Shown piece by piece: positions 1 through 64,000 of a stretch of DNA of 64,000 bases (within the stretch, counting starts at the first letter, position 1; the number at the start of each line of letters is the position of its first letter). The position numbers were made by a program, and so were the translations under genes. The notes beneath the pieces were generated by a model. That model saw only the letters and a list, made by a program, of their open reading frames with translations. It searched no databases and was not told where the DNA came from. The stretch is from Amycolatopsis viridis (lineage in GTDB: Bacteria > Actinomycetota > Actinomycetes > Mycobacteriales > Pseudonocardiaceae), in contig NZ_JAANOU010000001.1 of the NCBI RefSeq assembly GCF_011758765.1, forward strand, positions 3,348,001 through 3,412,000, read 5' to 3'.

Positions 1-434
1 CCCTCGCCGCCCTGCACGATCACCGCGTCGGCGCCCCACGCGGCGACCTTTTCGGCGTGCCGCCGCGCCCCGATCGACGGGACCACGACCAGCCCGGCGT
101 CCTTGCACCGGGCGATCAGCTCCGGTTTGGGCGCGAGTGCGAACGAGGCGACCTTGACGCCCTTGCGTGCCATCAAGTCGATGCGCTGCACGACGTCCGG
201 CTGGTCGGCCCGGACGTTGACGCCGAAGGGCCGGTCGGTGCGTTCCCGCACGGCGTCGATCGCGGCGGACAGCTCCGCGTAGGACAGCAGCCCGGCCGAG
301 AGGATGCCGAGCCCGCCCGCGGCGGCGGTGGCGGCCGTCAGGCGCGCGTCGGAGACGTACCCCATGCCGGTCTGCACGATCGGGTGCTCGACGCCGAACA
401 GCTCCGTCGCGCGGGTGCGCAGCTTCGGGGTCAC
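1..434 (-). CDS. ipdC: IpdC-like nitronate-monooxygenase-family oxidoreductase (3' end cut by window)
   Basis: The visible N-terminal 144 residues have the nitronate monooxygenase/2-nitropropane dioxygenase fold. They open with a PIVQTGMGYVS segment, followed by a GGLGILSAG loop, a PFGVNVR strand and a VVVPSIG strand, the usual FMN-binding barrel pattern. In mycobacteria and rhodococci the ipdA-ipdB-ipdC order is conserved, and IpdC is a flavin-dependent enzyme of steroid ring-C/D breakdown. The same order occurs here, so the assignment rests on both family and synteny. The GTG start overlaps the ipdB stop by four bases (GTGA), indicating translational coupling. The C-terminal half lies outside the window, so its completeness cannot be judged. 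Confidence 0.82.
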   Translation of the reverse strand, partial: MTPKLRTRATELFGVEHPIVQTGMGYVSDARLTAATAAAGGLGILSAGLLSYAELSAAIDAVRERTDRPFGVNVRADQPDVVQRIDLMARKGVKVASFALAPKPELIARCKDAGLVVVPSIGARRHAEKVAAWGADAVIVQGGE

Positions 435-1189
435 GCCGGCACCTCCTCGTCGCGCAGGCCGCGGGGGTCGAGCACGTCACGGATCAGCCGCAGTTCCTCC
501 TCGGTGGGCAACCGCGTCTCGGGCACCTCGCCCTCGATCACGAGCGGGAACCCGGTCGCCGCGCACACCTCGTCCACCGTGACGCCGGGGTGGACCGACC
601 GCAGCCGCATCGCCCCGCCCTCCGGCGCGAAATCGAACACGGCGAGGTTCGTCACCACCCGCCGCAGGTCGTGGTACCGGCGCGCGCCGGTCCCGGCGGC
701 CGCGGCCGAGTCGTGCCCGACGCCCGACACGAGGTCGACCCGGGGCACGAACGCGCGCGGCGCGTGCTTGGGAACCCAGTAGCTCACCGGGTGCGTGACG
801 GTGTTGCCCGGAGCGCCGCGCACCCCGATGAGCTGCACCTTCGGCCGCGCGTGGTCGCCGAGGGCGGAGATGTTCGTGTTGCCGTACCGGTCGATCTGGA
901 CGGGGATCATCATCGCGTGCCGCTTCCCGTGCCACACCAGGTCGAAGATCCGCCGGAACGGCGACCAGCCCTCGACGACACCGTCGGCCGGGGCGCCGAC
1001 CGCCCACGTGCCGCGCACGAGCTGCGCCTCGCCGTCGGTGAGCAGCAGGTCCGGCGCGAAGGTGGCGCGCGCGAGCCGCACCCCGATCGCCGGGATCGTG
1101 CCGAAGGCGCTCGCCAGGATCTCCCCGTCGCCCCGGAACGCCTCCGCGCACGCGATGACGCACACCTCCGCTCTCGTCGCGTCCGTCAT
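431..1189 (-). CDS. ipdB: IpdB, beta subunit of COCHEA-CoA hydrolase (first copy)
   Basis: 252-residue class I CoA-transferase-like subunit. With IpdA it opens the last carbocyclic ring of the steroid nucleus (COCHEA-CoA) in the HIP pathway. Visible family segments are the RYGNTN turn, the IGVRGAPGNT loop and the C-terminal EELRLIRDVLDP helix, all near-identical to those of the second IpdB copy at 6550-7305. The start overlaps the end of ipdA by four bases (ATGA), so the two subunits should be made in equal amounts. It is followed directly by ipdC. The family is known to act as an alpha/beta complex; no second function is suggested by the sequence. Confidence 0.9.
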   Translation of the reverse strand: MTDATRAEVCVIACAEAFRGDGEILASAFGTIPAIGVRLARATFAPDLLLTDGEAQLVRGTWAVGAPADGVVEGWSPFRRIFDLVWHGKRHAMMIPVQIDRYGNTNISALGDHARPKVQLIGVRGAPGNTVTHPVSYWVPKHAPRAFVPRVDLVSGVGHDSAAAAGTGARRYHDLRRVVTNLAVFDFAPEGGAMRLRSVHPGVTVDEVCAATGFPLVIEGEVPETRLPTEEELRLIRDVLDPRGLRDEEVPA

Positions 1190-2037
1190 GCCGTCCTCGC
1201 TTCCGCGTCGCGGGCGTGCTCTGCGCCGCCCGAGAGGTACTCCCGCCGGAACTCCGCCCAGGCCTCGGGTGAGGCGGCGGAGGCGGCGTAGTCGTGCAGC
1301 GCCTGCGTGTCCACGTCGTAGTCGGGGACGCACGAGGTGAAGTGCGCGCCGCCCGGCGCCTCGACCACGCCGTCCACCACCAGCCGCTTGAGCACGAGCG
1401 TCGCCGGGTGGGCCTGCGCGGTCAGCTCCGCGGTGGGCACGATCCGCTCGCAGGAGACGAACGCCTGCTCGGCGGCGAGGCAGAACAGGTCGTCGAAGTA
1501 CGGGTCGGGACCGAGGAACTGCGCGTTGCCGTGGACGTCGGCGCGGTTCATGTGGACGAGCGCGGCGTCGAGCGGGATCGCCGGCATCGCGATCAGCTCG
1601 TCCCCGCTGCCGTAGGGGTCGGCGACCGTGCGCAGGCCGGGGTTGCCCGACCACACCGACGACCCGAGGCCCGCCCGGGTGGGCAGGAAGGGCAGCCGGA
1701 GGCCGGCGGCGTAGAGGCCCCACTGGAGCATGCCCTCGTCGTACTCGGCGACCTCGATCTCGCCACGCTGCCGCGCGGCGCGGAAATGCGGGTCGAGCGG
1801 GACCGAGTCCAGCGTCACGAACCCGAAGACCAGCTTGCGGACCTTGCCCGCGGCACACAGCAACCCCACGTCGGGCCCGCCGTAGGACACGATCGTGAGA
1901 TCGGTGAGGTCGGACCGGAGGATCTCCCGCACCAGTGCCATCGGCTTGCGCCGGGCGGCCCAGCCGCCGATTCCGATGGTCATGCCGGACCGAAGCCGGC
2001 CGACCACCTCGCGCGCAGACATTTGTTTGTCCGTCAT
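1186..2037 (-). CDS. ipdA: IpdA, alpha subunit of COCHEA-CoA hydrolase (first copy)
   Basis: 283-residue class I CoA-transferase-like alpha subunit. Near the N terminus is a glycine-rich GMTIGIGGW segment, then RRKPMALVREIL, and further on a GPDPYFDDLF segment typical of IpdA. It is the first gene of an ipdA-ipdB-ipdC operon read leftward. The 140 bp upstream carry an exact KstR2 operator match (2076-2089) and a second, longer palindrome with the same half-sites (2128-2143). It differs clearly in sequence from the second IpdA at 5672-6553, so these are diverged paralogues rather than a recent duplication. Confidence 0.9.
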   Translation of the reverse strand: MTDKQMSAREVVGRLRSGMTIGIGGWAARRKPMALVREILRSDLTDLTIVSYGGPDVGLLCAAGKVRKLVFGFVTLDSVPLDPHFRAARQRGEIEVAEYDEGMLQWGLYAAGLRLPFLPTRAGLGSSVWSGNPGLRTVADPYGSGDELIAMPAIPLDAALVHMNRADVHGNAQFLGPDPYFDDLFCLAAEQAFVSCERIVPTAELTAQAHPATLVLKRLVVDGVVEAPGGAHFTSCVPDYDVDTQALHDYAASAASPEAWAEFRREYLSGGAEHARDAEARTA

Positions 2038-2075
2038 CCACGAACTCCTGATTCCTCGGCCACCGTGCGAATTTC

Positions 2076-2089
2076 ACCAAGCGCTTGCT
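2076..2089. promoter_or_regulatory. KstR2 operator (exact match) before ipdABC
   Basis: The sequence ACCAAGCGCTTGCT fits the known mycobacterial KstR2 pattern AnCAAGnnCTTGnT at all ten fixed positions. It lies 39 bp upstream of the ipdA start, in the right place to block transcription of ipdABC until the HIP-CoA-type inducer appears. A kstR2 gene is present nearby at 7295-7933. Confidence 0.85.
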
Positions 2090-2127
2090 TGATTCTAGAC
2101 GCCGGGCGGTGGCCGTCAACACTTGAT

Positions 2128-2143
2128 CCAAGCGATCGCTTGG
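2128..2143. promoter_or_regulatory. 16-bp perfect palindrome with KstR2-like half-sites
   Basis: CCAAGCGATCGCTTGG is a perfect 16-bp palindrome. Its arms CAAG and CTTG are the KstR2 half-sites, but they are separated by six bases instead of two. It sits 39 bp upstream of the exact KstR2 box of the ipdA promoter. It could be a variant second operator or the target of another TetR-type regulator; the sequence alone does not decide. Confidence 0.5.
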
Positions 2144-2178
2144 TCTGGACAGCGGAGGCCGCCGGGGCGCACCCGGCG

Positions 2179-3792
2179 TCAGCGGGTGGTGAACACGAAC
2201 CCCTCGTAGCCGTCCTCGCGGACCTCCTCGCACCGCTGCCGGTAGGCGCCCAGCCCGGCGACGTAGGGCATGAACCGGCGCGGTTTGCCGGGGATGTTCG
2301 CACCGAGGTACCACGAGTTCGCGCGCGGGAACAGCGTGGCGTCCGCGGCCTGCTGCACGTGGTCGGTCCACTTCACGGCGGCGTCGTCACGCACCTCGAC
2401 CTGGGTGGCGCCGGCGCCGTCGGCGTGCTGGAGGAGGCCGACCAGCCAGTCGACCTGCTGCTCGGCCGTGAGCACCATGTTCGACAGCACCGACGGCGCA
2501 CCCGGGCCGTTGACCGTGAACAGGTTCGGGAACCCGGGGATCTGCACGCCGAGGTAGGTGACCGGGCCGTCCGCCCACGCCTCGGTGATGCTCCTCCCGC
2601 GGGCACCGGTGATGTCGATGCGGGTCAGCGCACCGGTCATCGCGTCGAACCCGGTGGCGTAGACGAGCACGTCGAGCTCGTACAGCGCGGCCGTCGTCTC
2701 CACGCCCCGCGGGGTGATCCGGGTGATCGGCTCACGCCGCAGGTTGACCAGCGCGACCGTGTCCTTGTTGAACGTCTCGAAGTACCCGGAGTCGGTGCAG
2801 ATCCGCTTGGTGCCGATCGGGTGGTCGGTCGGGATGAGATCCCGCGCGGTCACCGGGTCCCGCACGATCTCCCGGATCTTGCGCTCGGCGAATTCGCGCG
2901 CGTAGTCGTTGGCGGTGATGTCGGTGAACTGGTCGGGGAACGTCTTGCCGAACAGCACACCGCCGTTGCGCCAGCCGGCCTCCAGCGCGGCTTCCCGTTC
3001 CTCCGGGGTGCATTCGACGGCCCGCTTCGGGTAGGACTCGTGCGGCGACCCGCCGCCGCTCGCGCGCGCCTTGGCGCGACGAGCCGGGTACTCGGCGCGG
3101 ATGCGCCGCTGGTCCTCGTCGGTCAGCGGCCGGTTCAGCGCGGGCACGCTGTAGTTCGCGGTGCGCTGGAACACCGTCAGCGAGTCCGCCTCACGCGCGA
3201 GGATGGGCACCGACTGGATCGCCGACGAGCCGGTGCCGATGACGCCGACCCGCTTGCCGGCCAGCGACGGGCCGGGTTCCGGCCAGCGTGCGGTGAAGTA
3301 GGTGTCACCGGCGAATTCGTCCGCACCGGGGATGTCGGGCCGGTTGGGCGCCGACAGCGAACCGGTCGCGAAGAGCAGGTAGCGCGCGCGGTGCTCCTCC
3401 CCGCCCGCCGTGCGCACCGTCCACCGCGATGCGTGCTCGTCGAAGCGGGCGGCGGTGACCCGGCGCTCCAGCAGGACGTGCCGGCGCAGGTCGAACCGGT
3501 CGGCGACGTGGTGGATGTAGGCGAGGATCTCCGGCTGGGTGGCGTACCGCTCGCTCCACACCCACTCGTTCTGGAGGTCCTCGTCGAAGGAGTACGAGTA
3601 GTCGACGCTCTCCACGTCGCAGCGGGCACCCGGGTAGCGGTTGAAGTACCAGGTGCCGCCGACGTCGGAACCGGCTTCGAGGCACACGACGTCGAGCCCG
3701 GCGCGGCGGAAGGCGTGCACCGCGTAGAGGCCGGCGAACCCGGCGCCGACGATCAGGACGTCGCGCACCGGATGGGGGGTGTTGCTGGTCAA
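2179..3792 (-). CDS. FAD/NAD(P)-dependent monooxygenase, Baeyer-Villiger-like
   Basis: 537-residue flavoprotein with two Rossmann motifs, GAGFAG (residues 16-21) for FAD and GTGSSA (186-191) for NAD(P)H. Between them lies the Baeyer-Villiger fingerprint FxGxxxHxxxW at residues 160-170, but residue 166 is Phe where His is expected. Family members insert oxygen next to ketones of steroids and cyclic compounds or hydroxylate them. The likely start is TTG at 3792, because AAGGAG lies about eight bases ahead of it and the preceding esterase stop overlaps it (TTGA). It is the last gene of an SDR-esterase-monooxygenase operon behind a KstR2 box. Such a trio suits oxidation of an alcohol, Baeyer-Villiger insertion and ester hydrolysis of a steroid-derived ketone, but the substrate is an inference. 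Confidence 0.78.
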   Translation of the reverse strand: MTSNTPHPVRDVLIVGAGFAGLYAVHAFRRAGLDVVCLEAGSDVGGTWYFNRYPGARCDVESVDYSYSFDEDLQNEWVWSERYATQPEILAYIHHVADRFDLRRHVLLERRVTAARFDEHASRWTVRTAGGEEHRARYLLFATGSLSAPNRPDIPGADEFAGDTYFTARWPEPGPSLAGKRVGVIGTGSSAIQSVPILAREADSLTVFQRTANYSVPALNRPLTDEDQRRIRAEYPARRAKARASGGGSPHESYPKRAVECTPEEREAALEAGWRNGGVLFGKTFPDQFTDITANDYAREFAERKIREIVRDPVTARDLIPTDHPIGTKRICTDSGYFETFNKDTVALVNLRREPITRITPRGVETTAALYELDVLVYATGFDAMTGALTRIDITGARGRSITEAWADGPVTYLGVQIPGFPNLFTVNGPGAPSVLSNMVLTAEQQVDWLVGLLQHADGAGATQVEVRDDAAVKWTDHVQQAADATLFPRANSWYLGANIPGKPRRFMPYVAGLGAYRQRCEEVREDGYEGFVFTTR

Positions 3793-4745
3793 GACGCTTC
3801 TCCTTGTGCTGTGGGGGCGTGCATCCGGTCCCGCAGGTCGTGCCACAGCAGGGCACGGGCCGACCGGGCGGCCTGGAGGGTCGCGATGGTGAGGAAGCCG
3901 TGGAACAGGCCCGGGTAGTGCCGGTGGGTCACCGGCACACCGTCGCGCGCGAGCGCGTCCGCGTACGCCCGGCCCTCGCTGGCGAGCGGGTCGAGGCCCG
4001 CGGTGACCACGATCGCGGGCGGGAGGCCGCGCAGGGTGTCCGCGGCGGACGGCACGATCCGGTGCCGCGGCTCCGGGATGCCGTCGCCGGGCAGGTACTG
4101 CCGCCAGTACCACTCCATGTGGGCCTTGGTGTTGCCGAAGCCGGTGGCGTAGCGGTGGTAGCTCTCGGTGTCGCAGGACGGGTCGAGCACCGGGTAGATC
4201 AGCACCTGCCCGGCCACCGCGGGACCGCCCTCGTCGCGGGCGGTGAGGCACGCGACCGCGGCGAGGTTGCCGCCCGCGCTGTCCCCGGCGACGAACACCC
4301 GCGCCGGATCACCGCCCAGCTCGGCGGCGTGCGCAGCGGCCCAGCGAAGCGCCGCGTACGCGTCGTCCGCGGCCGCGGGCGCCTTGTGCTCCGGCGCCAG
4401 CCGGTAGTCCACCGACACCACCACGGCCCCGGTGCCGGCGGACATCTCCCGGCAGAACCCGTCGTGCGACTCGATGTCGCAGAACACGAACCCGCCGCCG
4501 TGGCAGAACACGACCACCGGCCGCGGCTCGTCACCGGCGCGGTGCGGGAAGTACACGCGCACCGGCAGGTCACCACCCGGCCCGGCGAGCACGCGGTCCT
4601 CGGTGCGGGCCACGTCGTCGAGGTTGCGCACCGGCTGGCGCCGCGCGGCGATCGCAGCGCGTGCCTGCGCGCCGGTCATCTCCTCGATGGGCGGGAACCC
4701 GGTGTCGAGGGCCTGGATGACCGCGGAGACCTCCGCATCGAACAC
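3789..4745 (-). CDS. Alpha/beta-hydrolase, hormone-sensitive-lipase family esterase
   Basis: 318-residue esterase of the HSL (GDSAGG) family. The oxyanion-hole motif HGGGF and the nucleophile elbow GDSAGG are intact, and the acid and base of the triad are probably in LDPLASEG and LFHGF. It should be cytoplasmic, as no signal peptide is visible. It lies between an SDR and a Baeyer-Villiger-like monooxygenase in one operon, 12 bp after the SDR, and overlaps the monooxygenase start by four bases. The natural inference is that it opens the lactone or ester made by the monooxygenase. Confidence 0.85.
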   Translation of the reverse strand: MFDAEVSAVIQALDTGFPPIEEMTGAQARAAIAARRQPVRNLDDVARTEDRVLAGPGGDLPVRVYFPHRAGDEPRPVVVFCHGGGFVFCDIESHDGFCREMSAGTGAVVVSVDYRLAPEHKAPAAADDAYAALRWAAAHAAELGGDPARVFVAGDSAGGNLAAVACLTARDEGGPAVAGQVLIYPVLDPSCDTESYHRYATGFGNTKAHMEWYWRQYLPGDGIPEPRHRIVPSAADTLRGLPPAIVVTAGLDPLASEGRAYADALARDGVPVTHRHYPGLFHGFLTIATLQAARSARALLWHDLRDRMHAPTAQGEAS

Positions 4746-4757
4746 GTTGCTCCTCCC

Positions 4758-5498
4758 TCAGGCGGTCTGGCCGCCGTCGATCACGAACTCCTGACCGGTG
4801 CAGTAGCTCGACGCGTCGCTGGCGAGGAACGCGACGAGCGCGGCGACCTCCGCGGGCGTGCCGACGCGCGGGATCGGCTGGCCGGCGACGGCGCCGAGGC
4901 CGGACCGGGTGCGCTCGGAGATCATCGCCGTGTCGATCGCGCCGGGGCACACGCAGTTGACGCGGATGCCGAACTCGCCGAGCTCCTTGGCGGCCGACCG
5001 GCTGGCGCCGCGCAGTCCCCATTTCGACGCGCTGTACCCGAGCCCGCCGCCGAAGCCCATGACGGCCGCGGTGGACGCGATGTTGACGATCGACCCGCCG
5101 CGCTCGCGCATGAGCGGCAGGACCGCTTGCATGCCGAGGATGGGGCCGACGAGGTTGACGCCGAGGGTCCGGGTGAGGTACGCCTCGTCCATCGTCGCGA
5201 GCGGCGCCTTGCGGTAGTAGCCCGCGTTGTTGACGAGCACGTCGAGGCGGCCGAACTCGGCCCCGGTGCGGCGCACGGCCTCGGCCCACGCGGTCCTGCT
5301 GCTCACGTCGAGCGCCAGGGCGAGCGTCTTCGCGCCGAGTTCGGCCGCGACGGCTGCGACGGCGTTCTCGTCGAGGTCGGCCAGGACGACGTGCGCACCC
5401 AGGCGCGCCATGGTCCGGGCGTGCTCGGCGCCCTGTCCCTGCGCGGCCCCGGTGACGAACACGACCTTGTCCCGCAGATCCACCAGCTGCTCCGTCAC
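4758..5498 (-). CDS. Short-chain dehydrogenase/reductase, hydroxysteroid-dehydrogenase-like
   Basis: 246-residue classical SDR. It has the cofactor motif TGAAQGQG near the N terminus, the NNAG structural motif, and the catalytic Ser in IASTAA followed by YSASK. An Asp at the end of the second beta strand (LADLDE) suggests NAD(H) preference. GTG at 5498 is chosen because GAGGG lies nine bases ahead; an in-frame ATG at 5507 would sit almost on that ribosome-binding site. It is the first gene of the SDR-esterase-monooxygenase operon and has an exact KstR2 operator 33 bp upstream. A role in oxidising a steroid-fragment alcohol is inferred from this setting. Confidence 0.82.
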   Translation of the reverse strand: MTEQLVDLRDKVVFVTGAAQGQGAEHARTMARLGAHVVLADLDENAVAAVAAELGAKTLALALDVSSRTAWAEAVRRTGAEFGRLDVLVNNAGYYRKAPLATMDEAYLTRTLGVNLVGPILGMQAVLPLMRERGGSIVNIASTAAVMGFGGGLGYSASKWGLRGASRSAAKELGEFGIRVNCVCPGAIDTAMISERTRSGLGAVAGQPIPRVGTPAEVAALVAFLASDASSYCTGQEFVIDGGQTA

Positions 5499-5530
5499 GT
5501 TCCACATCCCTCGCGTCGTACCGATTGTCG

Positions 5531-5544
5531 AGCAAGCGCTTGGT
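5531..5544. promoter_or_regulatory. KstR2 operator (exact match) before the SDR-esterase-monooxygenase operon
   Basis: AGCAAGCGCTTGGT matches AnCAAGnnCTTGnT at all fixed positions. It lies in the divergent region between the leftward SDR operon and the rightward second ipdAB pair, 33 bp from the SDR start. It places the monooxygenase operon in the KstR2 regulon. Confidence 0.83.
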
Positions 5545-5636
5545 GTGGAGACCATACACGCTCGCGGATCGCGGGGCGAGATTCGTGTCACCGGACGCCG
5601 CTTCGCCGCTCCCCGCGGCCGGCACCTGATCTACCT

Positions 5637-5650
5637 ATCAATTGCTTGGT
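5637..5650. promoter_or_regulatory. KstR2-like operator (one mismatch) before second ipdAB
   Basis: ATCAATTGCTTGGT fits the KstR2 pattern except for T instead of G in the left half-site. It ends 21 bp before the ATG of the second ipdA, so it would serve that rightward transcript, while the exact site at 5531-5544 serves the leftward operon. Confidence 0.65.
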
Positions 5651-5671
5651 CACCCGGATACGATCCGCGGC

Positions 5672-6553
5672 ATGGCCGGCAAGACGTTGACCCTCGACGA
5701 ATTCGCCACGCGCGTCACGTCGGGGATGACCATCGGGATCGGCGGCTGGGGGTCGCGGCGCAAGCCGATGGCGCTCGTCCGCGCGCTCCTGCGCAGCCCC
5801 GTCACCGACCTGACGGTCGTGACACTCGGCGGACCGGAGGTGGGACTGCTCTGCGCCGCGGGCAAGGTGCGCAAGCTCGTGTACGGGTTCGTGTCGCTGG
5901 ACAGCATCCCGCTCGACCCGCACTTCCGCGCCGCCCGCGAAAGCGGTGCGGTCGAGACCGCGGAGTACGACGAGGGCATGTTCGTGACCGGCCTGCGCGC
6001 GGCGGCGAACCGGCTGTCGTTCCTGCCCATCCGCGCCGGGCTCGGCTCCGACGTGCTGACGATGAACCCCGGGCTGCGGACGGTGGCCTCCCCCTACGCC
6101 GACGAGGAGTACGTGGCCATGCCCGCCCTGCCCCTGGACGTCGCGCTCGTGCACGTCAACCGGGCCGATCCCGTCGGCAACGTGCAGTACCTCGGCCCGG
6201 ACCCCTACTTCGACGACCTGTACGCGATGGCCGCCGGAGCCTGCTACGTCAGCTGCGAGGAGATCGTCCCGACGGGCCGGCTGCTCGACCACGCGCCGGC
6301 GCAGACCCTGCTGTTCAGCCGGATGTACACGACCGGGGTCGTCGAGACCCCACGCGGGGCCCACTTCACCTCGTGCGTGCCCGACTACGACCGCGACGAG
6401 GCGTTCCAGGCCCACTACGCGGCCGCCGCGAAGGACCCCGAAGCGTGGCAGGGCTTCGCGCGGACGTTCCTCGACGGCGGCGAGCAGGACTACCAGGCGG
6501 CCGTGGCGCGCTTCCACGACCACGCGGCACCACGTCAGGAGTCCCGGGCATGA
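5672..6553 (+). CDS. ipdA: IpdA paralogue, CoA-transferase-like alpha subunit (second copy)
   Basis: 293-residue IpdA homologue with the same GMTIGIGGW, RRKPMALVRALL and GPDPYFDDLY segments as the copy at 1186-2037, and a somewhat longer C terminus (ending about 15 residues beyond the alignable region). The ATG at 5672 is preferred to the upstream in-frame ATG because the KstR2-like site would otherwise fall inside the coding region. It overlaps ipdB by four bases. It is transcribed rightward, away from the monooxygenase operon. Whether this or the other pair is the main COCHEA-CoA hydrolase, or each handles a different ring-opened CoA thioester, cannot be told from sequence. Confidence 0.87.
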   Translation: MAGKTLTLDEFATRVTSGMTIGIGGWGSRRKPMALVRALLRSPVTDLTVVTLGGPEVGLLCAAGKVRKLVYGFVSLDSIPLDPHFRAARESGAVETAEYDEGMFVTGLRAAANRLSFLPIRAGLGSDVLTMNPGLRTVASPYADEEYVAMPALPLDVALVHVNRADPVGNVQYLGPDPYFDDLYAMAAGACYVSCEEIVPTGRLLDHAPAQTLLFSRMYTTGVVETPRGAHFTSCVPDYDRDEAFQAHYAAAAKDPEAWQGFARTFLDGGEQDYQAAVARFHDHAAPRQESRA

Positions 6554-7305
6554 CGGTCACCAGGGCGGAGATCTGCGCGGTCGCGTGCGCGGACGCGTGG
6601 CGCGACTCGGGCGAGGTGCTGGCCCACGCCGTCGGCGTCGTGCCCACCATCGGCGCACGGCTGGCCCGGCTCACCCACAACCCGGACCTCGTCCTGTCCG
6701 ACGGCGAGGCGTTCCTCCTGGCCGGCCCGCCGCCGGCCGGTGCGACGGCGGAGGACGGCGGCGTGATCGAGGGCTGGATACCGTTCGGGCGGATCTTCGA
6801 CATCGTCGCGAGCGGCCGCCGGCACAGCATGATGGGCGCGAGCCAGCTGGACCGGTACGGCAACCAGAACATCTCGCTCATCGGCGACTGGCGGCGGCCG
6901 AAGCGCCAGCTGATCGGCGTGCGCGGCGCGCCCGGCAACACGGTGAACCACCGCACGGACTACTGGGTGCCGCGGCACTCGGTGAAGGTCTTCGTCGACC
7001 GGGTGGACGTGGTGTGCGGCGTCGGCCACGACCGGGCGCGGGCAGGCGGCGCCGGGCGGTTCCACGACCTCGGAGTGGTGATCACCGACCTGGCGGTGCT
7101 GGACTACGACGCGGCGGGGCGGCTGCGGCTGCGCTCGGCGCACCCGGGGGTCGCAGTGGCGGACGTGGTCCGCAACACCGGGTTCGAGCTCGACACCACC
7201 GGCGCGACCACGACCCGGCTGCCGACCGCGGAGGAGCTGCGGCTGATCCGCGAGGTTCTCGATCCCGCAGGCAGCCGGGACCAGGAGGTTCGGCCTAGCT
7301 CGTGA
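6550..7305 (+). CDS. ipdB: IpdB paralogue, CoA-transferase-like beta subunit (second copy)
   Basis: 251-residue beta subunit pairing with the adjacent second IpdA; the ATGA overlap implies coupled translation. It retains RYGNQN, IGVRGAPGNT and the C-terminal EELRLIREVLDP helix. Compared with the first copy, the middle part differs, for example MMGASQLDRYG here against MMIPVQIDRYG there. The stop lies 11 bp inside the convergent kstR2 gene, so the two transcripts overlap tail to tail. There is no ipdC next to this pair. Confidence 0.87.
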   Translation: MTVTRAEICAVACADAWRDSGEVLAHAVGVVPTIGARLARLTHNPDLVLSDGEAFLLAGPPPAGATAEDGGVIEGWIPFGRIFDIVASGRRHSMMGASQLDRYGNQNISLIGDWRRPKRQLIGVRGAPGNTVNHRTDYWVPRHSVKVFVDRVDVVCGVGHDRARAGGAGRFHDLGVVITDLAVLDYDAAGRLRLRSAHPGVAVADVVRNTGFELDTTGATTTRLPTAEELRLIREVLDPAGSRDQEVRPSS

Positions 7306-7933
7306 GGAGACCGCCGTAGAGGACGTCGAGGTACTGCTTGGCCACCGCCTCCGGCTTGTACTTGCCGCGGGGGCGGTACCAGCGCACCGTGGACCACACG
7401 GTGTCGCGGATGAACCGGTACATCAGGTTCATGTCGACGTCCTCGCGGAACACCCCGGCCTTCTGACCGGCGAGCAGGACGCGCAGCCACGCCTTTTCGA
7501 CCTGGCGGCTGCACTCGCCGACGTACTCGAAGCCCGGCTGCCGCAGCAGCGTGTCCACCTGGTTCTGGTAGAGCGCGACGGCGTGCGGGGTGGTCGAGAT
7601 CGACTGGAACGATGCCGCGATCAGCTCGTCGAGGGCCTGGCGGGGGTCCTCGAACTCCCGCTCGATCCGGTTGAACCGGTCGAGCAGGTCGGTGAGGAAC
7701 CCGCGCAGGATCTCGTCGAGCATCGCCTCCTTGGAGCTGAAGTGGTGGTAGAGGCTGCCGGAGAGAATGCCGGCCTCGTCCGCGATGTCGCGGACCGTGG
7801 TCTCGGCGTACCCGCGGGTGGCGAACAGCGCCGCGGCGATGCCGAGCAGTTCGTCCCGGCGGTCCGAGCCGCTGGTGCCGCCGGCCGGGCCCGCCGCACG
7901 TTTGGCGCTGCCCCGACGGGTCCTCGTCGCCAT
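7295..7933 (-). CDS. kstR2: KstR2, TetR-family repressor of the HIP/CD-ring regulon
   Basis: 212-residue TetR-family protein. The N-terminal helix-turn-helix (RDELLGIAAALFATRGYAET, then VRDIADEAGILSGSLYHHF) closely resembles mycobacterial KstR2. So does the C-terminal ligand domain, including YRFIRDTVWSTVRWYRPRG. Known KstR2 proteins are derepressed by HIP-CoA. The ATG at 7933 has a GGGAAG stretch just before it; an in-frame ATG further upstream would overlap the operator. A KstR2-like site lies 32 bp upstream, suggesting autoregulation, and kstR2 is divergent from fadD3. This gene gives a direct reason for the many KstR2 boxes in the window. Confidence 0.87.
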   Translation of the reverse strand: MATRTRRGSAKRAAGPAGGTSGSDRRDELLGIAAALFATRGYAETTVRDIADEAGILSGSLYHHFSSKEAMLDEILRGFLTDLLDRFNRIEREFEDPRQALDELIAASFQSISTTPHAVALYQNQVDTLLRQPGFEYVGECSRQVEKAWLRVLLAGQKAGVFREDVDMNLMYRFIRDTVWSTVRWYRPRGKYKPEAVAKQYLDVLYGGLLTS

Positions 7934-7964
7934 CTCGCTTCCCTCCCGCAGTCGCGAACTCCAC

Positions 7965-7978
7965 ACCAAGCGATTGGT
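7965..7978. promoter_or_regulatory. KstR2-like operator (one mismatch) before kstR2
   Basis: ACCAAGCGATTGGT has A in place of C in the right half-site and otherwise fits the KstR2 pattern. It lies just upstream of kstR2, in line with autoregulation seen in this family. The same variant right arm (ATTGGT) recurs before the thiolase gene at 21964-21977. Confidence 0.65.
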
Positions 7979-8088
7979 TTTCCGAAGTTTGCCACAGTCG
8001 GGCCGGCACGGCTGGCACGACCTGCCCCGCGGGAGCGATCCGGGCGGTTTGGGTCTGGCCCCGCCGCACCCCCGCCGTTAGTATACCT

Positions 8089-8102
8089 AGCAAGCACTTG
8101 GT
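8089..8102. promoter_or_regulatory. KstR2 operator (exact match) before fadD3
   Basis: AGCAAGCACTTGGT matches all fixed positions of the KstR2 pattern and ends 17 bp before the GTG start of fadD3, with only AGGAGAG between them as ribosome-binding site. The site would therefore overlap the transcription start region. Confidence 0.83.
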
Positions 8103-8119
8103 CGTTTTGGAGGAGAGCT

Positions 8120-9736
8120 GTGGGCACGGTGGACACCCCGATGACCATCCCCGGCCTCGTCGCCGAGGTGGCGCGCAGGCATCCCGACCAGCCGGCGGTC
8201 GTCGACGGGAACGTCCGGATCACCTACGCGCAGCTGGCCGAGCAGGTGACCGGCACGGCTCGCGCGTACGCGGAACGCGGGCTGCGCCGGGGCGACCGGG
8301 CCGCGGTCTGGGCCCCCAACCGGCTGGAGTTCGTGCTGGCCGTCCTCGGCGCGCAGACCATCGGCGCCGCGGTCGTGCCGCTGAACAGCCGGTACCGGGG
8401 TCACGAGGCCGCGACGATCCTCGCCCGGTCCCGCGCTGCCACACTCGTGCTCGCCGGCGGCTTCCTCGGCACCGACTTCCTGGGCATGCTCCGCGCCGCC
8501 GCCGCCGAGCTGCCGGGCCCGGCCGGGCACGGCCCGGTACCCGGCCTGCCGCACCTGCACACCGTGGTCGACCTGGGCGCCGCGACCTCCGACGGGGACG
8601 TGCTGTCCTGGGCCGGGTTCACCGAGGGCGGACGGGGCGTCGACGAGGACCGGTTCGCGGCCATGGTGGCCGCCGTCACGCCGGACGACATCTGCGACAT
8701 CATGTTCACCTCGGGCACCACGGGGGTGCCCAAGGGGGTGCTGAGCGCGCAACGGCAGACGATCGACGTCGCCCGGATCTGGGCCGAGCGCGCCGGGCTG
8801 GGCACCGGCGACCGCTACGCCGTCGTCAACCCGCTCTTCCACGGTTTCGGCTACAAGGCGGGCATGATCGCCTCGCTCACCGCAGGCACCACGATCTACC
8901 CGGTCGCCGCGTTCGACAGCGAGGCACTGCTGGAGCTCATCCAGGCCGAGCGGATCTCCGTGCTGCCGGGCCCGCCGACGCTGTTCACGTCGCTGCTCGA
9001 CCACCCGCGGCTGCACCAGTACGACACCTCGTCGCTGCGGTACTCGGTGGCCGGCGCGGCGACCGTGCCGCGATCGCTGTTCCGGCGGATGCGCGACGAG
9101 CTGGGGTTCGACTCGGTGAGCCAGGCGTACGGCCTGACCGAGGCCGTCGTCGTCACGCAGTCCCGGCCGGGCGAGGACCCGGAACACCTCGCCGAGACCA
9201 CCGGCCCACCGGTCGAGGGCATGGAGGTGCGGATCGCCGACCCCGACGGCCGCGAGGTGCCGGCCGGCGAGGAGGGCGAGGTCCTGATCCGCGGTCGCAA
9301 CGTCATGCTCGGCTACTTCGAGGACGAGCGCGCCACGGCTGCGGCGATCGACGCCGGCGGCTGGTTCCACAGCGGCGACATCGGCAGGGTCGACGAGCAC
9401 GGATGCCTCCAGATCACCGACCGGATCAAGGACATGTTCACCGTCGGCGGGTTCAACGTCTACCCGGCGGAGGTGGAGAACGTGCTCGCGTCCCACCCGG
9501 ACGTGTCGGAATCGGCCGTCGTCGCGAAACCGGACCCGCGGATGGGATCGGTGGCGCTCGCGTTCGTCGTGCCGCGCCGGAACGCCACCCCGAGCGTGGC
9601 GGAGCTGATCGAGTACTGCCGGGCGCGGCTGGCGAACTTCAAGGTGCCGCGCGAGATCGTGGTGCGCGCGGAGCTGCCGAAGAACGCCAGCGGCAAGATC
9701 CTCAAAACCGAACTGCGCGCCGCCCAGCGGGCGTGA
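8120..9736 (+). CDS. fadD3: FadD3, HIP-CoA synthetase (acyl-CoA ligase)
   Basis: 538-residue ANL-superfamily acyl-CoA ligase. The AMP-binding loop FTSGTTGVPKG, the GGWFHSGDIG segment, the hinge DRIKDMF and the C-terminal catalytic Lys in NASGKILK are all present. FadD3 activates the steroid-derived propionate HIP with CoA, and its product is the inducer that releases KstR2. Location next to kstR2 with an exact KstR2 operator matches the mycobacterial arrangement. GTG at 8120 is chosen because AGGAGAG precedes it by a few bases. The gene ends at a perfect hairpin (9741-9777). General fatty-acid ligase activity cannot be excluded by sequence alone. Confidence 0.86.
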   Translation: MGTVDTPMTIPGLVAEVARRHPDQPAVVDGNVRITYAQLAEQVTGTARAYAERGLRRGDRAAVWAPNRLEFVLAVLGAQTIGAAVVPLNSRYRGHEAATILARSRAATLVLAGGFLGTDFLGMLRAAAAELPGPAGHGPVPGLPHLHTVVDLGAATSDGDVLSWAGFTEGGRGVDEDRFAAMVAAVTPDDICDIMFTSGTTGVPKGVLSAQRQTIDVARIWAERAGLGTGDRYAVVNPLFHGFGYKAGMIASLTAGTTIYPVAAFDSEALLELIQAERISVLPGPPTLFTSLLDHPRLHQYDTSSLRYSVAGAATVPRSLFRRMRDELGFDSVSQAYGLTEAVVVTQSRPGEDPEHLAETTGPPVEGMEVRIADPDGREVPAGEEGEVLIRGRNVMLGYFEDERATAAAIDAGGWFHSGDIGRVDEHGCLQITDRIKDMFTVGGFNVYPAEVENVLASHPDVSESAVVAKPDPRMGSVALAFVVPRRNATPSVAELIEYCRARLANFKVPREIVVRAELPKNASGKILKTELRAAQRA

Positions 9737-9740
9737 GGCG

Positions 9741-9777
9741 GTTCTGGGCCGGCGGTCAGGCGCCGCCGGCCCAGAAC
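9741..9777. terminator. Bidirectional hairpin between fadD3 and a convergent NTF2-like gene
   Basis: Two perfectly complementary 15-base arms (9741-9755 and 9763-9777) flank a seven-base loop. The right arm lies inside the last codons of the leftward NTF2-like gene. There is no U-tract, as is usual for high-GC actinobacterial terminators. Confidence 0.7.
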
Positions 9778-10280
9778 TCCTGCCACGACCGCCACTTCTC
9801 CGGCAGCGTGGCCGAGTCGACCAGCGGGTTTCCCGGGAAGTGGAACCGGCCCCCGGCCTCGTTCGGGCCGTGCCGCACGTCGGCCGCGTAGAAGGGCTGC
9901 ACGGTGCGGCTGCGGAACCGCCACCCCTCCGGCGTGCGCTCGTAGCGGTCCCAGTACTGCATCGGCATGACGATCCACTCGTCGCCGACCTCGTGCTCCG
10001 GACGGCAGTACACCACACCCGTGGCGTGGTCGGCGTCGGTGAACTCGATGACGTGGTTGCCGATCAGGTGGAACGTGACCCCGTACGGGCGCAGCACCGG
10101 GCCGAACCAGGCGGCGAGCGCCTCCCGACCGGTGCCACCGCCGGCGACGCGCACGTCGGGGACGAACAGCGACACGAGGCGATCGACGTCACGGGAGTCC
10201 AGCGCGAGCGCGTAGGTGCTCACGAGCCGGCGGATCTCCTCGATCGATTCCAGGCGGTCGAGCCGGTCGGCGACGGACAT
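9756..10280 (-). CDS. SnoaL/NTF2-like protein (ketosteroid-isomerase fold)
   Basis: 174-residue protein of the NTF2-like SnoaL_4 type: an N-terminal helix pair (IEEIRRLVSTYALALDSRDV), a strand with FVPDVRV, then HLIGNHVIEF and a C-terminal strand RFRSRTVQPFYAAD. Such proteins act as isomerases, dehydratases or hydratases in polyketide and steroid pathways, or only bind ligands. It lies 13 bp downstream of ipdF in the same leftward unit. It is one of three NTF2-like genes paired with SDR genes in this locus. A direct substrate cannot be assigned. Confidence 0.72.
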   Translation of the reverse strand: MSVADRLDRLESIEEIRRLVSTYALALDSRDVDRLVSLFVPDVRVAGGGTGREALAAWFGPVLRPYGVTFHLIGNHVIEFTDADHATGVVYCRPEHEVGDEWIVMPMQYWDRYERTPEGWRFRSRTVQPFYAADVRHGPNEAGGRFHFPGNPLVDSATLPEKWRSWQEFWAGGA

Positions 10281-10293
10281 GCGCGCTCACCCC

Positions 10294-11043
10294 TCATCTC
10301 GGTGCGTGCTGCAGGAAGGCGGGCCACTCGCCCCCGCCGTCGACGTTGAGCACCGCGCCGGTGATGTGCGCGGCGAGGTCGGTGGCGAGCAGGAGGCACG
10401 CCTGCCCGACGTCGGCGGGCGTGGCGAAGACTCCGCGCGGGATGGTGGCGGCGATGCGCGCGACCTGCTCGGCGTCGCCGTAGTGATCGGTCGCGCCGGG
10501 CGTGGCGACGAGCCCGGCGCTGATCGCGTTGACCCGCACGCGCGGCGCCCACTCGACGGCGAGGCTGCGGGTGAGGCTCTCCAGCGCCGCCTTCGCCGCA
10601 CCGTAGACCGCGGTGCCGGGACTCGCGCGGCGCGCGCTGATCGAGGTGATGTTGAGGACGACCCCGCCCTCGTCCTGCGCGCACATCACCGGGTGCACGG
10701 CGTGCGCGACGTAGGCCGCGCTGAGGAAGTTCAGCTCGACGATCCGGCGGTGGAACCGCGTGGAGGCGCCGGCGAACTCGCTGAACGGCGCTCCGCCGGC
10801 GTTGTTGACGACGATGTCGATGTGCCCGTGCCGCTCCGCGACCTCCTCGACCCAGCGGGCGATCTGCTGTTCGTCCCGGACGTCGACCCGGGTGTAGCCG
10901 GGCACCCCGTCCCGGTCGCTGCGGCCACACGTCTCGACGGCCGCGCCCGCGGCGCGGAAGGTCTCGACGATGCCGGCGCCCACGCCGCGCGCACCTCCCG
11001 TCACCAGAGCGACCTTGCCCGACAGGCCCAGTTCGATCGTCAC
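10294..11043 (-). CDS. ipdF: IpdF-like short-chain dehydrogenase (5-OH-HIP-type dehydrogenase)
   Basis: 249-residue SDR with GGARGVGAG cofactor motif, NNAGG, an ITSISARR catalytic-Ser segment and YGAAK. Long stretches such as FHRRIVELN, SLAVEWAPRVRVNAI and YGDAEQVARIAATIPRG resemble mycobacterial IpdF (Rv3559c family), which oxidises the 5-hydroxyl of HIP-CoA-type intermediates. The GTG start at 11043 is the first that begins just before the conserved LSGKVALVTGG strand. It is divergent from the LLM oxidoreductase at 11131, with a degenerate KstR2-like site between them. It is likely co-transcribed with the NTF2-like gene downstream. Confidence 0.78.
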   Translation of the reverse strand: MTIELGLSGKVALVTGGARGVGAGIVETFRAAGAAVETCGRSDRDGVPGYTRVDVRDEQQIARWVEEVAERHGHIDIVVNNAGGAPFSEFAGASTRFHRRIVELNFLSAAYVAHAVHPVMCAQDEGGVVLNITSISARRASPGTAVYGAAKAALESLTRSLAVEWAPRVRVNAISAGLVATPGATDHYGDAEQVARIAATIPRGVFATPADVGQACLLLATDLAAHITGAVLNVDGGGEWPAFLQHAPR

Positions 11044-11102
11044 TTCCCCGTCCCCCTTGCCGCTCGATTCGTCACCAACCTCCATCCTAGCGTGGAAAAC
11101 CA

Positions 11103-11116
11103 AACAAATGCTAGGT
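11103..11116. promoter_or_regulatory. Degenerate KstR2-like site between ipdF and the LLM oxidoreductase
   Basis: AACAAATGCTAGGT matches eight of ten fixed KstR2 positions, with the two mismatches placed symmetrically. It also overlaps the right arm of a longer inverted repeat, CCTAGC at 11086-11091 and GCTAGG at 11110-11115. It lies in the 87-bp divergent promoter region, so a weak KstR2 site or another regulator's site is plausible. Confidence 0.35.
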
Positions 11117-11130
11117 TCGGTGAGGAGTCG

Positions 11131-12036
11131 ATGACCTGGGAGGTCTTTCTGATGGAGTACGCCGTGATGGCGCCGGTGGCGGCGGGGGTGACCGCCCGTC
11201 CGGAGTGGATGGCGGGATTCGCCCGGCACGTCGAGGAATGCGGCTTCGATTCGATCGTCGCGGTCGAGCACACCGTGGTGGTGAACCGGTATTCCAGCGT
11301 CTACCCCTACGCCAGCTCGGGGAAGATGGAGCTGGCCGACGACTGTGACATCCCCGACCCGCTGGACCTGCTGATGTTCCTCGCCGCGCACACGAGCCGG
11401 GTCGAGCTCGCGACCGGCGTCCTCGTGCTCCCCAACCACCATCCCGTCGTGCTCGCCAAACGCGCCGCGACGCTCGATGCGCTCTCCGGCGGGCGGCTGC
11501 GGCTGTCCGTGGGTGTCGGCTGGATGCGGGAGGAGATCGAGGCCTGCGGTGCGGAGTTCGGCACCCGCGGGCGGCGCGCCGACGAGCAGATCGACGTACT
11601 GCGCCTGTTGTGGACTGACCGTTCCCCCACCGGAGCCGACCACGATGGGGAGTTCTTCACGTTCCGCGGTGCGATGACCTACCCGAAACCGGCGCGCCCC
11701 GGTGGCGTCCCGATCCACATCGGCGGGCACAGCCGGGCCGCCGCGCGGCGTGCCGGACGGCGCGGCGACGGGCTGCAGCCGATCGGGGTCGACGGCGAGC
11801 GGCTGCGGGAACTCCTCGACCTCATGCGCCGCGAGGCCGAGCTGGCCGGCCGTGATCCGGACGCCCTGGAAGTGACGCTCGGCCACTCGGTGCGGGCCGT
11901 CACCCCGGAGAAGGCCGGGGCGCTGGCAGCGCAGGGGGCGGACCGGCTGGTGCTGCAACCGTCCCCCAGCGACGACCTCTCCGCCGTGCGGGACGAACTG
12001 TCCGCGTGCGCGCAGCGACTCGGACTCGCGTCATGA
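11131..12036 (+). CDS. LLM-class F420/FMN-dependent oxidoreductase
   Basis: 301-residue luciferase-like monooxygenase-fold protein. It has the typical CGFDSIVAVEH, TGVLVLPNHHPVVLAKRAATLD and GRLRLSVGVGWMREEIEACG segments of the TIGR03619-type subgroup. Most close relatives use F420 or FMN. The ATG at 11131 has GAGGAG just ahead. It heads a three-gene unit with an NTF2-like and an SDR gene, each junction overlapping by a few bases. Mycobacterial cholesterol loci also contain LLM-type F420 oxidoreductases, which supports a steroid-catabolic role, though the step is unknown. Confidence 0.8.
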   Translation: MTWEVFLMEYAVMAPVAAGVTARPEWMAGFARHVEECGFDSIVAVEHTVVVNRYSSVYPYASSGKMELADDCDIPDPLDLLMFLAAHTSRVELATGVLVLPNHHPVVLAKRAATLDALSGGRLRLSVGVGWMREEIEACGAEFGTRGRRADEQIDVLRLLWTDRSPTGADHDGEFFTFRGAMTYPKPARPGGVPIHIGGHSRAAARRAGRRGDGLQPIGVDGERLRELLDLMRREAELAGRDPDALEVTLGHSVRAVTPEKAGALAAQGADRLVLQPSPSDDLSAVRDELSACAQRLGLAS

Positions 12037-12509
12037 CGCTCACCACCGAGGATCGGATGGAACTCGCCGATCTCGTCGCGCGGTACGCCGCAGCCGTGGA
12101 CGACCGGGACTTCGCCGCGGCCGCCGCGCTGTTCACCGAGGACGCCGTGCTCGCGATCCCGTCCCCGCCGGACGACCTGCGGCCCGTCGTCGTCCGCGAC
12201 GGACGGGCGGCGATCGCGGAGGCGTTGCACGCCGTCGAGGCGTTCACCCGCACCCAGCACGCGCTGGTCGGCCAGGTCTTCGACGGCGGCCCCGGCGAGG
12301 CGAGCGGACGGCTGGCCGCGGTCGCCCACCACCTCGGCCCGGACCCCGCGGGCGATCAGGTGGTCGTCACGTGGTACTTGCGCTACCTCGACCGCTACCG
12401 CCGGACCGGCGACGGCTGGCGCTTCACCCGCCGGGAACTGCACCTGGACTGGGTCCAGACCTACACCCCGGACCGGTGGCAGGAACGAGCGCGGAGGGAC
12501 CATGCCTGA
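12033..12509 (+). CDS. SnoaL/NTF2-like protein
   Basis: 158-residue NTF2-like protein with the start helix ELADLVARYAAAVDDRDF, the strand LFTEDAVLAI and a C-terminal GDGWRFTRRELHLDW sheet edge. The ATG overlaps the LLM oxidoreductase stop (ATGA). It overlaps the following SDR by eight bases. Position between an oxidoreductase and an SDR suggests isomerase, dehydratase or binding activity on the same intermediate. No catalytic residue set can be assigned with confidence. Confidence 0.72.
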   Translation: MTLTTEDRMELADLVARYAAAVDDRDFAAAAALFTEDAVLAIPSPPDDLRPVVVRDGRAAIAEALHAVEAFTRTQHALVGQVFDGGPGEASGRLAAVAHHLGPDPAGDQVVVTWYLRYLDRYRRTGDGWRFTRRELHLDWVQTYTPDRWQERARRDHA

Positions 12510-13320
12510 CCGGCCACGGGTCTGCGTCGTCACGGGCGGGGCGCTGGGCATCGGCGGTGCCGTCAGCCGCCGGTTCGCCGCGGCCGGCGACCTCGTCGTG
12601 CTCAACGACATCGACGCCGGCGCCGCGCGGGCCACGTGCCGCGACATCGAGGCCGCGGGCGGGCGGTGCGTGGTCGTCCCCGGCGACATCACCGAGGACG
12701 CGGTCGTGACCGCCACGGCGGAGGCCGCGCTGACCGCGGCAGGCGGCCGGGTCGACGTGCTGGTCAACAACGTCGGGGACTTCCGCCCGGTGGCGTGGAC
12801 CTTCGACCGGTCCACCCCGGACCAGTGGCGGCGCCTGTACGAGCTGAACCTGCACCACGTGTTCACGATGACCCACGCGCTGCTGCCGGCGATGATCGGC
12901 CAGGGGCACGGCGCGATCGTGAACAACGCGACCGTGGAGGCGTTCCGCGGCATCCCGGGCAAGGCCGTCTACTCGGCGTTCAACGCGGGCGTCGTGGCGT
13001 TCACCCGCAGCCTCGCCGTCGAGGCCGGGCGGCACGGTGTGCGGGTCAACGCCATCGCCCCCGACCTCGCCGACACGCCGCAGACCCCCGCCGCGGCCAT
13101 GCTGCGCGGCCGCGATCCGGAACTGATCCGGTCGTGGGTGCCGATGGGCCGGTTCGGCGACCCGGACGACTACGCCGCGGCGGTGTGGTTCCTCGCCTCC
13201 GACGAGGCGCGCTTCATCACCGGCCACACGCTGCCCGTCGACGGCGGCACGCTGGCCGCGTCCGGCTGGTACGGGCGCGCGGACGGCAAGGGGTGGACGA
13301 ACCTGCCCGGCCGGCCCTGA
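12502..13320 (+). CDS. SDR-family protein lacking the catalytic Lys
   Basis: 272-residue SDR-fold protein with an intact nucleotide-binding motif TGGALGIGG and an NNVG motif. The active site is changed: the YxxxK motif reads YSAFN (Tyr157 retained, Asn161 in place of Lys), and the usual catalytic Ser position is in NNATVEA, with Thr144 the nearest hydroxyl residue. The C-terminal ITGHTLPVDGG segment is normal. Without the Lys, classical SDR oxidoreduction would be impaired, so a non-redox role or altered chemistry is possible. It is the last gene of the LLM-NTF2-SDR unit and is followed immediately by a perfect 17-bp-stem hairpin. Confidence 0.75.
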   Translation: MPDRPRVCVVTGGALGIGGAVSRRFAAAGDLVVLNDIDAGAARATCRDIEAAGGRCVVVPGDITEDAVVTATAEAALTAAGGRVDVLVNNVGDFRPVAWTFDRSTPDQWRRLYELNLHHVFTMTHALLPAMIGQGHGAIVNNATVEAFRGIPGKAVYSAFNAGVVAFTRSLAVEAGRHGVRVNAIAPDLADTPQTPAAAMLRGRDPELIRSWVPMGRFGDPDDYAAAVWFLASDEARFITGHTLPVDGGTLAASGWYGRADGKGWTNLPGRP

Positions 13321-13357
13321 CACGAGGTGGTGCCCGGTTCCCGGGCACCACCTCGTG
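13321..13357. terminator. Perfect 17-bp hairpin between SDR and livF
   Basis: Arms 13321-13337 and 13341-13357 are fully complementary with a three-base loop. It begins directly after the SDR stop and lies five bases before the end of the convergent livF gene, so it likely ends transcription from both sides. Confidence 0.85.
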
Positions 13358-13361
13358 CCGG

Positions 13362-14099
13362 TCATTCCGCCGGGACCCGTCCGAAGTAGGCGTTGCGCAG
13401 GCGGTCGAGGTCGGTCAGCTCCGCCGCGGGCGAGGACAAGACCAGCCGGCCCATGTCGAGCACGACCACGTGATCGGCCACCCGGACCGACGCCTCGACC
13501 GCCTGCTCCACCAGCACGATCGCGAGCCCGGTCTCCTTGAGCTCGGCGACCCGCGCCATGACCTCGTTCACGATCACCGGCGCGAGACCGCCCGAGGGCT
13601 CGTCGAGCAGGAGCAGGGACGGGTTGGCCATGAGCGCCTGGCCGATCGCGAGCATCTGCTGCTGCCCGCCCGACATGCTGCCGGCCGGCAGTCCGCGCTT
13701 CTGCCCGAGCACGGGGAACAGCTCGTAGATCCACCCGGCCTCCCGCACCAGTGCGGACCGGCTCATCCGCCGGGTGTAGCCGCCCATCACGAGGTTCTGC
13801 TCGACCGTCAGGGAGTGGAAGACCCGCTTGCCTTCCTGCACGTACGCCATGCCGCGGCGCACGCGCTGGTGTGGCGCGGCCTTCGTGACGTCCTCCCCGG
13901 ACAGCGTGACCGTGCCGCCGGTGACCTTGTTCAGGCCGGACACCGCCCGCAGCGTGGTGGTCTTGCCCGCCCCGTTGCGGCCGAGCAGCACGGTCAGCTG
14001 CCCCGGGTAGACGTCGAACGACACGTCCCACACGACCCGCAGGTCGCCGTACCCGGTGGCGAGGTTGCGCACCCGCAGCACCGGCTCCGCCGTCGTCAT
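13362..14099 (-). CDS. LivF-type ABC transporter ATPase
   Basis: 245-residue ATPase of the branched-chain-amino-acid (HAAT) class. It has Walker A GRNGAGKTT, signature MSGGQQQML, Walker B LLLLDEPSGG and the H-loop region VLVEQAV. It is the last gene of a leftward five-domain importer unit, with its start overlapping the livM-livG fusion stop by four bases. HAAT-class systems also carry aromatic and aliphatic acids and urea. Here the KstR2 operators upstream of the binding protein suggest a steroid-derived acid as substrate (inference). Confidence 0.85.
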   Translation of the reverse strand: MTTAEPVLRVRNLATGYGDLRVVWDVSFDVYPGQLTVLLGRNGAGKTTTLRAVSGLNKVTGGTVTLSGEDVTKAAPHQRVRRGMAYVQEGKRVFHSLTVEQNLVMGGYTRRMSRSALVREAGWIYELFPVLGQKRGLPAGSMSGGQQQMLAIGQALMANPSLLLLDEPSGGLAPVIVNEVMARVAELKETGLAIVLVEQAVEASVRVADHVVVLDMGRLVLSSPAAELTDLDRLRNAYFGRVPAE

Positions 14100-15910
14100 G
14101 CCTGCTCTCCCTGCGCTCCGGCGAGGTCGGCCTCGCCCTCGATCCCGAGGTACTCGCTCGCGACCCGCGGGTCGTTCTCGATGACCTCCGGCGGGCCGGA
14201 AGCCATCACCTGGCCGTGGGCGAGCACGACGATGTCGTCGGCGAGATCCAGCACGAGGCGGAAGTTGTGCTCCACGAGCACCACCGTGCCGCCCGCGTCC
14301 CGGATCCGCCGGATCAGCCCGGCGAGCCGCTCGATCTCGTCCTCGTCCAATCCGGACGCCGCCTCGTCGAGCAGCAGCACGCCACCGCCGCCGATGAGCG
14401 CCCGCACGACCTCCAGCAGCCGCCGCATGCCCAGCGGCAGCGACGCGGCCTCCACGTCACGCAGCCCGGTCATGCCCGCGAGGGCGAGCACGCGCTCCGC
14501 CTCCAGCCGGTCCTCGCGCCGCACCCGCCGGAAGCGGGGGCCGCGGAACACCGCGGACAGGATCGACGCGCGGTGCGCGGTGTAGCGGCCGGAGATGACC
14601 GCCTCCAGGACGGTGATGCCCTCGGGGATGTTCGGCGTCTGGAACGTCCGGGCCACCCCGGCGCGGGCCACCTCGTGCGGCGCCAGGCCGTGGATCTGCC
14701 TACGCCCCACCGAAATCGTGCCGGCGTCGGTGCGGTAGAAGCCGCACACCATGTTGAGCAGGGTGGTCTTGCCGGAGCCGTTGGGACCGATCAGCGCGGT
14801 GACCCGGCCCGGGCGCGCGTGCAGGGTGACGCCCTTGAGCGCCTGGTTGCCGCCGAACGCCTTCGACACATCCTCGACGGCGAGCGTGGCACCGCTGACC
14901 GGCGGCAACCCGGCATCCGCCGGCGCGGCGGGTCCGGACCGGACGTTCGCCGCCCGGTCCAGCCAGGTGACGAGCCGCTTGCCGAGGTTCGCGAGCCCGC
15001 CCTTGAGCAGCACCCCGCCGACGATCAGGAACACACCCGTGAACACGAGGGCGTACTGCTGGAACTCGGTGGCCTGGTTGGGCCCGAACTGCATGATCGC
15101 CGCGCCGACGACCGCGCCGTACACGCTCGCCGACCCGCCGAGGATCGAGGCCGCCAGCACGGTCGTGGCGAGCACGAACCCGAACCCCTCCGGCGAGATG
15201 TACAGGTCGACGTTCGCGAAGAGCGCACCGGCCAGACCGGCGGGGAGCGCACCGAGCGCGTAGGCGAGCAGCTTCATCCGGAACACCGAAATGCCCATCG
15301 ACGACGCCAGCACCGGGCTTTGCTTGAGCACCCGGAACGCCACGCCGTGCCGGGACACCACGATGTTGCGCAGCACGCCGAACCACAGGATCGTCACCAC
15401 GACGATCACCAGGTACAGGTCGTCGGTGGTGAGCGGCGTGCCGAGCAGCGTGGCCGGTTCGATGCCGCTGAGCCCGTTGCGCCCGCCGGTGGCGCCGGCG
15501 AAGATCGTCAGCAGGTCCGGGACGAGCAGCACGAGGAAGAACGACGTCATGGCCAGCGACCAGCTGCCCAGCCGGAGCCCGGGGACACCGGTGATCAGAC
15601 CGACCAGCAACGCGACGACCCCACCCGCCAGCAGCTGCACGAGGATGTCCGTGACGCCGGCCTTGGACACGAGTCCCGCGGTGTAGGCGCCGGCCGCGTA
15701 CATCGCGGCCTGTCCCACCGCCAGTTCGCCCGCGAACCCCAGGCTCAGGTTCAGCCCGCTCACGAGCAACGCGAGGATGCACGCGAGGGTGATCTGCCGC
15801 GAGAACGAGAAGCCGGGCCCGCCGAGCGGCAGCAGCGCGACGACGACACCGAGCGCGAGGGGCAGGACCCAGCTGGGCACCGCCCGCAGCGCTCGCCACA
15901 CAGTCAGCAT
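14096..15910 (-). CDS. Fused LivM permease - LivG ATPase of ABC importer
   Basis: 604-residue single polypeptide. The first about 310 residues are a LivM-type permease with about ten hydrophobic segments and the conserved GFAGELAVGQAA motif. After a Pro/Ala-rich linker comes a full LivG-type ATPase with GPNGSGKTT, the HAAT-typical GVARTFQTPNI segment, a degenerate signature LPLGMRR and Walker B LLLDEAASG. LivM and LivG are separate proteins in the textbook system, but fusions occur in actinobacteria. The start is two bases after livH ends, so the genes are tightly coupled. Confidence 0.85.
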   Translation of the reverse strand: MLTVWRALRAVPSWVLPLALGVVVALLPLGGPGFSFSRQITLACILALLVSGLNLSLGFAGELAVGQAAMYAAGAYTAGLVSKAGVTDILVQLLAGGVVALLVGLITGVPGLRLGSWSLAMTSFFLVLLVPDLLTIFAGATGGRNGLSGIEPATLLGTPLTTDDLYLVIVVVTILWFGVLRNIVVSRHGVAFRVLKQSPVLASSMGISVFRMKLLAYALGALPAGLAGALFANVDLYISPEGFGFVLATTVLAASILGGSASVYGAVVGAAIMQFGPNQATEFQQYALVFTGVFLIVGGVLLKGGLANLGKRLVTWLDRAANVRSGPAAPADAGLPPVSGATLAVEDVSKAFGGNQALKGVTLHARPGRVTALIGPNGSGKTTLLNMVCGFYRTDAGTISVGRRQIHGLAPHEVARAGVARTFQTPNIPEGITVLEAVISGRYTAHRASILSAVFRGPRFRRVRREDRLEAERVLALAGMTGLRDVEAASLPLGMRRLLEVVRALIGGGGVLLLDEAASGLDEDEIERLAGLIRRIRDAGGTVVLVEHNFRLVLDLADDIVVLAHGQVMASGPPEVIENDPRVASEYLGIEGEADLAGAQGEQA

Positions 15911-15911
15911 G

Positions 15912-16769
15912 TCAGACCGCCCTTTCCCGGGTACGGACGAACAGCCCGGCCGGACGGGCCATCAGGATGGTGATGAACACGGCGAACACGGCGATCGTCG
16001 CGAACTCGCCGCCGAAGTAGCGGCTCGCCAGCGCTTCCACGAGGCCCACGATCAGGCCGCCGACGAGGGTGCCCGGAATCGACCCGAACCCGCCGATCGC
16101 GAGCACCACGAACCCCTTGAGCGCCAGCGCCGTGCCGAGGGTCGCCACGGCGTAGGTCTCGGGTCCGACGAACAGGCCGAGCACCCCGGCGAGGGCGCCC
16201 GCGCAGGCGAACGAGCCGAACACCAGCCGTCGCACGTTCACCCCGCGCAGCATCGCGGCCTCGCGGTCTTCGGACATCCCGAGCAGCGCGAGTCCGAGGA
16301 CGAAGCGCCTGCTGGCCCAGGTCAGCAGCAGGACCAGCAGCACCGCGACCACGACGAGCGCGAGCTCGACCGGGTAGGCCCGGCCGCCGAGGATCGTGAG
16401 CACCCCGTCGCCGCCGAAGAACGGGACGGGCAGCGGCTGGGTGCCCCAGATGAGCTGGGCGGCGCCGTCGAGCAGCACCGACGCGCCGAGGGTGGTGACC
16501 AGCACCGCGTGCGGGTCCTTCAGCGGCCGGATGGCGACCCGCTCCTCGATCGCGGCGACGACGAACACGACCGCGAGCGCCAGCAGCGCCACGATCGGCG
16601 CCGGGAGGTGCAGCGTCACCAGCCCGGTGTAGGCGACGAAGCTGCCGATCATGATCAGCTGCGCCTGCGCGAAGTTGAAGGTCTTCGACGAGATGAAGAC
16701 GATGTTGTAGCCGATGGCGACGAACGCGTAGACCGCGCCCAGCGCGAGTCCACCGAAGATCAGGGTCAT
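15912..16769 (-). CDS. LivH-type ABC transporter permease
   Basis: 285-residue inner-membrane permease with about eight hydrophobic segments. It has the LivH-typical opening GLALGAVYAFVAIGYNIVF followed by TFNFAQAQLIMIGSF, and the cytoplasmic coupling region ALLGMSEDREAAMLRGVNV. The ATG at 16769 starts just before the first membrane segment. It follows livK after an 85-bp gap with a strong hairpin, an arrangement that could keep the binding protein more abundant than the membrane subunits. Confidence 0.87.
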   Translation of the reverse strand: MTLIFGGLALGAVYAFVAIGYNIVFISSKTFNFAQAQLIMIGSFVAYTGLVTLHLPAPIVALLALAVVFVVAAIEERVAIRPLKDPHAVLVTTLGASVLLDGAAQLIWGTQPLPVPFFGGDGVLTILGGRAYPVELALVVVAVLLVLLLTWASRRFVLGLALLGMSEDREAAMLRGVNVRRLVFGSFACAGALAGVLGLFVGPETYAVATLGTALALKGFVVLAIGGFGSIPGTLVGGLIVGLVEALASRYFGGEFATIAVFAVFITILMARPAGLFVRTRERAV

Positions 16770-16804
16770 CGGAGCTCGAACCTTCCGCGTGGGAAAGGGG
16801 ACTT

Positions 16805-16835
16805 CGCCCGCCCGTCCCGGCGGGACGGGCGGGCG
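16805..16835. promoter_or_regulatory. Perfect 14-bp hairpin between livK and livH
   Basis: Arms 16805-16818 and 16822-16835 are fully complementary with a three-base loop, all GC except one pair. It stands inside an operon, just after the livK stop, so it is more likely an attenuator or mRNA-stabilising stem than a full terminator. It would favour excess binding protein. Confidence 0.6.
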
Positions 16836-16854
16836 AGGCGAACGGACGGGCCGG

Positions 16855-18066
16855 TCACGGCCGGAACTGGCCGCTGTCGAGCGGGCTGGGTTTGATGAAG
16901 ACGAACGCATCCGCCGTGGCGTTCGGCGAGTGCGACGTGGCGCTGTAGTGGTAGTCGTGCAGGATGGCGGTTTTCGCCTTGGCCAGGACCTCCGGCTTCT
17001 CGATCGCCTTCGCGATCGCGCCGGGGTCGTCGGCCTTGCCCACGTCGGCGGCTGCCGCGGCCACCAGGGCAAGGGCGTCGTAGTTGTAGGCGTTGATCAG
17101 AGTGGACGGGATGACCCCGCCCTCGGCCTTGGCCTTCATCGCCGCCACGGCGGTGTTCACCGAGGTGTCGGCCGGGTCGTACACGGTGCTGTCGAAGACC
17201 TCCATCATGAGGTTCGCGACCTGGTCCGTGCCGAGCACGCCGTCCGGCGGAGGGGTCGACACCAGGCTGGTGGCGGACACCGCGGTGTCACCGAGCACCG
17301 GCACGGTCCAGCCGATCTTGGCAAGGCTTTTCAGCACGTAGCCGACGGGTGCGCCGTAAGCGGTCATGGCGATCGCGTCCGGTGCGGAGCCGCGCAGGTT
17401 CTGCAGCTGCGGCGTCATGTCGAGCGCCTTCGCGTCGAACTGCTGCTCCCCGACCACCTGCAGGCCGGCCGCGGTGAGGGCCTGGTGCATCTCCCGCACG
17501 AAGCTGGCGCCGTAGCTCGTGCTGCCGTAGAGGATGCCGATCTTCTGGTAGCCCTTCTCCTTCGCGTGGGCGATGAAGCCCTTCGCGTAGTCGGTGGGCG
17601 ACGGTGAGAGGTCGAAGTTCAACGGGAACTTCCCCGGATCGGCGGACTCGTTGGTCGGGCCGATGTTGAACGAGAGGATCTTGTTCTGCTGCAGGATCGG
17701 CAGCGTCGCCGAGGCGATGACGGACGGGCCGGAGTTGAGGTAGAGGTCCGGCTTGCCCTTCGCGATCGCCTCCCGCAGTTTGGTCACCGCGGTCGTGGGG
17801 TCGCCCCCGTCGTCCACCACGGTCACCTCGATGCGGCGGCCCGCGATACCGCCCGTCTTGTTGATCTCGTCGGCGCTCGCCTGCGCCGAGATGACCGAGG
17901 TCTTGGAGTTCGTCGCGAGCACACCCTGGGCGCTCAGCCCACCGGTGACGAGCACCCGGTAAGGATCTCCGGCGCCGCCTCCCGAGGACGCGGTGCCACC
18001 GCAGCCCGCGAGCACCAGTGCAGCGCTGGAGACGACCGCGCCCAGCACGAGAACATGTCTGTTCAT
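16855..18066 (-). CDS. LivK-type periplasmic-binding lipoprotein of ABC importer
   Basis: 403-residue substrate-binding protein. The N terminus MNRHVLVLGAVVSSAALVLAGC is a lipoprotein signal peptide with lipobox LAGC. The mature part has the Peripla_BP_6 pattern: GGLSAQGVLATNSKTS, INKTGGIAGRRIEVTVVDDGGDP and KIGILYGSTSYGAS. It should be tethered to the outer face of the membrane. It is the first gene of the livK-livH-livMG-livF unit, with an exact KstR2 operator 29 bp upstream and a one-mismatch site further up. This links uptake to steroid catabolism. Confidence 0.87.
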   Translation of the reverse strand: MNRHVLVLGAVVSSAALVLAGCGGTASSGGGAGDPYRVLVTGGLSAQGVLATNSKTSVISAQASADEINKTGGIAGRRIEVTVVDDGGDPTTAVTKLREAIAKGKPDLYLNSGPSVIASATLPILQQNKILSFNIGPTNESADPGKFPLNFDLSPSPTDYAKGFIAHAKEKGYQKIGILYGSTSYGASFVREMHQALTAAGLQVVGEQQFDAKALDMTPQLQNLRGSAPDAIAMTAYGAPVGYVLKSLAKIGWTVPVLGDTAVSATSLVSTPPPDGVLGTDQVANLMMEVFDSTVYDPADTSVNTAVAAMKAKAEGGVIPSTLINAYNYDALALVAAAAADVGKADDPGAIAKAIEKPEVLAKAKTAILHDYHYSATSHSPNATADAFVFIKPSPLDSGQFRP

Positions 18067-18094
18067 GACCCAACTTTCGACAGTGAAAGGGACA

Positions 18095-18108
18095 ACCAAG
18101 CGCTTGCT
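18095..18108. promoter_or_regulatory. KstR2 operator (exact match) before livK
   Basis: ACCAAGCGCTTGCT fits the KstR2 pattern at all fixed positions and is identical to the ipdA site at 2076-2089. It lies 29 bp upstream of livK, placing the importer under KstR2. Confidence 0.83.
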
Positions 18109-18169
18109 ACTTGGCAGGAGAGCGTAGATGAGCCCCATCACCCCGTCAAGCAAACCCGGCGGCCAAACT

Positions 18170-18183
18170 AGCAAGCGCTTGGC
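18170..18183. promoter_or_regulatory. Second KstR2-like site (one mismatch) before livK
   Basis: AGCAAGCGCTTGGC differs from the KstR2 pattern only at the last position (C for T). It lies 61 bp beyond the first livK site, so two repressor dimers could bind this promoter. Confidence 0.65.
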
Positions 18184-18446
18184 TAATACAAAGTCGCAGA
18201 TCACGAGCGCTTCCGGTGCGGGATCCACCGGGTGCGGAGCGAGCTGAGCGCGAGGCCGGGAACGATCGGTGGACCAGCGGCGCAGGCTCCTCGCCGCCGC
18301 CGGAGCCCAGCGAACCGTCACGACGCGGAGCCACCCGGACACCCACGGCCGGACCGCTCCCCGCGGACTCCCGCACTCCGCGCTCCCGCCCGATCCCGGA
18401 GCCACGCGCACGAGCGTTGACCGGCGGCGGTGCACCACCTATTCTC

Positions 18447-18460
18447 ACCAAGCGCTTGCT
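18447..18460. promoter_or_regulatory. KstR2 operator (exact match) before the rightward SDR unit
   Basis: ACCAAGCGCTTGCT, the same 14 bases as at 2076 and 18095, lies 27 bp upstream of the SDR start at 18488. It brings the SDR-SDR-NTF2 unit into the regulon. Confidence 0.83.
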
Positions 18461-18487
18461 TGTCTCGATGGCCACGGAAGGCGGACG

Positions 18488-19258
18488 ATGAAGGACTTCG
18501 ACGGCAGGCCCGGTGCCGCAGTGGTGACCGGCGGGACGGGCGGGCTCGGCGCGGCGATCTGCCGCACGCTCGCGGCCCGCGGAAGCCGGATCGCACTGAC
18601 GTATCACGGGAACCGGGAGCGCGCCGAAACCCTCGCGGCCGAACTCGCCGCCGACGGCCGCCCGGCGGTCGCCGACCGGCTCGACCTCACCGACGCCGCC
18701 GCGACTCACGCCTACCTCGACAGCGTCACCGAGCGCTTCGGCGCCGTGCACACCGTCGTGCACGCCGCCGGACCCCACATCCCCCAGATCCACTTGTCGG
18801 TGGTCGACCCGGACCGGTTCGCCCGCCACCTGGGCGGTGAGGCTGCGGCGTTCTTCAACCTCGCTCACGCCGCGCTGCCCGCCCTGCGGGCGAGCAAGGG
18901 CTCGATCGTCGCAGTCACCACCGCGGCCACCCGCCGCTACCCCGTCCGGGACGGGCTGTCCGCGGGCCCCAAAGGCGCCGTGGAAGCGACCGCGCGGGCG
19001 CTCGCCGCCGAGGAGGGCCGGTTCGGGGTGCGCGTCAACTGCGTCGGTCCCGGGATGCTCACCGACGGCATGGCCGCCGAACTGATGGCCAGCGGCGACC
19101 TCGACGAGCGGGCACTGGAGGTCACCCGCCGCAACATCCCGTTGCGCACCTTCGGCGGGGCGCAGGACATCGCGGAGGCCGTCTGTTTCCTCGCCTCCGA
19201 CCGCGCCCGGTTCATCACCGGGCAGAAGCTCGACGTCGACGGCGGGTACGGCGTTTGA
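18488..19258 (+). CDS. SDR-family protein with Ser replacing the catalytic Tyr
   Basis: 256-residue SDR-fold protein with cofactor motif TGGTGGLGA and an AAG motif. At the active site YxxxK reads SAGPK (Ser158, Lys162), so the catalytic Tyr is missing; the Ser region reads VTTAATRR. A Tyr at 151 is not in the usual position. The C-terminal ITGQKLDVDGG segment is normal. It is the first gene of an SDR-SDR-NTF2 unit under an exact KstR2 site. It could bind NAD(P) without classical redox, or use other chemistry. This is the second SDR in the locus with a changed triad. Confidence 0.75.
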   Translation: MKDFDGRPGAAVVTGGTGGLGAAICRTLAARGSRIALTYHGNRERAETLAAELAADGRPAVADRLDLTDAAATHAYLDSVTERFGAVHTVVHAAGPHIPQIHLSVVDPDRFARHLGGEAAAFFNLAHAALPALRASKGSIVAVTTAATRRYPVRDGLSAGPKGAVEATARALAAEEGRFGVRVNCVGPGMLTDGMAAELMASGDLDERALEVTRRNIPLRTFGGAQDIAEAVCFLASDRARFITGQKLDVDGGYGV

Positions 19259-19289
19259 CCACCATGCACGCGTGACGAGAGGAGCATCC

Positions 19290-20036
19290 ATGCCGAACAA
19301 CACCATCCACTTCGGATTCGCCCAGGGCGAGGTCCTGGTCGTCACCGGCGCCGGCAGCGGGATCGGCCAGGCCGTCGCACTCCGCGCGGCCGAACTGGGC
19401 CTCGCCGTCGCCGCGTGGGACCTCGACCGCTCGGCCGTCACCGCGACCGCCGAGCGGATCGGGGACGCGGGCGGCACGGCACTCGCCGTCACCGCCGACG
19501 TCTGCGTACCCGCGGATGTCGAGCGCGGCTTCGCCGCGAGCCGCGCACTCGGCACCATCCGGTACCTCGTCAACAACGCCGGCCCGTCGTCGGCGAGCGG
19601 CCTGGGCTTCGACGAGGGGGTGCGGATGGCCGTCGGCAGCGTCCAGCTGGTGACCGAGACGTGGTTGTCCGCCGGCGTACCGGAGGGCGCCGCACTGGTG
19701 AACGTGTCGTCGGTCGCCGGCAACCTCATGGGCACCGACTCGGCGTGGTACTGCGCGGCGAAGGCGGGCATCGCCGGCTACACCCGGCACCTCGCGACCT
19801 ACCGCGCGGGCGAGGTGCGCAGCAACGCGATCGCCCCCGGGATGACCGACACCCCGCGGCTGCGGGGGTTCGCCGCCAGCGAGGTCGGGCAGCGCTCGCT
19901 CGCGAAGAACCCACTGGGCCGCATGGCCACCGGCGACGACATCGCCTGGGCCACCCTGTTCCTGCTCAGCCCGCTCGCCTCGTACGTCAACGGCGTCTAC
20001 CTGCCCGTCGACGGCGGGTGGGCGGTGACCCAGTGA
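19290..20036 (+). CDS. Short-chain dehydrogenase/reductase with intact triad
   Basis: 248-residue SDR: TGAGSGIGQ cofactor motif, VNNAG, VSSVAG and YCAAK, so catalytic residues are complete. Asp after the second strand (AWDLDRS) suggests NAD(H). It is shorter than average in the region after NNAG, where a helix (GLGFDEGVRMAVGSVQ) is compact. ATG at 19290 has GAGAGGAG ahead. It lies 31 bp after the preceding SDR and overlaps the NTF2-like gene by four bases (GTGA). Confidence 0.82.
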   Translation: MPNNTIHFGFAQGEVLVVTGAGSGIGQAVALRAAELGLAVAAWDLDRSAVTATAERIGDAGGTALAVTADVCVPADVERGFAASRALGTIRYLVNNAGPSSASGLGFDEGVRMAVGSVQLVTETWLSAGVPEGAALVNVSSVAGNLMGTDSAWYCAAKAGIAGYTRHLATYRAGEVRSNAIAPGMTDTPRLRGFAASEVGQRSLAKNPLGRMATGDDIAWATLFLLSPLASYVNGVYLPVDGGWAVTQ

Positions 20037-20077
20037 CCGACGGCGCAGTGACCGACAGCGCAATGACCGACGGCGCA
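20033..20077 (+). repeat. 15-bp tandem repeat containing four alternative start codons
   Basis: Three 15-bp units begin at 20033, 20048 and 20063, and a partial fourth at 20078. Each opens with GTG or ATG followed by ACCGA, giving four in-frame start codons spaced 15 bases apart and the peptide pattern (V/M)TDxA. Only the first overlaps the upstream stop codon. Copy-number change would keep the frame. Confidence 0.85.
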
Positions 20078-20614
20078 GTGACCGATGCCGCCGGGGACCG
20101 GTGGGCGATCCACGACGTGGTGCTGCGGTACTGCCGCGGCGTGGACCGGCTCGACTTCGACCTCGTGCGCTCGGCCTACCACCCGGGCGCGATCGACCAC
20201 CACACCGGCTTCGACGGACCGGTGGACGACTACGTCGAGTGGGTGCGGCCGCTGCTCGCCACCTACACCGGCACGATGCACCTCGTCGGCAACCACCTCG
20301 CCGAGGTGTACGGGACACACGCGGTCGCCGAAACCTACGGGACGGCCGTGCACTGGGGTGAGCCCGCCGCCGATCCGCGGCGGAACTTCGTCAGCGGCTT
20401 CCGCTACGTCGACCACCTGGAGAAGCGGGACGGCCGCTGGGCGATCGTCGAGCGGTTCGCCGTGCGGGAGTGGACCCGTTCGACGGTGGGCACGCAGCTC
20501 GCCCCCGAGGGCGAAGGCCCGCGCGGCAGGCGGGATGCCGGCGATCCGGTGTACCTGCTGACCCGCCGGGCCGCGACCGCCGGAAGCGCACGGCCCCCGG
20601 CGGGGGAACGGTAG
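20033..20614 (+). CDS. SnoaL/NTF2-like protein with repetitive N terminus
   Basis: 193-residue NTF2-like protein. After an unusual N-terminal repeat, VTDGAVTDSAMTDGAVTDAA, the domain proper starts at WAIHDVVLRYCRGVDRLDFD. It continues with MHLVGNHLAEVYG and a GRWAIVERFAVREW strand. The start at 20033 is coupled to the SDR stop, but GTG 20048, ATG 20063 and GTG 20078 are in frame and also possible; the domain needs none of the repeat. It closes the KstR2-controlled SDR-SDR-NTF2 unit and is followed by a strong terminator. Confidence 0.72.
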   Translation: MTDGAVTDSAMTDGAVTDAAGDRWAIHDVVLRYCRGVDRLDFDLVRSAYHPGAIDHHTGFDGPVDDYVEWVRPLLATYTGTMHLVGNHLAEVYGTHAVAETYGTAVHWGEPAADPRRNFVSGFRYVDHLEKRDGRWAIVERFAVREWTRSTVGTQLAPEGEGPRGRRDAGDPVYLLTRRAATAGSARPPAGER

Positions 20615-20680
20615 CCGCCGGACCTGCCGGCGCTCCCGTGGGGTGGTGGGCCGGGCCGCGCGCGGGCGGTGCCGGGCGGA

Positions 20681-20715
20681 CCGGCCTGCCCGCCCGGAGA
20701 GGGCGGGCAGGCCGG
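20681..20715. terminator. Perfect 15-bp hairpin between NTF2-like gene and thiolase
   Basis: Arms 20681-20695 and 20701-20715 are fully complementary around a GGAGA loop. It lies between convergent genes and ends eight bases before the thiolase stop, consistent with a bidirectional terminator. Confidence 0.85.
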
Positions 20716-20722
20716 CCCGGGC

Positions 20723-21943
20723 TCACGACAGGCGCTCGATCACGAGCGCCATCCCCTGGCCACCGGCCGCGCACATGGTGACCACACCGGTCTGCGCGTC
20801 GACCGCGCACAGACCGTTGATGAGTGTGGTGGTCATCCGCGCACCGGTCATCCCGAACGGATGGCCGAGCGCGATCGCGCCACCGTGGACGTTCACGCGG
20901 TCCAGATCGATCCCCAGGTCGTCGCACGACGGCAGCACCTGCGCGGCGAACGCCTCGTTGATCTCCACGAGGTCGAGGTCGGCGACGGTCATCCCGGCGT
21001 GCGCGAGCGCCCGGCGCACCGCCTCCACCGGCCCGAGGCCCATGATCTCGGGCGAGAGCGCCGACACCCCGGTCGACACGATCCGGGCGAGTGGCGTGAT
21101 GCCCAGGTCGCGCGCCCGGTCGGCGGACATCACGATCAGCGCCGCGGCGCCGTCGTTGAGCGGGCAGCAATTGGCGGCGGTGACCGTTCCGCCCGGCCGG
21201 AACACCGGCTCGAGCGCGGCGACCGACTCCAGGGTGACGCCCGCACGCGGCCCGTCGTCCGCGGTGACCGTGGTGCCGTCGGGGGTCACGACGGGCGTGA
21301 TGTCGGTCGCGAAGAACCCGGCGGCGATGGCGCGCTGGGCGTTGTGCTGGCTGCGCACGGCGAACTCGTCCTGCCGCTGCCGGGACACCCCGCGCAGCTG
21401 CGCGACGTTCTCCGCGGTCTGTCCCATCGCGATGTACGGGTCGGGCAGCAGGCCCAGCGCACGCGGATCCTGCCACGGCGGTGCGCCGGCCGCCGACCGC
21501 GCGGCCGTGCGCGCCTCGGCGTCGGCGTAGCGGGGGTTGTGCGTGCCGGGCATGCCGTCGGACTTCCCGCTGCCGTAGCGCGACACGGTCTCGACACCGG
21601 CCGAGACGAACACGTGCCCTTCCCCGGCGCGAATCGCGTGCAGCGCCATGCGGGTGGTCTGGACGCTGGACGCGCAGTAGCGGTGCACGACCGTGCCGGG
21701 TACGGTGTCGAGCCCCGCGGCGACGGCGAGCTGGCGGCCGAGGTTGTAACCCTGTTCCCCGGCGGGCTGGCCGCAGCCGACCATGATGTCGTCGATGGTC
21801 GCCGGGTCGAGCTCGGGCACCTGTTTCAGCGCGGCCTCGAAGACCTGGGCGAGCAGGTCGTCGGCGCGCAGGTCACGCAGCGAACCCTTGCCGGCGCGGC
21901 CGATGGGTGACCGCGTGGCGGCGACGATCACGGCTTCAGGCAT
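20723..21943 (-). CDS. Thiolase (acetyl-CoA C-acetyltransferase family)
   Basis: 406-residue thiolase with complete catalytic set: nucleophilic Cys in RYCASSVQ, His in NEAFAAQ and GGAIALGHPFG context, and the second Cys in MCAAGGQG. It would cleave a beta-ketoacyl-CoA, giving acetyl- or propionyl-CoA. The KstR2-like site upstream suggests a ring-C/D role analogous to mycobacterial FadA6, but the sequence around the Cys looks more like general acetyl-CoA acetyltransferases, so no symbol is given. ATG at 21943 is preferred because GGGAGGG precedes it. Confidence 0.85.
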   Translation of the reverse strand: MPEAVIVAATRSPIGRAGKGSLRDLRADDLLAQVFEAALKQVPELDPATIDDIMVGCGQPAGEQGYNLGRQLAVAAGLDTVPGTVVHRYCASSVQTTRMALHAIRAGEGHVFVSAGVETVSRYGSGKSDGMPGTHNPRYADAEARTAARSAAGAPPWQDPRALGLLPDPYIAMGQTAENVAQLRGVSRQRQDEFAVRSQHNAQRAIAAGFFATDITPVVTPDGTTVTADDGPRAGVTLESVAALEPVFRPGGTVTAANCCPLNDGAAALIVMSADRARDLGITPLARIVSTGVSALSPEIMGLGPVEAVRRALAHAGMTVADLDLVEINEAFAAQVLPSCDDLGIDLDRVNVHGGAIALGHPFGMTGARMTTTLINGLCAVDAQTGVVTMCAAGGQGMALVIERLS

Positions 21944-21963
21944 GGACCCTCCCAAATTGAACA

Positions 21964-21977
21964 AGCAAGCGATTGGT
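21964..21977. promoter_or_regulatory. KstR2-like operator (one mismatch) before the thiolase
   Basis: AGCAAGCGATTGGT fits the KstR2 pattern except A for C in the right arm, the same deviation as the kstR2 site at 7965-7978. It lies 21 bp upstream of the thiolase start. Confidence 0.65.
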
Positions 21978-22039
21978 CAAGTTAATTCGGGTACGGGCCG
22001 TTCGTCAAGGACAACGGGTGCGGACTGCGCGCGAGCAGA

Positions 22040-22068
22040 GGACTTCCCCACCCGGTGCGGGGAAGTCC
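22040..22068. terminator. Hairpin downstream of the MFS exporter
   Basis: Arms 22040-22049 and 22059-22068 (GGACTTCCCC and GGGGAAGTCC) are perfectly complementary with a nine-base loop. It lies 20 bp beyond the MFS stop and separates it from the thiolase promoter. Confidence 0.7.
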
Positions 22069-22087
22069 GCTGGCTGGCCGGAGCGGC

Positions 22088-23749
22088 TCAGCGGGCGCTC
22101 TCCAGGACGTCCTCCGACGCCGCGTCCGCCTTCTTGGCCCGGATCAGCAGCGACAGCAGGCCGGCCGCGGCCGCGCAGCAGGCCGCCACCAGGAAGACCT
22201 GGTGCATGCCGCTGAGAAACGTCTCGTGCGCCGCGTGGCTCACCGTGCCGACGAAGCGCTGCACGTCACCGGAATCCAGGCCGCTCTGCGTCATCTGCTG
22301 CCGCAGAGCGTCCTGCACGGCGGGCGGAAAACCGAGCTCGACGCTCTTGCGCAGCTGCTCGTTGCCCGCGACCTGCGCCACCGCATCCGTGTCACCACCG
22401 AACGCCGCCGCCAGCGCCCCACCGAACTTCGCCGAGACCACCGAGGCCAGCAGGCTGCCGAACACCGCGATGCCGAGGGTGCCGCCCAGCTGCTGCGTCG
22501 ACTGCTGGATCCCGGAGGCGACCCCGGCCTTGTCGACCGGTGCGCTGCCGACGATCGCTTCGATGGCCGGGATCATCATGAACCCGGCGCCGAACCCGGC
22601 CAGCACCAGCGACGGCGCGAGCGTCACCGTGCCGGATCCGACACCAAGGCGCAGCAGGAGGAGCAGCGAAGCTGTGGTGCAGGCGGCTCCGAGCAGGAGC
22701 GTGCCGCGGTTGCCGAGCCGGCCGGTCACGGCGCCGGCGACCGGCGAGGCAACCGTGAAGACCAGCGTCAGCGGCAGCAACGCGACCGCGGCCATCAGCG
22801 CGCTCTTCCCTTGGACGCCCTGCAGGTAGAACGTCAGGTAGAACAGGATCGCGAAGAAGGCGAACATGGTCACGATGGTCACGAGGCAGCCGATCGAGAA
22901 CGAGCGGATGCGGAAGAGGCTCAGCGGGACCATCGGGGCCTTGCTCCGGTTTTCGATGATCAGGAACACGATCAGCAGCACGACACCGAGCCCCATGAAG
23001 CCCAGGGTGTTCACCGACCACCAGCCGCTGGACTGCGCCCGGGTGACCCCCCAGATCAAGGTGACCAGCGCGAGGGTGAGCGACATCGCGCCGGGCAGGT
23101 CGAGCCGCTGCGGCACCCGCTGCGTCGACTCCTTGATCACGAACACGCCGACGAGCACAGCGACGATGCCGAACGGCAGATTGATGTAGAAGACCCAGGG
23201 CCAGCTCGCGTACTCCACGAGGACGCCGCCGAGGATCGGGCCACCGGCCAGCGCGACGGCGGAGACCGAACCGAACCAGCCGAACGCCGTGGACAGCTTT
23301 TCCGGGGGGAACGCCGCCCGCAGCACGGCCAGCCCGGCCGGGCCGAGCATGGCGCCGAAGACCGCCTGCAGCACCCGCGCACCGATCAGCATGTCGATCG
23401 AGCCGGACAGGCCGCAGAGCAGCGAGGCGAGGGAGAACCCGCCGATGCCGATGAGGAACGCCTTCTTGCGGCCGATCTTGTCGGCCACCAGCCCGGCCGG
23501 GATGAGCAGGCCGGCGAGGACGAGCAGGTAGCCGGTGGTCACCCACTGGATTCCCTCGAGACTCGCGTGGAGCGAGGTGGCGATCGTCGGATTCGCCACC
23601 GAGACGACGCTGCCGTCCAGCTGGACCACCATGATGCCGAGCGCCACGGCGAGGAGGCTCAGCCATGCCGTGACGGGGGCTTTCACCTCGGCGTCCGCCC
23701 CGCCGGCGGACTCACGTCCGCGGGTCTTGCCGCCCACTCGTTCTCCCAT
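22088..23749 (-). CDS. MFS drug-exporter-type transporter (DHA2/EmrB-like, 14 TM)
   Basis: 553-residue membrane protein with about 14 hydrophobic segments. It has the DHA2 signatures LDGSVVSVANPTIA (motif D1), GLVADKIGRKKAF (motif A) and RVLQAVFGAMLGPAGLAVL (motif C-like). It also has a large periplasmic loop near the C terminus (about residues 450-520), common in actinobacterial members. These proton antiporters export drugs, dyes or secondary metabolites; the substrate here is unknown. ATG at 23749 has AAGGAG about nine bases ahead. No regulator gene adjoins it, but the 5' region carries many TGGCNCCA palindromes. Confidence 0.85.
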   Translation of the reverse strand: MGERVGGKTRGRESAGGADAEVKAPVTAWLSLLAVALGIMVVQLDGSVVSVANPTIATSLHASLEGIQWVTTGYLLVLAGLLIPAGLVADKIGRKKAFLIGIGGFSLASLLCGLSGSIDMLIGARVLQAVFGAMLGPAGLAVLRAAFPPEKLSTAFGWFGSVSAVALAGGPILGGVLVEYASWPWVFYINLPFGIVAVLVGVFVIKESTQRVPQRLDLPGAMSLTLALVTLIWGVTRAQSSGWWSVNTLGFMGLGVVLLIVFLIIENRSKAPMVPLSLFRIRSFSIGCLVTIVTMFAFFAILFYLTFYLQGVQGKSALMAAVALLPLTLVFTVASPVAGAVTGRLGNRGTLLLGAACTTASLLLLLRLGVGSGTVTLAPSLVLAGFGAGFMMIPAIEAIVGSAPVDKAGVASGIQQSTQQLGGTLGIAVFGSLLASVVSAKFGGALAAAFGGDTDAVAQVAGNEQLRKSVELGFPPAVQDALRQQMTQSGLDSGDVQRFVGTVSHAAHETFLSGMHQVFLVAACCAAAAGLLSLLIRAKKADAASEDVLESAR

Positions 23750-24185
23750 TCCTCGACTCCTTGGTCCTGCGGAAAAACTCCCGGATGACTGACGTGGCGC
23801 CACTCCTGCGTCGCGACGGTCTGGCGCCAGCCCATCAGATTGTGACGCCATAATGGCACCATGGTGGCTCCATAGCAAGCAGCAAGAGCGGATCTCGCAT
23901 CCGGTGTCACGCCCGCAGCTACCGAGATTCCGGACCGACAGGGCCCTGACGTGCGACGGGGTAGAGCCAACCCCAGGAGACCCGGGACAGCGGGATGAAA
24001 TCTGGCGCCACGATGACACCGAAAGTGGCACCAGGACCATGGACCCGGGGCGAGCAGGGACCCTCGCCACCGAGCCCACCAGATCCAGGGTCACGACGCC
24101 CGTCACTCAACCGTGCCGGGGCCGGCCACGCCCCGGACCGCGGATGATCCTCGGCGGCTGCACTGTCCGCCGTGCCGCCGGGCGG
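23750..24185. promoter_or_regulatory. MFS promoter region with clustered TGGCNCCA-type palindromes
   Basis: No convincing gene lies in these 436 bp. TGGCGCCA occurs at 23795-23802, 23822-23829 and 24003-24010. TGGCACCA occurs at 23854-23861 and 24026-24033, TGGCTCCA at 23865-23872, and TGACGCCA at 23843-23850. Five copies fall within 80 bp upstream of the MFS start. A further TGGCGCCA covers the start codon of the ribbon-helix-helix gene at 25594-25601. The pattern suggests cooperative binding of a repressor that recognises this 8-bp palindrome. Confidence 0.55.
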
Positions 24186-25022
24186 TCAGGCGCGGCGGAT
24201 GACGATGTCCCCGGCCGACGTCCGCGCCCGGATCTCCGCCGTCTCGACGCCGGCACGCGGTCCGTCTGAGGCAGTGAGGAGGTTCTCCACCCGGCCGTTG
24301 CGGGTGCTGACGTCGACCCGCGCCGACGTGCCTTCGCGGACGCCGAACTCGACGTCGCCGCCACCGGTTTCGAGCACCACCGGGCCGCGGCGCACCTCCC
24401 CGACCCGGATCGTCCCGTGGCCGGTCTTCGCTTCCACGGCAGCCTCGGCGTGGTCGACGATGATCGTCCCCTTCGCCCCGTGCACCCGCACCCCCGCGCC
24501 TGCCCGGCCGATCCAGGTGTCGCCACCGGCATTGCGGACGACCACCGGACCGTGCACTTCGCCGAGCCGCACGGTGCCGGACCCGACGGTGATCTCGGCC
24601 CGGCCATCGGCACACTCGGCACTGACATCGGCCCGGCCGACTTCGACCAGCAGCGATCCGGTGGCATCGAGCTGGACGTCACCGGTCGCGGTCTTGAACC
24701 GGCACTCGCCGAGCCGGCCCGTGCTGCGGAACGCCGCCGAGGCCGCGTTGCCGCGGACGTCCGAACCGAGGGGAAGAGCGACCCGCACGTCGAGCGCACC
24801 GCCGTGCGCGAACAACCCGGGCTTCGCCGCCTTGACCACGAGCCGGCCGCGGTCGTACTCGACGCGGGCCTGCTCGGCCGCCCGGATGTCGGCCTCGCTG
24901 TCCGGGTCACCCGGCCGGACTTCGACCACCGTGTCCACCCGGTCGCTGGCGACGAACCTCGCCTCGCCCGCCAGGAGATCGACCGCGACGGTGATCGGCT
25001 CGGGCGTGTCGAAGGCGGGCAT
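24186..25022 (-). CDS. DUF4097-type beta-repeat protein
   Basis: 278-residue protein built almost wholly of short beta strands with recurring V-x-V and G-D/G-x-x-x-x patterns (for example GDVQLDATGSLLVEV, GTVRLGEVHGPVVV, GTIRVGEVRRGPVVLETGGGDVEF). This is characteristic of DUF4097 putative adhesin-like right-handed beta folds. It has no signal peptide or membrane segment. The function of the family is not established. It follows the ribbon-helix-helix gene by 47 bp with a GGAGGAG site before its ATG, so the two form an operon, a pairing often seen in actinobacteria. Confidence 0.78.
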   Translation of the reverse strand: MPAFDTPEPITVAVDLLAGEARFVASDRVDTVVEVRPGDPDSEADIRAAEQARVEYDRGRLVVKAAKPGLFAHGGALDVRVALPLGSDVRGNAASAAFRSTGRLGECRFKTATGDVQLDATGSLLVEVGRADVSAECADGRAEITVGSGTVRLGEVHGPVVVRNAGGDTWIGRAGAGVRVHGAKGTIIVDHAEAAVEAKTGHGTIRVGEVRRGPVVLETGGGDVEFGVREGTSARVDVSTRNGRVENLLTASDGPRAGVETAEIRARTSAGDIVIRRA

Positions 25023-25069
25023 TCGTGGTTCTCCTCCGGGTGCTGGTCGTGGGGTCGTGAGCGGTCGCG

Positions 25070-25594
25070 CTAGTGGACCCAGCCGGAGAAGCGCTGTCCG
25101 GCTCGGGAAGCACGGCGTTCGGGTGCGCGCGCACCTGACTGGAGCGTGGCCGAGACGGCCCGGACCAGCCACGCGTTGACCGAAAGCCCTTCCCGTGCGG
25201 CGGCCTCTTCGATCCGGGTCTTGAGCTGCTCCGGCGGGCGGAAGTTGATCCGCGCCGTGGCGCCGTCCTCGGCGCTCGCCGGGGCGGGCGCGGCGGTGCC
25301 GCTGCCCGGCTCGCCGGAGCCGCGCTCCCCGGCGTCCTCGAGGGAGGTCTCGGGCGGCAGGGTGACCACGAAGCTCGGGTCCAGCCCCCGCAGGCGCAGG
25401 TCCACCGAGCCCGGCGCGACGTCACGGGTGATTTCGTCCGCCGCGGCCGAGAGGATGTTGAGGAACGTTAGCCGGGCTGCGGACTCGAGCGGCGCGATCA
25501 GACGCTCGGCGAGCGTGCGCACGTCCTCGCCCCCCGCCTCGGCCGCCACCACGAGCTCGTGACGGAGGTTGTCGACGTACGGCGTCAAGTCCAT
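25070..25594 (-). CDS. Ribbon-helix-helix (HicB/CopG-like) regulator
   Basis: 174-residue protein. The C-terminal part has a ribbon-helix-helix core: TARINFRPPEQLKTRIEEAA (beta strand and helix A) and GLSVNAWLVRAVSATL (helix B), the HicB antitoxin/CopG type. The N-terminal 70 residues are helical (VDNLRHELVVAAEAGGEDVRTLAERL) and may dimerise. No toxin gene adjoins it; the downstream gene is the DUF4097 protein. A TGGCGCCA palindrome covers the start codon, so autoregulation through this element, and control of the MFS promoter, are testable ideas. Confidence 0.72.
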   Translation of the reverse strand: MDLTPYVDNLRHELVVAAEAGGEDVRTLAERLIAPLESAARLTFLNILSAAADEITRDVAPGSVDLRLRGLDPSFVVTLPPETSLEDAGERGSGEPGSGTAAPAPASAEDGATARINFRPPEQLKTRIEEAAAREGLSVNAWLVRAVSATLQSGARAPERRASRAGQRFSGWVH

Positions 25595-25727
25595 GGCGCC
25601 ATGCTGGCACACCGGTGAGGGGGCGGCAATCAACGCGCCGCGCCGCCACGCATCGTCCCGCTGGTCGAAGGCGGTCCACCCCGCGCCGCGGTGGCGTCAC
25701 AAGGGGCAGCTCCGGGCGGGCTTAACC

Positions 25728-26090
25728 TCACCCGGGCTCCTGCGCACGGCGCCGTTTCTGCCAGGGCCAGCGCCCCTCGAGTTCGACTTCCAGGGAGAAA
25801 CTGAGGAAGGTGCGCACGGCGACGATCACCGCCAGCACCCCGACGCTGGTGTAGGTCGGGGAGATCGCGACGGTCCGGATGATGTCCCCGGCGACCAGGA
25901 ACTCCAGCCCGAGCAGGATCGCCCGTCCCAGGCCCTGCCGGTACCGGCGATAACTCCCGGTCAGTTCCTCTCGGGCGGCCAGCCGGCGCAGAAAGCCGGC
26001 CGAACCGATGACCGCACCCACGACCATGACCGCGACACCACTGGCATCGACCGCGGTGCCCACGGTCTCCATGACTTCGGTGAACTCCAT
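25728..26090 (-). CDS. DUF1622 membrane protein
   Basis: 120-residue integral membrane protein with three hydrophobic segments (about residues 16-34, 58-74 and 80-97). It carries the DUF1622 pattern RYRQGLGRAILLGLEFLVAGDIIRT. The C terminus is strongly basic (WQKRRRAQE) and probably cytoplasmic. The family's role is unknown. It is read leftward after the DUF421 gene, with a perfect 24-bp GC palindrome between them. Confidence 0.82.
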   Translation of the reverse strand: MEFTEVMETVGTAVDASGVAVMVVGAVIGSAGFLRRLAAREELTGSYRRYRQGLGRAILLGLEFLVAGDIIRTVAISPTYTSVGVLAVIVAVRTFLSFSLEVELEGRWPWQKRRRAQEPG

Positions 26091-26113
26091 GGTGGTCCTC
26101 GGTCGGGTGCTCA

Positions 26114-26137
26114 GCGCCGGGCCCGCGGGCCCGGCGC
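26114..26137. terminator. 24-bp perfect GC palindrome between DUF421 and DUF1622 genes
   Basis: Arms 26114-26125 and 26126-26137 are fully complementary with no spacer. It lies downstream of the DUF421 stop and just before the DUF1622 start. It could end DUF421 transcription or act as an operator. Confidence 0.5.
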
Positions 26138-26162
26138 CGGTGTCCTCAGTGGATGTGTTCGC

Positions 26163-26690
26163 TCACAGTTCCGGAAGCGTGGTGCGCGATGCGTGCGCCG
26201 GCTCGTCGTCGTGCACGACGGTCAACCCGCCCTTCGACTCGTAGATCACGTAGCGGATCCCGGCGAGGCTGTGCACACCCCGTTCGCGCAGTGCCTCGTA
26301 CAGGTCGCCCTCGGTCAGCTGCGCTGTCTTCAGCTGCCGGTGGTCCACGGCGCCGTCCACGACGAGGACCCGCGCCGGGTGGTCGAGCAGGCGCGCCACC
26401 CGCGGGACGAACCGCACCCGGGAAATGATGATGTGCGCCACCAGCAGGGTCACCAGGGCGACAGCACCCATCAGGAACGACGTGTCGGCGGCGGTCGCGC
26501 TCCGCCCGACGATGGCGCCCGTCGCGATGATCACGACGAGGTCGAAGATGCGCAACTCGGCGAGGGCCCGGCGCGGGGCGAGCCGCAGACCGGCCAGCGC
26601 CGTCAACGACAGCATGAGGGTCTTCACGCACACCGCGGGGAGCTCGCCCGTGTGTCCGATCAACCAGTCCGTGTCACTCGTCGCCACCAC
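26163..26690 (-). CDS. DUF421/YetF-like membrane protein
   Basis: 175-residue protein: three hydrophobic segments near the N terminus (VCVKTLMLSLTALAGL, LRIFDLVVIIATGAIVG, MGAVALVTLLVAHIII), then the cytoplasmic YetF-type domain with PARVLVVDGAVDHRQLKTAQLTEGDL. The RIFDLVVIIATGAIVG motif is diagnostic for DUF421. Function in the family is not settled, with links to spore coat and stress. The GTG at 26690 is preferred, with AAGGGGA ahead; a second GTG follows it directly. Confidence 0.78.
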   Translation of the reverse strand: MVATSDTDWLIGHTGELPAVCVKTLMLSLTALAGLRLAPRRALAELRIFDLVVIIATGAIVGRSATAADTSFLMGAVALVTLLVAHIIISRVRFVPRVARLLDHPARVLVVDGAVDHRQLKTAQLTEGDLYEALRERGVHSLAGIRYVIYESKGGLTVVHDDEPAHASRTTLPEL

Positions 26691-26828
26691 CCCGTTCCCC
26701 TTCCCCGGCCGCCGGAGCCCCCACCGGCTACCCGCACGGACCGCCCTTACGCACCTCCCTACCGGGCGCTCGAGCACCGTCGTGCTGGGGAATGTGGCGC
26801 GCGGACGCTGCCGACCGCGATGAGCCCG

Positions 26829-27284
26829 TCACTGCCGGGCGGCCGCGATGCTGAGGATGTCCTTGTTGCCGTCGGCCCAGGTCGCGGTCATCACCACCTC
26901 GTTGATGAGCCAGTGGCCATCCACCCTGGCCAGCCCGAAGCGGTAGGTGCCGCCGAGGGTCCAGCGAGGTGAGCCGAACGTGGTCGCCAGCAGGTGGGTG
27001 GCCTGGAACGCGGCGGTGAGCACCGCGGTGTCCCCGTCCACGGTCACCAGGTGGTTGCCGAGCAGGTGCTGGGTCGCGTCGAAGGCGCCGATCAGAGCCG
27101 ACCACTGGGCTTTGATCTCGTCCGGCGTCTGCGTCCAGGGCTCGCCGCCGTAGATGCTGGTGTAGTCGAGGGTGACCCGATCGGCGAACACCCCGGTGAA
27201 CCTGTCCCAGTCACGCATGTCGACCAGCCACATCATCCGGGTGCAGGTGTCGATGACGTCGGCGCGGTCCTGGGCGGTGCTCAT
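26829..27284 (-). CDS. SnoaL/NTF2-like protein
   Basis: 151-residue NTF2-like protein with the helix VIDTCTRMMWLVDMRDWDRF, HLLGNHLVTVDG and the C-terminal strand LINEVVMTATWADGN. ATG at 27284 has GGAGGAGAG ahead. It lies 17 bp after a carboxymuconolactone-decarboxylase-family gene in a two-gene unit divergent from an XRE regulator. It is not obviously part of the steroid regulon, as no KstR2 site is seen here. A detoxification or catabolic role under the XRE regulator is an inference. Confidence 0.75.
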   Translation of the reverse strand: MSTAQDRADVIDTCTRMMWLVDMRDWDRFTGVFADRVTLDYTSIYGGEPWTQTPDEIKAQWSALIGAFDATQHLLGNHLVTVDGDTAVLTAAFQATHLLATTFGSPRWTLGGTYRFGLARVDGHWLINEVVMTATWADGNKDILSIAAARQ

Positions 27285-27301
27285 GGTCTCTCCTCCATTG
27301 A

Positions 27302-27691
27302 TCATTGCAGGGGCAACAGGTTGCGGTCGTCGAAGACGCGGCGGGCGATGGCCATGGCGGCGAACACGCGCGGGAACCCGGCGTACGGGATCGCCTGCAT
27401 GATCGCTTCGACCACGGCCCGTGGTGCGAGGCCGGCGGCGAGCGCGGAGCCGATGTGGGCCTCCAGCTGGGGTTCGACACCCCCGGTCGTGATCAGCGCG
27501 CCCAGGATGACCAGCTCGCGCTGGGCGGCGTCGAGACCTGGCCGGCTGTGGATGTCCCCGTAGGCGAATTCGACCGCGAGCCGGCTCAGGTCCGGGGCCA
27601 CGTCAGCGAGCGCGTCGTAGGCCCGTCGCCGCGGGCCGGCTCCACCGAGCTCCTGCTGGCGAGCCACCCCGCGCCGGAAGCGTTCGGTCAT
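27302..27691 (-). CDS. Carboxymuconolactone-decarboxylase-family protein
   Basis: 129-residue CMD/AhpD-like all-helical protein with the pattern LDAAQRELVILGALITTGG ... QLEAHIGSALAAGLAPRAVVEAIMQAIPYAG. It resembles gamma-carboxymuconolactone decarboxylase more than AhpD, since no CxxC peroxidase motif is visible. Decarboxylase, lactonase-associated or antioxidant functions are known in the family. It is the first gene of a unit with the NTF2-like gene. Its start faces the XRE-family regulator across about 118 bp. Confidence 0.8.
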   Translation of the reverse strand: MTERFRRGVARQQELGGAGPRRRAYDALADVAPDLSRLAVEFAYGDIHSRPGLDAAQRELVILGALITTGGVEPQLEAHIGSALAAGLAPRAVVEAIMQAIPYAGFPRVFAAMAIARRVFDDRNLLPLQ

Positions 27692-27809
27692 GAGCTCTCC
27701 TCTGTTGTTCGTTCGTGCAGGTCACAGCGTGCCGGTCGGACACGACGCGACCCAGATACCTGGTTGTACGGGTACTGGCAGGGCCAGGCTGGGCAGGCAT
27801 ACTGGTGGC

Positions 27810-28616
27810 GTGGCAGACGTCGGGTTGGGTGAGTTCCTCCAGTCGCGCCGCGCGCGGGTCACGCCGGAAAGCGTGGGGCTGCGCCCCGGGGGCCGGCGCC
27901 GCGTGCCTGGCCTGCGCCGGGAGGAGCTGGCACAGCTCGCCGGGATCAGCGTGGAGTACTACCAGCGGCTGGAGCAGGGGCGGGCCGGCCGTCCCTCGGA
28001 CGAGGTGCTCAACGCTCTCGCCGACACGCTCCGCCTGGACGCGGTGGAGCGCGAGCACCTGCGCGCCCTGGCCCGCCCGCCCCAGCGGGGCGCCCGCTCC
28101 CCGGAGTCGGTGCGGCCCGAACTGCGGCGCATGCTCGATCTGATCGACCTGGTGCCGGCGCTGGTGATCAACGACCGGTTCGACGTGCTGGCCGTCAACG
28201 GGCCGGCGGGCCGGCTGTTCGGCGAGAAGCAGAACCTCGCGCGCGAGCTGTTCCTGGACCCGGCCGCCCGGGACTTCTACGTGGAGTGGGACGAGGTGGC
28301 TGCGGCGACCGCGGCCCAGCTGCGACTGGTCGCCGGCCGGCATCCCGGCGATGCGGATCTCGCCCGGCTGGTGGCCGAGTTGTCCGAGCGGAGCACGGAG
28401 TTCCGGCGGCTCTGGAGCACCGGCGATGTGGAGCTGCGGGCGTTCGGGGCCAAGAGCTTCTTGCATCCCGACGCCGGGCTGCTGACCTTCCACTACGAGA
28501 ACTTCGAGCTGCCCGGCGACGCCCGGCAGCGGCTGATCACCTTCACCCCGGCGAAGGGCAGCACCACCGAGGCCGCGCTGCAGCTGTTGGGAACCGGCGC
28601 TGCCGCCACGCGCTGA
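27810..28616 (+). CDS. XRE-family regulator with MmyB-like ligand-binding domain
   Basis: 268-residue regulator. The N-terminal helix-turn-helix (RVPGLRREELAQLAGISVEYYQRLEQG) is followed by a PAS-like MmyB ligand domain from about residue 105: PALVINDRFDVLAVNGPAGRLF, then RLVAELSERSTEFRRLW and a closing beta region LTFHYENFEL. Such proteins usually repress a neighbouring enzyme gene and bind small lipophilic ligands. Divergence from the CMD/NTF2 pair fits this. GTG at 27810 lies just before the conserved VGLGEFLQSRR helix. Confidence 0.85.
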   Translation: MADVGLGEFLQSRRARVTPESVGLRPGGRRRVPGLRREELAQLAGISVEYYQRLEQGRAGRPSDEVLNALADTLRLDAVEREHLRALARPPQRGARSPESVRPELRRMLDLIDLVPALVINDRFDVLAVNGPAGRLFGEKQNLARELFLDPAARDFYVEWDEVAAATAAQLRLVAGRHPGDADLARLVAELSERSTEFRRLWSTGDVELRAFGAKSFLHPDAGLLTFHYENFELPGDARQRLITFTPAKGSTTEAALQLLGTGAAATR

Positions 28617-28822
28617 GGTCCTGGTTCGGGCCGGGCCGGCGGTGGCCGCGCACCGGAAGGCCGCGTGCCGTCGTCAGGACCCGGTGCTCGGCCGGTGCGC
28701 GGACAGCAGCGCCTCGGCCGCTGCCCGCGCGTCGGCACCCGCAGCGCGGTCATCCTCACCGCGGCGGACAGGGCGCCGCACGATTCCGGCGAGGGTTCGC
28801 TCGTCTGAGGCGCCTCCGGCCG

Positions 28823-29644
28823 CTACGACTCGAGCTCGTCGAGTAGTTCCCGAGCGTCCACGTCGCCCCACACGGCGCCCCGTTCGAGCACCGCTCGCGC
28901 CTCGTCGACGCGATTCCGGCTCAGCAGAAAGCGTCCCAGGGCGTGACTCCAGCCGACTTCGTCGTCATCGAACGCGGCCCAGAATTCCCTCTCCGCGGCC
29001 TCGATGTCGCCACGGTGCTTCCACAGGAACCACCCGTACTTCTGATGGACCCGTGGCGCACCGAGTCGAACGCCGTCCCGGAACAACGCATCGGCCTTGG
29101 CGAGCTTGCCCAGGTTGGCGTACACGTCGCCGAGTGCCGGATAGACGCCCGGGTACCGCGGAGACAGGTACCGCTCGCCCACGTCCCTCGCCGCCGCCAG
29201 ATCGTTCAGATCCTCGACGTACAAGGCGATCAGGTTTCCGGGGGCCAGTTCGTCACCGAACTCCGCTGCCCGCCGGAAAATCGCGATGGCCTCGTCCAGA
29301 TTTCCCTCGTCGCACAGCAGGAGCCCGTAATCGTTGAGTGCTGACAGATCGCCGTGGTCCATTGCTTTTCGATAGGCTTCGTGCGCGGCCGGGTAATCGC
29401 CCAGCTCGGTGGCCAGGGAGCCGAGAACCGTGCACAGGTCCACCCGCCCCCGGCCGATGGCCGCCTTCAGCACGGCCAGCGCGTCGCGAGGCCGGGCACC
29501 ACCGAGCAGGGCATACGCGAGCTCGCGAGGCGCCGAAGGCTCTCCGGCGGCGACGGCCTCCCGGAGCACTTCGATCGCTTCCTCATGAAGGTCCTCGTCG
29601 CGCAGCTCGGTACCGCGTCGCGTCAGCGGCTCACCCTGGTGCAT
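28823..29644 (-). CDS. Tetratricopeptide-repeat protein
   Basis: 273-residue soluble protein made of about seven TPR/Sel1-like helical pairs (for example AEFGDELAPGNLIALYVEDLNDLAAA, GVYPALGDVYANLGKLAKADALFRDGV). It has no signal peptide, membrane segment or enzymatic domain. TPRs mediate protein binding, and standalone bacterial TPR proteins are often linked to toxin or regulatory partners. No such partner is evident next to it. The region upstream on the same strand has only a possible gene relic. Confidence 0.82.
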   Translation of the reverse strand: MHQGEPLTRRGTELRDEDLHEEAIEVLREAVAAGEPSAPRELAYALLGGARPRDALAVLKAAIGRGRVDLCTVLGSLATELGDYPAAHEAYRKAMDHGDLSALNDYGLLLCDEGNLDEAIAIFRRAAEFGDELAPGNLIALYVEDLNDLAAARDVGERYLSPRYPGVYPALGDVYANLGKLAKADALFRDGVRLGAPRVHQKYGWFLWKHRGDIEAAEREFWAAFDDDEVGWSHALGRFLLSRNRVDEARAVLERGAVWGDVDARELLDELES

Positions 29645-30101
29645 CGGTTGCGCGGTCCGTCACGCGATCATGGTACCGGTGCCGCACCTGCGCCCGGCCT
29701 CGCGATTCGCGCTCTCGAAACGCAGCCGCGCTCGCGCCGCGGCAGGCGCGCCGAGGCACCGGCCGGGTGTCAGACGTCGGCGACGGCGCGGAAGCCGAGG
29801 TTGCCGCTGGAGCAGTACAGGGTCTTCGCGGTCGAACCAGTCGGCGCGCCCCTTCCGCGAAGGCACTGTTGCCGGCCCGGTGACCGAACCGGTCCGCGGC
29901 CGGCGCCATCGCCCGGACGTGGTGGTCGCTGGTCACCGGGCCGGTTCGCACGCGCTACCGGCCCGGACGCATGCGCAGCACGGTCGGCCCAAGCCCCTCG
30001 TGGCGGGCACCGGCCCTTCGCGGCTTGCTCGCCTCGGCCGTCCGGCCGGTCACCGGCTCTTTTCGCGCTGGAAGAACGACCCGGGCCGCCTCGGCCGGAG
30101 G
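29645..30101. other. Intergenic region with possible relic of a formylglycine-generating-enzyme-like domain
   Basis: No intact gene in this stretch of about 457 bp. On the minus strand at about 29770-29845 one frame reads TLYCSSGNLGFRAVADV and stops. The GNLGFR ending is typical of the C terminus of FGE-sulfatase (SUMF1-like) domains. A different frame just upstream reads FGHRAGNSAFAEGAR, so any gene would be frame-broken and lacks the rest of the domain. The match is short and could be chance. Confidence 0.25.
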
Positions 30102-30517
30102 TCAGCCGGCGTCGGACCGGGCGTAGGCCGTGCACTCGCCCAGCGGTGCCCCGGCGCCGTCCAGCAGGCAGACCGACACGAATGCCGCGCCGCCGGGGAC
30201 GTCGGCGGTGAGGTCGATCCGGAAGGTGCCGATCCGGTCCCCGCACTGGGCACTGGTGCTGCGCTCGTCGAGCCGGCCACCGCCGGAGTTGTAGGCGACG
30301 GCGTACGCGCGGCGGCAGCCGCTGCTGCTGAGGGACCGCAGCGTGCCATCCAACCGCACGGACCGCGCATACCAGGTCATGGTGCCTTCGGCGTAGGTGG
30401 CTGTGTATTCCACCTTGAAGTGGTTGCTGGGATAGGCCGCAGCGGATGCCTGCGGCACGGCCAGCGCCAGCGCGGTCAGGACGACCGCGCACCCGGGGCC
30501 TTCGCACGCCTCGACAT
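30102..30517 (-). pseudogene. Small secreted protein with apparent single-base frameshift in its signal peptide
   Basis: A strong ribosome-binding site (GGGGAGG) precedes ATG at 30517, which starts MSRRAKAPG, a typical signal-peptide n-region, but that frame stops after 13 codons. The hydrophobic core and cleavage region, AVVLTALALAVPQASAAA, continue in another frame that runs to 30102. One extra base at the GGGG run (30495-30498) would join them. The mature part (about 110 residues) is beta-rich, with four Cys that could form two disulfides. It is either a sequencing error at a homopolymer or a recent inactivation. The protein family is not recognised. Confidence 0.6.
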
Positions 30518-30755
30518 GTGGTTCCTCCCCAGTCGGCCGGGGCCGCCCGCGCGGACCGGTTTTGCAGCTTCCCACGCCAATCAAGGTCAAGAATGAGAAC
30601 CGGTCATTTTCACTTGGACGGGCGCCGGGGACAGCAAGGTCATTTCGGTATTGATCGGCATTTGCGTCGCAGTGAACCGGCTCACCGCGGATACGGACGA
30701 CAGATCGCCATTTCCGGCGGCTATCCTGGGCGAGCAGCACTGAAGGAGATCACGG

Positions 30756-31106
30756 GTGAAGCTGAGCGACGACGAACAGCGGAAGCTGGGCGAGCTGGAA
30801 CGCGCATTGCAGGCAGAGGACCCGGGGCTCGATCGACGTCTCGCCCGGATGCAGCCGGACGGTCCCCCGTCGCTGCTGGCAGTGCTCGTGCTCGCAACCG
30901 GTGTCGCGCTCGCGGTGGCGCTGGTGACACTCGGCGACCTGCTCGCTGTCCCGGCGTGCCTGGTGGCCGGCCTGATACTCACCGGCACGGTTCCGGCACT
31001 GGCCGTCGTGTGGTGGGCCCGGCGCTACTACTGCCGGTACTGCGCGGGCAAATGGCCCGCACCCGCCCGCTCGTGCCCGCGGTGCGCCCGTCCTACGCCC
31101 GCATGA
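30756..31106 (+). CDS. DUF3040 membrane protein with C-terminal Cys pairs
   Basis: 116-residue protein opening with the DUF3040 motif KLSDDEQRKLGELERALQAEDP. Two hydrophobic segments follow at about residues 40-60 and 64-86. Unusually for the family, the C terminus has CRYCAGKWPAPARSCPRC, two CxxC motifs that look like a small zinc ribbon. GTG at 30756 has GAAGGAG ahead. The family is confined to actinobacteria and has no known function. A second DUF3040 protein lies at 31922-32290. Confidence 0.8.
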   Translation: MKLSDDEQRKLGELERALQAEDPGLDRRLARMQPDGPPSLLAVLVLATGVALAVALVTLGDLLAVPACLVAGLILTGTVPALAVVWWARRYYCRYCAGKWPAPARSCPRCARPTPA

Positions 31107-31213
31107 GCGACGGCATTGGCCGGGTGCGTTTCGCCGTACCGGACTAATCTGAGGTGTACGTCACACAAGGATGGCGTCGGCGTGTAGCCGGTTATCCGCG
31201 AAAAGGAGTTGTG

Positions 31214-31852
31214 ATGGTACATACGGAGAAGGGTTCGGTGGAAGCGCCGGTCACACCGCAGGTGGATCCTGGTGCGCACATCGCCGATCCGGCCCCGCTG
31301 GGCCTTGCCGCATTCGCGATGACGACCTTCGTGCTCAGTGTCTTCAACGCCAAATTGATCAGCAACACCGCACTGGAAGCCGTGGTGCTGCCGCTCGCCC
31401 TCTTCTACGGCGGGCTGGGCCAGTTCATGGCCGGCATGTGGGAGTTCCGCAAGGGCAACACCTTCGGCGCGTTGGCGTTCACCTCGTTCGGGGCGTTCTG
31501 GCTCTCTTTCGCCGCATATGTGAAGTTCGTCGAGCCCGGACTCGGGGCGAGCGCGGCGACCGCGACCGGGCTCTACCTGCTGGCGTGGACGATCTTCACC
31601 GCCTACATGACGGTGGCCGCGGCCCGGGTCAGCGGCGCGGTGCTGGCCGTCTTCGTGTTCCTGACGCTGACGTTCTTGTTCCTCACCATCGGGACGTGGG
31701 CAGCCTCGCCGAGCATGGGCAAGGTAGGCGGCTGGCTCGGCCTGGTCACGGCCGTACTGGCGTGGTACGCGTCCTTCGCCGCGGTCACGAACTTCACGTG
31801 GAAGCGGAGCGTGCTGCCGCTGTTCCCGCTGTCGTCGGCGCCGCACCGCTGA
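31214..31852 (+). CDS. Acetate/succinate-type transporter (GPR1/FUN34/YaaH family)
   Basis: 212-residue integral membrane protein with six hydrophobic segments. The family signature ADPAPLGLAAFAMTTFVLSVFNA stands at about residues 28-50, matching the NPAPLGL motif of SatP/YaaH except that Asp replaces Asn. It should carry acetate or succinate with protons. ATG at 31214 follows AAAAGGAG. It lies between two DUF3040 genes. Regulation is not visible. Confidence 0.85.
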   Translation: MVHTEKGSVEAPVTPQVDPGAHIADPAPLGLAAFAMTTFVLSVFNAKLISNTALEAVVLPLALFYGGLGQFMAGMWEFRKGNTFGALAFTSFGAFWLSFAAYVKFVEPGLGASAATATGLYLLAWTIFTAYMTVAAARVSGAVLAVFVFLTLTFLFLTIGTWAASPSMGKVGGWLGLVTAVLAWYASFAAVTNFTWKRSVLPLFPLSSAPHR

Positions 31853-31921
31853 CCTTACTAGGAAGTCCCGGCGCGCACTGTCCGCGCCGGCGTGCCCTTG
31901 CGCAGCGGTTGTGGAGCACTC

Positions 31922-32290
31922 ATGACCCTGTCGGATCAACAACGCCGCGAACTCGCCGAGATCGAGCGGGATCTGTGCACTGAGCCGACGTTGTCCACCT
32001 TGACCGAGCTCTTCGCCGGCTCACTGCACCACGTCTCGTCCTGGGCCGCCGAGCCTCGAACCCGTACCATCCGGGCCGGACGGCGGATCCGGCTCGTCAC
32101 ACCGGCCGCCGCGACAGCAGCCGTACTGGGAATCGCCGACGCGATCGTGGCGGGCCTGGCCGGCCTGACCACGCCGGTCTCGATCGGTGTCGTCGTGGCG
32201 GTCAGCGCGGTCGCGGTGCTCGTCGCGGATCTGCTGTGCCCGGACCGGTCCGCGGCCGCAAACCTGCCCGACCCGTTCCACCGGGGGTGA
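31922..32290 (+). CDS. DUF3040 membrane protein
   Basis: 122-residue protein with the DUF3040 opening TLSDQQRRELAEIERDLCTEPTL and two hydrophobic segments (about residues 61-78 and 82-103). Unlike the copy at 30756-31106 it lacks the Cys-rich tail. It is separated from the transporter gene by 69 bp and could be co-transcribed with it. It is followed by a clear hairpin. Function is unknown. Confidence 0.78.
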   Translation: MTLSDQQRRELAEIERDLCTEPTLSTLTELFAGSLHHVSSWAAEPRTRTIRAGRRIRLVTPAAATAAVLGIADAIVAGLAGLTTPVSIGVVVAVSAVAVLVADLLCPDRSAAANLPDPFHRG

Positions 32291-32320
32291 ACCGGCTCCA
32301 GACGTGCAACCGCGTGGCCC

Positions 32321-32351
32321 GTTCCTGTGGGCGAACGATGCCCACAGGAAC
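32321..32351. terminator. 12-bp perfect hairpin between DUF3040 and CDGSH genes
   Basis: Arms GTTCCTGTGGGC (32321-32332) and GCCCACAGGAAC (32340-32351) are fully complementary around a seven-base loop, between convergent genes. Confidence 0.8.
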
Positions 32352-32424
32352 AGCTCGCGCCACAAACCGGCCCGCGCCGCAGACCGGCCCGCCCAGTCCC
32401 GGTGAGCCCAGTCCCGCTGAGCCG

Positions 32425-32646
32425 CTACCCGGACCGCTCGGCGGCGGCGAACCCGTGGCGGGCATGAGCGCCGTCGCAGAACGGCTTGTTCGCCGATCTC
32501 CCGCAGCGGCACAGCAGCTTCGTGCGGCCGGGGCCGAGGTCGTAGACGTTGTTGTCGTGGTCGACCAGGCGGATCGGGCCCTTCACCTGGTACGGGCCAT
32601 TGTCCACCGTCTTGATCACAACCTCGGGGACGGGCTGACCGGTCAT
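32425..32646 (-). CDS. CDGSH iron-sulfur domain protein
   Basis: 73-residue protein with one CDGSH-type 2Fe-2S motif: CRCGRSANKPFCDGAH at about residues 46-61 (three Cys, one His ligand). This is the soluble single-domain bacterial type with no membrane anchor. It likely has an electron-transfer or iron-sulfur redox role. The start overlaps the stop of the heavy-metal chaperone gene by one base (TGATG), so the two are co-translated. Confidence 0.87.
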   Translation of the reverse strand: MTGQPVPEVVIKTVDNGPYQVKGPIRLVDHDNNVYDLGPGRTKLLCRCGRSANKPFCDGAHARHGFAAAERSG

Positions 32647-32852
32647 CAGCTCGCGATCCGGTAACCGGCGCCGGTGATCGCCGCCTGGACCTGCTGGTCG
32701 TCGATCGGCGCGTCGCTGGTGACGGTGACCTCACCGGTCGCGATGTCGACGTCGACGTCGGTGATGCCGGCCACGCCGGTGACCGCGGAGGTCACCTTGT
32801 TCATGCAGCCGGAGCAGGTCATGCCCTCGACGGTGTAGACAGCAGTGCTCAT
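32646..32852 (-). CDS. CopZ-like heavy-metal chaperone (HMA domain)
   Basis: 68-residue single HMA domain with the metal-binding motif MTCSGC near residue 12, followed by the ferredoxin-like fold pattern GVAGITDVDVDIATGEVTV. It probably carries Cu(I). ATG at 32852 has GAGGAGG ahead; a longer upstream start would add only a few basic residues. CsoR-like sites lie 80-140 bp upstream. No CopA ATPase or csoR gene is in the neighbourhood, so the rest of the copper system must be elsewhere. Confidence 0.87.
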   Translation of the reverse strand: MSTAVYTVEGMTCSGCMNKVTSAVTGVAGITDVDVDIATGEVTVTSDAPIDDQQVQAAITGAGYRIAS

Positions 32853-32932
32853 CCATTGCCTCCTCATCAGCGCTACCACGGAGTGACCGGGAGGCCGAGC
32901 CGGACACCGGCCCCCGTCCCGGCCACCTCAAC

Positions 32933-32947
32933 TACCCGCGGGGGGTA
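32933..32947. promoter_or_regulatory. CsoR-like operator upstream of the copper chaperone
   Basis: TACCCGCGGGGGGTA has the TACCC...GGGTA arms known for CsoR-family copper repressors, spaced by five bases. It lies 80 bp upstream of the chaperone start. Confidence 0.55.
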
Positions 32948-32977
32948 TGTGGATCACGCTAGCACGGGCGCGACCGA

Positions 32978-32994
32978 ATACACCAGGGGGGTAT
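32978..32994. promoter_or_regulatory. Second CsoR-like site upstream of the copper chaperone
   Basis: ATACACCAGGGGGGTAT has arms ATAC(A)CC and GGGGTAT with one arm imperfect. It resembles the T-A-C-C-C/G-G-G-T-A pattern of CsoR operators and lies 31 bp beyond the first site. Confidence 0.45.
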
Positions 32995-33030
32995 AGGTGT
33001 CACCGGGCAGCGGACAGCGCGGACGGCCGC

Positions 33031-33777
33031 TCATCGCAGCGACGCGCGACCTCCCGCGCCGCCGGCCCAGCGGCCGGAGGCACCGGCCGGACCGTCGGTG
33101 GCGGTCGACCCGCGCACGTCGTCCGCGCGGCGCTGCCGGTCCGCTTCCCCGAGGAGATCGTGGCGCACCGCGAACGACGCCGCTTCCAGCCGGGAGTGGA
33201 CGCCCAGCTTGGTCATCAGCGCCTGCACGTGGCTGCGCACCGTCGTGACGGACACCCCGAGCCGCCGGGCCATGACGTCCGTGCGGAGCCCGTCGACGAG
33301 CAGTTCGAGGCATTGCCGCTCGCGCACGGTCAGATACCGCGCGAGCAGCCTCGCTTCCGGATCGGTTTCGGCGTTCTCGCGCCAATGCCGCCGGATCGGC
33401 AGGTCGGTCACGAGCTCACCCCGCATGACCTTGCCGATCGCCGTCACCAGGCTCGCGCAGCCACGCGACTTGTGGACGTAGCCGGCCGCTCCCGCCTCGA
33501 TGGCCGCGACCATCGACTCGATCGTCGCGTCCGCGGTGAGCACGACGATCCTCGTCCGCGGGCTCGCCGCCTGGACCGCCGCGACACCGTCGTGGTGGTC
33601 GTGCTCGCCGAACCGGAGGTCCAGCACGCACACATCCGGTTCGTAGGCACGGACGGACGCGACGAGCTGACCGAACTCGTGGGCCGAGACGACCACGTCG
33701 ATCCCGCTCTTGCGCAGCATCGGGACCATCGCTTCGACGAGCAGGACGTGGTCGTCGCCCACCGCAGCACTGATCAT
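33031..33777 (-). CDS. NarL/LuxR-type response regulator
   Basis: 248-residue response regulator. The receiver domain (about 1-120) has the phospho-acceptor in CVLDLRFG and the conserved Lys in YVHKS. The LuxR-type helix-turn-helix (about 145-210) contains LTVRERQCLELLVDGLRTDVMARRLGVSVTTVRSHVQALMTKLGVHSRLEA. A Gly/Ala-rich tail of about 35 residues follows. The start overlaps the stop of the histidine kinase gene by four bases, so they form a two-component pair. Target genes are not evident. Confidence 0.87.
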   Translation of the reverse strand: MISAAVGDDHVLLVEAMVPMLRKSGIDVVVSAHEFGQLVASVRAYEPDVCVLDLRFGEHDHHDGVAAVQAASPRTRIVVLTADATIESMVAAIEAGAAGYVHKSRGCASLVTAIGKVMRGELVTDLPIRRHWRENAETDPEARLLARYLTVRERQCLELLVDGLRTDVMARRLGVSVTTVRSHVQALMTKLGVHSRLEAASFAVRHDLLGEADRQRRADDVRGSTATDGPAGASGRWAGGAGGRASLR

Positions 33778-34448
33778 CGGATATCCCTCCCGCTGGCGGT
33801 GCCGGTGTCGTCATACCCGTGCGGGGCCAGAGTCACCCGCACCAGTGTGCCCGCCGGGGCGCGTCTTGCGAAGGACACGTGCACACCGAGCTCCCGGCTC
33901 AGCTTCCGCACCGCGGCCAGTCCCAGCGTGGCCCACCCGGGCTCGCCCTCGCCGAAACCCGGTCCGTCGTCGGCGATTTCGATCACGATCGGCTGCACGC
34001 CGGTGATCCCGACCGAAACCGTGCCGCCGCGGCCGGCCGCGCGGGCGGCATTGCCGAGCAGGTTGGACAGAATGCGCCACAGGATGCCGCCGTCGAGGTC
34101 GGTCTCCGGTTCCGGCCCGTCCAGGAGGGTGACCTGCGCCGGGCCCGTCGCATCCGCCTGCTCGGTCAGCTGCGCCAGCAACGCACGCAGCGGGATGGGC
34201 TGGCCACCGCCCGCCGGGCGGAACGCCTGCTCGATGAGCGTGGTCAGCATCCGGGTCTGCGTGTGCACGAGTTCGAGTTTCCGCCGCGCGGATGCCGCGG
34301 TGAGGTCGTCGGACAACGCGGACTCCACGAGAAAACTGACGGCGGCCACCGCATGCCCGATGTCGTGGATGAGCGCGCGGAGCTCATCAGCGTGCCGGTC
34401 CCCCCGCCGTCTGCCCCTGCTCTGCCGCCGGTCCGGAACCGCAGTCAT
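33774..34448 (-). CDS. Soluble sensor histidine kinase core without sensor domain
   Basis: 224-residue kinase. The dimerisation helix carries an HDIGH box (about residues 28-32), and the ATPase domain has an N-box ILSNLLGNAARAAG and G-box DDGPGFGEGEPG with a second Gly segment GLAAVRKL. There is no membrane segment and no recognisable sensor region; the 25 N-terminal residues are basic and disordered. It may take its signal from a partner protein or act as a soluble stress kinase. It is co-translated with the downstream response regulator. Confidence 0.82.
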   Translation of the reverse strand: MTAVPDRRQSRGRRRGDRHADELRALIHDIGHAVAAVSFLVESALSDDLTAASARRKLELVHTQTRMLTTLIEQAFRPAGGGQPIPLRALLAQLTEQADATGPAQVTLLDGPEPETDLDGGILWRILSNLLGNAARAAGRGGTVSVGITGVQPIVIEIADDGPGFGEGEPGWATLGLAAVRKLSRELGVHVSFARRAPAGTLVRVTLAPHGYDDTGTASGRDIR

Positions 34449-34547
34449 GGTGCCACCTCAAGAACGGCTGTAGCCCTGAGCCGTTTACCCGTTCTGTGGG
34501 AGTCGCAAGACTGGTTGAGCGTGTTACTAGATCCACGCGTGCCAGGA

Positions 34548-35432
34548 TCATGGTTGCGGGAACGGGAAATGCGGATCGGCGTTCAACCGTTGCAGCACCG
34601 AGAGCAGCTCAGGATGGTCGGTCAGCCGGCCTCCGCCGTAACTCCAGGCGAAGGTGATTTGCCCGCCCCAGTCCGATTTCTGCCATTGGGCGATCATGTG
34701 CTCGAGCTCCGCCGCTGTCGGCCAGCGCCACTTGCCGGCGCCGAAAGCCTGGAGCAGAGCCAGATACCGGTGCACACCCGCCGCCCGCAGCGCCGCGATG
34801 TAGGCGGGGATCAGGGACCAGTCACACGCCTGGCCGCTACGACAGGGGTAGGGATCCGTGGCGATCACGTCGACGGCGCCGGCGAACGCGTGGAACTGCG
34901 CGGGGTCATCGATGTTGGCCAGGGTGAAGTGGCTCGGATCGGGATCGAGTGTCCGGACGAGGCGGGCGCGGGCACGCACGTCGGCCGCCGCGGACGGGCA
35001 GGTGCCCGCCGTGTTCGGTTCGTCGGCGAGGAAGTACGCCCCGGTCCGGGGTGAGCCGGCGAGCCGGAATTCGTCGAACAGGGCGGCGATCTGCGCGTCA
35101 CTCCACGACCAGGTACAGGTCTGGTTGTTGTATCCGCCCAGCCACACCAGGCCCTGCTGTCCCGGTGGCACCGCGGACACCTCCGCGGGCGTGACGTCGA
35201 CGAGCCGGAATCCGTACTGCGCCGCGGTGTTTTCGATATCGGTGTCCAGAATTGCCGTCAGGAAAGGCGGTTCCGGCGCGGCCGGTGGTGGTGCCGCCGG
35301 CGGTGGTGACGCGGACGGGGTCGTGCACGCGGCGGTGAGGATCAGGGTCGCCACGGCAACCGCGGCCGGCCACCGGCGTGCGTGACCACTCAAGCGGCGG
35401 GCCGTGCGGGTGGTGCCGTGAACTCGTTCCAT
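34548..35432 (-). CDS. Secreted lipoprotein with TIM-barrel glycosidase-like fold
   Basis: 294-residue lipoprotein. A basic n-region is followed by a hydrophobic core and the lipobox LTAAC (Cys at about 36), then a Pro/Ala-rich linker. The mature domain contains the strand-loop patterns GLVWLGGYNNQTC, YFLADEPN and VDVIATDPYPC. The Glu in LADEPN could be the acid/base residue of a glycoside-hydrolase-type barrel. The family is not recognised precisely. It lies between the two-component pair and the exopolysaccharide region, so a role in acting on that polysaccharide is possible but unproven. Confidence 0.7.
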   Translation of the reverse strand: MERVHGTTRTARRLSGHARRWPAAVAVATLILTAACTTPSASPPPAAPPPAAPEPPFLTAILDTDIENTAAQYGFRLVDVTPAEVSAVPPGQQGLVWLGGYNNQTCTWSWSDAQIAALFDEFRLAGSPRTGAYFLADEPNTAGTCPSAAADVRARARLVRTLDPDPSHFTLANIDDPAQFHAFAGAVDVIATDPYPCRSGQACDWSLIPAYIAALRAAGVHRYLALLQAFGAGKWRWPTAAELEHMIAQWQKSDWGGQITFAWSYGGGRLTDHPELLSVLQRLNADPHFPFPQP

Positions 35433-35542
35433 CGCCCTGCCAGCATCGGCTCCGGCGCACCCGGTGCCCTCCTGCGTTTGGGGGTGCCGGTCACCTGCAA
35501 ACGCATGAGGACAGGCCCACGGGCGGCGCCCACGATGTGCCG

Positions 35543-36271
35543 ATGGAGCGGACGCGTGTGTTCTTCGTGGACGACCACCAGGTGCTGACGGACGCCCTGG
35601 CCACCTTGCTGGCCGACGATCCGGAGCTGCACGTGGTCGGCCACGGCACCATCCGCGACCCGCAGCTGACCCAGGTGGTCGCCGTGTTGCAGCCCGACGT
35701 GATCACGGTCGACGTGGCCGTCGCGGACATGGAGCCGGGCCGGCTGGTCGAGCGGCTGCTGGCCGCGGCACCCGGCGCCCGCGTCGTCGTGCTGACCGCC
35801 GCGCACGATCCCCGGCAGGCCACCGATGTCGCGCGGGCGGGCGCCGCGGCCTGGGTGAGCAAGCAGTGCTCGGCCCGGTACTTCGTCACCGTGCTGAGCG
35901 GGGTGTGCCGCGGCGAGGCGTTCTTCCCGGCCGACCTGCTCGGCACCGTGCTGCACCAGCTCCGGGAGGACGTCGGCCGCGCGCGGGCGCACAGCAGGCT
36001 GCTGGACGTCCTGACCGCGCGCGAGTGCGACGTCCTCACCGGCATGATCGCCGGCTGGTCGAGCGCGCGCATCGCGACGGAGCTGTTCCTGTCACCGCAC
36101 ACCGTGCGCAGCCACATCCGCGCGATCCTGTCCAAGCTCGACGTGCACAGCCGCCTGGAGGCGGTCCAGAAGGTGCGCGCGGCCGGGCTGGCTCCGCCCG
36201 ACGGAGCCGCCGTGATCGGCCTGCGCGACCACCGGCCCGCATCTGAGGTAACGCATCTACCCCATCGGTAG
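35543..36271 (+). CDS. NarL/LuxR-type response regulator upstream of the exopolysaccharide operon
   Basis: 242-residue response regulator with DDH acidic pocket (VFFVDDHQVL), phospho-acceptor Asp in ITVDVAVAD and Lys in WVSKQ. A LuxR helix-turn-helix follows: LTARECDVLTGMIAGWSSARIATELFLSPHTVRSHIRAILSKLDVHSRLEAV. No kinase gene is beside it. It is transcribed in the same direction as the 14-gene polysaccharide operon and ends 69 bp before it, making it the natural candidate to regulate that operon. The ATG at 35543 starts at the first beta strand. Confidence 0.85.
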   Translation: MERTRVFFVDDHQVLTDALATLLADDPELHVVGHGTIRDPQLTQVVAVLQPDVITVDVAVADMEPGRLVERLLAAAPGARVVVLTAAHDPRQATDVARAGAAAWVSKQCSARYFVTVLSGVCRGEAFFPADLLGTVLHQLREDVGRARAHSRLLDVLTARECDVLTGMIAGWSSARIATELFLSPHTVRSHIRAILSKLDVHSRLEAVQKVRAAGLAPPDGAAVIGLRDHRPASEVTHLPHR

Positions 36272-36340
36272 GAGTCGCCGACCACGGCCCGCGCTTAGCG
36301 TCGACATCTGGTCCGCCCGCGTCCCCTGTGAGGTGGTCGA

Positions 36341-37699
36341 ATGGAGCTCAACGAGGCCCTGCGCCGCACGTTCGCCGGTCACTGGCGCCTGCTGGTGTGC
36401 GCCGTCGCCCTGCCGTTGCTGGTCGTCGCCGCGCTGCAGGCGCTGGCGACCCCGGCCTACGTCGCCACCAGCCGGATCCAGGCGTCGAGCACCCCGCCCA
36501 GCACGGACACCGAAGCCGATGCGGTGCTCAACCGCGTCGCCGGGATCGCGACGAGTCCCAGCGTGCTCAACGACGCCCTCCGGCAGGCGGGCATCACCAA
36601 CCGCAACGCCGACCAGCTGGCCGGCCACGAGGTCGCGGTGACACGGCTGGGCAGCTCGGCGGTGTTCAACGTCAGCGTCACCGACCCGAGCCCCCAGGTC
36701 GCGACCGGTCTCGCCGGCGCGCTGGCCAACCAGGTGGTCACGTTCCTGAACGGGACAGGAGATCCCCGCGCCGCCGGTCTGATCACCCAGCTGACCAACC
36801 AGCAGCGCGACCTGCTGGCGCAGCGCCAGCAAGTCGCGGCGCGGCTCGCGGCGGGCGGCGGCGCCCTGGACACCGCGAACCTGTCCGCGCAGCTGAGCAC
36901 CCTGGACCAGCAGCTCAACGACATCGGGGCGACACTGCGCCAGCTGCAGTCGACCGAGCTCACGAACGGCGGTTCGGCCGCGGCCATTTCGCTGGCGGGC
37001 CCCGCCGTGCGGACGCCGTCCCGGCTCGCGACCGATCTCGGTCTCGCCGGGATCGCCGGTCTCGTCGCGGGGCTGCTGCTCGCCACGGTGCTCGAGCTGG
37101 TGCGTCCCCGGGTGTCCGGCGGCCGGGACGTCGCCCGTGAGCTGGGCACGGTGCACCTGGGCCGGCTCACGCGCCCGCGGGACGGGGACGGCGCGCCCAC
37201 CGTCGACGACGCGACCCTGCTGGGTCTGCGCGAAACGCTGGCGCGCACCGGGACCGACCGGGTGGTCGTGGCCGGCCCGCTGCCCGCGCCGCGGTTGTCC
37301 GCGATCGCCGCCGGGCTCTCGGGCCGCCTGTCGACCGATCGCCCCAACGGGGACCAGCCGGCAGCGGCAAACGGCGTGCCCGGGGCACCCGGGGTTGCCC
37401 CGCGGCCGGAGGCCCTGGCCGGGCCCGGCCGCACCGCCACGTACCAGCCGGTCCTCGAGCTGCGGCGCAACCACCAGGCGATCGAGGTTCGCGCACTGCC
37501 CGAGATCGGCACCGCGCCGGACACCGGGCGCAGCGGTCTGCTGTTCGTCACGCCCGACTTCATGCTCCACCGCGAAGTGCACGGGCTGCACACGCTGACC
37601 GCCGCCACCGGCTGGCCGGTGCTCGGCGTCCTGGGCACCCGGGCTCTCCGGCGGCGCGAACGCAGCCGCCGGGGCAGCCGGCAGGGAGCGCGCCCGTGA
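36341..37699 (+). CDS. Wzz-like polysaccharide chain-length/co-polymerase protein
   Basis: 452-residue membrane protein with a Wzz topology. TM1 is at about residues 16-36, followed by a long extracytoplasmic coiled region (about 40-220, including LTNQQRDLLAQRQQVAARLAAG and LSTLDQQLNDIGATLRQL). TM2 is at about 226-246. The cytoplasmic C-terminal part (about 250-452) resembles the BY-kinase position but has no Walker A motif, so it is not a kinase. The family controls chain length and export of Wzy-made polysaccharides. It is the first gene of the operon. Confidence 0.8.
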   Translation: MELNEALRRTFAGHWRLLVCAVALPLLVVAALQALATPAYVATSRIQASSTPPSTDTEADAVLNRVAGIATSPSVLNDALRQAGITNRNADQLAGHEVAVTRLGSSAVFNVSVTDPSPQVATGLAGALANQVVTFLNGTGDPRAAGLITQLTNQQRDLLAQRQQVAARLAAGGGALDTANLSAQLSTLDQQLNDIGATLRQLQSTELTNGGSAAAISLAGPAVRTPSRLATDLGLAGIAGLVAGLLLATVLELVRPRVSGGRDVARELGTVHLGRLTRPRDGDGAPTVDDATLLGLRETLARTGTDRVVVAGPLPAPRLSAIAAGLSGRLSTDRPNGDQPAAANGVPGAPGVAPRPEALAGPGRTATYQPVLELRRNHQAIEVRALPEIGTAPDTGRSGLLFVTPDFMLHREVHGLHTLTAATGWPVLGVLGTRALRRRERSRRGSRQGARP

Positions 37700-38640
37700 C
37701 GGCCCTGTTCACTGAGCCACCCCGGGTCCGCCTGGACTGCGCGGCGACGGTCGACGGTCTGGCCAGCGTGCTCGAACACGCGGCCGCGGCGCTCGCCGAC
37801 GCCCGCCAGATCCGGCTGGCGCGCCCCGGCGAGCCCGCCGACGTGGTGCACACCGTGGGCGAGGCCGGGCCGGGACGCACCCCGGGCCCGGCACACCGGG
37901 TGCACACCGTCGACCGGGTGCTGCTCGACCGCCGGGGCCTGGCCGCCCCGACCGGATGGGTGCACCGGCAGCGGCGGTTCACCCGCGGCGCCGAGACCTG
38001 GCTGGTGCACGGCCGGACGGCCGCCCGGGTTCTGGTCGCGTCCGGGGTCGTCGATGGTGCCCGCCTGCACGAGCTGCCGGTCGTCGCGCCACCACCGGGG
38101 CGGACCACCGGCGACCGGGACCGGTCGAGTGTGCGCGCCCGGCTCGGGATCGCACCGGGTGTCGTGCTGGTGGTGGGGTGCGAACCCGGCCCCGGCCTGA
38201 GCGTGCCCGGGTGGGCCGACACGATCCGCGCGCTGCACCGAACCGACGTCCGGGTGATCCGCCACGGAACCGGCAGCGCCCTCCCGTTCGACGAACTCCT
38301 CGTCGCCGCCGACCTGTTCGTCGCCGCCGGTCTCGGGCTGACCGCGTGCAACCCGGGCGCCGCCGCCGTCGCCGCCGGGATCCCGCTCGTCGCGGCGACC
38401 AGCGACAGTGCGGCCGAGCTGGTGCGGTTCGGGCGCACCGGTCTGGTCGTGCCACCGCATGCGGCGGCGATCGCGGGCGCCGTCCAAGCCGTCCTGGACG
38501 GCGCGCTGCCCCGCCGGGACCGCCGCCCGCCGGCATCGGCTGCCGACGCCCAGCTGCCCGCGCTCGCCCACGGGCTGCTCGGCGCCTACCACCGGGCGCT
38601 CGGCACGCCACGGGCACCGGTCGCGTGGAGCGGGTCGTGA
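37696..38640 (+). CDS. Divergent glycosyltransferase (GT-B, GT4-like)
   Basis: 314-residue protein whose second half looks like the donor-binding domain of GT-B enzymes: VVLVVGCEPGPGLSVPGW, then FDELLVAADLFVAAGLGLTACNPGAAAVAAGIPLVAATSDSAAELVRFGRTGLVV. The acidic Glu of the usual E-x7-E motif is not evident. The N-terminal acceptor half is short. The start is coupled to the preceding gene (GTGA). The sugar it transfers cannot be inferred. It may be catalytically weak, or a partner of another transferase. Confidence 0.65.
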   Translation: MTALFTEPPRVRLDCAATVDGLASVLEHAAAALADARQIRLARPGEPADVVHTVGEAGPGRTPGPAHRVHTVDRVLLDRRGLAAPTGWVHRQRRFTRGAETWLVHGRTAARVLVASGVVDGARLHELPVVAPPPGRTTGDRDRSSVRARLGIAPGVVLVVGCEPGPGLSVPGWADTIRALHRTDVRVIRHGTGSALPFDELLVAADLFVAAGLGLTACNPGAAAVAAGIPLVAATSDSAAELVRFGRTGLVVPPHAAAIAGAVQAVLDGALPRRDRRPPASAADAQLPALAHGLLGAYHRALGTPRAPVAWSGS

Positions 38641-39821
38641 CCGCCGGGGTGGGCACGCGCACCGTGCCGTACGCGCGGTGCCACATCGTGCCGGAAGCGC
38701 ACGAGGCCGTCGCGCGGGTGCTGGCGAGCGGGTGGCTGACCACGGGACCGCAGACCCTGGCGTTCGAGGACGAGTTCGCCGGCTGGCTGGGCGCGCCCGA
38801 AGCCGTCGCGGTCAGCTCCTGCACCGCAGCGATAGAACTGGCGTTGCGGGCACTGCGGCTGCCGCCGGGAGCGCCGGTGCTCACCCCGGCCCTCACCTTC
38901 TGCGGTGCGGTGCACGCCATCGTCCACAGTGGACTTCGCCCGGTGCTCCTGGACGCGGACGAGCAGACGCTGACGGTGGATGCCGCCACGGTCGCCGCGG
39001 TGGCCGACCGGGTCCGGCCCGCGGCCATGGTCGTCCAGCACATGGCCGGCTACCCGGTGCCGGTCCCGGCTCTGGCCGAGGCGGCCGGCCTGCCCGCCGG
39101 CCGGGTCGTCGAGGACGCGGCACACGGGCTGGGCGCCGCGGCGGGCGGCCGGCTGGTCGGGGCGGCGTCCACCGCGGCCTGCTTCAGCTTCTACGCCACC
39201 AAGAACCTCCCGATCGGGGAGGGCGGCGCGATCACCACGACCGACCCGGACCTGGCCGGAACGCTGCGCGAAACACGCCAGCACGGGATGAGCCGCGACG
39301 CCTGGCGGCGCTACGGGCCCGGCGCGCAGTGGCGCTACGACGTCCGGACCGACGGGCTGAAGGCCAACTTCACCGACCTGCAGGCCGCGATCGGACGTGC
39401 CCAGCTGCCGCACCTCGCGAGCTGGCAGCGGCGGCGCGCGGAGCTGGCCGCCCGGTACGACCAGGAGTTGTCGGCCGTACCCGGGATCACCCCGCCGCCC
39501 CGCCCGTCCGAAGGCCGCCACGCCTGGCACCTCTACCCGATCCGGATCACCGCGCCGTACCCGCTGCACCGGGACGCGCTGGCGGAGGCGTTGCGCGGAC
39601 GGGGCGTCGGCACGTCGGTGCATTTCATCCCGGTGCACCACCTCACGTACTTCCGCACGCTGCTGGGGGCGGAGGCCTGCGGGCGCCTGCCGGTGGCCGA
39701 CCGGGTGTTCCCGCAGCTCCTGTCGCTCCCGCTGCATCCCGGCATCAGCGAGGACGACGTCGACTACGTCTGCGACCAGATCACGAGCCTCGCCCGCACC
39801 GGAGGTGACCCATGCCCCTGA
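38637..39821 (+). CDS. DegT/DnrJ/EryC1-family sugar aminotransferase
   Basis: 394-residue PLP-dependent aminotransferase. The N-terminal GWLTTGPQTLAFEDEFAGWL and the SSCTAAIELAL phosphate-cup region, Asp160 for the pyridine nitrogen, and the PLP Lys189 in FSFYATKNLPIGEGG are in place. The C-terminal FIPVHHLTYF region is typical. It would aminate a 4-keto sugar nucleotide, fitting the adjacent dehydratase. The GTG at 38637 overlaps the previous stop; another GTG at 38625 is less likely. Confidence 0.85.
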   Translation: MTAGVGTRTVPYARCHIVPEAHEAVARVLASGWLTTGPQTLAFEDEFAGWLGAPEAVAVSSCTAAIELALRALRLPPGAPVLTPALTFCGAVHAIVHSGLRPVLLDADEQTLTVDAATVAAVADRVRPAAMVVQHMAGYPVPVPALAEAAGLPAGRVVEDAAHGLGAAAGGRLVGAASTAACFSFYATKNLPIGEGGAITTTDPDLAGTLRETRQHGMSRDAWRRYGPGAQWRYDVRTDGLKANFTDLQAAIGRAQLPHLASWQRRRAELAARYDQELSAVPGITPPPRPSEGRHAWHLYPIRITAPYPLHRDALAEALRGRGVGTSVHFIPVHHLTYFRTLLGAEACGRLPVADRVFPQLLSLPLHPGISEDDVDYVCDQITSLARTGGDPCP

Positions 39822-41308
39822 CCCACTGGCGTTCCCGCCATCGCACCAGCCCCGGGATGGCGGCACGCACGCTGATCGTGGGGGCCGGCGACGCCGGCCG
39901 CACGCTGGCCCACGACCTGCAGCAGACCCCGTCCTACGGCCTGATACCGATCGGTTTCCTCGACGACGACGTCCGCAAGCGGCACGTGGCGCGGCTGCCG
40001 GTGCTCGGCCGCCTGGCGCAGCTGACCGACCTGGTGCGCGCGGAGGCCGTCGACGTCGTCATCGTCGCGATCCCGTCGCTGCCGCCGGTGGAGCTGGCCG
40101 CCCTGCTGCGCGAGGCGAGCCTGTCCGGGGCGCGGGTCCGCTACCTGCCGACGTTCCACGCCGCGGTGCAGCGCGGCAGCCGGGCCGCCGATCTCTACGA
40201 GGTCTCCCCCGCCACCCTGCTCGGACGCGACGAGATCAACGTGGTCCGGACGGTCACGCCGACGCTGATCCGCGGCCGGCGGGTGCTGGTGACCGGGGCG
40301 GGCGGCTCGATCGGCAGCGAGCTGTGCCGGCAGGTGCGGGCCTACCGGCCCGAGGCGCTGTTCATGCTGGACCACGACGAGTCCAACCTGCACCGGCTCC
40401 AGCTCGAGATCACCGGCGAGGCCCTGCTCGACGCCGACGAGCTGATCGTCGCCGACATCCGGGACCGCGCCCGGGTGGACCAGCTCTTCGCGACCCTGCG
40501 CCCGGAGATCGTCTTCCACGCCGCCGCGCACAAGCACCTGCCGCTGCTGGAGCGGCATCCCTGCGAGGGTGTGAAGACCAACGTGCAGGGCACGCAGCAC
40601 CTGATCGACGCGGCGGCCGCCCACGGCGCCCACCGGTTCGTCCTCATCTCCACCGACAAGGCCGCGGCGCCCACGTCGGTGCTCGGCGCGACGAAACGCC
40701 TCGCCGAGCTGGTCGTGCGCGGGCACGCGGGGAACAGCACCGTGGCGGGGTCCGTGCGGTTCGGCAACGTGCTCGGCAGCCGGGGATCGTTCCTCGACGT
40801 GCTGGCCCACCAGATCGCGGCGCACGAACCGGTGACCATCACCGACCCCGACGCGGACCGGTTCTTCATGACCGTCGAAGAGGCGGTCGGGCTGGTCCTG
40901 GAGGCGGCCGGGATGGCCGAGACGGGCGAGACCTTCGTGCTCGACATGGGCGATCCGGTGCGGCTGCGGTCCCTGGTGGAAACCTACGCCGCCCAGGTCG
41001 GCGAGCACGACGTGGAGATCCGGTTCACCGGGCTGCGGCCCGGGGAGAAGCTGAGCGAGGTCCTGTTCAGCGCCTCGGAACAGCGCATCCCGACCGGGCA
41101 TCCGCGGGTCTTCGCCACCCGCGGCGAGCCGGCGCCGCCGGACCTGGACGCCGGTCTGGGCGAGCTCTACGAGGCCGCCGAGCGCAACGACAACGACGCG
41201 GTCGGAGACTGGCTCGCCAAGCTCGTCCCCGGCTACCGGCCGGCCGCGCGGGGCCGGCCGCCGTCCGCCCGGGCCCTGTTCGGCACGTTGTACCCGGACG
41301 ACTTCTGA
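39812..41308 (+). CDS. NDP-sugar 4,6-dehydratase, WbpM/PglF/CapD family (no membrane domain)
   Basis: 498-residue protein. The N-terminal CoA-binding-like Rossmann domain (TLIVGAGDAGRTLAHDL at about 20-36) is followed by the catalytic extended-SDR domain from about residue 150. That domain has TGAGGSIGSELC, AAAHKHLPLLERHPCEGVKTNV and STDKAAAPTSVLGATKR. WbpM relatives start with four membrane helices; these are absent, so the protein should be soluble. It likely makes a 4-keto-6-deoxy sugar nucleotide, the substrate of the neighbouring aminotransferase. The ATG has GGAGGTGA ahead and overlaps the previous gene by ten bases. Confidence 0.85.
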   Translation: MPLTHWRSRHRTSPGMAARTLIVGAGDAGRTLAHDLQQTPSYGLIPIGFLDDDVRKRHVARLPVLGRLAQLTDLVRAEAVDVVIVAIPSLPPVELAALLREASLSGARVRYLPTFHAAVQRGSRAADLYEVSPATLLGRDEINVVRTVTPTLIRGRRVLVTGAGGSIGSELCRQVRAYRPEALFMLDHDESNLHRLQLEITGEALLDADELIVADIRDRARVDQLFATLRPEIVFHAAAHKHLPLLERHPCEGVKTNVQGTQHLIDAAAAHGAHRFVLISTDKAAAPTSVLGATKRLAELVVRGHAGNSTVAGSVRFGNVLGSRGSFLDVLAHQIAAHEPVTITDPDADRFFMTVEEAVGLVLEAAGMAETGETFVLDMGDPVRLRSLVETYAAQVGEHDVEIRFTGLRPGEKLSEVLFSASEQRIPTGHPRVFATRGEPAPPDLDAGLGELYEAAERNDNDAVGDWLAKLVPGYRPAARGRPPSARALFGTLYPDDF

Positions 41309-42297
41309 TGCGGGCCATGGTGATCCAGGCCGGGGAACGCCTGCTCGCCGACTGCCCACGGGGCTGGGTGGCCGACCTGCTCACCGAGGCGTGCCCCGGG
41401 GCGTGGCAACCGGCGGACGGGCAGCCAGCCGACATCGAGCTGTCCGTGGTCACCGGTCGCAAACCCTTCCGCGTGACCGGCGCCGTGCCGTTGACCAGGG
41501 GCGCCTACCGCGGGGCCGGCGCGGTGGTGCTGACCAACGCCTGCGGGAGCGGCTTCGATCTGCGGGTGACGGCCGGTGCGGACCGGCTTCGGGTGGAAGC
41601 CCGGTGGCGGCCGCCGCACCGGGAACGGCTGGCGGCGCGGGTGCTGCGCTCCCGGTTCCACCTGCTCGCGCGCGCCGCACTGGTGCAGTACCCGGCGCTG
41701 TGGTGGGCGGGCCGCCGCGGCCGGGTCCCGGTGCACGCCGCCGCGGTCACCGCGGCCGGCACGGTCCCGCTGCTGGCCGGGCCGGGCGGGATGGGCCGGT
41801 CGACACTCCTGCTCGACGCGGTGGCGGGCGGCGAGCGCGCCTGCTCGGACAACCTGTGCGTCAGCGACGGCAACCAGGTCTACGGGGTGGTCGAACCCGT
41901 CCGGGTCGAGGGCGGTGGGGGCCGCCGCATGGCCTACGGCCGCCGGGAACGCGGCCTGCCGGGCCGGATCGGCGTGCTGCGCCCCGACCGGCTGGTCGTG
42001 CTCAGCCGCACCGGAACCGGGCAGCCCGCGGTGCGGCCGCTGTCCGCGACGGCGGCGGCCGAAGCACTGACCGCGGGCACCTACATGGCCGGTGAGCTGC
42101 GGCGGTACTGGGCGTTCGCCGCCACGCTGGCGCTGGGTACCGGGCTGGGGCCCGCGCACCCGCCGGTCCGCGAGGTCGCCGTCGCCATGGCCGACCGGCT
42201 GCCCGCGTGCGAGATCGTGCTCGGTGCACGGCCGGGGGCGGGACTCGCCGAGTTGCTGGCACCCTCGGCCGGCCGGCCGAGGGCGGTGACGTCATGA
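41308..42297 (+). CDS. HprK-like P-loop protein of exopolysaccharide cluster
   Basis: 329-residue protein with an HPr-kinase/phosphorylase-like core. It has PVHAAAVTAAGTVPLLAGPG followed by the P-loop GPGGMGRST (residues 158-166), where Arg replaces the usual Lys. HprK-like proteins without HPr partners recur in exopolysaccharide clusters of other bacteria, with unknown targets. The N-terminal 130 residues show no recognisable domain. Start and preceding stop share one base (TGATG). Its Lys-to-Arg P-loop makes kinase activity uncertain. Confidence 0.7.
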   Translation: MRAMVIQAGERLLADCPRGWVADLLTEACPGAWQPADGQPADIELSVVTGRKPFRVTGAVPLTRGAYRGAGAVVLTNACGSGFDLRVTAGADRLRVEARWRPPHRERLAARVLRSRFHLLARAALVQYPALWWAGRRGRVPVHAAAVTAAGTVPLLAGPGGMGRSTLLLDAVAGGERACSDNLCVSDGNQVYGVVEPVRVEGGGGRRMAYGRRERGLPGRIGVLRPDRLVVLSRTGTGQPAVRPLSATAAAEALTAGTYMAGELRRYWAFAATLALGTGLGPAHPPVREVAVAMADRLPACEIVLGARPGAGLAELLAPSAGRPRAVTS

Positions 42298-43448
42298 GCG
42301 GGCCGCGGGTGGCCACGGTGATCACCCGGTTGCAGGCCGGCGCGGGCATCGTGGCGCTGCGCGGAGCCGAAGCGCTGGCCGCCCGCGGCTACCAGGTGAC
42401 GATCATCGCCGGCAGCGGCGACCGGCTGCTCGACCAGGCGGGTGTCGAAGTGGTGCGGGAGCCGGCGTTGCGCGCCCCGATCGCGCCCCGGGACGACCTG
42501 GTGGCCCTGCACCGGCTGACCGGCCTGTTCACCCGGCGCCCGTTCGACGTCGTCCACACGCACAGCGCGAAGGCCGGTGCGATCGGCCGCATCGCCGCGC
42601 ACCGCGCCGGGGTGCCCCGGATCGTGCACACCTACCACGGCTTCCCGTTCCACGAGTTCCAGCCGCTGCTGCGGCGGCAGGCCTACGTCCGGATCGAGCG
42701 CCGGCTCGGGCGCATCACCGACATCGCGTTGTGCGTCGGCACCGGGGTGTCGGTCGAGGCGATCCGGCGTGGCCTGCTCCCCCCGGAACGGATCCGCACG
42801 ATCGCGGTGCCCGTGGGCGCCGAGGTGCTCCCGCCCTCGCCCCAGGCACGGCCGCGGGCCCGGCGCGCGCTGCGGCTGCCCGACTCGGCGCTGGTCGTGG
42901 GGGCTGTCGGGCGGCTGTCCTACCAGAAGGCCCCGGAACACTTCATTGCCGCGATGACGGCGCTGCACCGGCCGGACGTGGTCGGCGTGTGGGTCGGCGA
43001 CGGTGAGCTGGCGGCGCGTGTCCAGGCGCTCGCGCGCGCGGCCCACCCGGACACGCGCATCGTGCTGGCCGGGGAACGGGCCGACGTGCCGGCACTGCTT
43101 CCCGCGTTCGACGTGTTCGCCCTGCCCAGCCGGTACGAGGGCCTGCCCGTGGCGATCGTCGAGGCGATGGCCGCGGGTGTGCCGGTGGTTGCGACCGCAG
43201 TCAACGCCGTGCCCGATGTGGTGCGGCCCGGCGAGACCGGGCTGCTCGTCCCGCCGCAGCGCCCCGACCTGCTCGCCACCGCCATCGCGTACCTGCTGGA
43301 CCGGCCGGGCGAAGCGGCGCGCCTGGCGCACGCCGCACGGGCCCAGGTCGGTGCCCGGTACGGCGCCGGTGCACTGGCCGACGCGCTGGAAGCCGCCTAC
43401 CAGCTCACACCCACCACTGCCGATCACGAGGAGTCCCCGTGCGCGTAG
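42294..43448 (+). CDS. GT4-family glycosyltransferase
   Basis: 384-residue GT-B glycosyltransferase with a full GT4 pattern. The N-terminal RVATVITRLQAGAGIVALRGAEAL is followed by DVVHTHSAKAGAIGRIAA and then HTYHGFPFHEFQ. The donor-side motif PSRYEGLPVAIVEAMAAG with its E-x7-E is intact, and GETGLLVPP follows. It should transfer one sugar to the lipid-linked repeat unit on the cytoplasmic face. Coupled to the previous gene by ATGA and to the next by a ten-base overlap. Confidence 0.87.
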   Translation: MSGPRVATVITRLQAGAGIVALRGAEALAARGYQVTIIAGSGDRLLDQAGVEVVREPALRAPIAPRDDLVALHRLTGLFTRRPFDVVHTHSAKAGAIGRIAAHRAGVPRIVHTYHGFPFHEFQPLLRRQAYVRIERRLGRITDIALCVGTGVSVEAIRRGLLPPERIRTIAVPVGAEVLPPSPQARPRARRALRLPDSALVVGAVGRLSYQKAPEHFIAAMTALHRPDVVGVWVGDGELAARVQALARAAHPDTRIVLAGERADVPALLPAFDVFALPSRYEGLPVAIVEAMAAGVPVVATAVNAVPDVVRPGETGLLVPPQRPDLLATAIAYLLDRPGEAARLAHAARAQVGARYGAGALADALEAAYQLTPTTADHEESPCA

Positions 43449-44878
43449 ACGTGTTCACCCACCCCACCGGCGACCCCGTGGCGGACCTGACGGTGTTCGA
43501 CAACGCCGACGCGCCGGCCGATCCGGTGCTGCTGGACCGCGTGCGCGCGGGCACGGCGGCTGCGGACCTCGCCGCGCCGCCGGTGGTGCTGCCGGACTTC
43601 TGCCACAAGGAAAAGTCCGAGATGCCTTCCAGCATCGCCGTCGCGACGCGCGACGCCATCCGCCCGACGCTGACCGACGCGGCGCTCAACTGCGGCATGG
43701 CTCTGGCCACTTTGGACATCGAACCACCGTCCGTGCCCGCGATCGACGACTTCTACCGGCGGGTCCGCGAGCGGTATCCGAACCCGCCCGGCTGGCGGTT
43801 CGAACTCACCCGGGACGAGGTGCTGCGTGCCGCGGTCGAGGGGGCCGGCTTCGCCGCGCAACGGTACGACCTGGACGGCCACGACATCGACCGGGTCGAG
43901 GAGTTCGGCCACCTGCCGGTGGCGGAATACGGCGGCGCCGCCCGCGCGCGCCGCGAGCTGCCGTGGATCTGCGTCCAGCTGGCGCGGCTGCGCTTCGGCT
44001 CCATCGGCCCGAGCACGCACTTCCTGGAACTGCAGCAGGTCGAGGAGGTGTTCGAGCCGGAGATCGCGGAGCACCTCGGGGTGCACGTGGGTCAGGTGAC
44101 GATGCAGTTCCACAACGGCGGCGGGGTGCTCACCGGCCAGATCGGGGAGATGTACGCCCGCCGCAAGTCCGCGTCCCGCCTGCTGCGCACCGAGATGGCG
44201 CTGCAGAAGCCACTGACCCACCTGGCCGGCGCGGGCAGCCTGGCCCGGGCGCGGCAGCGCTACGCCACGTACTTCTCGGTGGGCTGCCCGTCCATTCCCA
44301 TCGAGGGCGACGAGGGCCGGCGGGTGATGCTGGCGCAACGCCTGTCGATGAACTACGGGTTCGCCTACCGCCTGGCGACCTACGCCACGCTCCGCCGCTT
44401 CGCCCGGGAGGCGTTCGGCGCGTCCCTGCGGCTGGTGGTCGACTCGCCGCACAATTCGGTCTACGAGGAGACGGTCGACGGCCGGCCCGCGTTCGTGCAC
44501 CGCCACAACGCGGCGCGGGCGTGGCCGTCCGAGCTGATGGCCGGGCATCCCGCCTTCGCGGAGACCGGGCAGCCGTTGCTCGTGCCCGGCACCAACCGCA
44601 CCTCGTCCTTCCTGTGCGTGCCCGCGCCGCAGGCGCACCGCAGCCTCTACACCGCCTGCCACGGCACCGGCAGCATCATCAGCTCGTTCGTCCGCGATGG
44701 ACGGTCCGGCCCCGACCCGCGGGGACGCCACACCTTGCGCTACGGCTACACCGACGCCGCGCCGCGGGAGGTCCCGCAGCTGGACGACCACGGGGTGGAC
44801 GCGGCGGTCGGCATCCTCATCGGCAACGGCCTGGTCCGCCCGGTGGCCCGGCTCCGGCCCTTCGCGGTGCTGACATGA
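43439..44878 (+). CDS. Divergent RtcB-family protein in exopolysaccharide operon
   Basis: 479-residue protein recognisable as RtcB family by its ordered motifs. They are PDFCHKEKSEMPSSIAVA (residues 52-69), LNCGMAL (83-89), STHFLELQ (192-199), MQFHNGG (222-228), DSPHNSVYEE (335-344), HRHNAARAWP (354-363), LVPGTNRTSSF (381-391) and CHGTGS (407-412). Compared from memory with archaeal RtcB, the metal ligands Cys85, His194, His225 and His338 and the guanylylation His408 are kept. However, Ala82 stands where Asp is essential, and the last residue is Thr where the active-site Lys is expected. RtcB joins RNA 2',3'-cyclic phosphate ends with GTP. The operon setting suggests another, maybe carbohydrate-related, role. 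The GTG start has GAGGAG upstream. Confidence 0.78.
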   Translation: MRVDVFTHPTGDPVADLTVFDNADAPADPVLLDRVRAGTAAADLAAPPVVLPDFCHKEKSEMPSSIAVATRDAIRPTLTDAALNCGMALATLDIEPPSVPAIDDFYRRVRERYPNPPGWRFELTRDEVLRAAVEGAGFAAQRYDLDGHDIDRVEEFGHLPVAEYGGAARARRELPWICVQLARLRFGSIGPSTHFLELQQVEEVFEPEIAEHLGVHVGQVTMQFHNGGGVLTGQIGEMYARRKSASRLLRTEMALQKPLTHLAGAGSLARARQRYATYFSVGCPSIPIEGDEGRRVMLAQRLSMNYGFAYRLATYATLRRFAREAFGASLRLVVDSPHNSVYEETVDGRPAFVHRHNAARAWPSELMAGHPAFAETGQPLLVPGTNRTSSFLCVPAPQAHRSLYTACHGTGSIISSFVRDGRSGPDPRGRHTLRYGYTDAAPREVPQLDDHGVDAAVGILIGNGLVRPVARLRPFAVLT

Positions 44879-46128
44879 CCAGCTCACCCGCGGTGCGCGC
44901 GGCACCGGCGCACTGGCAGGCGGTGCTGCCGCCGGGCCGGCGGTTCGTGGCGCTGCCGTCGCGCCGGCAGCCCGTGGTGGTCGCCGAGGAGGACCCGTCG
45001 GTGCTGCGGTACGTGCGGACCTCCCTGCTCGCCGCGCCTCCGGGCAGTTCGCTGCCCGGCTGGGTGTTCGGCGCGGCCCGCCAGGCCCTGCGCCTGCCGG
45101 TGTCGTGGCGGCTGGCACCACACCTGCGGGCCCCGTCCGGTGCCGCCGGACGGTTCGACCGGCTCGCCGCCGGGCACCGGCTGCTGGTCCTGCGGCACAG
45201 CCACGACCCGGACGCGCGGATCCTGCTGCTGCTGTTCGCGCCGGGCTGCCGGTGGCCGCGCCACGCGGCGAAGGTGTCGTCCGACCCCGCGGGCGCCGCG
45301 CGGGTCCTGCGCGAGGCGGACCGGCTGCGCGCCATCGGTGCGCTGTCCCTCGGCCCGGTGCGGGCGACGGTGCCCGAGGTCGTCGCGGTCCTGTCCGACC
45401 ACGGCTCGCCCGCCCTTGTGACCACCGCGGTGCCCGGTACGCCGATGCTGGTCGGCTACCACCGCCGCGGGCACACCAGCCGGCCCGCGACCGTCCGCGC
45501 GGACTTCGCGGCGGCCGGGGCGTGGCTGGCCGCGTTCCAGTCCGGCACCGCGGACGGGGTGGCGCCACTGGACCTCGCCCCCGGTGTACCGGAGAGGCTG
45601 CGGCACCGGCTCGGCGCGCGTCCCGACGGCGGGAAGCGCGTGCAGGACCAGCTGGCCGCACTGCGCGCGCGGCTGCGGCGGCACCAGGGCCCGCGGACCG
45701 CGGTGCACGGCGACTTCTGGCCCGGCAACGTCCTCCTCGACCGGGGCACCGTGACCGGCGTGGTGGACTGGGAGTGGGCCGAGCCCGCGGGCAGCCCGGT
45801 GCGCGATGTGGCTCGCTTCGTCCTGACCTACTCGCAGTACCTCGCCAAGCACACCCCGCCCGGCCGCCAGGTGCACGGGCATCCCGGGCTGCTCGCCGGC
45901 CGTCCGGAGGCGGCGCTGGTCTACGCCCTCGACGGCGAGGGCTGGTATCCGCGGCTGGTACGGGATTTCCTGCACACCGGGCTCCGCCGGCTCGGGATGG
46001 CGCCGGCCTGCGCCCGGGACGCCGTCCTCGCCGAGCTCGCCGCGGTGGCAGCCGAAGCAACCGACCGCGCGTTCGGGGAGGAGCAGGTGCGCGTGTTCGA
46101 ACGGCTCGGCGGGCAGGTGCCGTCATGA
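44875..46128 (+). CDS. Aminoglycoside-phosphotransferase-fold kinase
   Basis: 417-residue protein with an APH-type kinase domain in its C-terminal half. The catalytic loop is HGDFWPGN (His278, Asp280, Asn285) and the metal-binding Asp298 lies in VVDWEWAE. The N-terminal 140 residues contain a weak kinase N-lobe, with Lys133 in HAAKVSSDP a candidate ATP-binding Lys. Similar APH-fold proteins occur in exopolysaccharide and PEP-CTERM-type clusters, where they may phosphorylate sugars or lipids. Coupled on both sides by ATGA overlaps, directly after the RtcB-like gene. Confidence 0.77.
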   Translation: MTSSPAVRAAPAHWQAVLPPGRRFVALPSRRQPVVVAEEDPSVLRYVRTSLLAAPPGSSLPGWVFGAARQALRLPVSWRLAPHLRAPSGAAGRFDRLAAGHRLLVLRHSHDPDARILLLLFAPGCRWPRHAAKVSSDPAGAARVLREADRLRAIGALSLGPVRATVPEVVAVLSDHGSPALVTTAVPGTPMLVGYHRRGHTSRPATVRADFAAAGAWLAAFQSGTADGVAPLDLAPGVPERLRHRLGARPDGGKRVQDQLAALRARLRRHQGPRTAVHGDFWPGNVLLDRGTVTGVVDWEWAEPAGSPVRDVARFVLTYSQYLAKHTPPGRQVHGHPGLLAGRPEAALVYALDGEGWYPRLVRDFLHTGLRRLGMAPACARDAVLAELAAVAAEATDRAFGEEQVRVFERLGGQVPS

Positions 46129-47426
46129 CGGTGCGGACCAGGCCGCTGCCCGCGCTCGCCGAGCTCCCCCGGCCGGCGCGGGGGACGGCCGAGCGCGCCG
46201 CCGTGCTGGCCGCCGCCGGGGCGATGGTGTTCCAGCCGATCCTGCGGCCGGCCGGCCCGGGTAACAGCTCCCCGGTGGACCTGTTCACCGCGGCCACGGT
46301 CGTGTTCGTCGGCCTGTGGGCGGCGACCAGCGGGCGCAAGCTCGGCGCGCCGTACCTGCTGTCCTTCGGTCTGCTGATCGTGGCCGGCGGGATCGCCGGG
46401 GTGGCCGGCCCGCTGCCGCGCACGTCCCTGCTGGAGGTCTTCCAGGACCTCGTGCTGCTCGCCTGGGCGGTGGCGCTGTACAACATCGCGCGCCGCCCCG
46501 GTGTGCTCGGCGTGCTGACCGCCACGTTCGCGTACTCCTCGATCGTCTGGGCGACGGTGCTGGTGGTCGCGTCCCTCGCGCACATCACGCCGCTGGAGGG
46601 CATTTCCGCGACCGAGGGGAACCGGCTGCTGTTCACCCTGGGCGATCCGAACTACGCGTCGGCGTACTGGGTGGTGTCGCTGCTGGTGGTGTTCGCGGCG
46701 AAACGCCCGCGGCACTGGGCGGTCCGCTGGTTCGGCTACGCGATGCTGGTCTGGGCGATCGTGCTGAGCGAGTCCAACGGGGGCGTGCTCGAGCTGTGCA
46801 TCGGCCTCGGCTTCCTCGCCCTGGTCGCCTGTTACCGGCGGCGCGGACTCGTGGGCGCGCTGGCCCTGGCGGTGTCGCTGGCCGCCCTCGTCGGCCTGGG
46901 CCTGCGGCTCGTCCCGTTCTCGCAGGTGCAGACCTGGGCACTCCAATCGGGACAGTCCTACCTGGTCAACTCGCTCGGGCGCAGCAACGGCAGCAGTTCG
47001 CAGCGAGCCCTGCTGATCCAGGAGTCGATGGGGCTGTACCACTCCGACGGGGTGCTCGGCAGCGGGCCGCGCACCACGAAACAGCTGCTGATCGACCGGA
47101 GTTACCCCTACGCGAAGGAGGCGCACGACGACTACCTCGCCGCGCTGACCGAGCGGGGCGTGGCCGGGGCGGCCGGGATGGTGCTGCTCGTGCTCGTGGC
47201 GGCCTGGCGAGCGAGCCGCGCGCTGCGCGCCCCGCCGGGTGCGGGGTTCGCGGCGGAGGTGGCCCGGCCGGCCGGGCTCGTCGCCGCCCTACTGGCCATG
47301 GCCGTGGCCGGGACCTACTACCAGGTCCTTCATTTCCGCTTCGTGTGGATCCTGCTGGTGTTCGTGGCGGTGCTCGCCTCCCGGCCCGACGCCGATCAGC
47401 CCGCGCCGGGGCGGGGATCCCGATGA
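46125..47426 (+). CDS. O-antigen ligase/polymerase-like (Wzy/WaaL) membrane protein
   Basis: 433-residue protein with about eleven hydrophobic segments and one large extracytoplasmic loop (about residues 265-345) containing GSGPRTTKQLLIDRSYPYAKEAHDDYLAALTERG. The H-D/N-x-x-x-x-L-x-E-x-G pattern in that loop is typical of the Wzy_C/WaaL family. As it lies beside a flippase it is more likely the polymerase of a Wzx/Wzy pathway than a ligase. Coupled by ATGA overlaps on both sides. Confidence 0.82.
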   Translation: MTVRTRPLPALAELPRPARGTAERAAVLAAAGAMVFQPILRPAGPGNSSPVDLFTAATVVFVGLWAATSGRKLGAPYLLSFGLLIVAGGIAGVAGPLPRTSLLEVFQDLVLLAWAVALYNIARRPGVLGVLTATFAYSSIVWATVLVVASLAHITPLEGISATEGNRLLFTLGDPNYASAYWVVSLLVVFAAKRPRHWAVRWFGYAMLVWAIVLSESNGGVLELCIGLGFLALVACYRRRGLVGALALAVSLAALVGLGLRLVPFSQVQTWALQSGQSYLVNSLGRSNGSSSQRALLIQESMGLYHSDGVLGSGPRTTKQLLIDRSYPYAKEAHDDYLAALTERGVAGAAGMVLLVLVAAWRASRALRAPPGAGFAAEVARPAGLVAALLAMAVAGTYYQVLHFRFVWILLVFVAVLASRPDADQPAPGRGSR

Positions 47427-48745
47427 GGATCGACGTGCCGGGCGTGGCGCGGCGCTGGTGGGGCACGGGCGCGGGCGGTCCCTTCGGCCGCCGCGGCGCA
47501 CTGCTCAACCTCACCGCGCAGGGCACCGCGTTGCTGATCGTCGCCGTGGCCAGCGTGCTGGTGGCGCGGATCGGCGGGCCGACCGTGCTGGGCGAGTACA
47601 CGCTGCTGCGGGTCCTGCCCTGGCTGTTCGCGGTCGTGTTCAGCTGCGGGTTGCCCGTCGCTTCGACGTTCTTCATGGCCGGCGGGTACCGCGACGATGC
47701 GCGGCTGAGGCCCACGCTCACCGTCCTCGCGGTCCTCGGCGCGAGCATCGCGACGGGGCTGTGGCTGGTGGCGGCACCGCTGTTGCACCGGGAGCTGTTC
47801 ACCGCCGCGCCGCTGCGACTGGTCGCGCTGATGGCCGCCACGGTGGTCACGCAGCTACTCACCGTCTGGGGCAAGGCCTGCTGCCAGGGCGCCGCCGACA
47901 TGCGCGGGGCCAACCTGGTGATCGTGTGCGAGGAGCTGCTGTTCCTGCCGGCCTACGGCATCGCCGGCCTGGCCGGGCTGCGTGGTCTCGACGCCGTGGT
48001 GGCCGGCATGATCGCAGGCGGTGCGGCGGCCGCGGGGACGGCGCTGGGACGGCTGGCCGCCACCGGCTTCTTCCGCCACTGGAAACGGCCGCACCTGCCG
48101 CTCGGCTTCGCCATAATGCGCTACGGCGCCCGCGGTCAGCTGGGCAACCTGCTGATGCTGGTCAACCTCCGGCTGGACTTCGTGATCCTCGGCGTGCTCG
48201 CCGGTCCGGCGGTGGTCGGGGTGTACGCGGTCGCCTCGAAGTTCGCCGAGCTCATGCGCCTGCCCGCGACCGCGCTGAACTACGTGCTCTACCCGCGGTT
48301 CGCCAGGCAGAAACCGGCCGCGGCGGACGCGGACGTGCAGCGGCTGCTGCCCCGGGCGGTGGCCGGCACCGCGGCCATGACGCCGCTGCTGGCGGTCGCG
48401 TCGGTGATCACACTGCCCGTGCTGTACGGGCCGGCGTTCCGTTCGGCGGTGCTGCCGGCGTGCATCCTGCTGGCCGGGCTCGCCGTCGAGGGAGCCGCCG
48501 CCGTGTCGTCGGCCTACCTGTGCGGCCGGGGCCGGCCGGGCGCGAACTCGTGGGGCATGGGCGCCGGCGCGCTGGTCACCGTGGCGCTCGACGTCGTGCT
48601 CATCCCGCGCGCGGGCGCGGTGGGCGCGGCCATCGCGTCCACTGTGGCCTATCTCGTGACCACCGGGCTGCTCACCACGATCGCGCAGGGTCTCGCCCGG
48701 CGCTCGGTCGCCGCGGTGGTGGCGGACGGTGGTGAACCGGCATGA
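47423..48745 (+). CDS. Wzx-like polysaccharide flippase
   Basis: 440-residue MOP-superfamily membrane protein with about 12-14 hydrophobic segments. The polysaccharide-flippase opening LNLTAQGTALLIVAVASVLVARIGGPTVLGEYTL and the mid-protein RYGARGQLGNLLMLVNLRLDFVILG are characteristic. It should move the lipid-linked repeat unit to the outer face for the Wzy-type protein encoded just before it. Coupled by ATGA overlaps on both sides. Confidence 0.84.
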   Translation: MRIDVPGVARRWWGTGAGGPFGRRGALLNLTAQGTALLIVAVASVLVARIGGPTVLGEYTLLRVLPWLFAVVFSCGLPVASTFFMAGGYRDDARLRPTLTVLAVLGASIATGLWLVAAPLLHRELFTAAPLRLVALMAATVVTQLLTVWGKACCQGAADMRGANLVIVCEELLFLPAYGIAGLAGLRGLDAVVAGMIAGGAAAAGTALGRLAATGFFRHWKRPHLPLGFAIMRYGARGQLGNLLMLVNLRLDFVILGVLAGPAVVGVYAVASKFAELMRLPATALNYVLYPRFARQKPAAADADVQRLLPRAVAGTAAMTPLLAVASVITLPVLYGPAFRSAVLPACILLAGLAVEGAAAVSSAYLCGRGRPGANSWGMGAGALVTVALDVVLIPRAGAVGAAIASTVAYLVTTGLLTTIAQGLARRSVAAVVADGGEPA

Positions 48746-50019
48746 CCAGCCCGGCGTCGCTCGCCTCCGCCGTGGTCGCGGTGCTGGTACTCGTGGTCGG
48801 GCTCGCCGCCGCGGACAGCCCGTCCGTTGCCGGCAGCTCCACGCCGTGCGCCTCTTCGGTGGCGCCGCAGGCGTTCCGCGTCACCCTGTGCCTGACCGCG
48901 CCGGCCGAGGGCGCGACGCTGCCGGGCCCGGCCACGGTGCACGCGACGGTGGCCGTGTCCGGCACCGCCCCGGACGTCGAGGGCGTTACCTACAGCCTCG
49001 ACGGGGCCTACGTGTTGTCCGACGAGCAATCGCCGTACTCGTTCACCCTGCACACGTACCTGTACGCCCCCGGACGGCACGTCCTGTCCGCCAGCGTGTC
49101 CTTCAGCGGCGGCTACGCGACACCCCCGCTGTCGCTGCCGGTGATCTTCGCGCCGGCGCCGGCACCCCCGCCACCGCCGCCGTTCACGCCGTCGACCGGG
49201 ACGCCACCCGCTCCCGGGGCGCCGCTGGTGGTGGCCGCGGGCGGCGACGGCGCGTCCGGGCTGACCAGGGAGCAGCAGGTGGCCGGCCTGATCGCCTCGT
49301 GGCACCCCAACCTGTTCCTCTACCTCGGCGACGTCTACGAACAGGCGTCCAGTGAGGAAATGCTGAACTTCTACGGCGAGCAGGGCTCGTTCTTCTCCCG
49401 CTTCCGCGCGATCACGAACCCGACCGTCGGCAACCACGAGTACACCTTGAGCCCCACCGCGCAGCCCTATGTCGACTACTGGGGCGGGATCCCGCACTAC
49501 TACAGCTACGACATCGGCGCCTGGCACTTCGTCAGCCTCGACGACACCGCCCAGTACGGCCAGGGCGCGGTGACCTCACCGCAGTACCGCTGGCTCGCCG
49601 CCGACCTGACGCGGAACACCAAGCCCTGCACCCTGGTCTACTTCCACCGGCCGTTCTTCACCCTCGACGCCGACGCCCCGGCCACCGAGTACACCGCGTA
49701 CTGGCAGCTGTTCGCGGCCCACCACGTGACGCTCACGCTCAGCGGGCACGCACACAACTACCAGCGCTGGCAACCGCTCGACGGGGACGGCGCCGTCAGC
49801 GCCACCGGCGTGACGTCGATCGTGGCCGGTACCGCCGGGCAGTGGCTGAGCCCGTTCACGCGCACCGATCCCCGCGTGGCAGCGGGGTTCGACAACACCG
49901 GCACGAGCTCGGGGGCGTTGCAGCTGCGGTTGTCGAACGGCGGTGCCGCCTTCCTGTTCCAGAACGTGTCGGGCCAGGTCCTCGACCACGGCGAGGTCGC
50001 CTGCCGGGGCGGGACATGA
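48742..50019 (+). CDS. Secreted calcineurin-like metallophosphatase
   Basis: 425-residue protein: a signal peptide (hydrophobic run SAVVAVLVLVVGLAAA near the N terminus), an Ig-like domain (about 40-135), a Pro-rich linker (APAPAPPPPPP), then a metallophosphoesterase domain. Its metal motifs are GGDGA, YLGDVYE, VGNHEY, YFHRP and SGHAHNYQ. It resembles purple-acid-phosphatase-like or alkaline phosphodiesterase enzymes acting outside the cell. In a polysaccharide operon it may remove phosphate from the glycan or from undecaprenyl-linked intermediates, but this is inference. Confidence 0.82.
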   Translation: MTSPASLASAVVAVLVLVVGLAAADSPSVAGSSTPCASSVAPQAFRVTLCLTAPAEGATLPGPATVHATVAVSGTAPDVEGVTYSLDGAYVLSDEQSPYSFTLHTYLYAPGRHVLSASVSFSGGYATPPLSLPVIFAPAPAPPPPPPFTPSTGTPPAPGAPLVVAAGGDGASGLTREQQVAGLIASWHPNLFLYLGDVYEQASSEEMLNFYGEQGSFFSRFRAITNPTVGNHEYTLSPTAQPYVDYWGGIPHYYSYDIGAWHFVSLDDTAQYGQGAVTSPQYRWLAADLTRNTKPCTLVYFHRPFFTLDADAPATEYTAYWQLFAAHHVTLTLSGHAHNYQRWQPLDGDGAVSATGVTSIVAGTAGQWLSPFTRTDPRVAAGFDNTGTSSGALQLRLSNGGAAFLFQNVSGQVLDHGEVACRGGT

Positions 50020-50036
50020 ACCACGGAGGTGCCGCG

Positions 50037-51059
50037 ATGTCCGGTCCGCAACGGAGTTCCGGTCGTGTCGTGTTCGTCGGCGCGGTCCACGAAGCACTCC
50101 CGGCACTGTCCACATTGCTCGCACACCCCGCGGCGCGGGTCGTCGCGGTGCTGACGCCACCGGCAGAGCAGGCGAGGCAGCTCTCCGGTGCCGTCGACCT
50201 CGCCGCGGTGGGCGGGCTCGGTGGTGTGCGCCTGCTCCGCGCCGACGACATCAACGCGCCCGCCGTCGTGGGCACGGTGCGCCGCCTGGCGCCGGATCTG
50301 CTCGTGGTGGTGGGCTGGACCCGGTTGCTCGGCCCCGAACTGCTGTCGGTGCCCGCCCGCGGCTGTGTCGGGTTCCACGCGTCCCTGCTCCCGCGCCACC
50401 GGGGGCGGGCGCCGGTCAACTGGGCCATTCTGCGCGGCGAGACGCTCACCGGGAACACCATGCTGTTCCTCGATCCCGGCGCCGACACCGGCGACATCAT
50501 CGACCAGCGCCCGGTGCGCATCCGGGCCGACGACACGTGCGCCACCGTGTACGAACGGGTCGCCGCCGCGGGCGCGCAGATGCTCGCCGAACACCTTCCC
50601 GCGCTGCTGGCGGGCACCGCGCCGCGCCGGCCGCAGAGCCCGTCGGAGGGAGACCTGCTCCCCCGCCGCACCCCGGCGATGGGAATCCTCGACTGGAACC
50701 GGCCCGCGCGCGCCGTCCACGACTGGGTCCGCGCCCTCACCCGGCCCTACCCCGGCGCGTTCAGCGCGCTCCACGGGAACCGCACGATGATCTGGCGGAC
50801 CCGTCCACCGGGCGAGTCCGAACCGGACGGTCCCGCGGGCACGATCCTCGCGGTGGACCAGGCCGGGGTCCGGGTGGCGACCAGCCCGGGCAGTGTCGTG
50901 GTCACCAGCATGTCCGACCCGGACCAGCCGCCCCGGCATGCCGCCGACTGGTGCGCCGAACACGGGATCCGCCCCGGCGCCCGGTTCGCGGCCGTGCCAC
51001 CGGCGCTGGCGCGCTGGGCCCGCGGCGAAGGGCCGCGACCGGAGGTGCTGGCGCGATGA
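50037..51059 (+). CDS. Methionyl-tRNA-formyltransferase-like (sugar N-formyltransferase candidate)
   Basis: 340-residue protein with a formyltransferase domain: FHASLLPRHRGRAPVNWAI contains the catalytic His and the SLLP loop, and GADTGDIIDQ the catalytic Asp. The Asn usually two residues before the His is Gly here (CVGFH). The C-terminal OB-like domain is present. An N-formyl transfer to an amino sugar would suit the dehydratase and aminotransferase in the same operon. ATG at 50037 has GGAGGT six bases ahead; a coupled ATG at 50016 is in frame and possible. Confidence 0.77.
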   Translation: MSGPQRSSGRVVFVGAVHEALPALSTLLAHPAARVVAVLTPPAEQARQLSGAVDLAAVGGLGGVRLLRADDINAPAVVGTVRRLAPDLLVVVGWTRLLGPELLSVPARGCVGFHASLLPRHRGRAPVNWAILRGETLTGNTMLFLDPGADTGDIIDQRPVRIRADDTCATVYERVAAAGAQMLAEHLPALLAGTAPRRPQSPSEGDLLPRRTPAMGILDWNRPARAVHDWVRALTRPYPGAFSALHGNRTMIWRTRPPGESEPDGPAGTILAVDQAGVRVATSPGSVVVTSMSDPDQPPRHAADWCAEHGIRPGARFAAVPPALARWARGEGPRPEVLAR

Positions 51060-51721
51060 ACACGGTGCTCGTGGTGGCCGCCCATCCCGACGACGAGGTC
51101 CTCGGCGCCGGGGGCACCCTCGCCCGTCACGTCCATTGTGGAGACCGGGTGCACGCGCTGCTGGTCGCCGACGGCGCGACCAGCCGGTACACCGCCGGGA
51201 TGGCGGAAAGGCTCGCCAAGTGCACGCGCCGGGCGGCGCAGGTGCTCGGGTTCGCCTCGGTGCACCAGTTGTCGCTGCCGGACCAGCGGCTGGACACCCT
51301 GCCGCTGCTCGACGTCACCCGCGAGGTGGAGAAGGTGGTCGACCGGGTGCGGCCGGAGGTCGTCTACACCCATTTCCCCGGAGACGTGAACGCCGATCAC
51401 GGGGTGGTGGCCAGGGCGGCCTGGACGGCCTGCCGGCCGTACGTGCTGCCCGGGTTGCGCCTGTTCGCCGCGTTCGAGACCCCCTCGTCCACGGAATGGG
51501 CCTGGCCGCTCGCGGGCAGCACGTTCAGCCCCGCGCGCTTCGTCGACGTGTCCGCCACCCTGGACGGCAAGCTCGACGCGATGTCCTGCTACGACAGCGA
51601 ACTGCGCGACTACCCGCACCCGAGATCGCTGCGCGCGCTGCGGGAACGCGCCGCCTACTGGGGCAGCCGGGTGGGGCGGCCCGCGGCGGAAGCGTTCCAG
51701 GTGCTGCGGGAGGTGACGTGA
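51056..51721 (+). CDS. PIG-L-family GlcNAc deacetylase
   Basis: 221-residue LmbE/PIG-L enzyme with the zinc motif AHPDDEVLGAGGTL (residues 9-22) and the downstream His in NADHGVV. Family members de-N-acetylate GlcNAc-lipid or GlcNAc-inositol substrates. Coupled to the formyltransferase by an ATGA overlap, it could free the amino group that is then formylated. No signal peptide is visible, so it acts in the cytoplasm. Confidence 0.85.
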   Translation: MNTVLVVAAHPDDEVLGAGGTLARHVHCGDRVHALLVADGATSRYTAGMAERLAKCTRRAAQVLGFASVHQLSLPDQRLDTLPLLDVTREVEKVVDRVRPEVVYTHFPGDVNADHGVVARAAWTACRPYVLPGLRLFAAFETPSSTEWAWPLAGSTFSPARFVDVSATLDGKLDAMSCYDSELRDYPHPRSLRALRERAAYWGSRVGRPAAEAFQVLREVT

Positions 51722-52356
51722 CCGGCGAGATCACGACCGGCACCATCGTGCCCGACACCCGCCTGCGCCGGGCCGCCGACCTCGCCGTGGCCGTGACAGC
51801 CTTGGTCGTGCTGCTGCCGCTGCTCGTGGTCATCGCGCTCGCGATCAAGCTGACCAGCCGCGGTCCCGCGGTGTACCGGCAACGCCGCGTCGGCCGGGAC
51901 GGGCGCCCGTTCCTGATCTGGAAGTTCCGCACCATGGTGGCGAACGCCGAGCGCATCGGGCCGGCCGTGAGCGGCAGCGCGGACCCGCGGATCACCCGGG
52001 TCGGGCGGTGGCTGCGCGCGACCCGGCTGGACGAGCTCCCGCAGCTGGTGAACCTGCTGCGCGGGGACATGACCCTGATCGGGCCGCGGCCCGAGGTGGA
52101 GCGGTTCCTCCGCTACTACACCCCGGCCGAGCGCCGCCTCCTGACGGTCCGGCCGGGCATCATCGGTCCCGGCGCGCTGCTGTTCGCCGCCGCGCAGAGC
52201 CAGGAACTGACGCACGCGGCCGATCCGGAGGCGCACTACGTCGCCCACCACCTGCACCCGAAGCTGGCACTCGACCTGGCCTACCTCGCCCGGCGCGGGC
52301 CCCGGGCGGATCTGGCCCTGCTGGCGCGGACCGTCCGGATCGTGCTCAGCCGGTGA
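51718..52356 (+). CDS. Initiating phosphoglycosyl transferase (PglC/WbaP-type monotopic)
   Basis: 212-residue protein of the bacterial sugar transferase family. One hydrophobic segment (about 18-42, a re-entrant membrane helix) is followed by GRDGRPFLIWKFRTMVANAE, then the catalytic DE pair in TRLDELPQLVNLLRGDMTLIGPRPE, and RPGIIGPGALLF. It links the first sugar phosphate to undecaprenyl phosphate and so begins each repeat unit. It lacks the extra N-terminal membrane domain of WbaP. It is the last gene of the operon. The GTG start overlaps the previous stop (GTGA). Confidence 0.87.
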   Translation: MTGEITTGTIVPDTRLRRAADLAVAVTALVVLLPLLVVIALAIKLTSRGPAVYRQRRVGRDGRPFLIWKFRTMVANAERIGPAVSGSADPRITRVGRWLRATRLDELPQLVNLLRGDMTLIGPRPEVERFLRYYTPAERRLLTVRPGIIGPGALLFAAAQSQELTHAADPEAHYVAHHLHPKLALDLAYLARRGPRADLALLARTVRIVLSR

Positions 52357-52843
52357 CAGGCCCGCACGACGCACCACCCGCCGTGTTCGCCGCTCCCGGC
52401 ACCGTGTCTACCGCTCCCGGCACCGTGTCTGCCACTCCCGGCACCGTGTTCACCCCTCCCGGCACCGTGTTCACCCCTCCCGGCACCGTGTTCACCCCTC
52501 CCGGCACCGTGTTCACCCCTCCCGGCACCGTGTTCACCGCTCGCAGCGCCGTGTTTGCCGCTCGCGGCGGGTTGCGTTCGGCGGTCAGGGGGTGGAGTGC
52601 ACGGCCTGGGCCGCTTCTCCGCGCCGGCGCAGCGGCCCCGGCGGCCGGCCGGCCGGTGAGGTCGCCGGGGTGCTTCACCGGCCCGGCGTCCCCGCGCCGT
52701 TGGTGGTCACGGGCGACGTGCGCCCGCACAGCGGCGCCGCCTCGAACGAGTACTGACAGCAACATCCCGCCGCCGCCCGTGCGGGCGGTGCGGCCCGTGC
52801 GGGCGACGGCGACCGGGAAACCATCGGGTGAACATCCGGCACC
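52357..52843. other. Intergenic region between exopolysaccharide operon and furA
   Basis: About 490 bp with no convincing protein gene. The first 210 bp hold the 21-bp tandem repeat described separately. The rest, about 52570-52840, is GC-rich and ends at the Fur-type operator. A rightward frame from GTG 52353, coupled to the operon's last stop, stays open to 52889, but its composition is mostly repeat and random-looking Arg/Pro/Ala, so it is not called. Confidence 0.55.
52381..52569. repeat. 21-bp tandem repeat, nine units
   Basis: Nine consecutive 21-bp units start at 52381, 52402, 52423, 52444, 52465, 52486, 52507, 52528 and 52549. Units 4-7 are identical; units 1-3 and 8-9 differ at a few positions. 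Each unit opens with CCGTGT, and units 1-7 end with CTCCCGGCA. The unit length is a multiple of three, so frames through it stay open on both strands. The identical centre with diverged flanks suggests recent expansion from the middle. Confidence 0.95.
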
Positions 52844-52860
52844 TGAATTTGATTTATTCA
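52844..52860. promoter_or_regulatory. AT-rich inverted repeat, likely Fur operator of furA-katG
   Basis: TGAAT (52844-52848) and ATTCA (52856-52860) form an inverted repeat in an AT-rich island within very GC-rich sequence. It lies about 26 bp before the furA GTG. A TAAGGT -10-like element at 52872-52877 places the transcription start at or near the furA start codon. Actinobacterial FurA is known to repress its own furA-katG promoter at such sites. Confidence 0.65.
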
Positions 52861-52885
52861 AGACAACTGCTCTAAGGTCGGTGGC

Positions 52886-55614
<2,729 letters not shown>

Positions 55615-55628
55615 TCGCGCTGAGCACC

Positions 55629-55665
55629 ACGAGCCCGGCCGGTCCACGTGACCGGCCGGGCTCGT
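55629..55665. terminator. Perfect 16-bp hairpin after katG
   Basis: Arms 55629-55644 and 55650-55665 are fully complementary around a CACGT loop, beginning 15 bp after the katG stop. No U-tract follows. Confidence 0.85.
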
Positions 55666-55765
55666 CCGTGCCATCCGCAGGCGTTGGCACCCCGCCGCTC
55701 CTGGAAAACCCGGTTGCCCGGCGCCGTTACACTTCGCCGGAGGTCACCGCGCGAGGGGGTACGGG

Positions 55766-56977
55766 ATGGCGGAGGAGGCGCGTGCGGGCGCGGCCGATCC
55801 GGAGGCCTGGCGGCCACGCTGGTGGTTCCTCGGGATGTTCGCCGTGCTCGCCGGGATCCACCTGAGCCGCGGCTGGGACACCACGGCGGCGATCGGGCTG
55901 CCGGTCGGGTTCGCCGTGACGCTGGTGCTGGTGTTCGTCCGGCGGCTGCCGTCGTGGGTGACGGGCGAGTGGGCGGCGCGGCCGACGTCGCGCCGCTGGG
56001 TGCGGGCCCAGCGCAACCGGCTGACCTGCCTACTGCCGTTCGTCCTGCTGGGCGTGGCGGCGGTCGTGTCCGGAGTGGACGATCACCGGCCGCAGGGCGA
56101 CGAGGTGGCCGCCGCCGTGTTCGTACTGGTCTGCGCCCTGGGACTGGCGCTGTTCGTGATGCTCCGCTGGCTGCGAGCCGTCCGCACGCTCCGCCTGCTC
56201 GCCGGTCCGCGGACCGCACTGAGCGCCGAGGTCCACTCGCCGGCACCATTCGACGACCCGGTGGCCGTCACCGGAACCGTCACCTTCCCGGACGGCTCAC
56301 CGGGTTCGTTCACCGCACGCGAGTGCCCGATCGGGCTCGCCACAGCGATCGCGGACACGGCAACGCTGCACGTCACGTCCCCGCGCCCGGGCCGGGTGCT
56401 GGCGGGCCTGCCGGACAGCGACGAGTTCGCCCGGGTCACGCTCACGACCAGGCGCTTCCTCTCGCGCACGGAACTGACCCGGCGGCTGCGCGTGCGCACG
56501 GTCGCGCTGGCGGCCGTCGTGGCGGCCGCTGCCGCGGTGGAGGTCACGGCGTGGATCACGCTCGGCGGTGCGGTGCCGTGGCTGCTGCCGGTGCCCCTGC
56601 TGCTGGCCGTCGCGGGTGTAGCGGTGTGGCGGTCGGACGTCGCCCGCCTGGTGCGGCTGCTCGCGGCCGGTTCCTGGACCGCGGTCGCCGCCGCTACCCT
56701 CGACGACCCCGCCGACAGCGGGCCGGTCACCGGGTGGGCGCGGTTCCCGGACGGGGTCCGCGCCCGCTTCCGGATCGCGCACTGTCCACCCGGGATCGCC
56801 ACCGAGCTCCGCGAGCGACGGCGGTTGTGGATCGCCGGTGAACCGCACGAGGACGACATCGTCGCCGGCACCCCGGACGGTGACGACGTCGCGCTCGTCA
56901 CCTTCGGGGTGCGGCGCAGGGAGTACCGGCGGCTCAGCGCGCGGACGGGTCCCGCAGCAGCGGCAGGAGATCGGTGA
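55766..56977 (+). CDS. Membrane protein of unknown function with internal duplication
   Basis: 403-residue protein with six hydrophobic segments in two blocks: four at about 20-150 and two at about 240-290. Each block is followed by a similar soluble region. The first contains VTGTVTFPDGSPGSFTARECPIGLA and the second VTGWARFPDGVRARFRIAHCPPGIA, so an ancient duplication is likely. It is not recognised as a known family. It overlaps the convergent LLM oxidoreductase gene by 44 bp at its 3' end, and both stops look genuine. Confidence 0.65.
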   Translation: MAEEARAGAADPEAWRPRWWFLGMFAVLAGIHLSRGWDTTAAIGLPVGFAVTLVLVFVRRLPSWVTGEWAARPTSRRWVRAQRNRLTCLLPFVLLGVAAVVSGVDDHRPQGDEVAAAVFVLVCALGLALFVMLRWLRAVRTLRLLAGPRTALSAEVHSPAPFDDPVAVTGTVTFPDGSPGSFTARECPIGLATAIADTATLHVTSPRPGRVLAGLPDSDEFARVTLTTRRFLSRTELTRRLRVRTVALAAVVAAAAAVEVTAWITLGGAVPWLLPVPLLLAVAGVAVWRSDVARLVRLLAAGSWTAVAAATLDDPADSGPVTGWARFPDGVRARFRIAHCPPGIATELRERRRLWIAGEPHEDDIVAGTPDGDDVALVTFGVRRREYRRLSARTGPAAAAGDR

Positions 56978-58067
56978 CGACGCGGTCGGCGTCCTCGGGG
57001 ATCACCGCGGGCCGCACCCGGACCCCGTCGAGGCCCTGATCGGCCCAGGTCGCGAGCAGGTCCCGCAATTCGGCCGCGGTGCCGGTGAACACGCTCGTGT
57101 CGGTGGTCCACGCGGCCCCGGCGAGGTCCTCCAGTTCCGCGCGGCGCTGCCGGGCGTGCGCGGCGGTGTCCCCCAGGACCACCGCCACGTCGGCGTACAC
57201 CTCGGTCGGGGTGGCACCCGGCGTGAGCCGTTCGATCCCGCGGAGCACCTGGGTGATTTCCGTCAGCGACTCCTCCCCCGGCGTGACGAACACCCGGTCG
57301 GCCACGGCCGCGGCCAGCCGGTACGGCTCGAGGGCGTGGTGGGCGAGCACGGCCACCGGCGGTGTCGCGAGCACCGGCACGTTCAGCGGGCCGTCCGCCT
57401 GGTAGCGGCCCGCCGCCGCGCGGACGGTCCCCACCCGCTCCGGGTCCACAAAGGACCGCGGGGTGCCGTCGCCGGAACCGGCCAGGCTGTCGCCGGGGAA
57501 ACTCGCCCACAACTGGCGGACCGCCCGCACGAAGTCCTCGGCGTCGTCGAACAGGGTGTGCAGCCGGCGGGCGATCTTCGTCGGGACGTAGATGTCCTCC
57601 GGTTGCAGGACCGGGGTGGCGCGGCCACCGGCGACCGCCGCGTCCGCCGCGTTGGCGGACACCTGCGGCCGCCACACCACGCGGCCGGGGGCGATGGCGG
57701 CCAGCGACGCGAGCTGCGCGGCAACCTGGAACGGCTGGTGGTGCGTCACGTTGCGGGAGACCACCACCTCGATCCGTTCGGTCGCCGACAGCAGCAGCGC
57801 GGCGGCCACCACCGGATCGAGCCGGCCGCGCACCTGGTCGCCGCGCCGGTCCGGGGTGCCGAACCGTTCGCTCTGCAGGCTGATGCCGTCCTCGACCGTC
57901 ACGAACGCGGCACCGCCGGCCTCCGCGCGGCGCGCCAGGCCGGTCCAGAACCCGGCGCCGAACAGGTCGGCGGGGCGGCTGACGGAGGTTACCTGCCAGG
58001 CGCACGGGTGCCATCCGGCCCCGTCGAGCGCGAGACCCACGCGGAGCCGGCCGGATCGTGTGTTCAT
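56934..58067 (-). CDS. LLM-class flavin-dependent oxidoreductase (NtaA/DszA-like)
   Basis: 377-residue luciferase-like barrel protein with FWTGLARRAEAGGAAFVTVEDG, ATERIEVVVSRNVTHHQPFQVAAQLASLAAIAPGRVVWRPQVSANAADA and a C-terminal helix GTAAELRDLLATWADQGLDGVRV. The subgroup includes FMN-dependent monooxygenases that need a separate flavin reductase, such as nitrilotriacetate and dibenzothiophene-sulfone enzymes. No reductase gene adjoins it. Its start lies 15 bp from a perfect MerR-type palindrome, so transcription may be controlled by a MerR-family activator. Confidence 0.78.
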   Translation of the reverse strand: MNTRSGRLRVGLALDGAGWHPCAWQVTSVSRPADLFGAGFWTGLARRAEAGGAAFVTVEDGISLQSERFGTPDRRGDQVRGRLDPVVAAALLLSATERIEVVVSRNVTHHQPFQVAAQLASLAAIAPGRVVWRPQVSANAADAAVAGGRATPVLQPEDIYVPTKIARRLHTLFDDAEDFVRAVRQLWASFPGDSLAGSGDGTPRSFVDPERVGTVRAAAGRYQADGPLNVPVLATPPVAVLAHHALEPYRLAAAVADRVFVTPGEESLTEITQVLRGIERLTPGATPTEVYADVAVVLGDTAAHARQRRAELEDLAGAAWTTDTSVFTGTAAELRDLLATWADQGLDGVRVRPAVIPEDADRVVTDLLPLLRDPSAR

Positions 58068-58081
58068 CCCGCGATCCTCGA

Positions 58082-58103
58082 ACCCTCACACTGGTGTGAG
58101 GGT
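58082..58103. promoter_or_regulatory. Perfect MerR-type operator upstream of the LLM oxidoreductase
   Basis: Arms ACCCTCACAC (58082-58091) and GTGTGAGGGT (58094-58103) form a perfect 22-bp inverted repeat with a two-base centre. On the minus strand TTGACC (58106-58101) would be the -35 element, and the repeat would fill the spacer to a poor -10, the layout of MerR-family activator promoters. Such CCTCAC...GTGAGG sites are common in actinobacteria. No MerR gene is next to it. Confidence 0.65.
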
Positions 58104-58125
58104 CAAGGCCGGCGTGACGTGCGGC

Positions 58126-58566
58126 TCAGCTGACCGCCTGCTTCACCAGCTGGGCGATGCGGTTCTCCACCTCGGGGGTGATCTCGACCAGTGCGAACGA
58201 GGTCGCCCACATCCCGCCGTCGTCGAGGTTCGCGCGGTCCTCGAAGCCGAGCGTCGCGTAGCGGGACTTGAACTTCTCCGCGGCCCGGAAGTAGACGACG
58301 TTCTTCCCGCCGAGCGCGTAGCAGGGCATCCCGTACCACAGCTTCGGCTCCAGCTCGGGAGCGGTCGTCGTGACGATCGCGTGCACGCGCTCGGCCAGGA
58401 CCCGGTCGGAGTCGCGCATCGCGGCGATCTTGGCGAGCACGTCCCGCGCGGCCTCCGCCGCCTTCTCCGCGCGCGATCCGGCGCGGGCGGCCTTGCGCTG
58501 TTCCGCGGCGTGCTCCTTCATCGCGGCGCGCTCTTCGGCGGTGAATCCCTCGTAGCTGCGGCTCAT
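58126..58566 (-). CDS. DUF1801-like protein
   Basis: 146-residue protein with a charged helical N terminus (about 1-50, rich in Lys, Glu, Arg and Ala). A YdhG/DUF1801-type domain follows: TTTAPELEPKLWYGMPCYALGGKNVVYFRAAEKFKSRYATLGF. The fold is frataxin-like in some relatives (the iron-chaperone idea). No catalytic residues are obvious. It is probably co-directional with the VOC gene upstream (57 bp gap). ATG at 58566 follows AAGGA. Confidence 0.75.
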   Translation of the reverse strand: MSRSYEGFTAEERAAMKEHAAEQRKAARAGSRAEKAAEAARDVLAKIAAMRDSDRVLAERVHAIVTTTAPELEPKLWYGMPCYALGGKNVVYFRAAEKFKSRYATLGFEDRANLDDGGMWATSFALVEITPEVENRIAQLVKQAVS

Positions 58567-58622
58567 GGCCAGGTCCTTCCGGTTGTGGTGGTGTGCGGCG
58601 GCGGGTGGGCTGTGCAGGCACA

Positions 58623-59249
58623 TCAGGGCCGCGCGGCGATCGGGCTGGTCTCCCAGACGAACCCGTCCGGGTCGGTGAACGCGCCGGCGCCGCCGCCGAT
58701 CGCGATCCGGTGCGATCCGGTGCCCTCCGGGGACACGCGCGAGGTCTTGGCCAGGGCCCGGCGGCGGTAGAGGGCGAGCTTGATCCGGCCCTCCCCCGGC
58801 TCGAACTCCGCGTACACGCGGCCGAAGCTCTTCGCCACGCGGAACCCGCGGCCGGCGTAGTACCGCTTGCTCGCGGCCACGTCGGCCACGCCGAGCAGGA
58901 GAACGAGGGCATCGATCCGGCCGGTGGCGGGGCCGGTGTCCTTCTTCGCCGACGTCGCGACCTTCCAGATCGTCCCGTCGGGGGCCTGCACCACGCCGCC
59001 GTAGCCCCACAGCGACTTTGTGGCGGGCTCGAGCACGGTGGCACCGGCGTCCCGGGCGGCGCCGGTCAGGGCGTGGACGTCGGCCGGCTGGGACACCAGC
59101 AGCGACAGGGTGAACCCGCGGAAGCCGGTGCTCGGCTCCCGCGCGGCCCGCAGCCGCAGCTCGTCGCCGAGGCCGAAGGCGGTGGCGTAGAAACGTTCGG
59201 CGGCCGGGAGGTCGGCCACCTCGAGGGTGATGGCGTCGATGGAAGTCAT
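58623..59249 (-). CDS. VOC/glyoxalase-superfamily protein (two modules)
   Basis: 208-residue protein with two vicinal-oxygen-chelate modules: ITLEVADLPAAERFYATAFGL through APDGTIWKVA, and LVLLLGVADVAASKRYYAGRGF through DPDGFVWE. Few metal-ligand His/Glu positions are conserved, so it may be a binding rather than a catalytic member. It starts at ATG 59249, divergent from the MmcQ/YjbR gene. Bleomycin-resistance-like or antibiotic-binding functions occur in the family. Confidence 0.8.
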   Translation of the reverse strand: MTSIDAITLEVADLPAAERFYATAFGLGDELRLRAAREPSTGFRGFTLSLLVSQPADVHALTGAARDAGATVLEPATKSLWGYGGVVQAPDGTIWKVATSAKKDTGPATGRIDALVLLLGVADVAASKRYYAGRGFRVAKSFGRVYAEFEPGEGRIKLALYRRRALAKTSRVSPEGTGSHRIAIGGGAGAFTDPDGFVWETSPIAARP

Positions 59250-59330
59250 GCCGGGAACGCTACGTGCGCCCCGGTGACCAGCGCTTCTCGATTCCTGACC
59301 GGTCGCGCCGTGCTGGCCTAAGCTCGCCGC

Positions 59331-59774
59331 ATGGCGGCAGGCAGGAAGGCGCGGGTGCAGGACGTGCACGATCTGGCGATGGCGATGCCGCACGTGACGC
59401 GGCTGCCGGGCAGCCAGGGCAGGCCGGTGTACCAGGTCGGCGGCCGGTCGTTCGTGTTCTTCCGCAATCCCCGCCCGGACGCGGTGGACCCGGTGACCGG
59501 CGAACGCTACCCCGATGTGATCGTCTTCTGGGTCGGGTCGCAGGCCGACAAGGAGGCGCTGGTGGGCGACGAGAACGCGCCGTGGTTCACCACACCGCAC
59601 TTCGACGGGCACCCGTCGGTGCTGCTGCGGGAGGCGGACGTGGGCCGGCTCGACCACGACGAACTGGCCGAGGTCGTGCAGGACGCGTGGCTGGCCCGCG
59701 CCTCGCCCAGCCGCGCCAGGGCCTGGCTGGCGGCGCACGGGCTGCCGTCCACAGAGGACAGCGGCCGCGCGTGA
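59331..59774 (+). CDS. MmcQ/YjbR-family protein
   Basis: 147-residue protein of the MmcQ/YjbR (CyaY-like) fold: VHDLAMAMPHVTRLPG, VGGRSFVFFRNPR and WFTTPHFDGHPSVLLRE, with a C-terminal helix LAEVVQDAWLARA. Some relatives bind DNA weakly, but no regulatory role is certain. It precedes a small hypothetical protein and a zinc alcohol dehydrogenase on the same strand. There is an 111-bp gap to the next gene. Confidence 0.78.
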   Translation: MAAGRKARVQDVHDLAMAMPHVTRLPGSQGRPVYQVGGRSFVFFRNPRPDAVDPVTGERYPDVIVFWVGSQADKEALVGDENAPWFTTPHFDGHPSVLLREADVGRLDHDELAEVVQDAWLARASPSRARAWLAAHGLPSTEDSGRA

Positions 59775-59885
59775 GCGCACCTACCCGGTTCCCCTCCTGG
59801 TCAATCCGCGGCATCAGCAGGGTTCCACCGGGCCGTTCGGGGTACTGCCCCTCCTCGGGCACGCGAGCGGACCACGGAGGGGTGG

Positions 59886-60347
59886 ATGAACAGGACCTGG
59901 CTGGGGCTCGGCGGGGTGGCGGCAGCAGGCACGGCGGCCACCGCGGTGCTCCGGAGACGACATCGGCACCGCGGCGAGGCGGAGCCCCAGCGGTGGCTCG
60001 CGGTCACCGTCGACGCCTCGCCGCTGACCGTGGGCAACAGCAGCGAGCTGCGGCAGATGCTCGCCGAGTTCGGGGACGACGTGGAGTTCCAGCTCTCCCC
60101 CGCGCCGGGCGAGCGGGGCACCGAGGTGGCCCTGCGGCCGTCGGGCACCCGGGAGAGCACGGTGTTCGCGCGGCTGCGCGGCGACGATCCGCGGCAGGAG
60201 GTCCGCCGCGCGCTCCGGGACCTCAAGTCGCGCCTGGAGACCGGCGACGTGATCCGCCCGGACCCGCCGACCACCGGAAAACCGACCCCGGGCGGCGCGA
60301 TCATGCGCTTCGTGACGCGACGCGCGGGCGGGGAGGGACGGTTGTGA
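59886..60347 (+). CDS. Small membrane-anchored protein of unknown function
   Basis: 153-residue protein with one N-terminal hydrophobic segment (GLGGVAAAGTAATAVL) followed by RRRHRHR, so the rest is cytoplasmic. The body resembles the SRPBCC/cyclase-like small proteins often found beside zinc alcohol dehydrogenases in actinobacteria: WLAVTVDASPLTVGNSSELRQMLAEFGDDVEFQLSP. It is coupled to the alcohol dehydrogenase by a GTGA overlap, implying a joint role. Specific function is unknown. Confidence 0.65.
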   Translation: MNRTWLGLGGVAAAGTAATAVLRRRHRHRGEAEPQRWLAVTVDASPLTVGNSSELRQMLAEFGDDVEFQLSPAPGERGTEVALRPSGTRESTVFARLRGDDPRQEVRRALRDLKSRLETGDVIRPDPPTTGKPTPGGAIMRFVTRRAGGEGRL

Positions 60348-61519
60348 AGGCACTGTGCTGGCAAGGCGTGAACAAGCTTTCGGTCGAGGACGTGCGGGAT
60401 CCGGAGATCCGCAACGGGGAGGACGTGATCGTCCGGGTCACCGCGAGCACGACGTGCGGTTCCGACCTGCACCTGATCGGCGGTTACGTCCCGGCGATGG
60501 AGGCCGGGGACGTGCTGGGCCACGAGTTCCTCGGCGAGGTGGTCGAGGTCGGTCCGGGCGTGCGGCGGCACCGGGTGGGCGACCGGGTGGTGGTGGCGTC
60601 GTTCATCGGCTGCGGCCGCTGCTGGTACTGCCGCAACGACCTGTGGTCGCTGTGCGACAACAGCAACACCAACCCCGGGATCGCCGCGATGATCTACGGC
60701 TACGAGCCGGGCGGGATCTTCGGCTACTCGCACGCGATGGGTGGTTTCCAGGGCAGCCACGCCGAGTACATCCGGGTCCCCTTCGCCGACTACGGAGCCT
60801 TCACGGTGCCCGAGGGGCTGGACGACGACGCGGCGCTGTTCGCCTCCGACTCGGTCCCGACCGGCTGGATGGGAGCGGACCTGGGCGGGGTCAAGGCAGG
60901 CGATGTCGTGGCCGTGTGGGGCTGCGGCGCGGTCGGGCAGATGGCGGCCAGGGCGGCGATCCTGCTCGGGGCGGAACGCGTGATCTCCATCGACCGCTAC
61001 CCGGAACGGCTCACCATGGCCGAGCGGCACATCGGGGCCGAGACCATCGACTACACCAGCACCGACGTCGGCGCCGAGCTGCGCGAGCGCACCGGCGGCC
61101 GCGGCCCGGACGTGTGCATCGAGGCGGTCGGCATGGAGGCGGACACCACCGGGCCGGAGCAGCGCTACGACCAGGTGAAGCAGCAGCTGCGGCTGCAGAC
61201 CGAGCGGCCGGCGGCAGTGCGGGAGGCGATCCACGCCTGCCGCAAGGGCGGCACCGTGTTCGTGCTCGGCGTGTTCGGCGGCGTGGTGGACAAGTTCCCG
61301 CTCGGTGCCGTCATCAACAACGGGCTGACCATCCGGGGCGCCCAGCAGCACGGGCAGCGCTACATCCCGATGCTGCTGGAACGCATGGCCGCCGGGCAGA
61401 TCCCCACCCAGCACCTGGTCACGCACGCGTTGCCGCTGACCGACGGCCCGAAGGGGTACGACCTGTTCAAACACAAGAAGGACGGCTGTGTCCGGGCGGT
61501 CTTCCACCCCGCCCGGTGA
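60344..61519 (+). CDS. Zinc-dependent alcohol dehydrogenase (MDR superfamily)
   Basis: 391-residue MDR enzyme. The catalytic zinc ligands lie in TTCGSDLHL and GHEFLGEVVEVG, and the structural-zinc Cys cluster in GCGRCWYCRNDLWSLC. The nucleotide-binding motif is WGCGAVGQMAA. It resembles the glutathione-independent formaldehyde-dehydrogenase-like subgroup, which has the extra insert seen here (EADTTGPEQRYDQVKQQL). The likely substrate is an alcohol or aldehyde. It follows the small membrane protein with overlap and ends before a strong hairpin. Confidence 0.85.
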   Translation: MKALCWQGVNKLSVEDVRDPEIRNGEDVIVRVTASTTCGSDLHLIGGYVPAMEAGDVLGHEFLGEVVEVGPGVRRHRVGDRVVVASFIGCGRCWYCRNDLWSLCDNSNTNPGIAAMIYGYEPGGIFGYSHAMGGFQGSHAEYIRVPFADYGAFTVPEGLDDDAALFASDSVPTGWMGADLGGVKAGDVVAVWGCGAVGQMAARAAILLGAERVISIDRYPERLTMAERHIGAETIDYTSTDVGAELRERTGGRGPDVCIEAVGMEADTTGPEQRYDQVKQQLRLQTERPAAVREAIHACRKGGTVFVLGVFGGVVDKFPLGAVINNGLTIRGAQQHGQRYIPMLLERMAAGQIPTQHLVTHALPLTDGPKGYDLFKHKKDGCVRAVFHPAR

Positions 61520-61526
61520 CACGAGA

Positions 61527-61567
61527 ACGGCCGCGCACCGCCCGCTCACGGGGTGGTACGCGGCCGT
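61527..61567. terminator. Hairpin between alcohol dehydrogenase and a convergent membrane-protein gene
   Basis: Outer arms ACGGCCGCG (61527-61535) and CGCGGCCGT (61559-61567) are perfect. An inner CCGCCC/GGGTGG stem with one G-T pair extends it. It lies between convergent genes and is likely bidirectional. Confidence 0.7.
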
Positions 61568-61577
61568 CCGGGCAGCG

Positions 61578-62696
61578 TCAGCGCTTGAGGAACTTCAGGC
61601 TGGTGCTCAGCGAGTCCGACCACGGCGAGGCGAGGTCCAGCCGCCGCAGCTCGTCGGCGTGCTGGACCGCCGCCAGCTCCGCCATCAGGCGGGCCCGCAT
61701 CCGGTCGTCGTGCGCGGCGTTCGCGGCCCGCAGGGCCCGGTCCAGCCGGGTCTTGCGGAACGGCGTCATCCACGACGCCCGGGCCAGGTGCGCGGCCCGG
61801 CGGGCCGCCCGGTCGCGGGTGCGCGCCAGGGCGTCCCGCTCGTCGTCCCCCAGCCCCAGCCGGGACAGGAACCGCTCCTTGAGCTCGCGGGTGACCCGCG
61901 ACCACGTGGTGATCCGGGCACGGGCGTGCCGCAGCTCGATCCCGAGCGCCAGGTGCAGCATGACCACGCCGAGCACCGGTCCCAGCGTCACCCGCGCCAG
62001 GCCGGACACCGGGCCGGCCAGGTCGAAGGCCATGTAGCCGGACGCCGCGCACAACGCCCACAGGATCAGCCGCGCCGGGCCGGGCTTGCCGCTCGGGCTG
62101 CGGATCTCGGCCCGCATGGCGAACCCGCACGCGATCAGGGCCACCTCGACCACGGCGAACATCGCGGCCCGCTCGTAGACGTTGGAGATCCCGAGCTTGT
62201 CCCCGAAGAACCGCCACGAGGTGTCCACCGAGACCAGCAGCGACATGAACGCCACCAGGTAGAAGCCCCGCGAGCCCTCCGGCGACCTCCGGGCGGAGGG
62301 TGCGGTCATCTCGGCGGTGTCCGTGCCCTGGCCGGTGGGGGTGTCGGCGTCCTCGCCGGACGGCTCCGCGGCGGCCTCCTCGGCGTCGCGCCGGTCGTCC
62401 AGTTCGGCCAGCATCTTCACCGACAGCCGCGGCAGGTCGCCGGTGTCACCCAGCCCGCGCTCCTTCCGCCACCGGGTGACCTGCTCCCCCACAGCGGCGC
62501 GTTCCCGCTTGGGGTTGGTGACCACGCCGTAGGTCACCAGGAAGGCCAGCACGTCCGACGTGGACGGCTCGCCCAGGGTTTCGCACGCGTACCGGACCTT
62601 CTCGTCCATGGTGTCCAGCATGACCAGGCGGGCGGCGTGGGCCGCGCTGCTGATCACGTCGGTCGAAGCAGCGTGCTGGTCGCTCTCGGTTTCCAT
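61578..62696 (-). CDS. Multi-pass membrane protein, weakly DUF2637/SpdB-like
   Basis: 372-residue protein. The N-terminal about 140 residues are cytoplasmic and charged. Four hydrophobic segments lie at about 148-255 (GFYLVAFMSLLVSVDTSWRFF, AMFAVVEVALIACGFAM, LILWALCAASGYMAFDLAG, VTLGPVLGVVMLHLALGIEL). A basic helical C-terminal tail follows (RARITTWSRVTRELKERFLSRLG). The layout recalls DUF2637/SpdB proteins of actinobacterial conjugative elements, but no transfer or integrase genes are nearby. Function is unknown. ATG at 62696 is the start nearest the conserved helix. Confidence 0.65.
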   Translation of the reverse strand: METESDQHAASTDVISSAAHAARLVMLDTMDEKVRYACETLGEPSTSDVLAFLVTYGVVTNPKRERAAVGEQVTRWRKERGLGDTGDLPRLSVKMLAELDDRRDAEEAAAEPSGEDADTPTGQGTDTAEMTAPSARRSPEGSRGFYLVAFMSLLVSVDTSWRFFGDKLGISNVYERAAMFAVVEVALIACGFAMRAEIRSPSGKPGPARLILWALCAASGYMAFDLAGPVSGLARVTLGPVLGVVMLHLALGIELRHARARITTWSRVTRELKERFLSRLGLGDDERDALARTRDRAARRAAHLARASWMTPFRKTRLDRALRAANAAHDDRMRARLMAELAAVQHADELRRLDLASPWSDSLSTSLKFLKR

Positions 62697-62778
62697 GTTC
62701 GTCCTTGTGAAGCTCTCGTCGGTGGGGTCGCGAGCATAGCGGGTATGTCGATCAACCGGGTGATCGCCCTTGATCTTG

Positions 62779-64000
62779 CTACCCGCGGCCCCCCGCCGCC
62801 GCCGCGTGCGCCGTGCTCGACGTGGGCAGGGCACGCAGCAGGTCCTCGACCCGCTCCTTGGCGTCGCCGAAGAGCATCGCCGAGTTCTCCCGGAAGAACA
62901 GCGGGTTCTGCACGCCCGCGTACCCGGAGGACATGGAGCGCTTGAACACGACGACGTTCTTGGCCTCCCACACCCGCAGCACCGGCATGCCGGCGATGGG
63001 TGAGCCGGGGTCCTCGGCCGCGGCCGGGTTGACGGTGTCGTTGGCCCCGATGACGAGGACGACGTCGGTGCCGGCGAAGTCGTCGTTGATCTCGTCCATC
63101 TCCAGCACGATGTCGTAGGGCACCTTGGCCTCGGCGAGCAGCACGTTCATGTGCCCGGGCAGCCGTCCGGCGACGGGATGGATGCCGAAGCGCACCTCGA
63201 CGCCGCGGTCGCGCAGGCGGCGGGTCAGTTCGGCCACCCCGTGCTGGGCCTGCGCGACGGCCATGCCGTAGCCGGGGGTGATGATCACGCTGCTCGCGTC
63301 GGCGAGCAGTTCCGCGGCACCGTCGACGCCGATCTCCCGGTGCTCGCCGTAGTCCGTGTCGGCCGCCGGGCCCGCCTCGATCCCGAACCCGCCGGCGATC
63401 ACGGACAGGAACGACCGGTTCATCGCCTTGCACATGATGTAGGACAGGTAGGCACCCGAGGAGCCGACGAGCGCGCCGGTGACGATGAGCAGGTTGTTCT
63501 CCAGCAGGAAGCCGCTCGCCGCGGCCGCCCAGCCGGAGTAGCTGTTGAGCATCGACACGACCACCGGCATGTCACCGCCGCCGATCGACGCAACGAGGTG
63601 CCAGCCCAGGGCCAGCGCGACCACGGTGACGGCGATGAGCAGCCACAGCTGCGGCTGGGCGATGAACCACACCGTCAGCGCCACGAACAGGACCAGCGCG
63701 CCGAGGTTGAGGAAGTTCTTGCCGGGCAGCATCAACGGCGCGGACTTCATCCGCGCGGACAGCTTCAGGAACGCGACGATCGAACCGGTGAACGTGACCG
63801 CACCGATGAACACGCCGATGAACACCTCACCGGAGTGGATCCCGCCCAGGCCGAGCGCGTCCAGCGCGTGCGCCTCGGCGCCGCCGGGTTCGGCTTCGAC
63901 CTGGAGGTAGCCGTTCCAGCCGACCAGCACCGCGGCCAGGCCGACGAACGAGTGCAGCAGGGCGATCAGCTCGGGCATGCCGGTCATCTGCACGACGCGG
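62779..64000 (-). CDS. pntB: NAD(P) transhydrogenase beta subunit (N terminus cut by window)
   Basis: At least 406 residues of PntB. The membrane part ([39 protein letters not shown]-like and [35 protein letters not shown]) is followed by the NADP-binding domain with [52 protein letters not shown] and [12 protein letters not shown]. These blocks are near-identical to E. coli PntB. With PntA it couples hydride transfer from NADH to NADP+ to proton flow. About 70 N-terminal residues lie beyond the right edge; pntA is presumably further right. Confidence 0.93.

Follow-up and report, generated by a model that had tools for sequence, protein, structure and literature searches.

The RtcB-like protein encoded at 43439..44878 (plus strand) of the window, by which we mean the whole 64,000-nucleotide stretch of Amycolatopsis viridis DNA analyzed here, belongs to a subfamily with a substantially rebuilt catalytic site, conserved in sugar-polymer clusters of soil actinobacteria, suggesting that an RNA ligase has been turned into a carbohydrate enzyme. 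A preliminary description of the window had proposed that an RtcB scaffold was reused for a new reaction. Reuse outside RNA repair, within a polysaccharide operon, is now strongly supported: the proteins form one clade with one pattern of residue replacement, their genes sit in one cluster, the gene is under purifying selection, and a separate RtcB is present in 14 of the 19 host genomes tested. The type of reaction then envisaged, phosphate or nucleotidyl chemistry on a glycan or lipid carrier, would fit both the residues that are kept and lost and the kinase-type neighbors.

The RtcB-fold protein and its operon

The open reading frame (GTG start, 479 amino acids, GC3 0.95) matched a single Pfam family, PF01139 RtcB (E 2.2e-39, residues 49-477), with 136 bits against a cut-off of 27 and over the whole profile (positions 16-423 of 426). 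Comparison of a three-dimensional model with 4dwq revealed the full RtcB fold, the aligned range ending at model residue 479, which corresponds to residue 480 of 4dwq. Profile search and structural comparison both place the protein inside the RtcB superfamily, confirming the family named in the preliminary description. None of the NCBIfam RtcB models reached its cut-off (87, 66, and 45 bits against 1150, 407, and 272, respectively), and within the same genome the other RtcB scored 418 bits, as compared with 134 bits for the operon protein. The RtcB fold is already known; what appears to be new is the polysaccharide-cluster subfamily, together with its setting. A chance open reading frame or frame artifact was ruled out by the GC3 of 0.95, by orthologs at 97% and 89%, and by a dN/dS of about 0.2, the last of which also excluded a decaying gene. 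A phage or plasmid origin was rejected as well: the matches listed included 11 plasmid and six phage records, all below 30% identity, and a scan of viral contigs yielded one relative, at 25% identity.

The RtcB-like gene is one of 14 co-directional genes that span 36341 to 52356, all on the plus strand, in accordance with the 14-gene operon described previously. The first (36341..37699) was named a Wzz-like chain-length protein by its position and look and had no Pfam match. It is followed by genes for a glycosyltransferase (37696..38640; PF13692, E 8e-8), a DegT/PseC-like sugar aminotransferase (38625..39821; PF01041, E 6e-99; TIGR03588 below cut-off), a nucleotide-sugar 4,6-dehydratase of the Polysacc_synt_2 type (39857..41308; PF02719, E 1e-93; PseB-like, below cut-off), a PEPCK/HprK-fold kinase-like protein without a Pfam match (41308..42297), whose P-loop, GPGGMGRST, has Arg for Lys, and a GT4 glycosyltransferase (42294..43448; PF00534, E 3.6e-35). 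The stop of the GT4 gene overlaps the start of the RtcB-like gene by 10 nt, and the RtcB-like stop overlaps, as ATGA, an ATG at 44875 that opens the gene for an APH-fold kinase (44875..46128; PF01636, E 1.1e-17; HGD..GN-type motif) in the same frame as, and upstream of, the start at 44923 chosen by the gene caller. These overlaps are consistent with the translational coupling to both neighbors that had been proposed. Downstream lie genes for a Wzy-type polymerase (46125..47426; PF04932, E 6e-10), a Wzx-type flippase (47423..48745; PF01943, E 6e-10), a metallophosphoesterase with an Ig-like domain (48742..50019; PF00149, E 2e-6, and PF17957, E 5e-10), a sugar formyltransferase (50070..51059; PF00551, E 8e-29), a PIG-L deacetylase (51056..51721; PF02585, E 1e-26), and a polyprenyl-phosphate sugar-1-phosphate transferase (51718..52356; PF02397, E 3e-54). 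A scan for promoters and terminators returned nothing exceeding chance. Elsewhere in the window, a FUR-family regulator adjoins a peroxidase gene (KatG-like, to judge from its length and pairing) directly 3' of the operon, at 52886-55614, and two separate CoA-transferase gene pairs occur within 7 kb, at 431-1983 and 5672-7305, with PF01144 found in all four proteins.

Kept and replaced residues of the active site

In the alignment with P. horikoshii RtcB, window residues C85, H194, H225, H338, and H408 correspond to C98, H203, H234, H329, and H404, while A82 aligns with D95 and the C-terminal T479 with K480. The preliminary description was therefore correct as to the Cys/His metal ligands, the guanylylation histidine, and the Ala and Thr in place of an essential Asp and a terminal Lys. 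Its statement that all ordered RtcB motifs are retained holds for the metal ligands and the nucleophile and fails for R238, K351, R408, R412, and Y451 (P. horikoshii numbering, used hereafter unless the window is named), which are also lost. Across a clade alignment of 46 rows (partial rows L103, L104, L106, and L107 excluded), D65, C98, H203, F204, E206, H234, H329, S385, and H404 are kept in every row, so that the four metal ligands and the nucleophile are invariant; in window numbering, the partner of H408 is D53, and the two of three base contacts that are kept are F195 and E197.

Seven residues are replaced in all 46 rows, and realignment produced no canonical catalytic set. These are the metal-B carboxylate D95 (S in 27, A in 19), R238 (G throughout), K351 (H in 44, Y in two), R408 (T in 24, S in 22), R412 (mixed residues), Y451 (V, A, T, I, or S), and the C-terminal guanine contact K480 (H in 15, N in 14, T in 11, S in six); an earlier 50-row set that included partial rows had T at D95 in one row and a gap in another. 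R238, R408, and R412 are conserved arginines that we take to have a role with RNA. In addition, the C-terminal Gly of RtcB is replaced or missing in every clade row, N202 is N in 30 rows and T in 16, and N330 is N in 43 and D in three. The kept and replaced positions are invariant in 36 other RtcB rows (D65 being readable in 35, with one X), which are other RtcB search matches rather than tested ligases and include L109, a Spirochaete sequence at 27%; the basic residues R238, K351, R408, and R412, present in 36/36 of these rows, occur in 0/46 clade rows. Conversely, K57, E61, S65, R75, R185, R242, H356, N357, R387, and D449 are newly invariant, or nearly so, in the clade. The clade has thus not undergone simple decay: one part of the site is held fixed, and the other has been replaced, largely by new conserved residues.

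The roles of these residues in known RtcB enzymes are described in passages of two studies; in a third (PMC10630183), the residue names had no match. According to those of the first, F204, E206, and K480 touch the guanine base, D95 and H203 are Mn ligands, N202 contacts the triphosphate, and formation of the His-GMP bond falls to H404 and D65, and a single substitution at any of them inactivates the enzyme; in the P. horikoshii protein (PhRtcB), D95A and K480A are each inactivating alone, K480A can be rescued by Archease, and D95A retains Archease-rescued guanylylation of the RNA 3'-phosphate while ligation is lost (PMC3973293). In those of the second, the alpha and beta phosphates are contacted by metal A and the gamma phosphate by metal B, the residues that hold the released phosphate include D119, N354, and K375 (equivalent to D95, N330, and K351), and human RTCB requires all five metal ligands for ligation, its D119A variant showing weak guanylylation and no ligation (PMC10944509). 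Judged by these roles, the clade appears to keep the part of the site that serves the nucleoside, the alpha and beta phosphates, and the covalent histidine, and to have lost most of the terminal-phosphate part, K480, and the conserved arginines. This split, as we interpret it, speaks against RNA ligation; the options that would most naturally remain are nucleotidyl transfer involving a different partner and phosphate chemistry at a single metal. As human RTCB needs all five ligands and D119A is weak, the loss of D95 and K351 could even mean that the clade carries out no nucleotidylation at all.

Linkage, distribution, and selection

Scanning a species-genome collection with a six-row alignment yielded 48 loci, 47 of which match the window protein at 51-88% (best segment), with L109 (27%) serving as the outgroup. 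By record title, 39 of the 47 are actinobacterial (Streptomyces, Kribbella, Nocardioides, Terrabacter, Dactylosporangium, Nonomuraea, Pseudonocardia, Amycolatopsis, and others), and eight are metagenome bins whose labels, taken as given, are Chloroflexi, Dormibacterota, Gemmatimonadetes, or Acidobacteria. The distribution of the gene is sparse and uneven, with occurrences in 3/19 genomes of the window's genus, 4/396 phylum-level genomes, and 3/394 class-level genomes (each count includes the window genome). A maximum-likelihood tree of the 46 clade rows and 36 other RtcB rows placed the clade on one side of a branch of length 3.82 with support of 100/100; the tree is unrooted, and the tree program issued a warning that long branches come together within the comparison set.

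Purifying selection acts on the RtcB-like gene, with dN/dS (NG86) values of 0.19, 0.19, and 0.23 relative to L056, L057, and L064. Against the same three relatives, seven operon neighbors gave values of 0.16-0.58; four of the seven fell below the RtcB-like gene in the comparison with L056, the closest of the three, and none did so with L057 or L064. Measured as identity multiplied by coverage to the window, the RtcB-like protein had a median of 53, with the dehydratase, DegT, and GT4 proteins at 52-57, the HprK-like, Wzx, and Bac_transf proteins at 40-44, and the Wzy, APH, and Wzz proteins at 29-35.

The composition of the cluster was surveyed in 34 loci of at least 19 kb, leaving out L062 (on the same contig as L057), the outgroup L109, and L152 (20 kb). 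A gene was scored as present if blastp matched it at 1e-10 at any position of the locus, a rule under which a paralog could count for GT4, the dehydratase, and DegT. By this measure, GT4, HprK-like, and Wzx matches were found in 34/34 loci each, those to the dehydratase, Wzy, and Wzz in 33/34 each, and those to APH, DegT, and Bac_transf in 32/34, 30/34, and 19/34, respectively. The constant linkage of the first six makes the RtcB-like gene a member of a Wzx/Wzy cluster, and extends across genomes the placement in a polysaccharide operon given in the preliminary description. APH had no match within 21 kb at L076 and L102, Wzy and Wzz had none at L058, and DegT had none at L063, L066, and L067. 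GT4 and HprK were not matched on the 20-kb contig of L152, whose genome has an HprK-like gene at the end of another contig. Cluster genes were absent from L103 (a 4.8-kb contig) and L156 (2.7 kb), the sole such clade loci among those examined, which probably represent the same contig. The surroundings of the other RtcB gene and two further stretches of the window served as controls, and none of the cluster families was found there. In Kribbella/Terrabacter-type clusters (L080:15220-15657, L099:19081-19515, and their kin), a small gene precedes APH; its product resembles, by eye, the N-terminal part of the window APH protein, and that of L080 had no Pfam match.

The HGD..GN-type motif is present in 36/37 APH family members. 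The HprK-like protein is a candidate for a new kinase family of actinobacterial polysaccharide clusters. Arg replaces the P-loop Lys in 9/34 of its members, including the window lineage, and the kinase may for this reason be inactive in the lineages concerned. Used as a marker in the 394 class-level genomes, it matched strongly in the window genome and two others and weakly in five more; in the 396 phylum-level genomes, at E 1e-20, it matched in the window genome and G249 only, both of which have the RtcB-like gene. Among genomes with an HprK-like match, G679 carries the RtcB-like gene on another contig, and G634 has no RtcB-like gene, but its contig starts at the Wzz gene; in some relatives (L080 and L081), the RtcB-like gene lies just upstream of Wzz. 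Six genomes in these samples carry the RtcB-like gene (the window genome, G249, G259, G271, G679, and G713), of which three have an HprK-like gene. G259 and G271 (one genus) and G713, which are 82, 62, and 82% complete, gave no HprK-like match, profile search included, suggesting that this partner may not be obligatory. This small sample held no clean case of an HprK-like gene without an RtcB-like gene; the reverse may exist.

Possible reactions and alternative explanations

A glycan operon that encodes kinase-type proteins along with a single RtcB-type protein suggests a phosphate relay. The HprK/PEPCK-fold and APH-fold kinases could make a phosphate monoester on a sugar or lipid-linked sugar. 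The RtcB-like enzyme would still bind the alpha/beta-phosphate end of a nucleotide, H408 (window numbering) would carry a covalent nucleotidyl (or phosphoryl) intermediate with the help of one metal, and the second substrate would be a sugar phosphate or nucleotide sugar instead of an RNA 3'-phosphate. The outcome might be either (i) capping of the sugar phosphate with a nucleotide to give nucleotide-P-P-sugar, as RtcB does on the RNA 3'-phosphate, or (ii) joining of the sugar phosphate to a hydroxyl to give a phosphodiester. The change at the K480 position may alter the choice of base, since in the passages cited above, the amount of product that PhRtcB K480A formed from ATP with Archease present was about twofold higher (PMC3973293). 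We regard it as a serious possibility, falling just short of probable, that the protein is an active enzyme of nucleotidyl or phosphoryl chemistry dedicated to Wzx/Wzy polysaccharide synthesis. More tentatively, an RtcB-type ligase may have become a carbohydrate-active enzyme, forming nucleotidyl or phosphodiester bonds, that works with the two kinases in activating or joining phosphorylated glycan units of the Wzx/Wzy polymer.

In the literature passages seen, RtcB enzymes act on nucleic acids. If the carbohydrate reading is true, the RtcB fold is also used outside nucleic-acid chemistry, and the annotation "RNA ligase," given by family match, misleads for these genes. A coherent subfamily in which the covalent-histidine half of the active site is retained and the remainder remodeled, within a glycan operon, would show a route from RNA ligase to sugar enzyme; it may also signal that actinobacteria make a phosphate-containing polysaccharide that has yet to be described. 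None of the titles or abstract openings among the literature matches listed placed an RtcB in a polysaccharide operon, in a search whose coverage leaves out most subscription papers; nor is RtcB named in the portions available of a study of Actinoplanes polysaccharide clusters (PMC13390465).

Four other explanations were weighed. One, which we consider unlikely, is a metal-dependent hydrolase or phosphodiesterase, whose single metal-A site (C/H/H and window H194) would act on a glycan or lipid intermediate, cleaving a phosphodiester or cyclic phosphate there without a covalent nucleotidyl step. RtcB itself opens 2',3'-cyclic phosphate. The metal ligands are invariant in 46/46 rows and the residues tied to the terminal phosphate of GTP are gone, both of which speak for this reading; yet window residues H408, D53, F195, and E197, which have His-GMP or base roles in RtcB, are equally invariant, and a plain hydrolase would not need them. 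It seems similarly unlikely that the protein is a pseudoenzyme, i.e., a metal-stabilized scaffold for keeping together the glycosyltransferases, kinases, or Wzx/Wzy machinery, or else a nucleotide sensor. The loss of seven active-site residues in every aligned member is consistent with this idea; however, the nucleophile and metal ligands of a pseudoenzyme would be expected to drift, and they are invariant in a clade where 32/45 relatives share at most 60% identity with the window protein, while new polar residues (K57, R185, H356/N357, and R387) have become invariant or nearly so.

We judge as improbable a mechanism like that of galactose-1-phosphate uridylyltransferase, in which H408 would attack the alpha phosphate of a nucleotide sugar, free the sugar-1-phosphate, and hand the nucleotide on to a different sugar phosphate. 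Nucleotide sugars are products of the operon, and the ligands of metal A, which contacts only the alpha and beta phosphates, are kept while the gamma-phosphate site is lost; the two kept base contacts, however, are guanine contacts in RtcB, not uracil contacts. The likeness to this transferase would be one of mechanism only (a covalent His-nucleotide and a sugar phosphate), as its fold is not known to be related to that of RtcB. If the RtcB-like protein activates sugars, the sugar nucleotidylyltransferases found in polysaccharide operons would be its functional counterparts; they have another fold and are not known to form a covalent histidine intermediate.

The RtcB-like protein shares with the RtcB 3'-phosphate RNA ligase (PF01139; P. 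horikoshii PH1602, human RTCB) the whole fold, the metal-A ligands, H203, the guanylylated His, D65, F204, and E206; it differs in lacking D95, R238, K351, R408, R412, Y451, and K480, in its polysaccharide operon, and in the absence of an Archease match from 16 of 19 chosen host genomes (the window genome, three G genomes, and 15 from the species-genome scan). That it is an RNA repair ligase hitch-hiking in the operon is most improbable, in spite of the full RtcB fold and of five host genomes (G205, G609, G610, G611, and G617) without another RtcB above 350 bits, because D95, K480, and the five other residues are gone in 46/46 rows, D95A and K480A each inactivate PhRtcB, Archease, which can rescue K480A, was matched in only 3/19 host genomes, and a separate RtcB above 350 bits is present in the other 14. 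We are thus nearly certain that the protein is not an RNA ligase. RtcB paralogs beside the release factor PrfH (PMC6514570, PMC9223846) likewise represent a second RtcB in a specialized operon; in the passages seen (PMC6514570), those paralogs are assigned to RNA repair next to a release factor, whereas Pfam scans of the 14 operon genes found no release factor here. In G606, G608, and G612, a further RtcB adjoins an Archease gene, in addition to the polysaccharide RtcB-like gene.
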